64,000 bases of DNA from Eucommia ulmoides (Eukaryota > Streptophyta > Magnoliopsida > Garryales > Eucommiaceae): NCBI GenBank assembly GCA_016647705.1, contig CM028327.1, positions 43,030,017 through 43,094,016 on the forward strand. Reading direction: 5' to 3'. Shown one piece after another: positions 1 to 64,000 of this stretch. The notes under the pieces are model-generated. The model saw only the letters and a program-made list of their open reading frames with translations. It was not told where the DNA came from and searched no databases. The translations under genes and the position numbers were made by a program. Positions within the stretch are counted from its first letter, which is position 1. Each line of letters starts with the position of its first letter.

Positions 1-554
1 ATTCCCTCCGTCGTAGAGACAACCATCATCTGGAACTAGATTCGGAAGGTCTGCTGCTGCCGCCTATTCCAACCATGACCAGCATCGAGAGCCGTCCTAC
101 AAAGCTTTGCTACAGTTCTATTTAAGCCACCATCACCATCGAGAACCACCAAGTCAAAATCAGATTTGGAAGCCCTACAGTCGTCATAGAAGTCCAGCCC
201 CCAAACCATATCCACCAATTTTCCTGTTGTGCTTTATGAACTTCTCTGTATGTACGTTGTTGTCGCCACTCTCCACCACCACCTTCCTTCACCTCCAGGC
301 ATCCGATGCATCCACATCTGTCACTCGTCCAGATCCGTGGCTCCATCCAGATCTCCTCTGGCGGTACATGGGAGTGGGGGATGGGTTTGTGAATTCCAAG
401 GTTGATGGGTATTATTAGATCAATGATGTGTGGGGTTTTGGTGGTGGATGGTTGTGGGTGGCAGTGCAAAGAGAGAGGAAATAGAAGAGTAAGAAGATGA
501 ACACTGTTGTAGGAGGAAGGGATGGCAAGATCAGGTGGCAACGGTGCGACAGAG
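1..554. other. Unassigned sequence left of the gene remnant
   Basis: Open reading frames exist on both strands here, but none gives a recognisable protein and their compositions are biased (Pro/His/Trp-rich). The earlier exons expected for the gene remnant that begins near 555 are not visible, so this may be intron or foreign sequence. No repeat or RNA gene was recognised. Confidence 0.4.
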
Positions 555-1720
555 GTTCTGATAAAGCGCTATGTTTTTCTTGCCCAGCATCTGATCTTCC
601 CCACCGTGCCACTTACATCGGCGTACGAGGTAGCTCAAACGTAACCGTGTGCTGTATCACATTCTACACCAGTGATGAAGTTCTTGTTTATTTGTCCATT
701 TCCATAGATATTTTTGTCGCTGCAATATTGACTTTGGACTGTTTTTAAGAGAGCACTTTCCTTCAACTTACTAGTATTAAACACTTCTTTCCCTCATCAC
801 CCCCTGGTTTAGGCATAAATGTACCAGTAATATATGCATGTTATTGCAGTGAACTGAAGGAAACCAGAAAAGAACGAGATGATCTGCCATTTATTGTATC
901 TTAACAATTTAAAATTCTGTTTCCATTACTTAAGCAGAAGGTGTTTGGTATTTTTTCTTAATAATAAATTAGAGTTGTATTGTTCTCCTTATTACCAGGT
1001 GGTATTGCTGAAACTCCTTGTCCCTGCAAATGTATCTCGGATAGATATCATATGCCACATTGTTATACAGCTTTAGAGGAGTTGATATACACATTTGGAA
1101 GGCCTTGGTTGTTTGGTTTTCTGCTTTTAGGTCTCCTCATCTTGTTAGCATTGGTGCTAAGTGTCACGGGCCGAGCCTTTTGAGGCTAGAAAGTGGACCG
1201 TGCGGTGCTAACTAGGGGATCGCCTAGTAGCAAGCCTGAAGATCAAAAGATCTTGAATAGCAGAAGCGGTTTCAATAGCAATGAGTTTCCCTACAACAAC
1301 ACATGTCGATAATGTAGAGAAGAATATAATTACAATAACAACAACAATTGTATTAATATCAATTGCACAAATGAAATTTGTTGGTGTTGATGAATTAGCA
1401 GGACCTGCTCCCACACATCATAGTTCTGAAATAGATCATTCCTTCCCTTTCTTGGAGTCACTCGATGAGGTCTTGTTTATGCCATTTTTTTAGCCATGCT
1501 GAATGTATCTTAGTCAACTAATGTTGCAGATCCATATTCTTCCCTCCTCCATCCAAGTTTAATTGGAATGCTAACTTATGTCCAACTTTTAGGTTTTGGA
1601 GACCAACAGAGTCGAGGAGTCACAGAGTCATGTACACAGAATGTACTTCCTCGGTTCAAATATGTTTAGCGAACGATGGAAACTTCCTCATACACCTCCA
1701 GAACAAATTAAAGAGATTGT
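555..1720 (+). pseudogene. Exon remnant of plant glycine-rich/cysteine-rich membrane protein (At4g32920/At5g11700 family)
   Basis: Three exon-sized blocks translate to the conserved juxtamembrane part of this plant family. Block 1 (about 555-629) gives ALCFSCPASDLPHRATYIGV and ends at a GT donor. Block 2 (from 999, after an AG acceptor) gives GGIAETPCPCKCISDRYHMP, then ALEELIYTF and a hydrophobic transmembrane stretch LLLGLLILLALVLSV. The exon resumes at 1365 with QMKFVGVDEL and FPFLESLDE, ending at a donor after 1469. Block 3 (1593-1720) encodes ESQSHVHRMYFLG and HTPPEQIKEIV and ends at GTAAGT. An insert of about 199 bp (1166-1364) without GT-AG borders interrupts block 2 and brings a stop. 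The next conserved exon (family FVDEINAIAAYQWW) is not found before GatC, so the gene is truncated as well as interrupted. Splice phases still match across introns, which argues for a decayed gene and not a retrocopy. The molecular function of the family is unknown to me. Confidence 0.85.
1166..1364. other. Foreign insert inside a gene-remnant exon
   Basis: The coding sequence runs LSV before 1166 and resumes with AQMKF at 1365. The family reads LSVARMKF, so about 199 bp has been added at one codon boundary. It is not an intron: there is no GT donor and no AG acceptor at the joins. It starts in a GC-rich stretch (CGGGCCGAGCC) and ends AT-rich. No clear target duplication or inverted termini were found, so its family is unknown. 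Confidence 0.55.
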
Positions 1721-2905
1721 GTAAGTCTGCCTTTAGCATATGTTTCTATAGTACTTTTGTTATTTCCTAAGTTTATGGTGATTAGTCATTTCTACTGGTG
1801 CCCAATGTTTTTCGTCACAATTTGGTTACAAATCAAATTTTGCATTTGTTCTTCTGCCTTCTAAAATTCTGGATTAGTTGTTCCCTTGCCCCTTGCTATC
1901 TCAGACTAGGGATGATTGATACAAGTAGAGATAATGAGAAAAAGAGGGGTACTTAGCCCCAACAAAAGAAAAAGAAAAGAAATTTTAGGGGTGGGGGTTG
2001 AAGGAAGACGGATAGATAGTTTTGAGGATTGTTTGATATGTGTAACCCTTCTAGTGTAGTTTCCTGTGATGTGTATATCAAATGGGAAACTGGCATATGT
2101 TATAAGTTCCTCTGATTTTGTATAACTCCCCGATTTCCCTCTGAATTATAGTTTTGCATACCAGATGCAACTCCTGCAATGATGTATGTTTAAATTACTA
2201 ATATGGTTTCGTTGTAGAGCCCCCATATTTTGTAACTGGTTACATTTTTTCACTACTCAATAAACCTATTTTTGTAGCATAAGTTGGAATGCTCGTACGA
2301 GTGTGCATAATTCTGTGCTAAAGGCATGACTCATTGGGGTGGCATGTTTTTTCTAATAAGACCCGCTATATGGAGGTAATCTTAGGGCATGGTTTGCTGA
2401 GATCCGGATGAAACTGAGTTATTCTTTTCAATTCAAAAAGAAAAAAGGATTTTATATCATACTTGACATTCCAAGAAGGGTGATCATGGGTAATTCATAA
2501 AGGTCCTGAATGCATGCTTCATCACATCCCAAACACATCCAACGAACAAAACACAGTGAATGAATTAATGATCAGCCTGCCTGCATGCATGCTTCATCAC
2601 AGCATGTATACTCAACACAGCAAAAACAGTACACAAATGTACAGATTTAAAGTTACCGAAGCAATGGGAAGAGGTAAATCTTTGCAACGTTAGATGAAGT
2701 CCAAGTTGGCCCTTGATGATGGTTTGGGGGTCTTCACCAACATTTCATTTCATGCAGAAAAATGGAGCTCCTGCTTCGTAAATTAATTTCTGATAAAAAA
2801 ACAGTGAGTTCCTCGATCAATTAAAACACACTAAAATAAAAGTTCCAATCTTAAAACAACTCTTACTCAAATGGTATTTCTAAGGCATAATCCTGATGTA
2901 AATAT
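1721..2905. other. AT-rich spacer between gene remnant and GatC
   Basis: Begins with an intron-like GTAAGT at 1721. No further exon of the upstream family and no other coding sequence is recognised. A short imperfect repeat (GCATGCTTCATCACA) occurs near 2514 and 2589. Part of 2650-2830 could be GatC 3' flank. Confidence 0.4.
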
Positions 2906-3279
2906 GGGCCCGTTCAGTGCATTTGAATAAGGAATTTGATAAATTCATAGAACTTAAAAATGAAGACTTTAAATTTGAATTTTAAAATTCCATCATTTGA
3001 AAATTTGTTGTTTGATTATATTTTTTGAAAATTAAAATTTTAAGGATGTAATTTCACTTTGAGATGGAGCTGTATACCTCAATTGTATGAATTTACAAAA
3101 ACACTTCTCTTTAAGAGGTATTTTGAGACACCATTTTATCCACTTCAAACTCTTTCGCAATTCTATAGAATTTTACAAATTCCTTTATAAAGAAGCCAAA
3201 TAAGGAATTTAAAATTATGAATTTCTAAAACTCCTTATCAAAATGAAATGCTCTTCCAAAATCCTTTAAAAACACACCC
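2906..3279. mobile_element. MITE, probably Tourist/PIF-Harbinger-like
   Basis: A stretch of about 374 bp whose left part (TTTGAATAAGGAATTTGAT) and the reverse complement of its right part (TTTTGATAAGGAGTTTTAG) match as degenerate inverted repeats. The outer ends are GGGCCCGTT and the complement of CACACCC. It is AT-rich and has no coding capacity. It lies about 105 bp past the GatC stop codon, so it may be in or near the 3' UTR. The ends are imperfect and the target duplication is not clear. Confidence 0.5.
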
Positions 3280-3383
3280 TTAATGTTTAAAAAAGGGCAT
3301 ATTACATACTGCGAATATTCGTGGAAGCTTTAAAAGGTGAAGTTACCCTTCAAGATGGAAGAAAAGTTACCTTAATTTTTTTA

Positions 3384-5359
3384 TCACTCTTTGTTCAAGA
3401 TTTTGGGAACCTTGATATATGGCTCCTCATAGTTTGGGACAGCATGTATCATGGCTTCCCTGTTGAATGAATGAAAAAACTTAGATTTTGAACAATTATA
3501 ATTCTTCTCATTCAACATCAAAGCTCCAACGTGGCATGATGAAAAAGGAAAAAGAAAAAACAGAAACACTTCCATACTCATTCTCAAATATTTCAGGCAA
3601 ATCATCACGCAGATCTTCACCTTCAGTATCTGTAACACAACAATGAATTCAGGTTCAACGCTAACATTTTCGGTCCTTTCAGTTTGAGAACTTCAAACTG
3701 GTATCAAATGCGTGTAAACAAAACTCATTTGTTGTGCGCGTTGTACAACAAAGATACAACGCTTGGTGAGTAGTTAAAAAACACCAAAACCAACATTTTC
3801 GGTGCTTTCAGTTTACGGTAGCTGGTCTCCTCAAGATGTCTTAAGTACCTGCTCTAATGGCTGGCTCTACAGTCTGAAGATCAACAGCCTGAAGTTGCCC
3901 AAACCTATTCCATAGAAACCGAAACACAACATTAATGATTCTGAATTAGAAACTGAGAGTTGTAAAATAGCCCTAGAGTCATAAGAGATGATTTAAAATC
4001 TATGGTAGCTGATGAAAAGCAATGGTGATCCAATTCACAGATCAAAGACCAGATTAATTACTGATAGTGGAAATAAAATGTTAAACGCCATTACGTGGTA
4101 TTTCATAACAAATGCAATCATACTAACAATTGTCAACATAAATCTAATCTAAACCTGCATATAGATTAGTGAAAAAAATCTTAAACAAAATTTGCTCAAG
4201 ACTCATTCACAAGGAAAGATTTCAAAGCTAACTTATCCTTGATTAGGTTCTAACATGAAGTAGCAAAGATCGTTAACAAAAGAAAGGTGTCATTTAATCT
4301 AGCGTAAGATGATTGAAAAAAAAAATTTACACTTGGGTAAACAAGATGAAAACCCCACATCTGCAAGTAGAAGTGATTAAAACCACTTCAAGCAAAACTA
4401 CAACAGTGTTTGCACGTGACTACATTCACTTTGAAATGGAATATTATGACTGAAATGGCCAATTTTGTAGTATATGTAAGAAATATACAAAGTTGTAAAC
4501 GCAAATTACAATCATTGCCCCCAACCATTATATTACCCCATATAAGACAAATCATACACATACTTCAACATAAATTACAAACATGTCTCACAACCAAAAT
4601 TTCTTGTGTTGAATCAATAACACACTTATCTTACTTTAGATTTGTTAGTTCATAGCTTAAAACTTTGTCAGCGCGTGTTTTATGCTCTATTATATACTCA
4701 CCTGGTTTCAAACCAGGTAAAGGAGGAAGGTTGTCTTTGGTAGCTAACAACCAAAATAAAACTTTGTTACAACTGTGTGCAAGTTTGTGTACCTACAGAA
4801 CCCATCTTATGTATTTGTATATGTGTGCAAACACATACAAACATACATACAATATACAGAACCTCCACGAAACAAAATACATGGAAGCTTTATCTTAATT
4901 GGATGTGTATCATGCAGACAGAAGAGAGAGAAGTGAATACCAGTCCACGACCTGCTGAATTTTGGGAGCAAATTCTTTAATCTATACATACAAATAAACA
5001 AAATCATCAAGCAGGCACAACATTGATCAATATATTAGCACGGACGCACGCACGCATGTATTTGAGAGTGAAAGAATCAGTGTTTATACTTCACGTGGAG
5101 TGAGGGAGATGCGAGCGGTTCCAGCCAAATGAGCTACATCCGGGGGCTCAAGGCCGGACCTGGCAACATAGAATCGAGCATTATTCCTTTGTATCAGCAC
5201 TTTTGACAAACTGCTTTTAGTGTAGCTGAAAACAGCATCTCGATCTACTATTGTTGTTCCTCTAAAAACAAGTAAAGCTTTGGTCCTCATCTTTGTAGCA
5301 TTATGCCTAAACCCTAAACCAAAAGCGCTTCTTATTGGGATCAACAATCCGCACTCCAT
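3384..5359 (-). CDS. GATC: Glutamyl-tRNA(Gln) amidotransferase subunit C, chloroplastic/mitochondrial (five exons)
   Basis: Coding exons on the minus strand are 5090-5359, 4941-4981, 3849-3904, 3578-3629 and 3384-3459 (495 nt, 164 codons plus TGA). All four introns have GT-AG borders and the phases join exactly. Exon 1 holds a basic N-terminal extension of about 70 residues, then LEPPDVAHLAGTARISLTPR, the start of the GatC fold. Exon 2 has EFAPKIQQVVDW, exon 3 FGQLQAVDLQTVEPAIRA, exon 4 EDLRDDLPEIFE, and exon 5 ends EEPYIKVPKILNKE, the signature GatC C-terminus. GatC stabilises GatA and GatB in the GatCAB complex, which converts Glu-tRNA(Gln) to Gln-tRNA(Gln) in plastids and mitochondria; the extension is presumably a targeting peptide. 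The first ATG sits in a good context (ACAATGG). A second in-frame Met (codon at 5288-5290, residue 24, MRTKALL) is an alternative start. The length is close to plant GatC (about 155 residues). No disabling change was seen. Confidence 0.93.
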
Positions 5360-5513
5360 TGTTGTTTATTTATTGCGTTTCAACGACTCCTATCCAAGAA
5401 GACAACTATGAGTAACCATTAGGATCGAACGGATGGGAAAAAAATAAAAAATAAATGAAAAACATTATAACACTAAAGACAAGAGATGAGAATAGATGAG
5501 ACCCGTTTGCTTA
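5360..5513 (-). promoter_or_regulatory. GatC 5' flank (truncated by MITE insertion)
   Basis: Only about 154 bp separate the GatC start codon from the first Tourist-like MITE, so the native upstream region is short or displaced. No clear TATA box was assigned. Any 5' UTR or promoter use of the MITE sequence is inference. Confidence 0.35.
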
Positions 5514-6099
5514 GGCTCCGTTTGGTTGGTGTTCCCAATCCAACCCAAAAATTTTGGGTTTAATTTTTGTGAACGCATTTAGCAAACACAAAACTCAACC
5601 CAACTCAACCCAAAAAATAAGAATTGATTCTCAAAATCCTAAAGAAACCAGAAAAAAAAAAAAGTTGTTTCTTTTTGTACCTAAAAAATTCAACCCAAAG
5701 TTCTCAACTTCCGTCTTCATCTGTCGGCCGGCCACCACCATCCGCCGCCGTCCGCCGCCTCCCGACACTGTCCGGCGACCGTCCGGCTTGCCGGCGTCCA
5801 CCTCCGGTGACCGCCACCGCCTACTGGCAACCGTCGCCGGCACCTCCGCTGCCTGCCGGCCGTCTGGCCACCGTTTGACACCGCCGGCACCGCCGCCAAA
5901 CACAAAATAAAAATTCAAAAAAAAAAAAATTAGTTTTAGGATAAAATCGTTACCAAACACATTCTGTTCTCAGCACAAACAAGAATTGTCGTTACCAAAC
6001 GCAATTTTGTTCCCAAAATTCTCAACCCAACCCAATTCAACTCAACTCAACCCATTCCAGTTGGGTTCAGAAAAGTGGAAACACTAACCAAACGCCGCC
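5514..6099. mobile_element. Tourist-like (PIF/Harbinger) MITE, copy 1, with GC-rich core
   Basis: A 586-bp element flanked by TTA on both sides (5511-5513 and 6100-6102), the duplication typical of PIF/Harbinger. Left end GGCTCCGTTTGGTTGGTGTT pairs with the reverse complement of the right end (GGCGGCGTTTGGTTAGTGTT). The arms are rich in CAACCCAACCC. The core (about 5700-5890) is a run of GCC/CCG triplets that yields spurious Pro/Arg-rich frames. No transposase is present. Confidence 0.85.
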
Positions 6100-6102
6100 T
6101 TA

Positions 6103-6714
6103 GTGTTCCCAACCAAACCCAACCCAAAAATTATGAGTTTGATTTTTGGGAACGCGTTTGTCAAATATAAAACTCAACTCAACCCAATCCAACTCAAAAA
6201 ATAGGAATTGATTCTCAAAATGTTAAGGAAATGAGAAATAAATTTTTTTTATTTTTTTTTTTTGCGCCCAAAAAACTCAATCCAAAATTCTCAACTCCAG
6301 CCACCGTTCGACGACCACCTGCCGTTGGTCATCGTCCACCGCCGTCGGCCGGCAACCTGCACCGCCCACTTCCGGCGACCATCGCCAGACACCATGCGTC
6401 GCCGCCGGCCATCGTCTGGCCACTACCGCCGTCGCCGGCGTCCGGCGGTCCGCCCACAGTCTGACACCACTGCCGGCGTTCGACCACCGGCTGGCCGTCG
6501 CCAACCGCCGCCAAACACAAAAAAAAAAAATCAAAAAAAAAAATTTAGTTTTAGGATACAACCGTTACCAAACACATTCTGTTCTCAGCACAAAATAAAA
6601 ATTGTTGTTACTAAACGAATTATGTTCCCAAAATTCTCAACCCAACCCAATTCAACTCAACCCAACTCATTCCAGTTGGGTTTAGAAAAGTGGGAACACT
6701 AACCAAACGCCACC
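6103..6714. mobile_element. Tourist-like MITE, copy 2, abutting copy 1
   Basis: A second copy with the same arms and a similar but not identical GC-rich core (about 6295-6510). It begins GTGTTCCCAACCAAACCC directly after the right TTA of copy 1, so the first dozen bases of its left terminus are absent. The right end (AACCAAACGCCACC) is followed by TAA. The internal divergence shows this is not a very recent duplication. Confidence 0.8.
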
Positions 6715-7489
6715 TAAATTACCAATGGTTGCATATATATATATATATACACACACAATTGTCTATAAGCACTCGGTGATTGTCCATAATTAGATCCATT
6801 GATTTATCTTATTCATCATTTTTTGGGCGCTTAATTTATGCTACAAATATGAAGGGATGATAATAAAACCAAGAATAAATAGTGAATCTTAGTGAAATAT
6901 GTATTCCAGCAGCTGCAGCATACATGTCATCTATCTGAACCTATATTCATGTCCATATCTAATGAATCAAACCTCATTTTGGCCATGAATTAAAGAGAAG
7001 CAGACTGACAATCTTATCTAATTAATCGAAATCCTCCCTTTATTTCTACTCGATTTACAAATCTCAATTTTTTATTTTATTTTTTAATCAAACACCCATT
7101 TTCATAATAGATATTTGTATGGATCCCAATAGATAAGCTCAAACATTAAAACACCCATTTAATTATTTATATTTTGAGAAAACCCCATGTTTGCATTTCA
7201 CACGCACTCACGAGAGAGATGGAAGAATTGTTGATGTATTTTTAGAATCATCAATCAAGCTAAAGAAGGAAAATTCCACCAAATTCCTTCATTGAAATTT
7301 TCTATTTCTACTTCTCATCAATCAAGATAAAGAAGGAAAATTCCACCAAATTCCATATTAATATCTAATTTTTTTATGATTATTATCAATATTTTAGATA
7401 ATAATAAAAGAATTTACAAAATTACAACCTTGCAATTCTCAAATTATTGAAATATTAATGTACAACAACTTAAACAATAACAATGTTGG
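6715..7489. other. AT-rich spacer with a short direct repeat
   Basis: Contains a (TA)n tract near 6731-6748 and a direct repeat of about 40 bp (ATCAATCAAG, AAAGAAGGAAAATTCCACC) at about 7250-7290 and 7317-7357. No gene recognised. Confidence 0.4.
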
Positions 7490-10400
7490 GGAAGAAGATG
7501 AAATTTCAAAACAAGACTATAGGTGTGATTTTTTTGCTACACAACAAATAATTCAAGAAATTTTACTGTACAGTAAGTTTTTTACAAAATTCTATTGTAT
7601 AGTAATCTTTTTCACCAAATATTAATGTATAGTAACTTTTCACGAACATTACGGTGTAGCAAAATTTTAATTTTCTAGTTCGTTACGGTAATACTTTTAA
7701 GAGTACGGTGCCAAAGTACATTGACTCAATTTTACCAATAACCTGAGATGAAATTCCTAACCAACCATAGTTTCAAAAAAACAAATTCCTAATTTATGAA
7801 GAACCAATTGTTTAAAAAAACTAATATAATTTTGATACTAGTTTTTTGAAAAAATCTAGTTCTTCATAAATTAGAGAAACATGAAATTGAACCAGTGCCA
7901 TATTAATTCTCTTTTGGGGTTCAATATTCCAAGTCTCCCTTTTTGGAAGGTCAATGGAACTTTGAGTGGTTTGAATCCGAAATTGAACTAGTGCCTACAA
8001 TGACTCAATTTTTACCAACTAGTTCTTCAACTGTTATTAGTTTCCAAACCCTGGCCAGTAGTTTCAAATTCATAAACTAACTATAATTTTTGATGATTTT
8101 AGATAATAATCAAAGAATTCACAAAATTACAACCTTGCAATTCCCAAATTGTTGAAATTTTAATGTACAACAACTGAAAATGTTAGGGAAGAAGAGAAAA
8201 TTTCAAAACAAGACTATATGTGTGATTTTTTTGCTACATAGTAAATAATTCAATAACTCAAACATCAAAAAATGAAAAGGAAGTATATAGAAAATTCAAA
8301 TCATGAATTCACTATCAATTTTTGCTGCACAGTAATTATTTCCAACAAACCCACATCACCTATGAAAAGAATCAAGGGAAAATTCAAAACAAGACTTCAA
8401 TTATGGATTTTTGCTACACAGTAACTATCTCAACAACTCACATATCAAAACAATGAAAAGGAAGAATATGAAAAATTCAAATCAAGAATTCAACATCGAT
8501 TTTTACTACACTTTATTAAACATCAATTTTTGCCACACAGTAATTATTTTTTTCAACAACCCCACATCAAAATGAAAAATAACAAGATGTTTAATCCAAA
8601 ACAAGACTCAATTGTGGATTTTTGCTACATAGTAGAAATATCAATAAATCAAACATTAACAATAAAAGAAGAAGATGGATATTCAAACCAAGAATTCAAG
8701 ATCTAGTTTTGCTACACCTACACAATAACTATTTTTTCAACAACCCACATTGACAATGAAAAGTAACATGATGTTAATCCAAAACAAGACTTCAATGATT
8801 GATTTTTACTACACAGTAAAAATCTCATTAAATTAAATATCAACAAGAATGGTAAGATGATGAAAATGCAAACCAAAAACGGTGAAGTAGTAGACGAGAT
8901 GGACGACGACGGTGTTGGTAATGGACGGCGACGACGCTGGTAATGGACGAGATCGGTGCTTGGAATCAACGGCGATGGCATTGCAGTAGCAACGCTAGCA
9001 ACGGTGTTTACACCAACAGACAACCGCGACAAGATGCTTCTCTGGAGGATAAAGAACCCTTCACTGCTAAGAAATTATTGTTGCAGAAGAAAAATGGTTG
9101 CTTCCCTGGTTGATTTCCAATTTTGATTGAAGTTTTCCCCCCTAAAACTAGACTTCTTCATGCGCCTCTCCTCCTTGGGTGAAACTACACATTAAATATC
9201 TCAAAGAATTCAAAGAATTGATTTTTACTGTATAGTAACCAAATCCAAGAACATACATATACAACAAATGAAATTGAAGAGAGTATCAAACGGAAAAAAT
9301 CAAAAAATTGGAACACTGGAATTATACTGTACATTAACTAATTCAAGAGACGAAATATCACCAATTTCTAGTTAATATTCAATGCTAAAAATTACTCAAA
9401 TAAATGCTAATTCAAAACACGATTTCTTTTGCGGAATTTTTCTACACAGTAACTATCCAAATAACTCACCACATCAACATGCAAAAGATGTGTAGCAAAA
9501 ATCCACAATTGAAATGGATAATATGAAAATTTAAATCAAGAATTCAATAATTGATTTTTGCTACACATTAACTTTTTCAAACGACCCACATCAACTATGA
9601 AGAGGAACAAGAGGTTAATACAAAACAAGAATTCAATATTTGATTTTTAATAAACATTAACTATTTTTTTCAACAACTATCACATCAACTATGAAAAGGA
9701 TCAAGATGGAAATTCAAAACCAAGAATTTAATGAGGGATTTTGGCTGCACATTAACATTCTCAACAACCAAACATCAACAATAAAAAAGCGGAAGAGGGA
9801 AATTCAAAAATCCAAGGTGACAATATGTGATTTTTGCTACACATTAAATATTGTAATAAACCAAACATCACCAATAAGATGGAAAAGAACCAAGATTTCA
9901 TTTCAATTGTGAATGTTTGCTATACAGTAAGTATCTAAAGAAATTAAACATCAACAATGGAAAGTAACTAAATGTAACTTCAAACAAGAATTCAACATAG
10001 AATTTTTGCTATACAGTAAATTTTTCAGCCACCCACATCAACTATAAAGAGGAACAACATGTTAATACAAAAAAAGAATTTAATATTCAATTTTTAATAC
10101 ACAACAACTATTTTTTTCAACAACTCATATCAACTATGAAAAGAATCAAGATGAAAATTCAAAACTAAGAATTTAATGAGTGATTTTGGCTACACATTAA
10201 CAATCTCTAAAACCAAACATTAATAATGAAAAAGCGGGAGAAGGCAATTCGAAAATCCAAGATGACAATATGTGATTTTTGCTACACATTAAATACACAT
10301 TAATTTTTTCATCACAATAACAATTTGATTAAGAACTACACATCAACAGTGAAAAGTAACAAATTGTGAATAAAAAACAAGTCTTCAGTTCGTGATTTTT

Positions 10401-11850
10401 GTTACACAGTAATAATCTTTATAAATCAAACATTTGCCTTTTACTATACATTAACTAAATATCAATTCTATACCACAGTTATAATCTCTATAAATCTAAA
10501 GAAAGACCAAAGCAGAGTGGACGACATCACATTTCACAGAGCAGAAAATATTATTTCTACATCAAGTAAAACATAATCATTCTTATGATCAAAACTAATT
10601 GATGGACAATAATATTTAATGCACAGTAATGTTACTGCACAGTAATTTTTAATGCACTGTGAAGTAATAGTATTGCACAACAACCCCAAAGAACGTGGGG
10701 GGAGGGGGATGATCATATGAACATGTACAATGTGGGGGAAGAACAAGATAATTCAAAACGTTCCAAATATCGATTTTTTACATCATAGTAATATTTGATC
10801 AACAATCCCACATCAATTTTTGTTACACAATAGTTTTTTCTCGACAAACTCACATAAAAAATAAAAAATAACAAACTGTTTAATCCAAACAAGGCCTTAC
10901 ATGGATTTTTGGTATGCAGTAAAAATCTCAGTAAAGCAAACATGACCAATGAAAAAGAAGAAGATAGATATTCAAACCAAGAACTCAACATCTACTTTGC
11001 TACACAGTGACTATTCTTTAGACCACCTTTTGCCCTTTTTTTAAGTAGCATGAATTAAACAGTGTATTTGCTACACAATAATTATTTTCTCAACAATCCT
11101 AACAACCCAAACATTACTAATGAGATGGAACCACAACGAAATTCAATAACATGAATTCAATATATAATTTTTACTGCACATTAACCATCTCAACAATTAA
11201 AATATCAACAATAAAGGAGGGAGAGAGAAATTAAAAAATCGAAGACCCCAATTTATGATTTTTGCTACACATTAAAAATCTCAACGGAACCAAAGATCAC
11301 CAACGAGATGAAACCAAAGGGAAATACAAGAAATCGACTTCAAATATGAGATTTTTGCTACACATCAACAATTCTAACAACCCAAACAATAAATATTTCA
11401 AGAAATCAAATATCAACAAAGTTTACAAACTGAAATCACATTGATAAATGAGGTTTAGAATCCGTAATCACTTTAGCAAAATCAAGCATAAACGCACAAC
11501 GAAAATCACAATACATATATACACAAACACCCAAATCAACTATGAACAGGAACAAACCCTTACAGCATTAACTATTTCTTTGAGATCAATTAGGGAGTTT
11601 TACAGCAATCGTTGAACAACAATTGAGCAAAGCTCTTTTGTGCAAGCTGTGAAATTCAAGTACAGGGATAAAAATCAAAATTTTGAAAAGTTTTATAGTT
11701 TATGATTTTTGCTACATATATACATAAACACCCAAATCAACTATGAACACAAACAAACCCCCACATCAAAACTCGCTTATTGCACAACATTAACTATTTC
11801 TTGAGATCAATTGAGGATTTTTACTGCATGATGGTCGCAACGCCCTAAAC
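7490..11850. repeat. Degenerate array of roughly 90-bp units with a TGCTACACAGTAA motif
   Basis: Dozens of copies of GATTTTTGCTACACAGTAAC, or close variants, recur every 80-100 bp (for example near 7535, 8229, 8325, 8406, 8525, 8615, 8706, 8802, 9440, 9556, 9738, 9830, 9913, 10000, 10182, 10275, 10398). Each is followed by a block like TCAACAACCCACATCAAC, ATGAAAAGGAAC and TTCAAAACAAGAATTCAA. Units are diverged, so this is an old array. It is split into two blocks (about 7490-8880 and 9200-11850), each followed by a GC-rich module. A 150-bp segment around 7385-7550 recurs at 8093-8245. No protein is encoded. It may be the internal repeat region of a non-autonomous transposon, or a dispersed minisatellite; no family was recognised. 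Confidence 0.75.
8880..9190. repeat. GC-rich module A closing array block 1
   Basis: A sharp switch from AT-rich array to GACGACGGYGTTGG-type sequence, sharing AACGGCGAT, ACCGCGACAAGATGCTTC and GCGCCTCTCCTCC with the module at 11860-12170. It reads like a 5' UTR or first exon on the minus strand, but no protein family is recognised. Confidence 0.5.
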
Positions 11851-11859
11851 CCTAAAACG

Positions 11860-12170
11860 GAGAATAGATGGGGAGAGAAGAAGCATACCAGAGATGGTAT
11901 TGGACAGTGACGGCGAAAGCAGAGGACGACGAAGGCCTGATGGGGCGACGGCGACGGCGGATGGGCTGCAGAGACGGCACCAACATGTCGGCTACGGCGT
12001 GTGGAATGAACGGCGATACTAACCGAGATGCTTCAGTACGGCGGGTGGAAGAAAACTGTGCAATTTCCCCGTTTGTATTTCACCAAAATTTCGACACTTT
12101 CCCACCCAACAAACCGACCTTCCATTTGTAGACTCACTCACGCGCCTCTCTCCCTGCTGTAATCTCACGG
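11860..12170. repeat. GC-rich module B closing array block 2
   Basis: Similar to the module at 8880-9190 (AACGGCGATACTAACCGAGATG, given here in part, and CACGCGCCTCTCTCC). A telo-box-like CCCTAAACCCTAAAA lies just before it at about 11843. The plus frame from 11868 is open for 87 codons, but its Arg/Gly-rich translation matches nothing I know. I regard it as part of the repeat and not as a gene. Confidence 0.45.
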
Positions 12171-13192
12171 CTACTCAATGGGGTTGATGTTAAATTTCAT
12201 TTGTTATAGGGGATGACTCTAATATATGAGTGGGCCTTGGGGCCCATATTAAAAATCCATTTTTTATTTTATTTTTCTAAGTTCCGCAGATGATTATGCC
12301 CTCCAAATGTGCAAATAATTGAATAACCTTAATCATAAGAAACCCAACAATAATTTAAAGAAAAATGTTTGCAGGCTGTACGCGAGCTATAATTACACAA
12401 CAAAACATATATATGACCAAAAAAATACATTATTGGGACTAAAAGAGGGTTTTGCCGATGAATGGCCCCGTATCTCGGCATTCCTTTTGTTTTGTCTGAT
12501 GCTCAACGGATATTGAAGTAAAAGCGATAACACCATTAAGCAAACAAATACCTGTGAGTATATTAAACAGAGTATTACTGACAGATGACGGCGAGCAGAC
12601 AGACAACGGGGGCGAGCAGTTGAACGACGGCAAGCAGGAGGCAGCACGAGCAGGAGAGACGACGGCGAGTAAACGGACAAAACCAAATGGTACAAACTAC
12701 AAAGACAACATTTTACTTGTAAGAATGGTACAAGGCAAAACCACAACAAAAGGAAAAACGAGCACAGTTACGATAAAGAACGATGGCAATAGTACAATCA
12801 CTGTAAATAATAGAAACAATAACATGGAGTACACCTGAAACCGTCGCGGCGGCGACCAACAAGGCGAGACTCGAAATTGGCAATCAACGACAACTCGACA
12901 AAGCGATCGACGGGGAATAGAAGCGATCCATCGCGAACGAACGTGATGGATGGTAGCAGCGACGAAAGACAGGAAGAGATGGAGGTTGATGTCGTTGAGG
13001 AGGATGAAGATGAATGAAGACAGCGAATGGAAGTGAATGAAGACGAGTGGAGGAGCTGTTGGTCGAGATCGACGACGAATGGAGATGAATGAACTATGAA
13101 GATGAGGAGGAGCGGTTGATCGATTCAAGATCTAGGAGCAAAGGTGGGATGAGGAGGAGCAAGGAAAAGGGATGAGCGGTGGGATGAAATTA
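12171..13192. other. Spacer without recognised gene
   Basis: Contains GC-richer stretches (about 12580-12680 with GACGGCGAGCAG repeats, and 12840-13110 with GACGA/GATGA runs) that open long frames on both strands. None resembles a known protein. May be further non-autonomous transposon sequence. Confidence 0.35.
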
Positions 13193-15074
13193 GGTTGCGT
13201 TTGGTTAAGAAATTTGGTAAATTCATGGATTTGTAAAATAAAAGGATTTTAAAATTCAGAATTTTAAAATTTCTTTATTTTACGAATATTTTGTTTGGAT
13301 AGTTGTTTGAGCTGAAGTATTTGAACGTGTAATTTACAATTCTCTTATTTAGATAGATAAAATATTTATAAACAGAATTTATATGTCTATTGATTTTTAA
13401 GTTTATATAAACATTTAACAACATGTTAATATTAATTCACCGTGGTAAATTCAACGCAAAAGATTTTTCCAAATCTAAATTACACATGATTGTCCACAAA
13501 AACAAAATTAAACATGGTTTTCCACAATTAGACATACTGTCCCAAAAAAACAACTTAAAAACAAGTTAAGAAAATAAAGTTGAACAACTCATAACCCATA
13601 AATCTATTGTTTCGGCAAACAATTTAAGATGTAAGTATTTTTGTACCCGTCCGCAAGTCTTTTAAGTGTGTATTGAAAAGAAAATATAAACTCATCCAGG
13701 GCTCTAAGACAATTCTAAAATGTATTGAAAAGAAAATATAAACCTACTTGTATAAGAAAATAAGAATTTAATTATTATAACATAATAACCGAATACCTGA
13801 AACCATTTTCACTTGGCTGCCTCTGATTCACTAAGCATGAAGTCATGCAATTTCAAGTAATCTTTGGCCAATCTCTTCACAGCATGAAGAACACGGTTAA
13901 ACTGCCTATGTATTGTTTATTTGGAACGATAATAGGTGTTATGTATAACCCTATATTTTTGGTTGTGCTAAAAAATATGGAGAAACATAGCAACGGCCTC
14001 TCCAGTTGGGACGTGTTTTGTCCGTTTCAATTGACATTTATCTTTCAAAATATGGCATAATTTCCTAAAATATTGTTTGCTAACATGAAGTTGTTCAAGA
14101 CATTTAACATCGTCGCCTTGATATAATCGATTCAAAAAGACTCTTCGTTCAAACTGGAAATCACGAGAGGGCTCCCTAGGTATAATATCATACTTACGCA
14201 AGTAGTATAGTCGAATCACAATTATTGCAAGCATAACCATAATGATATCCATTTCTTCTTCCTCTTCCTCGTTTCTTAGGCGTTTACGATTTCTTTGTAC
14301 GATTTGTTGATTCATTACTCTTGTAGAGATAAAAATAAATAAAAACACCACAAAATTATTCAATTATTGTTGAGAATGAGCACAAAATACCGAAATTCAC
14401 AAAATACACTACAAATCACCACAAAATACCCAAAAAATTCATACTTTCACATAATAGATCTAGCAAAAAATTGAACCCTAATTTATTCACAAAATTCACA
14501 ATATGCAAATAACCCTAATTTATTCACAAAATGCACAAATGGAATCTAATTTATTCACAAAATGCACAAATGGAACCCATTATTCAACGAAAGAACAAAT
14601 TAACAAATAACCAACCTAGATCTAGGGTGAAATTGAAACAAACAATTAAATCTACACTAAATTGAGCAAGAAATATGGAAACGAAATGACAAAAAACCTG
14701 TTGTTGCCGTCAAGTGCCGTCGTCTTTACTCAAAGGTCATCGCCGTTCAGATTCGTTCGTCCGACTGTGCGATGGTGGTCGTCGTTCAGCCTAGATCGTC
14801 GTCTGGTGGTCGTCGTCAGCTCCGGTCTTCGTCTTCAGCACCGGTGGTCGTTGCCAGATCCGGTCGTCGTCTGGTGGTCGTCGCCGAACGTTGGTAGCGA
14901 GCTGAAGGCTCTCTCCCACGGCTGCCAAATTCATTTCTAAATCCCTCTATTCACTCAATTTTTTTTTTTTGGCAAATCCCTTCTCCTATTACTCAAATAA
15001 AAAATTTACTAAAAATAAATTTTAAAATCTCCTAACCAATTGAAATTATTCCTACAAATCCTTCATTCAAACAT
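13193..15074 (-). mobile_element. Decayed PIF/Harbinger DNA transposon with partial transposase
   Basis: The left end GGTTGCGTTTGGTTAAGAAA follows TTA. The right end near 15050-15074 (AATCCTTCATTCAAACATAA) is a degenerate inverted match. Inside, on the minus strand, lies the N-terminal part of a Harbinger-type nuclease. The GC-rich block at 14700-14930 probably belongs to its 5' region. The exact right boundary is uncertain. Confidence 0.6.
13803..14363 (-). pseudogene. Harbinger transposase (HARBI1/ALP1-like nuclease), N-terminal fragment
   Basis: The minus frame 14363-13968 carries family features: an acidic and hydrophobic N-terminus, then REPSRDFQFERRVFLNRLY, QLHVSKQYFRKLCHILKD and RTKHVPTGEAVAMFLHIF. 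After a TAG the same frame continues HNQKYRVIHNTYYRSK, a second stop (TAA), and IHRQFNRVLHAVKRLAKDYL, all typical of plant PIF/Harbinger nucleases. The catalytic DDE region is missing. So this is a dead copy with at least two in-frame stops and loss of the C-terminal two thirds. Confidence 0.85.
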
Positions 15075-16313
15075 AATAATTTTCAAAAAGTAAAAATTGT
15101 TGCCGAATAATAAAAAATTAGTAATTGGAACAAAACTAAAAATATTAAAGTGACAATTGCAACTTTGTTCTTAGGGAAAAAAATAGGTTTAAAAAAACCA
15201 TAAAAAAAAGGTACAAAAAGAAAAATAAACCAAAAAATAAAATAATAATAATAAAAAAGGGCAGAATGAGGGGGAAAAAAATAGACATATCTTCAAAAGC
15301 TAAATTTAGTGTGAAGAATTTGCCTTACTCTTTTTCAAAATTAGGAAATAAAAAATAGAAAAGGGTTGAACAAGTTATGGTTCTTAAACAAATCACAATT
15401 CGTCAAATTTCTTTAATAGATTTTCCAATTAGACCAGATTAAAACTAAATTATAAAAATGAAAGAATCAATGTGTTAACTACTAAACATCAAGGATCACT
15501 TAAACACCCACTCCTAAACTTGAAGGATAAAAACTGTAATTTCCTCCAAGACAGATTAGAATAACTAGATGGGAGACACATATGACAATTGCACTTGATT
15601 TTTTTTTCCGAGTAAATAAAAAGAAAATTTATTATTTAGTACTCAAAAGATATACAGATCATAAAATAGATCCCCCACTATTATAATAAATTTTCTAGTC
15701 CCCAGAGATGTTTTAGGAAATAGTCATCTGTTCTTTGACCATCTTTTTACCATAATTTACATAAAATGTTATTATGTAAAATATAGTAAGATGTGAACAC
15801 TCACATTTTTATTTTACTATTTTTAATATTTTAATATATGTTAACAGACTGATTATGCTGCTATGAATGTTCATAATTTTTGTATAGAAAATTACATTTT
15901 TTTTTTTATGTTTACATGTTCTATTATTTTACGTTATTTTGTTATATTCACAAAAACGATAGAAATAAAATTTACGTCTTATTTATGAACATTCACACTA
16001 CTATTTAAAAAAATTAAACTAAAATAATCAAGAACAATAAATCAAAACATTGAAAAATGAATGTCCACACTCTTTCGAACACAATAACTTGCATCAAATT
16101 TGATAAGGATTACCAGCGTAAACATTTATACTACTATTTGTATAGTTGTGAATGTTCAAGGGGTGAATGTGTGATTTAAATGGATTTTTAATTAAAAAAA
16201 AAAAAATACATGTGAACCAAACATGGCACGGAACAATGTTCCGAAGTTCTTCATATGTGAAAAAAATTCGTGTGAACACTTTCAGATCTATAAAATTCCA
16301 AATATTTTCTTTT
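15075..16313. other. AT-rich spacer
   Basis: About 1.2 kb of very AT-rich DNA with short poly-A/T tracts and no gene, RNA or clear repeat seen. It ends at the CCTTT target site of the large Tat element. Confidence 0.4.
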
Positions 16314-16318
16314 CCTTT
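16314..16318. repeat. Left target-site duplication of the Tat element (CCTTT)
   Basis: CCTTT precedes the TGATGG start of the left LTR and recurs exactly at 47611-47615 after the TATATCA end of the right LTR, defining a single insertion event. Confidence 0.9.
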
Positions 16319-16979
16319 TGATGGTGTCAAAAATTCTCAACACGTGCAATCAGTTTTTGACATGCCAAAAACCTTCTCAACTTTTATTTTCTACTTGTAA
16401 AACCAATTAGTTCTTAAGGGGGACATCGGTGTGATGTCGGCCAAAGAGCCTCCGGCGTGAGAAAAAATCAGTTTGTTTTATGAAGAAAGCTTAAGCATTT
16501 GGATCAATCGTAAAAATAACGTGTTGATACCTTTATATATATATATATAGAGATTTTTCCAGATTGTGCCATTTTGTTGGTAAGGTTGCCTGTTTCGTGA
16601 TCCATTCCTATTAACATGGGATATGGCCACGATCTCCTCCCATTCAATATGGGAGAAGATCTCTGTAACGCTCCCATTAAACATGGGTTGTTACAGTCAA
16701 TCGGGGGTAGCGTTCCTCATGTATAGGGGAAGTGGGAAATGGTGCGTTGACCTGCTCCTGGCTTTGTTACTATGGGTCCTGATTTCCCATGGTTCGGCCC
16801 ATAGGTGAGGCCTGCTTTGTTTGTGTACTGGACCATTAAGGTCTTTTTCCAGTTGGGCTTGATGCGCTCAACCAAGATCATATATCGAGTTGTGTCTTTC
16901 GGGTTGGATCATCGACCCGATCCGACCCACGAGGGCAATCAAGCCTTTAATAATTATGAGCAGGAGTTTTCCTATATCA
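16319..16979 (-). repeat. Left (3') LTR of the Tat element
   Basis: A 661-bp LTR, TGATGG...TATATCA on the plus strand. Collinear with 40826-41359 plus 47488-47610. A TA-rich tract near 16535-16550 is the main length difference. Confidence 0.9.
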
Positions 16980-17049
16980 TTTGCCTTCTTGACTTTCGTG
17001 ATGATTCAGAGAAGAGATACGAAAGATCACATTTCCCATTTATATAAGT

Positions 17050-20000
17050 TCTCATCTTCCTCAAATCTTTTGATTGTTCTGCTTGTTCTCATCTTTCTTT
17101 CGATTTTTGTCACTGTGTTCGAGATGTCGTTGAGTCAATCAAGTAATTCTTTTGAGGCTAGTTCGTTGTCAAATCCCTTTGCAGAGCAGAAGACGGCACC
17201 CCAGGCTTCTCAGTTCACCGATTCCTCAGTTAACTGGGGAGATCATGGTGCAAGTTCTGTCTCAGAAGAATGGCTTGAGCCATTTTGAGAATAGTACGAC
17301 ATTCCTTAATCCGTGTCCATTAGGGTTCCATCCAAAGATGAACATCCTTATAATGCCAAAGAGGGTAAAATATGCTTCTTTGTGTGGATGTTCGAATATG
17401 GACTCACACTTTCTTTTGCTCATTTCCTTCGCAATCTTTTTCGCCAACTAGAAATTACCCTTGCTCAATTAACCCCCAATGACTTCCGTCAGATCATGGG
17501 AGCTATTATTCTTTCTCATGTAAATAATGTTCTCCTTACTGTAGATATGATTAGGAGTGTTAGTTCCCTCAAATTTCTTTTTGAATTGGGGAGATTTTAT
17601 TATTCCATCGTTAAGAGATTCTCCTTTCTTACTGACCTTTTTGCTGTGGTGGGAGAAGATCAGCCAAGGCGATACATTTTCTTCAAGGGTAATTGGGAGT
17701 TTTCTCCTGAAGAAATAGGGCAGCCTCCAGTTGTGCTGAGGCATTTTAATCACCTCTAGTAATTTCCTTTACTTATGCTCTTTTTATAATTCAAATTTAG
17801 GAATTTTGCTACAATAATCTTGATGTTTTCTTGGGTTGTCTTATGCAAGTGGTCAAACTTGCAAAAGTATTCACCTTATAACAAAGGTTGAGGATGAACT
17901 AAGAAAATTGTTGGTCTTAGAAAAGTGATCCTACAAGGTTCTTATTTCCCACTTATTCATTCTACCAACAATGGATGCATCCAAATTTAACCAATTGGAG
18001 GAGCTGCAGATCGGGAAGAAAAAGATGAGGCCTACTAAGAAACCCTCTAGGCCATCTAGGCAATCATCAACTCAGCCTACTGCCCCTGTCATTGCCAGAT
18101 CTACAATTCAACCTACTACTCAACCGACGATTGCTTCCAGAACTGTAGTTCAGCCTGTTGCTCAACTAATGGCTCCTCGTCCTCATCTTATTCTTCTTGC
18201 GAATTCCGAGTATGATGATAACTCTCAACCCTTGAGCAGACGTAGGCGTGGGGTTGTCTCTGTGCCAGTTCTTCCAGCCCAAGTTCCAATTCCCACAGAG
18301 ATTATGGGATTAGAGCTTGCCATGCGTGCAACTTGTATTTCTACCAACTGTGTTGCAGAGCCTACTTCAACATGCCATCAACCTCATTTTCCTATAACAA
18401 CTTCTTCCAGTCAGGGAGCGTCAAGCACTCGTGGCATGTCTCGTGAGCAGATGTGCCATCTGATGAAAGAGGTTGGTCCTTTAATTCTTGATCGCCAAGA
18501 GATCTTTGACAACGCGATCAAATTCTTATACGAGGAGTCCTGGAATAGGAGTTAAGCCAATATTAGGAGTCGTAGCAAAGATAAACTCTTCAGAATTCTC
18601 ATTTTTTTACTCCTTCGGGTAATTAGCTTTATTTTCAATAAGTCTTAGACTCCCTGAGTTTCTGATCAACTACTTTTATTTTGCAGATCATTTATGTTTC
18701 TTTTGTATTGGCAGGAAGTTTTGATGATGTGAATGCATTAGATACTAAGCTCATGCATCATCTAGCTGAATCCAGTCGCTTAGACGAAGACCTTCGTGTT
18801 CTCCAGGGATAGAAGGTCTCTCTTGAGATTGACTTGGCACCGGAGAGGTGGTCTCAACAGAGGTTTGAAGTTGAGCTGCACTCCGCCAATGAACAACGTG
18901 AAGTGCTACAAATGAGAAACAAGTTGTTCTCCATGGTGAACAACAGGTTTCAAGCGAAAAACTTTGCTTTGAAGGAGAAAGTTTCCGTTCTGAAGGAAAA
19001 GGTCAGCTCAGCATGGTCAGAGGTAGATCTCCTGAAGGCTAACCTCCAAGCCAAGTATGCCGCCCTCCAAGCTAGTAAGGCTGCTTTTCAGGCCAAGGAA
19101 GATGACCTCCAACACTTAGAAGGGGAGAAGAATCAACTCTCAGCTAAGCTGAACCAGGAGGTACCTGAGTTCCGCTGATCAGGCATAGACAGTGAAGAGG
19201 TTAACAACGGAGATGGTGGTAAGGAAAAAAGAGAATGAAGAATTAATCAAGCAGCTCTTGGTAGAATTTAAACGAAGGTCGAAGAACATTTAATTAGTGG
19301 GCTATTGCCATTTCCAAAACCTGGTATTAAGATATTGCCCAGGGATCGATTTCTCTTTCTTGAAGACTGAGCTGAAGGAAGAAGTGGAAGGATAATGTGT
19401 TTCTATTCAAGAGGAAGAAAGCGATAATGCTCAAGGAGGTGTACTTTGTGCGAAAGGTAAAGTGCCTCCAACAGAAACGCTCACACTAGCAGTTGAGGTG
19501 CCAACAACCAGTTCAAACCCTAGCCCTTTAGATCAGCTCATCCAAAGCTTAGATCAAGCTCAAGCTCTTCCTGGCGATGCTGCTTCTGCTTTTGCTGGTC
19601 TGCAGATCTTTGGCCAATCAAACGTTGCAAATCAGAGTGCCATACTCTAATGTGATGTCTGTCTTTTCAATTTTTAATGCCTAGATTTTATTTTCTTTTT
19701 TGTAACAATGACAATTTTTGTAATTATGAATTGTTTAAATAGTAGCCGTCGATTAATATTGGAAACATATTGTCATAATTACAGTATGTATTTCATCAGC
19801 GCACGTTAATTACTCATAAATGCACTTTTTTTTTCTTTTTTTTTTTTTTTTTTTTTTTTTTTTACGTTTTGTTTACAATTCTCTAGCATTTCTCTTTTTA
19901 TTGGTTTGGCTATTTAATACCAAACCATGCATTGAAGTTTCACACAAACCCAAATACTTTCTCTTTTTCTGTTTACCTTTTCACAAATTCTTTCTCATTT

Positions 20001-20470
20001 TTTTTTTGTTATAACAATGTTGTCGTTCCCACCTTCCTCCTTTGAGGGCATACAAAATGAAAGACAACAAGAGATTGAGCTAGGGGAGAATTTTCGTGCC
20101 CTAATGACGATGATGAAGACCCTCTCTGAAGAACATCATTGTCTTAAAGCCTTGGAGGATGCTTGTGCCATCTTCTATGCTGTGGAAGCTGTTTATTTTT
20201 GCACCATCTCTCAGCTTCAAGAACTTAGGGACCAGTTGAAGTTATTGTAGAGGAAGGCTCGTGAGCTGTCTGCTGACTTGCATTTTCACAAGAAGTATGC
20301 AGATTCGATGAAGGAGAAACATGATAAGCTCTGGGAGAAGAATAAGGAGAAGAAAGTCAAGATCAAAAAGTTGGTCTGTAAGATCAACTGGTATGAAGAA
20401 CATGATTTTTACCACTCCAACTCGGACTTTAAAAGTTTAAGACCCTTTCCTTCTCCTGGGTAGGATTAAT
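17050..20470 (+). mobile_element. Antisense coding region of the Tat element (Transposase_28-like domain plus coiled coils)
   Basis: Plus-strand blocks opposite in sense to gag-pol. Around 17125 an open stretch starts MSLSQSSNSFEASSL. Around 17313-17759 comes a domain with IRVPSKDEHPYN, FFVWMFEYGLTLSFAHFLR and ITLAQLTPNDFRQIMG, resembling the domain called putative gypsy-type transposon (Transposase_28). A Ser/Thr/Pro/Gln-rich linker follows (17971-18555). Then come long heptad-type coiled coils (18834-19178 with repeated KEKVS and LQAK, and 20017-20463). Coding blocks are separated by non-coding gaps with AG/GT-like borders, so splicing is plausible as in related Tat elements. Treated as a fossil; broken in several places. 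Confidence 0.65.
19820..19863. repeat. Poly-T tract
   Basis: A run of about 30 T with few interruptions within the antisense region of the Tat element. Confidence 0.9.
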
Positions 20471-20581
20471 GCCACACATTCATCCCTGGTTTCAAAGAAG
20501 TTTTAGACTTATCATTTTCTTTTTGTTTTTAAGTGAACAGTTTTCTGTTCTTTTTTCTTCTTTCTTGTATGACAAACAGTT

Positions 20582-20582
<1 letters not shown>

Positions 20583-20617
<35 letters not shown>
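20583..20617. repeat. (CA)n microsatellite
   Basis: About 17 uninterrupted AC dinucleotides just after the last coiled-coil block of the antisense region. Confidence 0.95.
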
Positions 20618-20620
<3 letters not shown>

Positions 20621-21119
20621 TTTGTAACGATGTACCCTTTTTTCGCTAATATTAGAAGATGGTTTTTGACATTTGTGATGTCGCTATGTTGTTCGTTTGT
20701 TCCCCTCCTACCTGCTCTCCTTCATAACTTGGTTAGTATACTAAGTTATTTATGAACCAACTTAGGCTTTTGGTTAGAGTAAATATGATGTTTAAACACG
20801 AACATAATCACAGTAAACAAGGTCACAAAATGAAGTTAAATCTAATTTTACCATTACATGAATCCTTCCAATGAGAATTTCTCTTTAGTCTTGTTCTATA
20901 ACATCATTCTCAAGATATTGTTCTTTTCTAGTTTTGAACTTATCACTCCTTACCATGGAGTTAGTATAGACTTAAACAAGTGTTTTGGATTTTTAATCTT
21001 GACTGAATAAGTAATATGTTGAAGACGAGAAGTCTATATTTGATGGAGTCATTGTAGGAGTTTAATTGGTGACTAATAAGTCCACATTGTTCACACTTAG
21101 TTTTGAACACTGAATGTTG

Positions 21120-21720
21120 CAATTGATGAATTGATCTGCACTACTCTCTAAGTAAGTTGATCTATTTTGCTGAGTGAGATAATCTACTATGCTTTGCAAA
21201 TGAGTTGATTTGCTCTGCTTTATAAGTGAGTTGCTCTGCTCTGCTCATTTGTGAATGAGTGAGTTGATTTGCTCCACTCATTTGTGAATGAGTGAGCTGA
21301 TCTGTGTTGTTCATGTCTGAGCTGATCTGCTCGGTTGATTATACGTAGTAAGTGAGCTGACCTGCTTTGCTCACTTTTGTTTCACACTTAGTTTTTACAT
21401 GCTAAGTGTTTTATAAGTAAGTAGATCTGCGCTTCTTATATCTAAGAAGATCTACTCAGTTATTTATACTTAGTGCGTGAGCTGACTTGCTCTGCTCACT
21501 TTTGTTTCGTACTTAGTTTTTTATATGCTAAGTGTTTTATGAGTAAGCTAATTTGCCCGGTTATTTATATTTAGTGAGTGAGCCGACCTGCCCTCCTCAC
21601 TTTTGTTTCACACTTAGTTTTTACATGCTAAGTGTTTATTAGTAATCTGACTTGCTCTGCTCTACTCATGTCTGAGCTGATTTGCTTAGTTATTTTATAC
21701 TTGGTGTCAGCACCAAATGC
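21120..21720. repeat. Degenerate tandem repeats (GAGTGAGCTGATCTGCTCTG type)
   Basis: Two repeat levels. Short units (GTGAGCTGAYYTGCTCTGCT) recur every 25-50 bp through 21170-21330. Three longer units of about 115-125 bp follow at about 21350, 21475 and 21590, each with CTCACTTTTGTTTC, CACTTAGTTTTTACATGCTA and AGTGTTTTATAAGTAAG. Non-coding, inside the Tat element between the antisense region and integrase. Confidence 0.75.
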
Positions 21721-22029
21721 TTTTGTACACTTAATTTCAATTCACTAAATGTTTCTTGCACTTGGTTTAAATTAAAATATGACAAGAATAAGCGGTTGCA
21801 TTAGTTGGTAAAGAAAACTTTATTTATTTGATTCATTCAATGAATGTTTCACATAGAGATAAAAAGAAATTTCAAAATTCAATCAAAAAATATGAAATTT
21901 AGGAAGATAAGGAATCTCATACGAAGTACATTCGCAAGTGAGAGATGTTCTATGGCCTTGGGATTGACACGCCATGTAGATCTTCCAGCCAGTAAGTCCC
22001 TAACATGTTTACTTCGGTTAATCAGTAAA

Positions 22030-22189
22030 GACCCTCCCAGTTGGGGGCTAGTTTTCCCAAACGAGCCTCTAGTTAGTACGGCATTACTCTTCTGAGTACC
22101 AACTCCCCTAGTGCAAAGTAACTTGGACGTACTGCATGGTTGAACATCTTTGCCACTCTTGACTTATAGGCCTTCATCCCCATTGTTGT
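22030..22189 (-). mobile_element. Tat integrase C-terminal segment
   Basis: Minus-strand translation shows RVAKMFNHAVRP and LGELVLR, the conserved tail of gypsy integrases (VGDLVLR-type). It is separated from the integrase core by the solo LTR at 22190-24260. Fossil. Confidence 0.7.
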
Positions 22190-24260
22190 TGTAAGACTTG
22201 AGTTTTGTATATGCATAATTTTTAGTTATATTTTAGAACAATTAGAAAATAATGGGGCACATTGTGTCATTTAATATTTATTTTTAAAAAATAATAATTT
22301 AGGGGTCAATTATCATTTTTAAAATATTAATTTTAGATTTTGGCCTTAAATGATATCTTAAAAATAATTAAGGGGAGATTAATATAATTTGAAAAAAATA
22401 TACAAATCATTAGGATAAATATCCCCCCTAAAAAAAAACTTAGCAAACCTTGGATAAGGATAAAAAAAAGAAAAAGATGTGGATGTGAATAGGCGGTAAA
22501 AATAATAATAAATAAATCATGTGGACTTCAATATGCAAAAAAAAAAAAAAAGTTGGAAAAGTGGGGCAGTGGTCATTGACCTTATATATACACATGTGTG
22601 AACAAAGAGGGAAGGAAAAAAAATGAGTTACCTATTTCTATTCTTTCCCTTTCTGACCGAGAGGCTTCGCCATTTTATTCTATTTTTGGGTTAACACACA
22701 TATATTTGTATGTGTGGAATATATATATATAGCTAAAAATAAAATATATATATATATATCACATTCAATTTATGGGGCTATTGGTACAGACATGAGTATA
22801 TGTATATGCAGGTTCGAAAAATATAGTAAGTATAGAAAAATCTAATTTTTGAAGAATACAATTTAAAATAAAAATTGCAAATTTTACTAAAACGATAATT
22901 TTTAATATTTCGTCGACTAATAAAAATTTTAACAGTCGATTAATATTTTTCTACAAATTAAATTGTTAATAAATTTTTTTTGTAATCGTTACTATAATAA
23001 TTTTCGTACAATTAATATTAACTTATGAAAACTAGGTGCTTAATAATTTTGAATAATAAAAAATTTGGGAATGAAAAATGGTGCAGTTTAGGGCCACGCA
23101 TTACATAGTAGATTTATTTTTAATAAATTCTTAGTTCAGGCCCTTTGGTTGTTAGGTTCACAGGCGCTGCCGCCTGCGTAGTATTTCGGCGACAGTGTTT
23201 TTATAGCGCAAAAATCGCGGTGAGTGTATTAGTCTTTTATGTAAATTGTCAAATTATATTTTCATACTAAAATGTGAAAAAAAAAAAAAAAAAGGGTTTA
23301 TTAAATAAATCATTTTATAATGTTATGCGGATCAAATAGATTTTTAAATGTGAAAAATGGTTTTATTATCCGACTATGTCATAGTGTGATTCTGTCAGGA
23401 AGGCATGTTCTGCGGAATGTTGTTGGTCCTAACAAGAGGGCATGTCCTGTAGGACGATATATTATGACTTGTCAGGAGGGCAAATCATGCAGGTGGTTGA
23501 TTATGTTGTTGGTATGTTGAGACCTGTCAGGAGGGCTAGCCCTACAGGTGATTGATTGTGTTGTTGATATATTGAGACTTGTCGGGAGTGCAAATCATGT
23601 AGGTGGTTACCCCTACTATTGAGGATATTGAATGACCCTGATATTGATAGCCACCTTAGATGACACAATCATACAGGTTACGGTACCATCGTAACTCTTG
23701 ATAGTGAGGTGAAACGATCCTATGGTTAGTAGAAAAATATGAGTGCGGTATTCTATTATATGTCAAAATGTTTGGGTTGGTTGATTAAATACATTATCTT
23801 ATTACAATGATGGCAGTGGAATTTTATTTCGGTTTGGTGTGCGATTACATCATATTGTATTTGGAAAAATTGTATTTGATAATTACGCTTGATCTATGAA
23901 ATATTTTTATATTATAAAGACAATACACCGATAAAATATTTGATTTCAAGTGTTGCAGCTAGGAGCGGGTCCACTATTGGCACTAGGTAGAGTCAGGAGG
24001 TGGTGTTATTCTGGAGGGTTTGCCGGACATGGTGAACTGTGGAAGGTTCAATTTTTTTTCTGTGGTTTTGTAGTGAATATTTGGGATATGTGTATTCTCA
24101 AATTTTGAAATGGGTAAATATATTTTTTTGAAAAAAAAAATATAGTATTGCATGTATGTGTATATATATATATATATGTATATTTGTAGATTGATCAGGT
24201 AACATCGAGTCGACGTCACGCCCGGCCTCATGCGATGGGGGCCCGGGAAAGGGTGTGACA
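22190..24260 (-). mobile_element. Solo LTR 1, long TGT(C/A)A...TTACA family
   Basis: About 2.07 kb, running TGTAAGAC...GTGTGACA on the plus strand (reverse orientation). It lies inside the integrase reading region of the Tat element. It shares with the other members the ACTATTGGCACTAGGTAGAG block (about 23970), the inverted GGTACC region (about 23680) and a CAGGCGCTGCCGCCTGCG-type boundary. It has its own tandem repeat (23395-23625, TGTCAGGAGGGCAAATC units). A clear target duplication is not visible. Fossil. Confidence 0.75.
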
Positions 24261-26347
24261 ACTGCCTTGTCACGTCTCTCTTTTAGCTAGTCCATCTCTT
24301 ATCGTATGGATTCTTTATTCTCCACTAGGTTGATTGAGCTATCTCGTCTTGACGGCAACCCAATCTCCATTGGAACTACAGCTTCAATTCCATAAGTCAC
24401 GGTGTTTTTCCTGTGGTAGATGTTAGTGTGGTCGGGTAAGCCCACACGACTCCTGGTATTTATTCTACCTACTTGCCTTTGGCATCATCTAATTGTTTCT
24501 TGAGTGTTTCCTTAATAGAATAATTTGTCACCTTGGCTTATCCATTGGCTTGTGGATACGCTGGGCTAGACATCTGGTGCTGAATTTTCAGTTCGTCGTA
24601 CATCCATGCAACTTTACCGTCGGTGAACGGTGTTCTATTATCAGATATAAGTATTGTTGGAATACCAAAACAACAAATCACATTCTTCTAAAATAAGTTT
24701 TTAACTTCATTCTCTCATATTGTCACGAAGGCTTCAGTTTCGACCCATTTGGTGAAGTAGTCAATTACTACTGGTAAGTACTTCTTGTTCCTTTGCGCTG
24801 GGGTGAATAGTCTTAGTACCTCCATCCCCCATTGTGCAAAAGGCCACGGGTTGGTTATTGGTGTCTGCTCTTGAGATGAGACTTTGATATCATTAGAGAA
24901 CCATTGGCACTTGTCGTATTTTTTAACGTACTCTTGCACATTGTTGCCCATTGGTGGCCAATAGTAACCGATTCTAAGTGCCTTGTACGCCAAGGTTCTT
25001 CTTCCTTGATGATTTCCGCAAACCCCTTCATGGATCTCTTGTAGGATATAAGTGGCTTCCTTTGGTCCTAAACAGAATAACAAAGGTTGGGAAAAAGATC
25101 TTCTATACAACTTATCATTGGTCAACACATACCTTAACACTTTGTGCAGGATCATTTTGGTTGTTCATTGTTGTCTAGCAGATTCACTTCCTTTAGATAC
25201 TGAATAAAATGGGTTCTCCAGTCTTTTTCTTAATCCAAATTTCCTATGCATGTGCAAAGTTTGGCTGGTGTTGCTATGGATGGTTGCTTAAGGAATTCTA
25301 TCATTTCAGAGTGTTGATCTGGTTTGAAGGAAGAGGCTAGTATGGATAGTGCATCAACCTTTTTATTTTCAACTCTCAGAACAACTTTGAACTTGCAGCT
25401 TTGGAGTGAGGTGGTTAGCTATTTCACTTTGTCCACATAAAGGCATAACCTTTGTTTATTTACTGTGTACACTCCGTTTATCTAGTTAACCACCAATTGT
25501 GAATATGATCTTATCTCTAGATTCTGAGCTCTTAATCATTTGGTGAGAGTCAGTCTAATGGTTACTGCATCATACTTTGCTTCGTTGTTGGAGGCGTGGA
25601 AACCTAGCTGCACAACTCTTTCAAGATGATCTCCTTCCGGTGTTTCTAGAACAATACTATATCCTTTCATGTTTGAAGCTCCATCTACCCACAGTTTCCA
25701 CGGCGCAGCTAACTGGTCAAGGCATTCTCTATCTTCTATTATTGTTTCTAGGCTTGTACTTGATGAAGAACTCGTTAAGTTCTACTGCCCACTTCATGAG
25801 ACGTCCAGAAGCTTCTGATTTGTGCATTACTGCTCTGAGGTGGGGCAAGAGATTAGCATGTTGATCTTGCATAGTTGAAAATACGGTTTGAGCTTTTGAG
25901 CTGAAGTTACCAGGGGTATGGCGAGTTTTTCCAGTTCAATATAGCGAGTCTCAGTTGGGACTAGCGACTTGCTTATGTAATAAACTAGCTTTTGCCCTCC
26001 TGTGTAATCTCTTACTAGAGATGCACTTACCGTGACTGAGGTCACCACCAAATATAATTAGAGCTCATCCCTTGGGTTTACTTTGGCTAGCGTTTCAACT
26101 GAGCCCAAGTAGTCCTTGATGGATCGCAACGCCTTTTCACAGTTATAATCCCACTGAAAGTTCTTCCTTTTAAACTTTTGAATAAAGGGGTAAATCTATC
26201 AATAAATTTGGAGATGAATCTGTTAAGGGCTACCAACCTTCCTATCAGCACCTGGACTTCTCTTATGGTTGTGGGGGACCTCATGTTTCGAACGACTTCT
26301 ATATGCCCTAAATCCACCATGATTCCTGATTGGTTCACCATGAAGCC
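24261..26347 (-). mobile_element. Tat pol: integrase core, RNase H and end of reverse transcriptase
   Basis: On the minus strand, 25155-24715 reads as gypsy integrase: EIHEGVCGNHQGRRTLAYKA, then YYWPPM, a zinc-binding HHCC-type region, and VVIDYFTKWVETEA at the start of the catalytic core. 26051-25827 has the RNase H connection (YYISKSL, TRYIELEKLA) and 26341-26087 the end of reverse transcriptase (EVQVLIGRLVALNRFISKF). Broken repeatedly; fossil. Confidence 0.85.
26343..26347. repeat. Target-site duplication of the Athila-like element (AAGCC), left
   Basis: AAGCC here and at 36554-36558 flank the TGATAGG...CCACCA ends of the inserted element. Confidence 0.9.
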
Positions 26348-27698
26348 TGATAGGTGTGATTTATCTATTTATTTCCAAATCGGTTTTGCTGGTTTTAGAG
26401 TATTTTTATAGTTTTTTTTATATGTTTTTATATGTTTTTATTTTTTTTGGTATAAATCAGGTGTGTGGGGTGAAAAGGTAAGAAAACGGATCAATAACGA
26501 TGAAATCGGATCAATAACAGTGGAAAAACAAGCACGGAGGCATTATTCAAAACAGCAACCCACCGCCTAGGTGGTGAAATTGTAGAGAGGAACCTAAATC
26601 TGCTGAAAGTTCACCGCCAAGGCGGTGAAACCGCAGAGAGGTTCCTGAATCCATCGCTTCTTCCACCACTGTAGCAAAGATCAAACCGACATATCCACCA
26701 CCTAGGCGGTCACTCTGTACCAGATTTAGATATTTATTTAGATATTTTAGGATATTTTGTTCTATTTAATCCCTCTTTCTCCCTCATTTTTTATATAGCT
26801 CTTTAGATCATTTTTAGAGAGGATTTTGGGGAACTCAAGCAAATCCTAAGGAGAAGAACACAAAGCAAAGAAGGAAAAACGATCTTGGAACGTTCTTAGT
26901 GATAAATCTTCGGACTACGGCTAGTTTTTCTCGTTTCTTTCTTCATCTCTTAACTTAGGATTATTGTTTGAGTATGTTTAGCTCGTTATTCAATGTATAT
27001 ATGGTTATGGCCGTTAGCTAAACATGGATTGTCTTAGGGATTAATAATATTTATAAAAGTGTTATTTGTTTGAGTTTGTGTTTCATTAATGGTTGTTCTT
27101 CGCTATTTTAATTGTGTTTATCATGTTTTCATGATTATATGCTTAAATAGATATATTGAGAATACGGGATTTGACACTCGGAGAGGTAACCCCGGATTCA
27201 GACTAGGTTAAACACAACGCAACAATCCAATAACTCGGGAGGGAGTTGGAAAGTATGCAATCAATGACGTTGGAACGAGACTCACATGACCTAGTGTCGT
27301 CAAGACAATGAGGGGGACTTCTTCGTTGACGCGAAATCACGTATTCACTTATCTTACACTCGAGAAAAGTGGTGAGTGAGTTTACGAACCGAGATTGTTG
27401 AAGAAGTTGAATATCATTATTGAAAACTAAACGAGATCAAACACGCATTTAAGTAAATAAAGTTAATCCTTCGGCAATCTTTTCCCTTAAACAACTCATA
27501 TTATTATTAGTATAATTCACTTAGTATTAATATAAATTATTTTTTATCACTTAGATAAAATTAGATTATGATAATTGTGGTACTCAATAATAATTTCAAC
27601 CAATCCCTATGGACACAACATCCTTACTCTCCTAAACTATACTAAAACTTGACCCGTACACTTGTGGTGAAAGTGGCGACACGTAATTGTGGCCACCG
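26348..27698 (+). repeat. Left LTR of the Athila-like element
   Basis: 1351 bp, TGATAGGTGTG...GGCCACC. Contains three near-palindromic CACCGCCTAGGCGGTG motifs (26561-26577, 26611-26629, 26695-26712). Confidence 0.88.
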
Positions 27699-27837
27699 AG
27701 TTTTTGGCGCTGTTACCGGGGATTATGTTTTTTTTTATTATAGATATTTTGTGTAAATGACCCGATTTTACTTTAGGCATTTCTTTTATTTATAATTTTT
27801 TCTTTGTACTTTTTGTTTTTGTTTTCCTGCAGGGTGT

Positions 27838-28170
27838 TTGAAGATGTTAGATCGACATGTACTTTTGCGTCTCTTTCAATGGGATTCCAAGTTGTTTTAT
27901 AGTGCTTGGGATCGCTACAAGGAGTTGTTGTTCTGGTTTCCAAACCATCGTTTCCCGCGGGAGTGTCAACTACTGAACTTCTTCGATGGGTTACAAACTG
28001 CAACCAGAATGTGGGTTGAAAGAGAAAACGGTACCACCTCTTTCGATTAACTAACTGTGGACGAAGCCTATCAGGTACTGGAAGACATGGCTGAGTATGA
28101 TTTTTACTATTAGAATTATTCAACAAGTTACCAAAGCTTGGGGGATAGTTCCACTGCTTTGGAGCCATAG
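27838..28170 (+). mobile_element. Gag-like remnant of the Athila-like element
   Basis: The translation DSKLFYSAWDRYKELL, LLNFFDGLQTATRMWVE and the following DEAYQVLEDMAEY match the retrotransposon gag domain seen in Athila/Tat elements (AWERYKDLL, FYNGL, DEAYELLEEMA). Broken; fossil. Confidence 0.8.
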
Positions 28171-28305
28171 ATTGACACCCCGGACCAATATGTTGAGTCT
28201 TTTTCCGCCCTGGAGAAAATGTTCACTGATTTTATTGGGGAAACTCAAGCATTTTGGAAGGAGATGAATGACTAACTAAATGAGCACGAGGATCATCTCA
28301 AAAAT

Positions 28306-30811
28306 TGTCACGCTCCACCCCGGGCACCCGTTACCCGAGGCCGGGCATGACGTTAACCTGACGTTACCTGACCCGTCAATGCATATGCATCCATATAAGT
28401 ATCCCTACATACTCGTGCTACTGCAACTTTTTTTTTCTCCAGAAATGTATATAGATGAATATCCGTTTCAAAATTTTGGACATATACCAGTCCCAAATAT
28501 TCATAACCAATATTACAAAAAATACCTGAACCTTCCACGGTTCATATCCGACTAGCTCACCTCCACACGACACTACCTCCGGACTCTACCTAGTGCCAAT
28601 AGTGGACTACTCCTAGCCACGGTACCTGCACCCCAAAACTTTTATCAGTGTACTGTCTTCGTAATAAAAATAACATTTCATGGATCAAGTATAAATAATA
28701 AACACCATATTTCGAAATATAAAATAATATAATCACATACTCGGTTCCACTACCACCAATGAAATGAAATAATATAACAATAATACCATATATCGCACAC
28801 CAAATTTGGAACCAATTCCCCTTTATCCACAATGTAAAGAAATAATGTATTTAAAACACCCAATACAAATATAATATAATCACCTATCGTACGGAAATCC
28901 AGTTTCTCTGTCACCAATAAAATAAACCAATATATATATTTAAAATGCCTAATCCAAACATTTTAAATCAACCAACCCGATTGTTTTAGATCAACCAATC
29001 CAAATATTCTACGTCAACCAGTTCAAATAGTTTAAATCAACCTGTCCAAGTATTTTTAAACCCACCAATTCAAACATCTCGTCACATGATAAAATATCCC
29101 ACAACACTCTCCTACTAGCCATAGGATCGTTTTTACCTCACGATCGGGAGTTGTAACGGTACCGTACCACCCGCAGGATCTGCCTTCCTGACGGGTCAAA
29201 CCACCCTACAGGACTTTGCCTAGCAGGTAATCCATATCTCGCAGAACATAGCCTCGAGAAGAAAAATCCACATCTCGTAGGTCACACAGCCTAACGAGAA
29301 GAAAATCCACATCTCGTAGGTCATACCGCCTAATGAGAAGAAAATTCACATCTCGTAGATCATACAGCCCAACGAGAAGAAAAATTATAGCATAGTCGGA
29401 CAAAAATCACCTTTCCCTTTAAAATCTACTCGATCCACAAATCATTTGCCACCCTTTTAGAAAATCAATTAGATCCAACAAATCATTTTTCACCTTTTAA
29501 CACCAACGTGATCCACAAAACATTTTCCACCTTATAAAACAAACTTGATCCACAAATCACAAAATCGTCCATCTCAAATAAACATATTTTTCACAATTTA
29601 TGAGAAAATAAGATTTATGAATTTACATAAAAGACAGTACACTCACCTCGTTATCCGCACGACAAAAATTCTACTAATCACAATCTATCGAGACGCCGGT
29701 GCTCTGCGAACCTAATAGCGATAGACCTAAATTAATATTTTGTTTAAAATAACCTAACATGCAATGCAGACCCTAAATTTCATATTTTCCATTTCCCACA
29801 TTTTCATTATGAAGAATTTATTATTTAGTTTATTTCGCTCCATTAATAATTACTGTACACAATTATTAATATTAACGGTTACAAAATTATTATCTCGGTT
29901 GCAAAATTTTAATGCGAGTAATTTAATTTAACAAAAATAAAATTTGACGAAATCGTTATCCATTCCAAAACATTTTGTCGGTTTTCCTTTTTCCCTAATA
30001 GTTCTGTTTTCTGCTCCTGCACTCACCGCCGCGGCCGTCGCCTCACCGCTGCGGCGACCCGCTTCTTTTTTTCTTTAATCTGCTCATAGAATCTTCACCA
30101 CCTCAGTGATACGTCCACCACCGCGGTAAACGCTATAGTGGCTCTGTTTCTACTTCAATTCACCGTCTCACCGCCTAGGCGATGCGCCACCGCCGCGACG
30201 AACGCCTGTCGTCTTCTTCTTGTTTATGCTTCGTGCTCAACTGACCGCTTCTCTCTCTCTCTCTTCTCACCAGCTCCGGCAGCTCACTCGCCGTCCCTCC
30301 CCAACATTCAAAACACCCACACACCTCTTCGATGCTCCCCCACTCATCAACCCATACACATACACACAACCAATATCAAAGAAAACATACACACCCACAT
30401 ACACGCCGTACGAACGGCGACTGGTTACACACACACACACCACGGGCCCTGTTTGGTTTTCAGTAAATCAACACACACTCACAGCACACACAGAATACAC
30501 ACACACGTCCGATCACATGCACACAATGAAACACGCACACACATTGTTGATCACCGGTTGATCGACGACGACGATACCCACACACACCGCCGGTGAACAG
30601 GATACACTTACCCACACACACCGGTGACGAACAGAACATAGCACACACATCCACACACAACGATCATACATACACGATGAACACACACTGAACGATGATG
30701 CCTCACCCACACCCACCGGAGGAACACATCGACGACCACCCTCCGATTTTCTCTCTCTTTCTAGTTTTCTGATTGCTTCTTCTTTCTAAGTGCTAGAACC
30801 TTGAATTTTGC

Positions 30812-30843
<32 letters not shown>

Positions 30844-31236
30844 GCGCATGGATCTAGTGGATCAAAACACTTCCTCTTCAAGCCATGTCGATCACTCCAT
30901 CTCTCTCTGTTTTCGGTTGATCTCACGGCACACACACACACACACACACATATAAAATAATCTTTTGTCCAATACTCTATCCTCCCCCTAAATTTCTTTA
31001 AATCTTCTTTTAATCCCATTTCAACATTTAAGATTTTCTTAAATTGTAATTTCACCCCTAAAATTTTTATTTAAGAAATTAAATAACAATTTAAATCCTA
31101 AAGTTTGAAATGAATGTTTCTAAATTTGTAAATTAACCCCTAAACTTTTAATTTGGGTATTAAATGACACATTTCCACCCCGTATTTTTTTTAAATGCAA
31201 CTAAAATTATGTATGTACTAAAATTAGGGTCTTACA
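28306..31236 (+). mobile_element. Solo LTR 2 inside the Athila-like element
   Basis: 2931 bp, TGTCACGCTCC...GGTCTTACA. Flanks AAAAT and ATAAT match in four of five bases. It contains the shared CCTAGTGCCAATAGTGGA block (about 28590) and the GGTACC palindrome (about 29158). A tandem repeat of CATCTCGTAGGTCAYAC units lies at 29215-29385, a GC-rich zone at 30010-30240, and CA-rich DNA at 30340-30660. The CA-rich part opens long but meaningless frames. Fossil. Confidence 0.85.
29215..29385. repeat. Tandem repeat in solo LTR 2
   Basis: Three to four units of about 52 bp, each with AGAAGAAAATCCACATCTCG and TAGGTCATACAGCC. At the same map position, the other family members carry different repeats. 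Confidence 0.75.
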
Positions 31237-33299
31237 ATAATATCAAGACGGTCTGCGCCGAAATCGATGCGACTGTAGCATCTTTGCATACGCAAATCGA
31301 TCAACTAATCTGCTTCATTGAGGCCGAGTTAGACGCGGTAGCATTGGGAGATTCACAAGTCACATTCAGTGAAAGCCAACATGAGGAGCCAGAAGCGAGC
31401 AGAAGGAGCTTAGGAGAATTCAACTATGCCTATCCGAATGAGACGGGAACCCAAGCATGAATCGATGATTGTGATTCGTCACTATTGGAGATCCAAAATG
31501 TGATGCCACCATCGAACCCAAACGATCACATCTACGAGGATCCGATGTGGCTCATTTGTCCTTCGCCTACATTAGTAACGTTCTTCCATGCCCACCAAGT
31601 ACATGAGCCAGTGGAGAATCTTGTTGAAAGCTTGGACCAAACAATATCAAATCTCGCCAAGCTTGAGGGCATACTGAACCAAGACCCATACGTAGTGTTG
31701 TACAACACTTACTATAGGCGAAAGTCGTTCTTTGATGAGCCGTTCTCCGTGTCGGGCCAAGGACAGTAAACCATGCGCTTCTTGGGAGTCAACCCAAGTT
31801 CTAAAATAAGTTAAATTCGTCACAGCCGATTTGATCCGGAGGCAAGATTCTCTTGCCTCTTAGGTACATGTTCTAAACCCCATTCGTCAGCATATTTTAA
31901 TTTATATGTTGAGAATGATGATTGGGTAGCTGAGGACACTGTTCATTTTATGTTTAGCAGTAATTTATAGGATATTAGTATGTGTTATTGTTTTACCGTA
32001 TTGCATTCTTGTTTAGTGTATAATGTTTTTGTGTTGTTATTGTTGCATGCTGAGTTTTGCGTTCATCTGGGCCGTTACCCGATAATGATATTATCCTCTG
32101 GTTGTTTTCGAGATCAAGGGTAATACCCATGCATGTGTGTTCTGTGTGATTGACAATGTGTTTTAGTGAAAATTATTGTAGATCCTAATTTGCACGAGCG
32201 CATAGACTCAATGTATTTCTATTCAATTGATTTAAGGCTGATTATCAATTAGGCAAACTCATGACAAATTAAGGATTCTAGAACCTGATTGAGAGAAAAT
32301 TTATCCTAGGTGAAATAGTTCAGGAGACGTGATTTAGGCATTTTTTTTGTCGCTTGAGCCTTTTAAGCCTATCATATTATATGTTTATCCCTCGTTACCC
32401 TGTCGAAGACTAAATGCCAATTCAATTCTGAACACATGAACGAATACCCTGGCTAGTTGATCTTTTTCCAAACCTATATCGTTGAACTAAAGACACAATG
32501 TGAGTAAATCAAGTTAGCATTCATTATGCTACTTGATGTGAACGATTGAGTTTTGGGCGAGCTATTAATTGGTTCGGTATTCGAGTAGTCACTTGAGTTT
32601 TTCGTTCAAATTGTACAAATCAAATACGTTTGGGGGTGTGTTGGTTATTTTGAAGAAAAAAAAACACTATGTAAATATAGTTTATTTCCGTTTCTTTTTG
32701 ACAAGTGAGTATGTCGATCTTAATAGATTGTTCGAGATTGTTTCCAATTTAACTATGAGGGTTCGAGAGTGAATATGTCAAGCGTTGAGTCTTGGGTAAC
32801 GTTAAGTTAACAACGTTAATCCGTTTTCTATTCCAAAATACCCTTGGCCAATTATTCCAAAACCAAACCAAGTCCTTCTGATCTTTATGAACTTCCAAGC
32901 CTACATTAGTGGAGGGTGGACCCCAATCAAGCATATAGATATCCTAATCCTTTACGGTCTAAGTCGTGAGTTTCGTTGGTGGATAATCAAATCTGATCTT
33001 GGATAACTATATTATTGAGTCTTGCACATACACATTAAAAGGATCTAAAATGGCGTTCACCGTTATTGAATGTCAAAATTTTAGAACACCACATGGTGCG
33101 TTTTACCACTTGAACTCGATATGACTGGAGGTTGTTGAGGGGAAAATGACTTGGTCGATAGAAGAATTCAAAACTCGTATATCGTTATGTTTAGATTGTT
33201 TGTATTTAGGTTGTTCATGTTATTTAATTTAGTTCTGTTTTTTATTTTAGTGTGAGTGTTTTGCTCGAGGACTAACAAAATTCCAAATTTGGGGGTATT
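31237..33299 (+). mobile_element. Interior 3' part of the Athila-like element
   Basis: Plus-strand frames at about 31164-31460 and 31485-31769 are acidic (Glu/Gln/Ser-rich, e.g. SHTQ-free LHTQIDQLICFIEAELDA) and continue the gag region. From about 31770 to 33280 there is no coding signal, only spacer up to the polypurine stretch. This absence of pol is what marks the element as non-autonomous. Confidence 0.6.
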
Positions 33300-34374
33300 T
33301 GATAGGTGTGATTTATCTATTTATTCTCAAATCGGTTTTGTTAGTTTTAGAGTATTTTTATAATTTTTTCTATATGTTTTTATTCTTTTTGGTATAAATT
33401 AGGTGTGTGGGGTGAAAATGTATGAAAACGGATCAATAACGATAAAATCGGATCAAGAACGGTGGAAAAATAAGCACAGATGCATTATTCAGAACAACAG
33501 CCTACCACCTAGGCGGTGAAACTACAGAGAGGTGCCTAAATCTACTAAAAGCTCACCACTTAGGCAGTGAAACTGCAGAGAGGTTCCTGAATCCACCGCT
33601 TCCTCTACCGCTACGGCGAAGATCAAACCGACATACCAACGCCTAGGCGGTGAATTCCATCGCCTAGGCGGTCACTTTGCATCAGATTTAGATATTTATT
33701 TAGATATTTTAGGATATTTTGTTCTATTTAATCCCTCTTCCTCGTTCATTTTCGATATAGCTCCTTAGAGCATTTTTAGAGAGGATTTTAGAGAACTCAA
33801 GCAAATCCTAAGGAGAAGAACACAAAGCAAAGAAGGAGAATCGATCTTGGAACGTTCTTAGTGACAAATCTTCGAACCACGGGTAGTTTCTCTTGTTTCT
33901 TTATTTATCTCTTAACTTAGAATTATTGTTTAAGTATGTTTAGCTCGTTATTAATTGTATATACGGTTATGGCCGTTAGCTAAACATGGATTGTCTTAGG
34001 GATTAATAATATTTATAAAAGTGTTGTTTGTTTGAGTTTGTGTTTCATTAATGATTGTTCTTCGCTATTTTGATTGTATTTATCGTATTGTCATGATTAT
34101 ATGCTTAGATAGATATATTGAGAATACGGGGTTTGACACTCGGGAGAGGTAACCCCGGATTCGAACTAAGTTAAACACAACACAATGATCCAATAACCCT
34201 GGAGGGAGTTGAAAAGTGTGCAATCGATGACGTTGGGGCGAGACTCACGTGACCTAGTGTCGTTAAGACGATGAGGGGGACTTCTTCGTTGACGCAAAGT
34301 CACGTATTCACTTATCTTACACTCGGGAGAGGTGGTGAGTGAGTTTACGAACAGAGATTATCGAAGAGGTTGAA

Positions 34375-35855
34375 TGTAACGACTCGATTTTTCAGGACCG
34401 CTACTACGATTTCTCCTATAGAGAATTTCTACCTAAAACCGACTGGTCAAATTTCTAATTTACAAAATTTAGTAAATTTTTATAATAATGACAATAACTT
34501 CAGTTGTCAATTTTACGGCGGTGTCTAATAGATATAATAATCACCATTTTAAATACGGCCAAATACCCAATCATCTATTTTAATTTAATCCGCGAATTAT
34601 ATATATGGCGACAAGAAATTAGAAATTAGAAATTAGTAATTCGTTTACAATACGGTGGCAAAATTTTAAAGTCTCGAATTTATAATTTAAAACCCAATTT
34701 TCAACATTTTATTAAATCTGTTATCTTAAAACAATTTTTTTTTTATTAAAATCGAATATTCAATATATTACAATTTTAGATATTTTACAACGACTGCAAT
34801 ACTTATCGTTATCGATCCCTCTGGTTATAACGGTAAATAATAATTACAATTTTATTTTTTCAAATAGAATTTCAAATAAAATTCTCTTCGTCCTTTTGTC
34901 CCAACCGACCTTGAAACCAAAACTGTAGGGTTGTGAGCCAACGCTCAGTAGAACTCCAACCCCTCTAATACATACATTTAATTAATATGCCACATAAAAC
35001 ACATTAGCATGCTTTTTCACATAATTTTCACTTAGTCCAAATTATCTCATATAATTTAATAGGTGAAAATTCCACAACCATTTACTAGATAATTTCATAA
35101 TCAAACAATGAGATAATTAAATACATATATTAAGAGAGTTCGGAATTTTAGCTGTTCCGAATCTTTCGCCAGCCGTGAGATAGGTTTTTTATTTTTATTT
35201 GGGTTATTTGTGTAAAAAAAAAAATCCTTTTCTTTTTATCCCTTTTTTTTTCTTCTTCTTCCTTCTTCGCGTTTTTGTTTTGCGCGCTTGAACGACCACC
35301 GCCGCGGCGGTCGTTTCCTGCAGGTCTGTTTCTACTTCGTTCAGCCGAACGTCTATCTCCTTCCACTCCTTGCTCAGCCGAACGCCGGCGACCTCACATC
35401 CACACACCCACAGAGATCTCCGATCAACCCCACCGAACTAAATAGAACATCGCCGACGATCAAACACACCGGAACCACCCATACCTAAGATCGCAGATCT
35501 CTCACGCACACACATCACAACATACACACACACACTGTCACCTCGTCGGATCAACGGAAACACACACACACCCCGTCCACGCACCGGCGATGAACGGCTG
35601 ACCGACATAATCACACACACATGATGACGGCGGTGACGGAGAAAATAGACGAAACACACACACAATCACCGAATGACGGTGACGAACAGCCGACTGACAC
35701 TGCCGGACAACCAGGCAGCACACACACACGACGACCCATACTGCTGGACCGGACGGCGACGCCACATCTCTCTCTCTCTGTCTCTCCTCTGTTTTTCTAT
35801 TTTTTTTCAGTTTGTGTTACTGTTTTGCTTCCTTTGTTTCAAGCGTGTGTGTATA

Positions 35856-35925
<70 letters not shown>

Positions 35926-36249
35926 CCATGTTCTTGCCATGTGTCATCCCGTTGCTCGTTTGTTTCCAAGTGTATGCACATATATGTGTGTGTGTGTGCG
36001 CGCGCGCGCGCAATAGCCGGTTGCCTTCGGGATGAAGGAAGAAAAACATATAATTTAAATTACACTAGTCCTCCCTCTATGTTCTTTAAGTTATTAGTTA
36101 AACCCAAATTCTAAATTTAATATTTTTAAAATTACGAATTAACCCCTAAAATTTTAAATTCAATTAATAAATAATACCATCTACCCCGTTATTTCTAAAT
36201 GTACTAAAATACGACTTAAATTGTGCTTATATAAAATCAGGGTCTTACA
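34375..36249 (+). mobile_element. Solo LTR 3 inside the right Athila-like LTR
   Basis: 1875 bp, TGTAACGACTCG...GGGTCTTACA, with an exact TTGAA duplication (34370-34374, 36250-36254). Its 3' 150 bp (AACCCCTAAAATTTTAAATT, ACCCCGTTATTT) match solo LTR 5 closely, but its 5' half differs, so it is a separate subfamily. Fossil. Confidence 0.88.
35866..36012. repeat. (TA)n and (TG)n(CG)n microsatellites
   Basis: About 28 TA repeats at 35866-35922, then (TG)n running into (CG)n at 35985-36011. These are inside solo LTR 3. Confidence 0.95.
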
Positions 36250-36553
36250 TTGAATACCATTATTGTAAACTAAACGAGATCAAATATGCATTTAAGTAAA
36301 TAAAGTTAATCTCTAGGCAATCTTTTCTCTTAAACAACTCATATTAGTATTAGTATAATTAACTTAGCATTAATATAAATTAATTATAAATTATTTTTTT
36401 ATCGCCTAAATAAAATTAGGTTATGATAATTGCAGTACTCGATAATAATTTCAATCAATCCTTGTGGACACGATATCCTTACTCTCCCAAACTATACTAC
36501 AACTTGATCCGTACACTTGCGGTAAAAGTGATGACGCGTAATTGCGGCCACCA

Positions 36554-38003
36554 AAGCCCAAAAATTAGCTAGATGCCACACCGAAAGCACATTTTTTTGG
36601 GTTTAAATTCATATTGAATTTCCTCAGTATAGCAAAAGCTTTTTCTAAATACCCAGGTGCTCTTCCTTCTTAGAGATTTTGACCAACATGTCTTCTATGT
36701 AGACCTCTATGGTTGCTCCAATTTGTTCTTGGAATATACAATTCACCAGTCGTTGATAGGTTGCTCCTGCATTTCTTAAATCAAATAGCATTACTTTATA
36801 ACAGTAAGTACTTCTTGGAGTGATGAATGTTGTTCCTTCTTCATCCTATTTATCCATCCAGATTTGATTATAGCCTAAGTGTGTATCCATCATGGTCAAC
36901 CGTTGGTGCCCTGCTGCTGCATCTACCATTTGGTCTATTATTGGCATTGGGTAGTAGTCCTTTGGGTATGTCTAGTTAAGGTCAGTAAAGTCCACACATA
37001 TTCTCCACTCTTCATTCTTCTTTTTGACAAGAACTGGGTTGGATAACCATTTTGGTTATATCACCTCCCTTATGTGGCTAATTGCAAGCAACCTCTACAC
37101 CCTATATTCAATCACCTCTTTCTTTTCAGGGATGAATGCCCTTATCTTTTGTCTGACTAGTGGGTAGAATCTAAAAATGTCAAGCTGGTGGAGTGCTACA
37201 TCAAGGCTGATGCCCTTCATGTCTTTTGAGTCCAGGCAAAGACGTCTAGATTTTCTTTTAGCAACCTTCTAATCTCCCCTGCCTCAATCTAGCTTAGGGA
37301 TTTTCCTATCGTTAGCTTCTGAGCTCTGTTTTTTAAGGTGATCTCCCATACTCACTCAGCAAGTTGGAGAACACTGGGGTATTCTATGAAATCGTTAATT
37401 TCTTGAGTTGAGCTATTCGACAGAGCTTTTTCCTGCTCTGGCTTTAATTGTTATAAGGTCTTTTCCTTCCCCTTCATAACTATTGCGAAATACTGCCTAG
37501 ATACCACCTGGTCTCTATGTATCACCGCCACTGAGCTATCTCTTGCATACTTGATGCATTAGTGATACGCCGATACCACTACCTTTATTGCATGCAGTCA
37601 TGGTCATCCCAATATTGCATTATATGGAGATGAAGAGTCTATTACTGTGAACTCTGTGGACTGTGTACCCATTCTCTTCCTTGTTAGTCGTGACTGACAA
37701 AGTGATCTTTCTTCTGGGAGAGTTGTGGTCTCTGTTGAACCTACCATAACTATCTGAGTCGAGCTAACATTTGAGCTGGATATTCCCATATGCTTTAAAG
37801 TGTCCACAAAAATGATGTTAGTAGAACTGCCTATATCAACCAAGATTCGTCTTACCTAAAAACTGGAGATCCAAAGGTTGATGACCAGGGCATCTTCATG
37901 GGGGTGTACTACTCCTTTGAAATCCTCATCAGAGAAGGTAATGACTGGTCCTGGCTTTGTAGTAACTGACATTGCTTCTTCGTAGCAGCACTCCAATGTT
38001 GCC
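36554..38003 (-). mobile_element. Tat pol: reverse transcriptase and protease
   Basis: Minus-strand translation of about 37050-36580 gives reverse-transcriptase motifs (YPLPRIDQMVDA, GYNQIWM, TYQRLVNCIF). About 37843-37604 gives an aspartic protease stretch with VDIGSS near its start and PYNAILG at its end. The fragment is bounded by the Athila-like insertion and a solo LTR. Broken; fossil. Confidence 0.85.
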
Positions 38004-39250
38004 TGATCGCTAAAAAATAATACTCTTAAAATGGTACCGCGATACTGATGTAATACGATGTTCAAGTAGGGTGTCGAACCACAGAAATCGGTCTTGTAAT
38101 TATTGATTTTTAATTATTCTTCTTTCCGAAATGAAAACAAATTTGGATTTGAGTTTTGGGTTTTAATATAAGAAAAATAAAATACTAATCTAAAACAAAT
38201 GAAAATAAATAACCGAGTTAGAAATTGCGGGTTTCGTATTTTGGACTCATGTGGGATTCGTATTTTCTTTTCAATTTAGATTTGTGTAAATGAGTGTTCC
38301 TAACTACAAGTCAGAACTACTCAGAAAGATTTGATTTGTTATTCTTCGGCATGATTTATCTTTGGTAGGTAATTTCTACGTTACTCTAATCTAGGGTAAA
38401 TTACAATCTAGGCATAAACCATCCAAATTAATAATTAAATCTCAATAATACGATTGTATGATCGTTAGATCTAGACCACAGGTACTAGATTTAACGTTCT
38501 AGAAGCAATTGAATCTAAAATTCAAAATCTCTACAAGAACACTTTGAAAATAAATCCAACTATAATGAAACTATTTCAAACACAATATTTTTCATCATAC
38601 AATTGTTCACACACAATCCGAAATTAAATTAAAAATACAATATTACATGAAACCCAAAATACTTACCCGAATCCTAACCCGATTGAAGGGAGATTAGCTG
38701 CTCATGGTAATTTGTTCTTCACAATTGATAATGAACAATAGCTCCTTGAAGAATTATCCGCACCAAAATCCAGCCGCAAAGAAAATGAGAAGAAAGTAAA
38801 AAAATAAAATATGAAAATCCTAACCTACTGTTCACCGCCTTAAAAAATAGAACAACCCTATATGTAAGAGTAAAAAAAAACATATACCCAACGCTAAAAG
38901 CAAAGCAAAGAAGAAAAAACACACTTTCACCCCTCTAGTCTATTCCTTTTCTTTCAACCTAAATTTCTATTTTCTTTTGCAAAAACATTCAATGGATTTA
39001 ATGCCCATTAATTTGTTGGGACTTTATTGGTGAGAAATGGGCATGGCCCGTGTGCCTCTGTCAACAACGCTCAATTCGTTGTGGTTTGTTCGTTTCTTTT
39101 CAATTTTACTCCAAATTAGTGTGTTTTTGCTCTATTTCAAAAAACCTACAAAAACAAATAAATAAATCAATTTCTACTAATTTAATTTATTCAAAAGATT
39201 AACAAAACTTAGTTTAGTGATATTAGATCGCATAAAATGTGATGCGATCA
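38004..39250. mobile_element. Solo LTR-like insertion with TGATCGC/GCGATCA ends
   Basis: 1247 bp between gag and protease of the Tat element. It starts TGATCGCTAAAAAAT and ends AATGTGATGCGATCA, giving TG...CA ends with a 7-bp inverted repeat. Flanks TTGCC (37999-38003) and CTGCC (39251-39255) match in four of five. No coding content. Unrelated to the long TTACA family. Could also be a short non-autonomous LTR element. Confidence 0.6.
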
Positions 39251-40825
39251 CTGCCTCATAGATTTTTCTTTTCCGTTCACGATTGGTTTTTCCAATAGCA
39301 GGTCCAGCAGTGTTTATCATGTAGATGACCTCACGATTACTATTGGGATGATCATCTTTGTGTTTCTTGTCATGATTTTCGTGACAATTTTTGCTTCTGG
39401 ATATCTTATTGTCCCTTGAACACTCTTGTAAGTAGTCACGTCACTGACCCATGTCAATTTATCGCTTGATCTCATTTTTGAGCTCCCCGCAATCGTCTGT
39501 GTCATGGTCATAATCCTTGTGGAAATCGCAATACTTTGAATTGTTCTTTCTATTGGACCTCGTGTTTGCTTGGGAGGCTGTTGAATCACCTCAAATGATC
39601 AGATTTCATGCAAGATCGTGGAGATTGGCATTTGTAAGCCTGGGGGTTTTGCTTCTTGACATGCAACCAATCTGCAACCTGAACTTCTAGGGTGGTTTTT
39701 CTGCCTGTCTAAGCTGCTACCCTTTATTCTGTTGTGATCCTTCTTGCTTTGCCTAAGATGATCTTTGGTTGATCCCCTTCCTTCTTTCGCAAGTTTGACA
39801 TCCTCCGACTTCATGTAGGGCTTAGCTTTCTCCATCAACTCAAACATGCTCTTCGGGTTATGCTTGGTGAAGAAAGTCTTGGAATCTACCATGGCACAAC
39901 CCTGAAGTAAATGCATTGATTATGAGATTAGTATCATAACTCTCAATACATGTCAACTCCTCAATGGATCAGTTCATGTACTGACGCAAGGAATCCCCCT
40001 TCTCTTTCCATAAGGCCAATAGATAATCAGATCCCTTAATCAACCTCTGGCAAGTTATGAAGCGATTAGTGAACATCTTCCCAAAGTCCTTGAATGATGA
40101 GATGGAGTTATGCAGAAACTTGTGTAACCACTCTAGGGCAGAACCCTTTAGGGTCGTAGCAAAAGCTTTGCACAGTACAGAGTCACCTATTCTATACAAG
40201 GCCATGACATGTCTAAACTAGCGGATATGGTCCACAGGGTCTGCCTTGCCATCAAACTTCTTGAACTTTGTGGGGTCGAACTTTTTCGAGAATGGTACAG
40301 GCAAAATGTCTGAGGTGAATGACATCTTAGTTCCTTTCAATAGCGTATCCAGTTCATTCAGGGATAGATCTCCCTCTTCCTTGCTTCTAGGCTGTTGTTG
40401 TGAATCAACGGTCTCAATTCTGCTAAAAACCCTTATCTCTGGTGGTTGGTTGCTAGTATCTCCTTAGACATATCTTTCCTCTTGGGATGATGGATCTGCT
40501 GACCTTGGAGACTCCGTTTCTTCCCCTAAATTATTATTAACAGTAAGGGGTTGTGGTACATTTTTGGCAATCTGTTGCGCCATCCACTTGATCACGTCCA
40601 CCATTTCTGATATTTTTCTCATAAGGGCATTGATTTTTGAATCAGTGCTCTGTACCTCTAGTGGAGGGTTAGCAAAAACTTCTTCTAATGCTCCTATAGG
40701 AACCTCATTGTCAACTAGTGGTGGAATGTCACTACTTTAACTTGGTACTGCTTCTCTTGCTCATGGTTGCCTCATTGTTACAACAATAAGATTTTCTGTA
40801 AGCGTTTCTCACAGACAGCGTCAAA
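39251..40825 (-). mobile_element. Tat gag region and primer-site flank
   Basis: Minus-strand 40205-39969 matches the retrotransposon gag domain (AFATTLKGSALEWLHKFL, SFKDFGKMFTNRF, GDSLRQYMN). 39916-39599 continues gag (KHNPKSMFELMEKAKPYM). 40260-40790 holds the N-terminal part. Just inside the right LTR the minus strand reads TTTGACGCTGTCTGTGAG, probably the primer site. Broken; fossil. Confidence 0.8.
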
Positions 40826-42301
40826 TGATGTTGCCAAAAATTCTAAGCACATGCAATCAGCTTCTCACATGCCAAAAACCTTCTCAACTTCTTTTTTTCT
40901 ACAAACAAAATCGATTAGTTCTTAAGGGAGACACCAGTGTGATGTCGGCCAAAGATCCTCCAGCATCAAAATAAGTCAGTCTATTTATGAAGAAAGCTCG
41001 AGCACTTGAATCAATCGTAAAAATAACATGTTGATATCTTCCTTTTTTTATAGACTTTCTCAGATTGAGCCGTTTTGTTGGTAAGGTCGCCCGTTTCGTA
41101 ATCCTCACCTATTAACATAAGATATGGCCACAATCTCCTCCCATTCAATATAGGAGAAGATTTCTGTAACGTTCCCATTAAACATGGATCGTTACAGCCA
41201 ATCGGGGGTAATGTTCCTCATATATAGGGGAAATAAAAATGGTAGGCTGACCTACTCTTGGCCTTGTTACCGTGGGTTCTGATTTTTTTTGGTTGGGCCT
41301 GTAGATGAGGCCTGTTTTGTTTGCATACTGGATCATTAAGGTCTTTTTCCCGATGGGCTTACTACAACAAAAATTACTTTTGAGGACACCTAAATGTGTC
41401 CTAATATATATTCTTTTGGGACACATTATGTATTGAGACAATTAAAAAATGTGTCATATAAACTATTGTCCCAATAACTTATAAAGACACTTATTTTTTT
41501 GTCGCATTAGTTTATATTTATTAGGACACTATTATGTGTCCTAATAAATCTGTTGATAATTTGTATTAGAAAGGCTTTCGGGACCTACATAAGTGTCCCA
41601 ATAAATCTTTGATAGGACAAAACAATGCATCCCTTAAACCACTAATAAATAATTTATAGAACAATTTTATGTGTCCCAAAAAGTAAAATTTAATTAAAAA
41701 ATAATAAATATATTTAATTTGGCTAAAACCAATAATCCAAATTTATCCAATTGAAAATCAAATATTACTAAAAATTGTGAAACAAAATTTGGGAACAGAA
41801 TCGAAGCACAAACAGAAAATATGTTTACTATAACAGATATATTTACCATGTAGTCCATATTTTTGTTTGAAAACAGAAACAGAAACAAAATATTTTTTCA
41901 AACAAAATTTTTTGTTTTCTATTTTCTGAGAACAGGAACAAAAAAATCTGTTTTTTGAGAACAAAAACAAAATCTGTTTTCTAAAAAAATCGCCATCATC
42001 AATGTCAAAATCGCCACATAGAACAACTACCTCTACCTTCAGCGAAAATGGTCGAGGGCAATGTATTGCCAAACTGCAACTGCCAGGCCCTTGATTGAGA
42101 GGACTCAGCTTTATTAAGTGAAGATCTGCAACGAACATAAAATGAATTTAGATAGCGACGTCCAACAAAAGATAATAATTAGAAAAAAATATAAAAAATA
42201 GTTCAGTGACAAAATATTATGATTTGTATAAAAATCGTTTGCATATTTAGGCAAATATAAGTGAGATATATCTTGGTGGTGCATTTGTTCCATTCATGTA
42301 C

Positions 42302-42974
42302 CTTTGCCATGATCAAAAGGCAAGCCATCAACTGGTACTGATTTGTAACCGATACTTATTACCACTGCCTGTCTTACACCTTGTTCCAGGCTACAGCCAA
42401 CCGGCATGCTTAGATAATAATAAGGGCCACAACATGTTTACCATACTCTTTGGCTTAAAGTATAAGCAGGATGCATGATGTTTACCTTTCAGCATTGTCT
42501 TCTCAAGGCGTAGCCCAATTACATGGTCACCTCTATCATTTGAACTGAGAAACCTATCAGGCTTCCGAAAGAAAACAAAATGGAGTTCACGTTGACCTGA
42601 GGTAGGATGAGAAAGGTCAGTTGTTGCCGCTTTGGACAGCAGCTCATATACCCTCCTCTGAATTCGATTATTCTTCAATTCTTCCTTTGCCAGGGGACAA
42701 AATCAGGATACATATAAGTCATTAGCGGAAGTAAGATCGCTCAATATTGCTCTCAATACTTCTTTATAATAGACAAATTAGAAAAGGAAAATAAGCAAAA
42801 GAAGAAAATGTTGCAAATAGCTGGACACCATTGTTCTTTCTTGATGAAAAGAAATCAGTTCATATTGATAAAAGATGGTACAGAGTGGAGAAGCAGGTGG
42901 CGGCAAATGTACCTCATCTGCTGGTGTTTGTAGCATGTCTTCCTTTCTAATGTGAATGTATAAATTTTTAATAG
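42302..42974 (-). pseudogene. Captured exons of mitochondrial adrenodoxin-type NADPH:ferredoxin reductase (ADXR/MFDR)
   Basis: Three exons in order on the minus strand, each with GT-AG borders. 42913-42974 gives IKNLYIHIRKEDMLQTPADE. 42486-42684 gives NNRIQRRVYELLSKAATTDL and RELHFVFFRKPDRFLSSNDR then GLRLEKTMLKG. 42302-42390 gives VVISIGYKSVPVDGLPFDHG. These match consecutive parts of plant adrenodoxin reductase (Arabidopsis At4g32360), FAD enzymes that pass electrons from NADPH to mitochondrial ferredoxin. Introns are retained, so the capture was from DNA, not mRNA. The upstream catalytic half (FAD/NADP glycine motifs) and the C-terminus are missing, so it cannot make the enzyme. Other spliced-looking pieces nearby (42040-42128 and about 43540-43620) may come from other genes. 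Confidence 0.85.
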
Positions 42975-43796
42975 CTACAAAAAAGATAAGCCCTTCATAT
43001 AAACCACCTTGAAGCAATTTTCATGTATTAGAAAAAGTAAGATGTCATAATTTAAACTAAAGATAACAGAACCTACTAAAGGCGTAGTAACAAGCTTATG
43101 GAGTGAAAATAACTAGAAGAACAATGATCTTCACTACCTAATGAAGTAACGAAGTGTTCATAATTGTATGGAAGTCAGTCAACAGTCGTAGCTCCAAAGT
43201 AGATGTGCCACTGAAGTAGGATGCTAACAATGAGTTTTATGTGTTTGTGTATGTTGACGGCAGGGGGAATTCAAAGTTCATTTGGTGATCGCAAAAGCAG
43301 CAGTATGAATGCGATCGTATTAACTAACTAAAAAATAGTTCCTGTTGTCCATCATCCGTTGAGATCATGGATAGATTTAAGAACGTCAAGCAAATCCATC
43401 AACTATGAACGAAACATGAACGAATCAATGGATTGATATATAAACAGTGAAAGGACATAGGAATCAACAAGGTAAATTTGAAATCTATGATTTTGAACTT
43501 AAATCCTATTCAAACAAGAAGATACCTCATGAATCTGCAAATAATTCAACAACGCAGAAATCAAAATCAATGTCATCAATGAGTACATCCTTCACAAGTT
43601 CATAATCACCATCTCCCTGTCACTCATTTCAAGAAAAAAAAATTGACTTAATAATAAGAAGATAATAAACACTATGAGGAGTTTGGTTAGTGCTTCTGTT
43701 TTTGCTTCCAAACAAACTTGGAAAAGATTAATACCCTATTGCAAAACTAATTCGAGAAAACATATATATAAACCATTAACACACTTGAAAAGCAGC

Positions 43797-46389
43797 TGTC
43801 ACAACCCGGACGTGACTACAACATGACATCACCAATACCCAAATAACCACATAGATAACTATATACACGCACGGTATAATACAAACATCTATTATGGGGG
43901 ACACACCCGTCCCGAAATTTTACTAAGATTTGTATTTAATCATGAACCTTCTATAAGTTCGCCTTTGACAGCCTCTCTCCAACGCCTATATGACTCCATC
44001 ACGTAACTCTACCTAGTGCCAGTAGGGGACCGACTCCTAGCCATTGTACCTGCGAGTGTACTGTCTTCTTAGTAAAATATTTTTTTTAAAATATTAATAC
44101 GTTCTAAATATTTCCACAATTTAGTATGGATCAAGCACAAGTATATAAGCAATGAAAATAAAGTGATACAGATAAGTTCCATCCAAATCCATTTAGTATA
44201 AAATCATACCAATCATCATAATAAATAATATCAAATCTACCAATATACGTAAAACACCACATCTCAAGCACCAATCTCAAACACACACCTCCAATACACA
44301 CACACTGGCCAGCCCTAGTGATCGTTTTAACCTCACGATCGGGAGTTGCAACGGTACCGTAACATTCGTAGAAATGCCTTCCTACAAAATATCCACACCC
44401 CTTTTTTGGGGAGAAATATAATCCACACCCCTTACGGGGAGAAACAGAATCCACACCCCTTACGGGGAGAAACAACTATGGCATCGTCAAAATCAAATAC
44501 AATATCATCGAATCATAACTCAATAAATATCGTCTATTCAATATTGTCAAATCACCACACCTACCACTTTTCTTCAAAACCAGTTTTTAAATTCAAAAGT
44601 CATCTTTCACACCTTCTTTTAAAGAAAACGTCCGATTTTATCAAAACCACTTTTCCATCCTTTATTTTTAGAAAACCAGGCATTTTTAGAAAAATAGATG
44701 TTTCTTATTTTCTTTTCTTTTTTAAAAACACCGTCTAATTTCACCAAATCCAGCGGAAATTCATTTCCAACTTCTTTTTGAAATCTATCGAAGCCCAGTT
44801 TACCAATTCATTCAAATCCTGCTTGATCCATATCGTTTATAAATTCATACAGTTTAGGTAATCACAAATGTCATCTCATATATATATAGAAAATAGTTTG
44901 GTAAGAAGACAGTACACTCACCTCACTTCTTGTGTTACCATAACTGCACCGTCCAAAGCCTACCGGGATGCTGTCGTTTGCGAACCTAGTAATGATAGGG
45001 TCTAAATTAATATTTTTAAATAACCTAACATGCAATGCAGACCATAATTTCCATATTTCTCATTCCCCGAGTTAATTATACAAAATTGTTATCTATACCC
45101 ATTTTCTGTATCCATATTAACTGTACGATATTATTAAAATTAGCGGTTACGAAATTATCGTAACGAGTATAAAATTTAATGCTAACAATTTAACTAGATG
45201 GAAATAATAGTTAATGATTTAAAATATTAATCAACGAAGTCATTATTTATTCCGAATCATCACCGGTCCCTAATTGGGTTTTTGATTTTTCTATTGGGGT
45301 GGTTAGTGTAATTAGTTTTTTTTTTCCTTTTTTTTTTTTTTTTTTTTCCCTTTTCTCTTCTTCTTCCTTCCTTTTGTTTCCTGTTCACGGTTCCTCCTGT
45401 TTTTGCCGACGACGACACAGCCCCTTCCTCACCAGCCTCCTCCGCCGGCGACTCACCACCCACGAACAGTGGGCGGCCCACACACACCCGAAGCCCTTAC
45501 ACCAACGGTGAACGGCCAAAACACCCGGCATGCACACACACACATAGTCTCGTCAACATGGACGTCGCAGCAGCTCCGGCCACCGTTATCGTCTACAGCT
45601 GTCGTCGGCGATCTGAACAGACACACACACACAGTCCCCACACGCACACATACACTCCACCGGCGACCCAACAGTGCCGCCGCCGACCCTCCACGTCTAC
45701 CCACCTGATGACCCATGCACCCCCTGCCCACTTAACCTCCGTCGGCCGGCGATCAATAGCCGATCACCTACTGAAAAAAAATAGAAACAGAATACTTATA
45801 AAGACTTACCGAACGATGGAAACGAACGGCGATCGGTCACGCCGTTGACGAACTCATCCCTTCCCACGGCCGCCGAGCAAACCACCGGGAATTCCACACG
45901 ATCGTTTTCACAGCAGTGGCCACAGGAACATACCCAGGCAGCTACAGGACACACGCTCTGCCTTCTCGCCGGCGGCACGTCGATCACGGAGCCCCGACGT
46001 TTGCCTCCTCTCTCTCTCTCTCTAGATTTTTCAAGTTTTCCTTCCCCTTTTTCCCTGATTTCTCATCTCAGCACACGAAGGAGGTGATTTAACGCATGAA
46101 ATTAGTGGTTTTAAACCAATTTTGAGCCTGCCACGTTGCCCCTCGATCGTCGCTCCTTGGCCGGTGGGTTGCCATCAGTGTGCCGGGTGTTTATACGCAC
46201 ATATATATAAAAAACAAAATTAAATTACACTTTCCTCCCTTCATTTTCTTTAGGATTTTCATTTTAGTATATTTCTATTTTTTAAAAGTTTCAAAATTAT
46301 AATCTTTGCCCCTAACATTTTTGTTACATTTTTTTTTTTTTACCTAATTTCACCCCGAATGACGTACATGTTGTAATTGGGGTCTTACA
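43797..46389 (+). mobile_element. Solo LTR 4 inside the CACTA element
   Basis: 2593 bp, TGTCACAACCC...GGTCTTACA, with exact GCAGC duplications (43792-43796, 46390-46394). It shows the shared CCTAGTGCCAGTAGGGGACC block (44010), the GGTACC palindrome (44351) and an array of CCACACCCCTTACGGGGAGA units (44390-44475). Also present are a TTAAATAACCTAACATGCAA block (45020) and a GC-rich, CA-rich 3' third. Fossil. Confidence 0.9.
44385..44475. repeat. 33-bp tandem repeat in solo LTR 4
   Basis: Three units of about 33 bp built on ATCCACACCCCTTACGGGGA; each unit is a small hairpin (CCCCTTACGGGG). Confidence 0.85.
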
Positions 46390-46394
46390 GCAGC

Positions 46395-47040
46395 AATCGA
46401 AGTCGAGCTTGAAGAAGAATAACTTGAGATTGAATCGATAGCTTGAGAAATTGGCTCGATTGGAACGATTATCCGCTATTAAGCTCCAAATCTGGTGGCG
46501 AAAAATAGAAACAGCTGAATTTATGTATCAAAAGTAGAGTAAAAAAGAAATGGATCTATTCAATCACCTAATTACAGATCTGGAGGCGAAAATTACTAAG
46601 CAATTCCAGAAATAATTGGAGCTGAAAGGCGAAAATACCTGAAAACCTAATCCTAAACCATAAACATACCTAAAAAACAGCAACCAAAGCCGAGCTTGAA
46701 GAAGAACAGCATGAGATTGAATCGATAGCTTGAGAAATTGGCTCGATTGGAACGATTATCTGCTATTAAGCTCTGATCGATTCTCAAAAATTCTTCATTC
46801 ATTTTCTTCGATCGATTGAGAAGTCAGAAGAGAAGTGATTATTCTGAAAATGAATGGATTGAGCGATGAATGCATGAATGGATTAAGCGCCAAAGATAAA
46901 TGGATGAATGGATTGAGTTTCTGGTCGAGCTTCTTCGCAAATGATTTTCCCACAGCCGAAAACACTTCGCTCAATAGTATGTAGATATATTGAAACAATG
47001 GATACTGCCTGAAAACACTCAATGAAAATAAGACCAAATG
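46395..47040. repeat. CACTA internal region with a 95-bp direct repeat
   Basis: A segment at 46395-46490 (GAGCTTGAAGAAGAA, GAGATTGAATCGATAGCTTG, AACGATTATC) recurs at 46682-46772, about 287 bp away. Beyond it, 46830-46920 holds repeated ATGGATTGAGC/GAATGGATTAAGCG words. No protein recognised. Confidence 0.7.
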
Positions 47041-47615
47041 AAAAATAGGTATTTACATCTAGGTATATCTAAAAATTCATATTTCTATTTTAGGTCAAAC
47101 TCTTTTAATTGAAACTACCGAGGACCAAAGTGAAAATAAATAAAATGGAAGAGAAGTCTAAAAATACTTTAGTTCATAATTATACAAATAGTTTATACTT
47201 ATTTTTCAATTTGATTCATAATTATACTTTTTTAATTAAAGATTAAAAATAAAAAATTTATTTCTGCCCTTAATAGGACACTTTTATATGTGTCCTATTA
47301 AATTTGTCTATAATTTTTTTATTTTTTTATTATATGTGTCTTATTAAATAAATATTATAAAGATATTATTTTTTGGGGGGCAAATTATAAGGACACTAAT
47401 ATTAAGTGTCTCAATAATGTTTTATAAGGACACTATTTATGAATTGTCTCTAAAAAAGTGTCATAATAAGTCATTTTTGTTGTAGTGGCTTGATGCACTC
47501 AGCCCTGATCATATATCGGGTTATGTCTTTCGGGTCAAATGATTGACCCAATCTAACCCACGAAGGTAATCAAGCCTTTAATAGTCATGAGCGGGAGTTT
47601 TTCTATATCACCTTT

Positions 47616-48060
47616 CTCTTATTCGTTGTTGCCTCTGTCGCTCGCCATCGCCAACGAAGACGAAATCAACACCGTCCTTTCTCTACCATTCATTTGTCGT
47701 TGTAGCACTTTTTAGATTTGGGAGTTTCTAGAGAGAGAGAAAAAAAAGTATGGTGGATCAACGGTTGGCAATTCCAGATATGAAATTCCATGGTGGTGAC
47801 TATTCACAATAGCCCGAGAGAGAACGGTGGTGATGGTGGGGCTTGTGGCTAAGAGAGAAGGAGAGAGAGAAATAACGTAGTTGAAAACGAATAGTATGAT
47901 TAGGACTTCTCCATTATATACAAAATAGTACATATGTCTATTCACCATCTGTCAAGGACTAAACACTAACAATGTTTTGAAAATAGACTAAATCATAACG
48001 CAATTGTTTAAAATGGCTCTTTACTAAACAAACTCTTAAATAAGGACTAAACATTTAAAA

Positions 48061-48149
<89 letters not shown>

Positions 48150-48890
48150 TTGTTTCCACTTTCCCCATATTTATTTTTGTACAGATATTTGTTTCATATA
48201 TCCTGTATTATTTTTAGATTATACACTCTTTAAAGGCATGAGCACAATTACATTACATCCATATTTTTTGAAATGTTACACCCTTAAGGATTATATAAAA
48301 GTTGATAGTAGAGGCAAAGCCATGTAATTCATCCTTGAGGACCGGTTTTGAAACTCACTTTGCTCGGATCACCAACCAATGATAGACATTCGTTTGGGAC
48401 GATGGAGGTTTAAAAATCTGGGAACCGATGTTTTTAAGGTGTAGACACCATATTTTGTCTTGTTCTTTTTTTACTTTAAAAAGTGTCAAGTCTAAAGTGA
48501 AAATTTAGATAAACTTTAAAACTATATTTGGAGGGATGAATTTTCACCTTAGATTACAAGTTTAAAAATTGAAAAAAAAAAAAAAAAAACATAGATTCAA
48601 GACCAAATTGATAAAATTCAAAGTGGATTTCCTATGGATATCCCTTTCAATATGTTTTATTTTTGTTTTCACACTTTAATTAAAGAAATTTTCCAAAATA
48701 CACTCACTTTCCGTTTTGACCCCCAAAACTCTTGTTTTCGCCGATTTTATCAAATTGACAGAAAAAAATATTTTATTTTTCAAAATTTAAAGTTTTAGTA
48801 ATATTTTGGATAGTTTAATTTCATTTATTCACTTCGAATTTCAATTAAAAAAATCTTTAATTAGACAAAAAGTGCCCAAAACACATACGT
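47616..48890. other. Spacer right of the Tat element
   Basis: Contains a long (TA)n tract (48066-48137) and AT-rich DNA with no recognisable gene. The first 250 bp (CTCTTATTCGTTGTTGCCTC onward) is the continuation of the sequence interrupted at 16318. Confidence 0.45.
48066..48137. repeat. (TA)n microsatellite
   Basis: About 36 uninterrupted TA dinucleotides followed by TGTATGTATG. Confidence 0.95.
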
Positions 48891-49042
48891 TGGCCCAGTG
48901 AACTACCCAAGAGGGGGGGGTGAATTAGGTAGTTCTAAAAAATTATCAGAGAATAATACTTTAAAAATCAAATAATTAATTTTATCTTAAAATTAATTCT
49001 TATCTTTATATAGCAGCAGATATATATTATCAACTATGTGCG

Positions 49043-49145
49043 AGAATCGATGGTGGGCTAGTGGTAAGGCCTTTCCTTCCCAGGCCAGAGGTCTAGGGAT
49101 CGATTCTCACCGGGTGCATGAGTGGGTGTGTGAGTTAAAAAAAAA
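49043..49145 (+). mobile_element. tRNA-derived SINE
   Basis: About 100 bp starting near GATGGTGGGCTAGTGGTAAG (A-box-like), then about 35 bp later GGGATCGATTCTC (B-box-like), a short GGGTGCATGAGTGGGTGTGT unit, and a 3' A tail of nine. The spacing of the two boxes fits an internal RNA polymerase III promoter. The tRNA-like part does not fold as an intact tRNA gene and has an A tail, so it is a SINE. No target duplication identified. Confidence 0.65.
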
Positions 49146-49467
49146 GATCTAAGTGCACACACAAACAACTGAAAATAAATAAAGTAAAATCACGGCACAC
49201 CAGGATTTATACTGGTTCACCAAACTACTCTTGGCTAATCTAGTTCTCCGAGCCCCACGGAGAGTCGCACCCACTAAAACTCAAGATCCCTTTAAAGATA
49301 GTAACCAAATCCTCACAAAAATTCTTTTACAGGCTCATAATCAACCTTTATAAATTTATTTTCTCAAGCTCAAGAATAACCTTTTCTTTTTCACAAACTC
49401 AAAAATAACTTTTTCTTTTTAACAGGATAAAGAATAACCTATCTTTTTACAGGTTAAAGATTAACCT

Positions 49468-50524
49468 TGTAAGACCCTGATTCTTGATTTAAGTCATATT
49501 TCATAACATTTCAAAAATAACGGGGTGGATGGTGTAATTTATTATTTGATTTAAAATTTTAAGGGGGTCAATTCGTAATTTAAAATATATATCAAAATTC
49601 AAATTGGGGTTTAATTCATAATGTAAAGAAAATCTGGGGGAGGATAATGTAATTGGAGAAAAAAATTATATATATATATATATACTCCTGCGATCAAACG
49701 AAAACAGAAAAAGAAAAGGGAAGAAGAAGAATCGAGAGCCGTTCGACGTGGCAAGCTGGGATCAAATTGATCCACCCAATTCATGCATATATATATACAT
49801 CCGAATTGTGATCTGGACAAAAAAAAAAAAAATGTGAGGAAAATCCGAAAACACCAAATTCTAGAGAGAGAAAGAGAAAGAAAGGTTGGCCGGCGGTGAT
49901 GGGTTCGGAGCGACGGTGCTATTCCGACGTGGGGGTGTGTTGCTCGTGTGTTTTGTGCAGGTCGATACTGCGTGGGTATGTGTGAAATCGTCATCGCTCC
50001 TCCGGCGATTTTGTGGGTATGCATAGGTGTGCCGTTCGGCCCCTCTGTTCGTGACAGTGTGTGCGTTTTCTGATTGTTTGACGGTGATCGTCAACGTTGT
50101 AAAGGGGTGGGGGTTCGTTGGTTCGGTCTGGTCGGAGGTTCGGTTTTGTCCAACGAGTGTGTGTGTGTGTGTTTCGGACGTTGTGTGTATGTGTTTTGCT
50201 CCTGTGCTTGTGTGTGTGTATATTTCGGTTGTGTATGAGTATTTAGTTGTGGGTACGTGATCAGGGGTGTGTGGGTATTGTTGCGTGTCACCGCCGATGA
50301 GAAGGATGTGAGGAGCGTGGGTGTTGTGCCGTCGTTGGTCGGCTGAGACGAAACAGAAGCAGAAACAGAGAAAGGAGAGAGAGGTTGGTCGCCGACAGTG
50401 AAGGCCGGCGGTGTGTTCCGTTCAGGCGTCATGGGTGTTCTGTCTTCGTGGGTGGTGTGAGCATGTGATTGGTGAGCGTGGTCGGCGGCGGGATCTCGGC
50501 GGCGGCGGCGAGACAGCAAAACAG

Positions 50525-50567
<43 letters not shown>

Positions 50568-52047
50568 AAAGGAAAATTTGCACAAACCACCCAATAGAAA
50601 TAAAAATCCAATCTCGCGGCCATTGGAAAATCCGGGAAAGGTAGAATTTCGAACTTCTTTAATATATGCATTTAATTGTTTAAATTGAAATGGCGATAGA
50701 AAATAGTGAGACGGTTCACATGAATAAATTTGATATAATAAACTATAACGGAGTAACATTAGTTGAATAGTAATATTTCATAATAAAATACGGGGAATAA
50801 AAGATCACGGAAATTAGGGCCTGCATTTCATGGTTAGGTATTTTTTTTTACATAAAATATTAATTTAGGCCCTGTCACTATTAGGTTCGCAGGCATCGGA
50901 GTACCGGTAGAGAATAGGTGGTTAAAGTCTTCAAAAACAGATAATCAGGTGAGTATACTGTCTTCTTACCAAACTATTTTCTATATATATATGATGACAT
51001 ATGTATGATTTCATAAATAATTTGGATCAAGCAGGATTTTGAGGAAAGTTGGTAAAGTGAATTTCCGAGGAATTGTGTTGGTTTCTAAGAAGAATGATTA
51101 AAAATAACTTTCGTTGGACGGGTGGTTTTGAAAATAGAGTGGAAAATATATGGTTTTTCTAAAAATGCTTGGTTTTCTAAAAACAGAAGTGGAAAAACAG
51201 TTTTTACTGAAATCGGTGGTACAAAGGTAGAAAACTGATTCTTTTACTGACATGGATGGTACTTTTAAAAAGGAAAGGAAAAAACGTGATTTTAGAAATT
51301 CTCCCCGGAAAGGGGTGTGGTTTATATTCTCCCCATAAGAGGATGTGGATGTTTCTCCCCGTAAGGGGTGTGGATTATATTTCTCCCTAGAAGGGGTGTG
51401 GATATTTCGTAGGAAGGCATTCCTACGGATGTTACGGTACCGTTGCAACTCCCAATCGTGAGGTTAAAATGATCACTATGGCTAGCCAGTGTGTGTTTTG
51501 GTGGAATGGTGGTTTGTGATGTGTGTTTGAGATGTAGTGTTGTACTTATATTGGGTGATTTATTATTTATTATGGTGGTTGGTATGATTTTATACTCAGA
51601 TGGATTTGGATGGAACTTATTTATATCGCTCTATTTTCATTACTTATATACTTATGCTTGATCCATATTTAATTGTGGTAATATTTAGAATGTATTAATA
51701 TTTTAAAAATGTTTTACTAAAAAGGCAGTACACTCGCAGGTACAACAGCTAGGAGTCGGTCCCCTACTGGCACTAGGTAGAGTCCGGCGATGGTGTAATA
51801 TGGGAATATTTTAGGAGAAACTGTCCGAGGCGAACCTGTGAGAGCTTCATTGTTGTTATACTTTACTTGTTATTATAATTCAGGAACGGGTGTGTCCCCA
51901 GTTAGAGATGTTGTATATGGTTAAAATTTTGTGATTGTATATTTTTGTATGCGCCTTGTCATTTACTAGTGGGTTTGAGGTTAAGATGAGGTCGTGTCGA
52001 CGTCACGCCGGCCCCACGGTGACGGGTGTCCGGGGTGGGGTATGACA
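49468..52047 (-). mobile_element. Solo LTR 5, long TTACA family (reverse orientation)
   Basis: 2580 bp, TGTAAGACCC...GGTATGACA on the plus strand, with exact AACCT duplications (49463-49467, 52048-52052). It carries the complementary versions of all landmarks of solo LTR 4: CACTAGGTAGAGTCCGG (51770), the GGTACCG palindrome (51434), and CCCCGTAAGGGGTGTGGAT units (51298-51405). It also has TTAGGTTCGCAGGC (50880), a GC-rich third with (TG)n, and a 43-bp A run (50524-50566). Fossil. Confidence 0.9.
50524..50566. repeat. Poly-A run of about 40
   Basis: A nearly perfect A homopolymer inside solo LTR 5, between the GC-rich zone and the AT-rich part. Solo LTR 4 has a T-rich tract at the matching place (45317-45348). 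Confidence 0.9.
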
Positions 52048-53269
52048 AACCTAATTCTTTTTATACCTTAAACTCAAGAATCAAAACCTCACCAAAATCA
52101 CTCCAAGTATCCTTTTCGCACGTAAGGATGGAACATTTACAAATTCACACACAAATTCAATTAAGGAAAAATTAACACCTCAATCTCTTTACCAGAAGAG
52201 ATTGAAACCCAAAGTTACTCTTGATTAGATATTCCCAATAATATCTAATATGATACACGACTCACCAATTACAATAAAATTGATAAGTTCTTTCCACTCG
52301 AAGTTTCTGTCACCTCAAATCAATTTAAACTCAATTAATGTCCTAATATATACTAGTGATAGAATTAAGTGAGGAAACAAAAAATCTGATTATAAAAATA
52401 ATGCGGGTAGCACAAATTTGAGCAGGTATTCAAATTATCACACAAATCATTTTATAAAAAAAAAATTATACTTTTAAAATTCAAAAATGATTTCTCAACA
52501 ATTAATTTATCAAGCAATCAATGATCATAATAAACTTAATAAAGAATATGTTTGGAACACTTTCAACAATAAAACATAAAAAATTGATTATGATAAATAT
52601 GAATAGCACTCAAATAAGTATGTAATCAGATTTTTACCAAAAATAGCTTTAAAATAATTTAATGCGATTTAAAGTTCAGAAAACGATTTTATCAATATCT
52701 TATTAACCAAGCAAATATATAAAGATAGATATGCAATAACGATTAATAGCTTGGTAAGATCTCACCCGGATAATATCGACGAATTAAAGAATGAAAACGC
52801 TAGACAGCTCAAATCAATGATGCTTACACAATCCGCACTTTAACTCAAGAACTTCTTCGCAATTGATCTCACAATTTGATCTCTCAAAATAAAATCAGAA
52901 TGATAACTCTTATAAAGGCTTAGGAACTGAATAGTTCTTGATATCATCATCTATTATGTAAAATCTCCAGGTCTATTTATAGGCACGTGAAACACAAGCC
53001 CTATAACGGCTAGGTTCCACAAGATATGTTATTTAAAATAACCTATAGACCCCATATATTAATACCTTTCATTTAAGGTATATTTTACTTAATTATAGCT
53101 TTCAAAATATTCAATTTAATCATCAAAAGTATTTTCAAACTTAATTCAATAAGATAGGAAGTATTAAAAGGACCAATTTGAAAAATATTGTATTTTCATG
53201 CACCAAACCTATAAGGATGACAAAATATCAATGATATATCTTTAATACTATCATATTCTTAAATTATCT

Positions 53270-54090
53270 AAGTGAAAAATGTAACATTCCAAATGAAAAT
53301 ATGTAATAAAGAAACCCTTGAATATATTAAATTATTCACCCCAATTAACTAGACAAATAAAATTATATTGTATCATATAATTCTGTTTCAAATCCTCAAT
53401 AGACAATAACAAGAGCCCAATTTTTTTTTAAATAAGATGTATCCAAATCAGCTTATGCGCACTTTAACTAATCACTTTCTGAACCTATCAAAGAAAAAAA
53501 TGTTAGTTGTAGAGTGCTAGCGAGCATAGGCTAGTTGGTGGATCAAAGAATACATAAAAAGTTGCTAAGAGTTAACAGGATTCGAGATAGATATTTCATT
53601 AAGGACAATGACTTGCCTGTTTGCTTGCTTGTGAGCAGGTGTGTCGAACTAGCTTACGCGATCGGAAGGTGATTAATCGAGGTGCACGTAAACTGGTCTA
53701 GACATACTTCATCGTAAAACAACATAGAACAAACATCACACGATGTAAAAATTGTAACATACGAAATGGAAAAATGTAATAAAGAAACATCCACTTGTTA
53801 CCATAAATAAATAAATAAATAAAAAATAGTTATGAGCCTTAACACGCAATAGCAAGAGTCCACATCACATACGACGTAAAAATATGTACATTGAAATGGA
53901 AAAATGTAGTAAAGAAACCGTTTACTGCATTAAATTATTTATCCAAACTAACTAGACAATTGAATTAAATTACATTTTGTCATGGTCCTGACGAACCTCA
54001 ACACACAATAGCAAGAACCAACATCACATACAATGTAACAAAATGTAGACATTCCAAATGGAAAAATGTAGTAAAGAAGCCCTTTGTATT
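53270..54090. repeat. Four-unit degenerate tandem repeat
   Basis: Units with ACATTCCAAATGGAAAAATG, TAGTAAAGAAACCC and CAATAGCAAGAGCCCACATC recur near 53277, 53755, 53885 and 54046. The last three are spaced about 130-165 bp. They lie in the 3' flank of the CAMTA gene. Non-coding. Confidence 0.7.
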
Positions 54091-54147
54091 ACTGAATCAC
54101 AACTACACCAACAATGCAATTCCAACACAATTGACTGTCAAACATCC

Positions 54148-54180
54148 CAACCCCAACCCCAACCCCAACCCCAACCCCCC
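54148..54180. repeat. (CCCCAA)n microsatellite
   Basis: Five CCCCAA units followed by a C run. The G-rich complement could form a quadruplex. Confidence 0.9.
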
Positions 54181-54460
54181 TATATATGGCAGCTATCAAT
54201 GTCCTTTATGGGTGTAATTAGACTGACTTTTTTACAATGTAAAACACAAACGACAAACATCTATATCTATATCTTCTCCTTCTCCTCCTCCACTCCTACA
54301 CTTTGAAAGACGGTAAAATCTCAATAGAATTAAAGACATGTTGTTAGACATTTTTTACTTACAAATGAACAAAACCCGAAACCCTTTATACCGATAAGCC
54401 TCAAGGGGGGCTTCATCTTACTATGAATGCGGGTGATGAATCTCTCTTCCTTTCCCATAT

Positions 54461-54481
54461 TCAACTTTCTTCATTGTTCAA
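54461..54481 (-). other. Candidate terminal coding exon of the CAMTA gene
   Basis: On the minus strand ATTTTGCAG precedes TTGAACAATGAAGAAAGTTG and an in-frame TGA; phase 0 fits the 62572 donor. The sequence down to about 54190 looks like a 3' UTR (no TE signature). The call is an inference from splice signals and phase; no family match is possible for six residues. Confidence 0.5.
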
Positions 54482-57400
54482 CTGCAAAATATAGTTAAAG
54501 ATTACAGGTCTGTTTGATATAATTGAAAATTAAGTGTTGAATTTGAAGTGCCGAAATGTATTAAGTACTTTTGAGTTTTTTTAAGGGTTTTTTACACTTT
54601 GCATGCTTGATGTTTGACTACTATCTCACTTTAATCCTTGTGGATTTAATTTGAACACAAAACATACTGAAATTTCCTAATCATCCCACTTTAGTCCAAA
54701 TCATTTTCCATGCAAGGGGCTTTATGGGTATCCCTAGTCTTTTTTTTCCCATTTTCTCCGCCCAAACAATCAGGAATAGATATGCATTCACACACGTGTG
54801 TTGTGTCTTTTTTTTTTTTTTTTTTGGGGGGGGGTGGGGAGTGGGGCAGAATTGTGGATAGAGGTGGGAAAAAGAAAGAGGCTGAAAGTGTCCGTGAAAC
54901 CCTTTAAAAATAATGAGGTGCATGGCACATGACTATTTGTGGTCAAAAATCGTAACGGATTTAATCATTTGTGAAGTGGGATGATTAGGAATTTTATGGT
55001 GCGTTGAAATTAAAATTACGAAGACCAGAGTGAGATAATGGTCAAACTTTATAGGTGCAAAGGGTCAAAACCCTTTCTTAATACTTCTAAGTCCTAAACA
55101 AAACAAAAGTAATTCTATAAATTTTTCTCAAAAAAAATAAAAATATTCACAACTTTCTCTTTCTAAAAATTCAATCTACAACTTACCTCAATGTAGTAAT
55201 TTCTCTCTACAATTGTTTTTATTTTATATAACTTTTTTTTTTTGAAGAGTTCATAGTAGTGAGTCACCCGTCACTTAGAAAAAAAAAATTAAACTATTTT
55301 TAAGTGATTGTTATATTTTAAGTACTTCATTTTATTATTAAACACACTTAATATGATAAATATTTAATACATTCAATTTTAAGTGTTTAATTATGTCATT
55401 AAGCAAGACCTCAGTATCGATAAATTGACTTATAAACAGATAATGGGTAACCTTAATGTCATGGACTTGATTTTCTCTAATTATCCGTGCGACACTTAGC
55501 CTCGATTTCAACCTCTTAGAAGTACTAAGTAAGCCTTACCAAGACAAACAACCAAACAAACTTTGGGAAGGAAGTAAAGAAAGCTAGAGAGTTCACAAAA
55601 GTAGGAGAGCAAGAGTGAGCTTGGGAAAATGAACGCTTGTATTGCTTTATTCCAATTTGGTGAGGAACAAATGAGTTTCCTCCTCTTTATATACGCCAAA
55701 GGTCTTACAATGGACAATCGAGATCATTTCGATCTAACAGCTACAATCAATCATCTAGAGAATTCTACTAGATATTTACATAAGAAAATTCTAGCGAATG
55801 AGGTATTTAGGATGCTCCACATTTCTCTACAATATCCTAGAATATTCTAGAAAATGGGAAGCCTCTAAGAGTACCTTCTTCCCCTCCCCTGTATATACAA
55901 GACTTACCTTTCATACTTAGAGAATTCTCCTAGTAGGAAGGCTAATGTATAAGGGGCGTTATATTCTCCCCCACCTATACTCGCAACGGCCTCATCGCGC
56001 CCTCATCCTTGAACCTTTGGATGTGATCCGTGAATTGCCAAAGTTGGTCTTCATGTTCCCAACAGGCTTCACTATCCGGCAAGTTCTTCCACTTGACCAA
56101 ATACTCGTGGTATTTTGGCACACCTCTCCTCTGTATGACCCAATCGGCTAGTATGCAATCAACCTCTTTGTCGAAAGAAGTGACTACTGCAGTTGGCGCT
56201 CGTTTTGATACCCTGCATGGTTCTTCCGTGTCTTCATGATATGGCTTTAAGAAACTGATGTGGAAGACAGAGTGTATCTTTAACTTGGATAGGAGGAGCT
56301 TGTAAGAGACCTTCCCCACACGTTTTATCACCGGAAACGGGACCTCGTAACGCCGAACAAGGCCCTTGTGAACTTTCCTCAAAGATTTGAATTGTTGTGG
56401 TAAAAGTTTCACAAGAACAGCCGTCTAGACTTGTCCGCCCATTTCTTCATTTTTTTGGCTGCTTTGTCTAGGTACTTCCTAGCCATATCGGTTTGTTTGT
56501 TCCACGCCTTAGCAAATTTGTACGCTGCCGGACTCTTCCCATCATAGCTTGTTGCTAAGGCGTTGGGCATCAAAAGTTGCCTTCCCATAACAATCTCAAA
56601 AGGGCTTTGATCAATCGCCTCACTCTTTTGCAAATTGTACGAGAATTGAGCGATGTCGAGCAGTTTGGCCCAATCCGTTTGGTTTGCACTCACTTAGTGC
56701 CATAAGTATAGCTCCAGCAAGGCATTGATCCTCTCCGTCTGCCCATCGGTTTGTGGATGAAAACTTGTTGAGAAGTCCAAATTAGTCCCTAGTAGCTTGA
56801 ACAACTCCATCCAAAATTGGCCAGTGAATCAAGGATCTCGATCACTGACAATATGTTGAGGAACTCCCCATAGTTTCATCACATTTTTCAGGAAAAGTCG
56901 GGTAGCCTCCTCTGCAGTACAGTCGGCTGGTGCAGGGATTAAAGTGGCATTCTTACTGAATCGATCGATTACTACCACGATACTCCCACAGCCTTCTAAT
57001 TTCAATAGTGCCAATATGAAGTCCCTGGAGACAGTCTCCGGTATGGACAGCGATTCTAACAATCTTGCTAGGTGTTGTTGTTCCACCTTGTCTTGCTGAC
57101 AGACAAGACAAGTCCTGACGTAGGCCTCTATGTCGTCCGGCATACGAGGCCAGTAGTAAGCATCCTCCTTGATGCGACCTAGCAATAGGCATTTGGGGCT
57201 ACTAATAGATGCTAGTTCGCCCTTACGACTTAAGGCATCTGCTACCACGTTCACTCGTCTAGGCTTGTACTCCAGTCGATAGTCAAATTCTGCAAGAAAA
57301 TCCTACCATCGTGCTTGCTTTGGACTTAGCTTTTTCAGCGTCTGGAAGTAGCTAGTGGCAACGTTGTCAGTCATGATGACAAATCGGGATCCCAAGAAAT

Positions 57401-60400
57401 AGTGCCTTCACGTTCGTAGGTAGTGAACCACGGCTATCATTTCCTTCTCTTGGACAATATAGCGTCTCTTGGTGTCATTTAATTTCCGACTTTCATACGC
57501 CACAAGATACCCTTCTTGCATAAGAACTCCTCCAATAGCAAAGTCAGACGCATCAGTGTGAACCTCACAAGGCTTAGAGAAATCGAGCAAGCATAAGGCT
57601 GACTCTTCTGAGACAGCCTTCTCTGCAAAAGCATTTTGGTATTTCTCAGACCATTCTCATGCCTTGTCTTTCTTCAACAGATCAGTGTGAGGAGCGGCTC
57701 GAGCGAAATAGCTCTTTATGAAAAGCCAATAATAGTTTACTAGCCCCAAAAACGAACGTAACTCCGTTACCTTTGTGGGTGGTTCCTAATCTTGAATCGC
57801 CTTAACCTTGCACGTTTCCATCATAATCTTCCCTTGCCACACCTTATGACCAAGGAAAGACACTTCCTCTTGTGCGAAGGAACATTTTTCCACCTTAACG
57901 TAGAGCTCATTTTTGCGCAGTACTTGTAGGACTCGTTTGAGATGTTGGACATGTTCGTCAAAAGTCTCGCTATAAATAAGGATATCATCCAAGTAGACTA
58001 CAACGAACATGTCAAGTAACAAGTGAAAAATCTTGTTCATTAAAGTACAGAATGTGGCCGATGCATTGGTGAGGCAGAAAGGCATAACTAGGAACTCAAA
58101 GGAATCGTATCTTGTAACACACGTTGTTTTGGACTCGTCTCCCTCCGCAATTCGGACTTGATAATACCCCGAGCGCAAGTACAACTTCGTGAAGTACCGG
58201 GCTTTAGCAAGTCGATCAAAGGGATCGGGTATTTGTTCTTGATCGTGATCTTGTTGAGCGCCGGATAATCAATGAACATTCACAATGAGCCGTCCTCCTT
58301 TTGAAATAGCATTGGTGCGCCGTACGGTGCTTCGGACACCCACAAGTGTCATGCATCTAGTAACTCCTTAAGTTGCCTCCTTAGTTCCTCGAGTTCAAGA
58401 GGCGACATACGATACGTTGCCATCGCCATTGGTTTGGCACCTAGTTCCAGCTCGATTTTGTGATCCACCTCTCTGCGCGCTGGTAGCCTCTTCGGCAACT
58501 CCTTCGGCATAACGTCCTTGAACTCTTCAAGAACTACTTTGACATTCCTTGGGACGTTGGGTAGGTCAAGTACTATGGGATCGTCTGTTGTTTCTTTCAA
58601 TACAGCAAGGTAGTTGGCTTCTCCCTTCTTGAATGCCTTCTTAAATTGCATAGCAGACAAAGCTTGTTTCTCAACCTTGACAACACGTTCCGCAAGGACC
58701 ATGCAAGCCTTGTCGCTATCCATGATACATACTGAATTAGCAAAGAAATAGAAACAACATTTACCTTATCGAGGAACTTCATGCCACTCACAACTTTAAA
58801 ATCGTCTACCACCGACACATCCATCGTCCCTTCCCATTGTCCGATGTTGGCACGTATGCCTCGTACCACTCCATGTGGCTTGCCCCAGTATCGATAAGGG
58901 CCTTAGTGAGCACTCCATTAATCGTGGTTTCGACAAACATTAGCCCCTTTTGCAAAACTTCTTGCCCAGAGCATTTTGCCTTAATAGCATTCAACGCACC
59001 AAGAGAGCCCATATGTACCTCGTCCTCTTGTTGTTTGTGTTGTTCCTCGTACTCCATTGTCATAGCGCTTTACGCTTTTCGTTTGGGACATTCACGAGCC
59101 CAATGTGATCCGTCGCAAATGAAACAATTGGTCTTGGGATGTGAACGATCATTGGCATTCCATGACCTCTCCTTCCAAGACGAGGACGAGGGTTTTGTGA
59201 CCCCCAGCATCCTGATTTCCATGGCCACATTGGGAGGATATGTGGTCTCCCCGACCTTGGCCTTGATTGTACCTTTTAGGCTTGCCTTTCGTCTTAGTGG
59301 TTTCGCCCATTAAACTATAGTCGATTAGCGATTCGACTATGGCTATAGCGGTTGAGAGGTCTTGCACACCTCGGTGCGTCAATTCCGTCTTGGCTCAATT
59401 TTGTAACCCATCAAAGAAGTAGAACAATTTATCCTTGTCGGTCATATCAGGGATCTCTAGTTTCAGAATTGCGAATTCTTTCATGTAGTCTAAGGGTGTG
59501 CACGGGTCGGGTGGGGGGTTTTTTGGACAAATCAGAGACCCGACCCGAACATGTTCGGGTGAAGAAACTACAGGCCCGATTTCGACCGAAAGGTTGCTGG
59601 AAACCGGTGTTGAGCAGGTTTATCAGATTATGGGCGGGTTCCGATCGGGTCCGGTTGGTTTGTATGTTGAGATGGAGTAACGCATAGCATAAATAAAAAC
59701 CCTAATTGAAAATGAAATAAAAAACCCTAATCGAAACAAAAATCAAAACCCTAATCGAAGTAGAAATCAAAACCCTAATCCTTACAGAAATCAAAATCGA
59801 AGTTCAAAAAACAAAACATCAAAATCAAAGAGCAAACTTACCTTCTGAGTCTCTGAATAATGATCGACGACGACGTCGCGAGTCTCGCGACGAAGAGCTT
59901 GGCCGACGACAGACGATGAAGAGCTTAGATCAGAGAGAGAGAACGAAGCAGCCGCAAAAGATGCGATGAACAAAGCAGCGGCAGAAGATCGGTCGAAATG
60001 AACGAATGAAACCCTAAAAAAAGGTCATTTATTTGGAGGTGCTGGTCTGGTCGGGTCGGGGTGAGTTCTGGGTGGGAGATCTAAAACCGAGGCCTGATCC
60101 GCAAAGCTTCTGGTCGGATCGGGTCTTACTCGATCTGAAGAAAAAAAAAAAAAAACAGATCAAAGACCCGAAGATTTCGGGCCGGGCCGGGCCGGGCTTT
60201 TATGGCGGGTGGGTCGGGCCCATCGGGCTTTTTGCACAGCCCTAACGTAGTCCGGGATAGACCCCGTTTGTTTTAGCCGGCGTAGCTTACCCTTGCTTCC
60301 GCTTCGGCATTCTCAGGATAAAATTATTTTTTTATTTCTCTTTTGAAATCATCAAGCGTATTAACCACACATGTACCTTTGGAAATTTCTTCTTTTTTTC

Positions 60401-63400
60401 TGGCGCCACCATAATAGTGTTGCATCTGTTAGGTACGTCACCGCATTGTTGATCTTTGAGGCCTCACGTACCGTCCCCTTGGCAACGAAGTATCGTTCCA
60501 GTTCTCGAGCGTTCCACTTCCCGAGAAAGTGTTTGGTTTCGGAATGTCGATGTCCGAGACCTCACGAGTGGCATTAATGCTCGACAATACCGCCCGCTTG
60601 CACAGAGCCCAATCTGATCGGGCATCCTCCAGTTCCGCCTGGAATTTGGTGAGTTCACCTCCATAGTAACTTCTAAGGCTTTTCTCCAACTCAACCCGAA
60701 CATTGGAAACTTCACCTTCTAAGTGTTTCTTTATGCTATTTAGCTCTAAGAAGACTAGGTTTCGAAGAGCACGTACCTCACCCCGTAGGGAGTCACCAAG
60801 TTTACGGAGGGACGCCTTCATCGCTTCGTTAATGGCTTTGCTCTTCTGCCTCAAAACCATCAAGATGTCACCCCATGTCCTCGAAGTCAGTCGTCGCTTT
60901 TGCCATCATTTCCTCCAGGCTAGTCACCCGTCCCTCAAGGCTTGAGATAAGGTCCTTAGACTTGTTTCTCTTACCTTGACGAGTAGCGGGCGGCTCTCCT
61001 CCCGGCCGCGTTCCATTACAGGCCCCTCCACGTTAGATGTTTCGGTTGATGCCATTACCACAGTCCAAGCTCAATACCTCGAGCTCTGATAACAGCTGTC
61101 ATGAACTTGCTTTTCCCGAAGTATCCGTGCGGCACTTAACCTCGATTTCAACCTCTTGGAAATGCTAAGTAAGTCTTACCAAGACAAACAACCAAACAAA
61201 CTTTGGGAAAGAAGAAAGTAAAGAAAGCTAGAGAGCTTACAAAAGTAGGAGAGCAAGAGCGAGCTTGGGAAAATGAAAGCTTGTACTGCTTGATTCCAAC
61301 TTGGTAATGAGCAAATGAGTTTCCTCTCCTTTATGTAAGGCAAGGGCCTTACAATGGACGGCCGAGATCATTTCGATCTAACGGATACAATCAATCATCT
61401 AGAGAATTCTACTAGATATTTACATAAGAAAATTCTAGAGAAGGAGGTGTCTACGATACTCCATAGTTCTCTACAATATCCTAGAATATTTTAAAAAATA
61501 GGAAGCCTCCAAGAGTTACCCTCTTCCCCTTCCCTATATATACAAGACTTACCTGCCATACTTAAGAGAATTCCTCTAGTAGGAAGGCTAATGTACAAGG
61601 GACGTTACATTAAGGTGACTTTATTTTGGTAATTGTACTTAAGTTGCTTCTTTCATATGAGGTAATAATATTAATTAAAATAATTTGTTAAAAGAAATTA
61701 AAAAATTTAGACCTAAAATAGTATTGGTAGAAAATCTCGAATCGACATCATGACTTATCGTGTTAATTGGAGGTAATTACCTAAGTTGGTGCATTTGTTT
61801 TAGCCTTTTAGGTAGTAATAATTTAAATAGTTTCTCTTAGAGGAAAAAATAAACCAAAAATAGCATTGCCGCGGACTGCCGGGGTCTTGTTGTAGTTAAA
61901 TTAAGACATTTCACCTTAAACCCTAAACCCTAACAACATGCGCGGGGTTCAACAAAGGAATAGAATGATTAGAGGAATGAGCATTTTATTCCCTTGTTTG
62001 GTACGCGGGATTAGTTGTCAATCTCATTCTCAGGTATTTGCTAATTCTACATATCAATCGTGGTATTATTAGGTTGGATGGGTCATGGTTCAAAATGGAA
62101 AAATATTGGTAAGTATTGTTTCCATTTTCCCATCACCATTTTCAGTGAAGTTGCCGGAATGTCGCCAGACATCCAGAAACCTTGCCGGAGTTCCAGCAAC
62201 TTCGTTGGAATATAGCCCGAACTCCAACAAACGTTTTTGGAATGTACAGCAACATCTTAAAATGTTGACCAAACGTTATTGGATCTTTAGTGATATTGTT
62301 AAAAAAAAAAAATCAAAACTCCGGTTATTGCAATAGAATGTTGCCAGAACTCCAATAATGTCACTGGAATGTTGTCGGTTTTATTCACATATTTTGTTTT
62401 TAAATATTCACCATCATAATTAACATACTTTATTTCACAATTCATTTCATTCCTATAAAAAGGCAACCAAACACGGGAATGATAATGGTCATTCTATTAC
62501 ATTCCATTCATGCATACCAAACACAGCATAATTGATTTTCGAGTAAATTAAGCAAAGGTTTGGAAAGTCACCTTAGAGTTTTCAAACTTCATAACCAGCC
62601 TCATGTATTGGTCCTGCGCCTCGGGGTGGCGTACCATGGACTTTACTCTTGCCAGAGCTTTTTCAACAGCAACAAACTTCTGTTTTCGACCGGCTCTCAA
62701 GTATTCATACTCGTCGTTCTTATCTGTCTCAGATATTGTATTTTCATTCGTTTCATCCCTTCGAAAACCTCGCAAACCGGGTTTTTTCCTCCTCCAACGT
62801 AGTATGGCCTTTTCAACAATGCTAACGGACCAAACGACCTTTTTATATTGCTTTCGAACTTGATGACCCCTCACATGAGCCTGAAACAATTTAAACAAGA
62901 GTTACTTCATGCTTCTTAAAATATAAACAGACAATGAAATCTAGCAAAAAGTGTTTTCCTTCTTTGTTTCCCCTAATCAAGCAAAGAAGTATCATTAAGA
63001 GTGTGTTTGGATAATGGATTTGGAGGAGGTATTCACAAATAACCGTTGTGGCAGGTGGCAATTCATGAATATATATCAAAATTTCAAATCCTGCCAGGGT
63101 TATATTGTGAAAATCGAATCTTCTGGTTAGAATCAGAATGTCCGGCAACTGTTCGTGAATGCTTAAGACTAGATAGACTTCGTTTCTCCAACATTCGAAA
63201 AATCAAAGGAATTTCTTAAGTCAGGTTTTAAAATTGAATGTTTTTGTGTTTTCGTTATTTTATTTTGTTGTTGATAGCCTTCAGAAGTCAAGTTTTGTCC
63301 CCTCTGAATTTTATATTCTTTGCATTTATTAATAAAGTAATCCTCGCTCCGCCGAGGTTAAAAAATAAATTTGGAGGGATTTCATTTGGAGAAGAGATTT

Positions 63401-64000
63401 CTAAAAATTTTCTATTGAAATCTTTTGTTTGACTACCCTTAAAAGGAATTTGTACACTTCCAAAGGATTTCAAAATGGAATTTTAAGGGCTTAAAATGAC
63501 ACTTCCATATCCTTCCAGAACAGGTGTTTTTTGCAAATCCACCCGGAGGCTTGCTCACAGCTTCTTATCTCTCTTGGAAGAATGTTTTTTTTCCTTGATC
63601 AAATGATTCATTTGCTCCAAAAAAAAAAAAAGTCACATTTCTTATCCAAACAAAAAATTTAAAAATGATGGGATTTTGAAATTCAGGATTTCAAAACCCT
63701 ATCATTCATAAAATACAAGGATTCATCAAATCCCTTTACCCAAACGCACCCTAAAGGATGCAAGTGGTGTGAACCCAGTACACAAAGTAAGACTGGACCT
63801 GCAATTGAAGTATTATCCTATTAAATACCTCCATGTTATTATGAAATATAAGCCCACTCACTATATAAGCGTCAAATAAGCCAACGTACCTGAATTTTTA
63901 CAATACGGTTCCGTATCCTCAGAAACTCTTTTCTTCCCTTCCAACCACGATACTTCTGCTGAATCTTTATAGCAGCAGAGTGAAGGTAGTCCTCAAAGTG
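54461..64000 (-). CDS. Calmodulin-binding transcription activator (CAMTA, CAMTA4-like), 3' end; partial
   Basis: Two sure exons: 63890-64000 (runs off the window) and 62572-62880, joined in phase 0 by a GT-AG intron. A probable terminal exon is 54461-54481. The first has [14 protein letters not shown] and [14 protein letters not shown], an IQ motif. The second starts [12 protein letters not shown] (second IQ motif), then [20 protein letters not shown], the calmodulin-binding helix, and ends [17 protein letters not shown] at an AAG|GTGACT donor. CAMTAs are nuclear CG-1 domain transcription factors controlled by Ca2+/calmodulin; the DNA-binding, TIG and ankyrin parts lie outside the window. The terminal exon (after TTTGCAG) would add LNNEES and a stop, followed by plausible 3' UTR. 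If so, the last intron is 8090 bp and holds two MITEs and a chromovirus. Otherwise, reading past the donor stops after seven more residues (VTFQTFA). Confidence 0.85.
54583..55077. mobile_element. MITE with about 110-bp inverted repeats
   Basis: The left arm (AAGGGTTTTTTACACTTTGC, TTTGACTACTATCTCACTTT) pairs with the complement of the right arm (AAAGGGTTTTGACCCTTTGC, TTTGACCATTATCTCACTCT) through about 110 bp. The centre holds a 17-T run next to nine Gs. No coding capacity; superfamily uncertain. It lies in the proposed last intron of the CAMTA gene. Confidence 0.8.
55457..55963 (-). repeat. Left (3') LTR of the chromovirus
   Basis: 507 bp, collinear with 61097-61609; begins TGTCATGGACTTG. 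Confidence 0.92.
55975..59120 (-). mobile_element. Chromovirus pol region with chromodomain
   Basis: Minus strand from high to low. [13 protein letters not shown] zinc knuckle (about 59120-59070); protease with LIDTGASH (about 58900). Reverse transcriptase includes [27 protein letters not shown] and [17 protein letters not shown] (58720-57790). RNase H has [20 protein letters not shown] (about 57590). Integrase has a [14 protein letters not shown] zinc-finger region and [13 protein letters not shown] (57250-56410). A C-terminal chromodomain reads [20 protein letters not shown] and [12 protein letters not shown] (56200-56050). Broken; fossil. Confidence 0.9.
59121..61096 (-). mobile_element. 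Chromovirus gag region and 5' leader
   Basis: Minus-strand 60863-60438 starts with a helical, coiled-coil-like stretch and ends [12 protein letters not shown] near the start of the capsid-like domain. Gag continues at 59382-59149 on the far side of the hAT-type MITE. The leader to 61096 contains the primer site. Broken; fossil. Confidence 0.7.
59491..60245. mobile_element. hAT-type MITE inside chromovirus gag
   Basis: 755 bp with inverted ends TAAGGGTGTGCACGGG and the complement TTAGGGCTGTGCAAAA. Flanks TGTAGTC (59484-59490) and CGTAGTC (60246-60252) match in six of seven. GGGTCGGG/GGGCCGGG blocks near both ends and four AAAACCCTAATC repeats (59697-59780) are typical of a widespread plant hAT MITE type. 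No transposase. Confidence 0.8.
61097..61609 (-). repeat. Right (5') LTR of the chromovirus
   Basis: 513 bp, TGTCATGAACTTG...GACGTTACA, adjoining the tRNA-Met primer site. Confidence 0.92.
61918..61933. repeat. Interstitial telomere-type repeat
   Basis: AAACCCTAAACCCTAA, two plant telomere units, at the left margin of the next MITE. Confidence 0.85.
61937..62527. mobile_element. MITE in the CAMTA last intron
   Basis: The left part (GGAATAGAATGATTAGAGGA, TTATTCCCTTGTTTGGTACG) and the complement of the right part (GGAATGTAATAGAATGACCA, TCATTCCCGTGTTTGGTTGC) form degenerate inverted repeats. The core has repeated TTGCCGGARTTCCAG words (62150-62370). Ends are imprecise. Confidence 0.55.
62999..63751. 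mobile_element. Tourist-like (PIF/Harbinger) MITE in a CAMTA intron
   Basis: 753 bp flanked by TAA on both sides (62996-62998, 63752-63754). Ends GAGTGTGTTTGGATAATGGA and complement GGGTGCGTTTGGGTAAAGGG. It occupies most of the 1009-bp intron 62881-63889. No coding capacity. Confidence 0.85.

Follow-up and report, generated by a model that had tools for sequence, protein, structure and literature searches.

Has a CACTA transposon of Eucommia ulmoides captured part of a mitochondrial ferredoxin reductase gene (ADXR), as the original prediction proposed for this locus? We analysed the whole stretch of 64,000 nucleotides that contains it (hereafter called the window). We consider it very probable that the locus harbours a non-autonomous plant CACTA element (En/Spm-type) of the Pack-CACTA or transduplication kind, whose ADXR cargo was gained before it transposed.

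The whole element spans positions 41360..47487 (6128 bp, with a nested insertion included) and is delimited by terminal inverted repeats, a target-site duplication and an empty site. Its predicted coordinates proved exact, with the termini in place and the trinucleotide GCT on either side (41357..41359 and 47488..47490). The element ends are TACTACAACAAAAATTACTT and CACTACAACAAAAATGACTT, in 20-bp terminal repeats (left, 41360..41379, plus strand; right, 47468..47487, minus strand, starting with CACTACAACAAAAA). These are identical at 18 of 20 positions, in agreement with the matching termini predicted. Within the window, the 13-mer ACTACAACAAAAA has a single occurrence and so does its reverse complement, one at either end of the element. 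The right end fits CACTA/TAGTG exactly, and the left end reads TACTA, with T in place of C as first base. Target duplications of CACTA elements are short, usually 3 bp. Here a 4-bp duplication, GCTT, would fit as well with ACTA as the start of the left end, and a 5-bp reading is contradicted by the flanks. For rice and maize CACTA elements, one of two papers on Pack-CACTA elements (PMC8903248, PMC13317346) gives 5-nt target duplications; the 3-bp duplication, set against these 5 nt, and the initial T of the left end are points against a CACTA reading.

Motifs of the GTGTC/GACAC type are concentrated at both ends of the element. The left subterminal region (41360..41689, the first 330 bp) contains nine and the right one (47258..47487, the last 230 bp) seven, that is, 16 in 560 terminal bases versus five across the remaining element. 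Outside the element, any 330-bp stretch (sampled in 10-bp steps) has at most three, and the maxima in 2000 mononucleotide shuffles per end were three (left) and two (right). The original prediction had also noted dense subterminal GTGTCC motifs; counted on either strand, there are seven in the left and four in the right end region, and 23 in the entire window. Short subterminal motifs clustered in both orientations are a feature of the CACTA superfamily.

The host repeat is also present without the element, at 16319..16979 (plus strand), with 83% identity to the flanks of the element. At this empty site, GCT occurs just once where the element would insert, and exactly 41360-47487 plus one GCT is missing. 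The target duplication had been described as lying inside an LTR. The duplication itself holds; the host repeat is likely to be an LTR, full proof being precluded by the truncation of its right copy at 47610.

The element is itself interrupted by a solo-LTR-like insertion that was absent from the original prediction (43797..46389, TG...CA, 2593 bp). It makes up ~42% of the element, which measures 3530 bp without it, and a relative is present in reverse orientation at 50780-51783. The insertion splits the first copy of an internal 134-bp direct repeat (43756..46486, consisting of 43756-43796 and 46395-46486; plus strand), which becomes continuous once the insertion is removed in silico. The second copy (46641..46773, plus strand) is 88% identical to the first. 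The nested insertion is thus supported both by the interrupted repeat and by its own GCAGC target duplication (43792..43796 and 46390..46394).

ADXR is the eukaryotic member of the FprA/ADXR family. Sequence comparisons give good support for an ADXR/FprA-like, intron-containing fragment on the minus strand of the CACTA-type element, at 42302-42974. The putative exon 1 (42913..42974, 62 bp; acceptor TTTTTTGTAG, donor GAG/GTACAT) is followed by a phase 0 GT-AG intron of 228 bp (42685..42912), by exon 2 (42486..42684, 199 bp), by intron 2 (42380..42485, assuming that exon 3 starts at 42379) and by exon 3 (42302..42379), which ends with VVISIGYKSVPVDGLPFDHGK and has the donor GTACAT. Exons 1 and 2 are each flanked on either side by canonical GT/AG borders, and exon 3 has one on its donor side. 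Where three ADXR exons with introns and intact splice signals had been claimed, exons 2 and 3 stand and exon 1 is tentative. The latter was identified from one collinear but weak alignment with a sequence from Streptomyces, and its assignment also leans on what is known of plant proteins. The acceptor of exon 3 is ambiguous: two of the nine AGs tested give an open in-frame reading through exons 1-3, with an alternative in-frame acceptor placing the exon start at 42364, and the frame-keeping joint between exons 2 and 3 is 13-16 residues short of relatives. The recognised part comprises ~112 residues in three exons, of a ~450-residue enzyme, and the start region is absent; with a full-length Rhodococcus relative as the query, no further ADXR parts were found in the window at E<0.16. 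Because of this size and the missing start region, a working reductase cannot be encoded. The ADXR-like piece is a decayed gene fragment and not a complete enzyme with FAD and NADPH sites.

The open reading frames (ORFs) of exons 2 and 3 rank first and second of the 1172 ORFs in the window when compared with a segment of bovine ADXR. They are on one strand and in the correct order, and they cover residues 240-344 of the bovine protein. The ADXR-like peptides were assembled manually in the expectation of ADXR, a procedure that favours a match; with this proviso, the joined peptide scored 109 against the bovine segment, versus a maximum of 53 across 5000 shuffles. A first joined peptide gave no match at E 0.001 and no NCBIfam or Pfam family. 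In PDB searches, the top match of the joined peptide was bovine ADXR (E=0.0029 and 0.00068). Searched alone, the exon 3 ORF matched FprA (E=0.008), with bovine ADXR not listed, and exon 2 did not find ADXR at E up to 10. The joined peptide also matched an FprA homologue of Rhodococcus, with E=4e-5 in a plasmid collection, where four of the five matches were weak (E 0.08 to 1), and E=6e-12 as a single comparison. This Rhodococcus protein is itself FprA/ADXR (E=3.9e-94 and 7.5e-83), and its gene adjoins a ferredoxin gene. In the reverse search, the whole Rhodococcus protein retrieved exons 3 and 2 from the window at E=2.6e-8, the other four matches having E values of at least 0.16. Relatives of the fragment were also sought in bacterial and archaeal genome contigs, a collection that includes no plants, and none of the 61 and 407 pattern matches was confirmed.

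More than one donor gene had been suggested from two other exon-like stretches. That near 43540-43620 is suggestive, and that near 42060-42128 has no match in PDB or Pfam. The former (43526..43616, minus strand) begins with GDGDYELVKDVLIDD right after an AG, has an in-frame stop near its end and possibly derives from a gene for chloroplast NADP-malate dehydrogenase. Over 43616-43572, 12 of 15 residues are identical to residues 328-342 of NADP-malate dehydrogenase 1civ; the remaining exon-like stretch does not align. Plant NADP-malate dehydrogenase was the sole, weak PDB match of the 43527-43616 stretch (E=0.12); after trimming of the query, E was 0.053, with one other match, the malate dehydrogenase 7mdh, at E=1.5. 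The corresponding ORF ranks first of 2801 window-wide (score 69; next 31; best of 20 block-shuffled windows 45), but this test is circular and carries little weight because the reference was chosen for matching the same fragment. A second donor, a chloroplast NADP-malate dehydrogenase gene, is nonetheless plausible from the similarity, since the PDB searches gave the plant enzyme. For the other stretch (42037-42125), the best PDB match was a phage tail fibre (E=0.61), no Pfam family was found and the surrounding ORF was below the cut-off.

None of the 30 ORFs of at least 40 residues outside the nested LTR reached the cut-off for a transposase or any other Pfam family. The strongest match below it was DUF5359 (43595-43735, E=0.00027, 21.3 bits versus 25). 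Across the window, all Rfam families stayed below their gathering scores. The absence of a transposase is as expected for a non-autonomous element.

How did the fragment come to lie between these ends? At an earlier locus, ADXR gene DNA with exons and introns would have come between the CACTA termini, on what is now the minus strand of the window; the presence of introns suggests that capture took place at the DNA level. Some DNA from a gene for chloroplast NADP-malate dehydrogenase may also have been taken up. The unit of ~3.5 kb would then have transposed into the retrotransposon repeat, producing the GCT duplication, with a CACTA transposase presumably supplied in trans. Later, an LTR retrotransposon would have inserted into the element and recombined to a solo LTR. 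We infer both that capture preceded transposition and that the CACTA insertion preceded that of the LTR.

Other histories of the locus can be weighed against this one. The CACTA ends are short and AT-rich, and the 14-bp end motif, with up to two mismatches, has four matches in the window (chance mean 1.31), a number reached in 8 of 100 shuffles, so that the terminal motif alone is weak evidence. One might therefore suppose that the fragment represents old host DNA, with CACTA-like ends that arose by chance or formed around it. The two ends, however, agree at 18 of 20 bases and have dense subterminal motifs in common, and what is missing from the empty site is precisely the element and one GCT, which makes this explanation barely credible. 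Host DNA older than the ends was the refutation named in the original prediction; it was rejected on the precision of the empty site. It is more conceivable, although unlikely and with no observation pointing to it, that the CACTA element had already landed when it gained the ADXR fragment, for instance as filler DNA in break repair, and that the two never moved together. Only a single copy is visible: the element with its LTR removed has no second copy in the rest of the window. Against a later addition, no scar is evident by eye near 42302-42974, where the borders of the fragment are unfixed without its donor, and a clear insertion scar is seen for the nested LTR only.

The identity of the donor can be questioned in the same way. 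The fragment might derive from another FAD-dependent oxidoreductase of the same fold and not from mitochondrial ADXR, as exon 3 alone lists bacterial FprA in PDB and not the bovine enzyme. The joined peptide nevertheless has bovine ADXR as its top match, and the introns indicate a eukaryotic source gene, ADXR being the eukaryotic representative of the family. We thus regard another oxidoreductase as a highly improbable source. Capture of ADXR gene DNA before transposition is the reading we retain, and we see in the element a Pack-CACTA-like transduplication of the ordinary kind; nothing in it points to a new mechanism.

Comparable elements are known from other plants. Tgm-Express1 of soybean is a CACTA element of 5.7 kb with five unrelated gene fragments (PMC1947982). 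It resembles the Eucommia element in its size and in harbouring pieces of host genes that include both exons and introns, and by analogy it is a precedent for it. In contrast, it lies within an expressed gene, in an intron, which is why its exons are spliced, whereas the site here is a retrotransposon repeat; its five fragments compare with one recognised donor family in the Eucommia element, a second being only possible. The Pack-CACTA elements of Arabidopsis, rice and maize are described as non-autonomous, with CACTACAA-type ends and coding DNA between the termini (PMC8903248, PMC13317346), like the element described here. According to the same papers, their cargo sometimes comes from more than one locus and the proposed mode of capture is tandem insertion followed by re-mobilisation. 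This model would fit the Eucommia element, and the 134-bp direct repeat with its 88% identity raises the question of whether two related elements have fused, as the model proposes. However, Pack-CACTA families are defined there by clusters of copies, whereas a single copy was seen here, within the window. The Cactavine elements of grapevine are described as also carrying host gene parts, including in antisense orientation (PMC2528002). They differ in their length of 10-25 kb and in the transposase ORF of their PPR-bearing copies, no transposase having been found here. In the open-access literature, to which our search was confined, we found no ADXR or NADP-malate dehydrogenase cargo in a CACTA element.

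The ADXR-like piece is most likely passive cargo. It is very improbable that it is transcribed and spliced, or that it is a source of antisense or small RNA acting on the parent reductase gene. Its splice signals are mostly kept, two of the nine acceptors hold an open frame across exons 1-3, and the fragments of Tgm-Express1 are reported to be spliced in vivo (PMC1947982). Nevertheless, the frame-keeping joint drops 13-16 residues relative to relatives, and the element, inserted in a retrotransposon repeat, has in turn been broken by the LTR-like insertion.

The locus represents a clean worked case of a CACTA element capturing part of a gene. It adds a case rather than a principle, since the process is already established. 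The layering of events, from the host repeat to the CACTA element with its cargo and then to the LTR inside it, is readable because the empty site and the nested LTR-like insertion share one window. The gene for the mitochondrial ferredoxin reductase is involved in iron-sulphur cluster and biotin metabolism. It is conceivable, as a very long shot, that the captured exons and introns are transcribed within this CACTA family and that antisense or small RNA lowers the expression of that host gene. If this were true, and if the second fragment does stem from the gene of a chloroplast redox enzyme, the redox genes of two organelles could be affected by a single element.

The CACTA-type element at 41360-47487 (6128 bp, including a nested insertion) is delimited by terminal inverted repeats (left, TACTACAACAAAAATTACTT; right, CACTACAACAAAAATGACTT; both read inwards) that agree at 18 of 20 positions, and a GCT lies directly outside each end. 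Their 13-mer core, ACTACAACAAAAA, is present in the window once in each orientation, precisely at the two ends. When up to two mismatches are allowed, the 14-bp end motif has four matches in the window, and since 8 of 100 shuffles equal that count, the motif alone is little proof. GTGTC/GACAC motifs number nine in the first 330 bp, seven in the last 230 bp and five in the remainder. Beyond the element, sampling in 10-bp steps found no more than three per 330 bp; mononucleotide shuffling, done 2000 times for each end, produced maxima of three (first 330 bp) and two (last 230 bp).

The flanks of the element (40826-41360 and 47487-47610) align at ~83% identity to a single continuous repeat copy at 16319-16979. 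In the alignment, this copy is uninterrupted across the insertion point and has a single GCT there; hence, the element is an insertion into the host repeat. That host DNA was present beforehand and CACTA-like ends formed later around it is contradicted by this empty site. The host repeat probably represents a gypsy-type LTR, because its unoccupied copy is followed at 17310 by a match to Transposase_28 (gypsy-type), slightly under the curated cut-off. The right-hand copy ends abruptly at 47610, which leaves the LTR pair putative. Other repeats in the window include a block of diverged direct repeats (7391-11388), many with units of ~90 bp, and a chromovirus-like gypsy element (55457-61611) with direct repeats at 55457-55965 and 61097-61611 (88%) and, on the minus strand, chromodomain, integrase and reverse transcriptase matches.

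An LTR-like insertion that was absent from the original prediction lies within the element at 43797-46389. It starts with TGTCACAACC, ends with GGGTCTTACA and has GCAGC on each side. It is akin to the stretch 50780-51783, in the opposite orientation. From its ends and the duplication we infer a solo LTR. With this insertion and one GCAGC removed, the element measures 3530 bp, and a 134-bp internal direct repeat (43756-43796 plus 46395-46486, and 46641-46773; 88%) is unbroken across the junction; this repeat is older than the LTR insertion. The same terminal GGGTCTTACA is found in another insertion (34376-36249), which breaks the right copy of an LTR-like pair (26348-27697 and 33300-36552, 86-87% identity).

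The minus strand carries the ADXR-like (mitochondrial ferredoxin reductase) exons. Exon 1 (42974-42913) is preceded by the acceptor TTTTTTGTAG and ends GAG/GTACAT, exon 2 (42684-42486) is preceded by GGCAAAG and ends AAAG/GTAAAC, and exon 3 ends at 42302 with CAAAG/GTACAT. Intron 1 is 228 bp long, and intron 2 is 106 bp long if exon 3 opens at 42379. The splice signals, predicted to be intact, are so for exons 1 and 2 and for the exon 3 donor; the exon 3 acceptor is ambiguous. Two of the nine AGs tried keep the frame open (openings at 42379 and 42364), one is in frame and runs into a stop, and six give frameshifts with stops. A joint at 42379 leaves the peptide 13 to 16 residues shorter than related proteins where exons 2 and 3 meet. 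What was lost there may be a splice site and not the entire coding sequence, as the exon 3 frame is open upstream to 42437 and the ADXR match improves when that stretch is included.

The hand-joined translation gave no match in a first search at E 0.001. Its top match in the PDB is bovine adrenodoxin reductase (E=0.0029, or 0.00068 with the longer exon 3 frame). Pfam and NCBIfam searches of the fragment returned no family. In PDB searches with single exons, exon 2 did not find bovine ADXR at E up to 10, and exon 3 found FprA, a bacterial member of the family (E=0.008), and not bovine ADXR. Because the peptide had been joined by hand, joint-independent tests were run. When all 1172 stop-to-stop ORFs of at least 30 residues in the window were ranked against bovine ADXR 240-344, those of exons 2 and 3 came first and second (scores 73 and 55; next 47), on a common strand and in the correct order for ADXR. 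The joined peptide itself scored 109, and none of 5000 shuffles exceeded 53. It matched five records of a plasmid collection, all actinobacterial and three annotated as FAD-dependent oxidoreductases; the best is from Rhodococcus (E=4e-5; the other four, 0.08 to 1). This relative, whose gene adjoins a ferredoxin gene, matches FprA and ADXR over its length in the PDB, and its single comparison with the joined peptide gave E=6e-12. Used whole as the query in another joint-independent test, a translated search of the window, it retrieved exons 3 and 2 at E=2.6e-8, the four remaining matches all having E of at least 0.16. The sole computed support for exon 1 is a weak alignment to a Streptomyces sequence, which starts inside that exon and continues onward.

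Stretches at 43540-43620 and 42060-42128 had hinted at more than one donor gene. For the former, the minus strand immediately past the AG at 43617 reads GDGDYELVKDVLIDD. A PDB search with it at E up to 10 retrieved one match alone, a plant NADP-malate dehydrogenase identical at 12 of 15 residues (E=0.12); trimming the query lowered E to 0.053 and brought up another malate dehydrogenase at 1.5. The likeness ends past these 15 residues, and an in-frame stop codon then follows; a second captured fragment is plausible, though unproven. For the latter, the exon-like open stretch SSLNKAESSQSRAWQLQFGNTLPSTIFAEG (42037-42125, minus strand; AG before, GT after) had no database match. A short hydrophobic ORF at 43595-43735 on the minus strand matches the Pfam family DUF5359 below the cut-off (E=0.00027), probably by chance.

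None of the 30 ORFs of at least 40 residues outside the nested LTR reached the Pfam cut-off, and no transposase was among the weak matches; the element is thus non-autonomous. The ADXR-like piece would have been captured at the DNA level, since its introns are retained. Tandem insertion followed by mobilization by the outer ends, the published Pack-CACTA model (PMC8903248, PMC13317346), could account for such a capture. Soybean Tgm-Express1 (PMC1947982) demonstrates that splicing can join fragments within a CACTA element to host transcripts. Its location is an intron of an expressed gene, whereas the present element lies in a retrotransposon repeat. On the simplest reading, the ADXR-like piece would be passive, decaying cargo.
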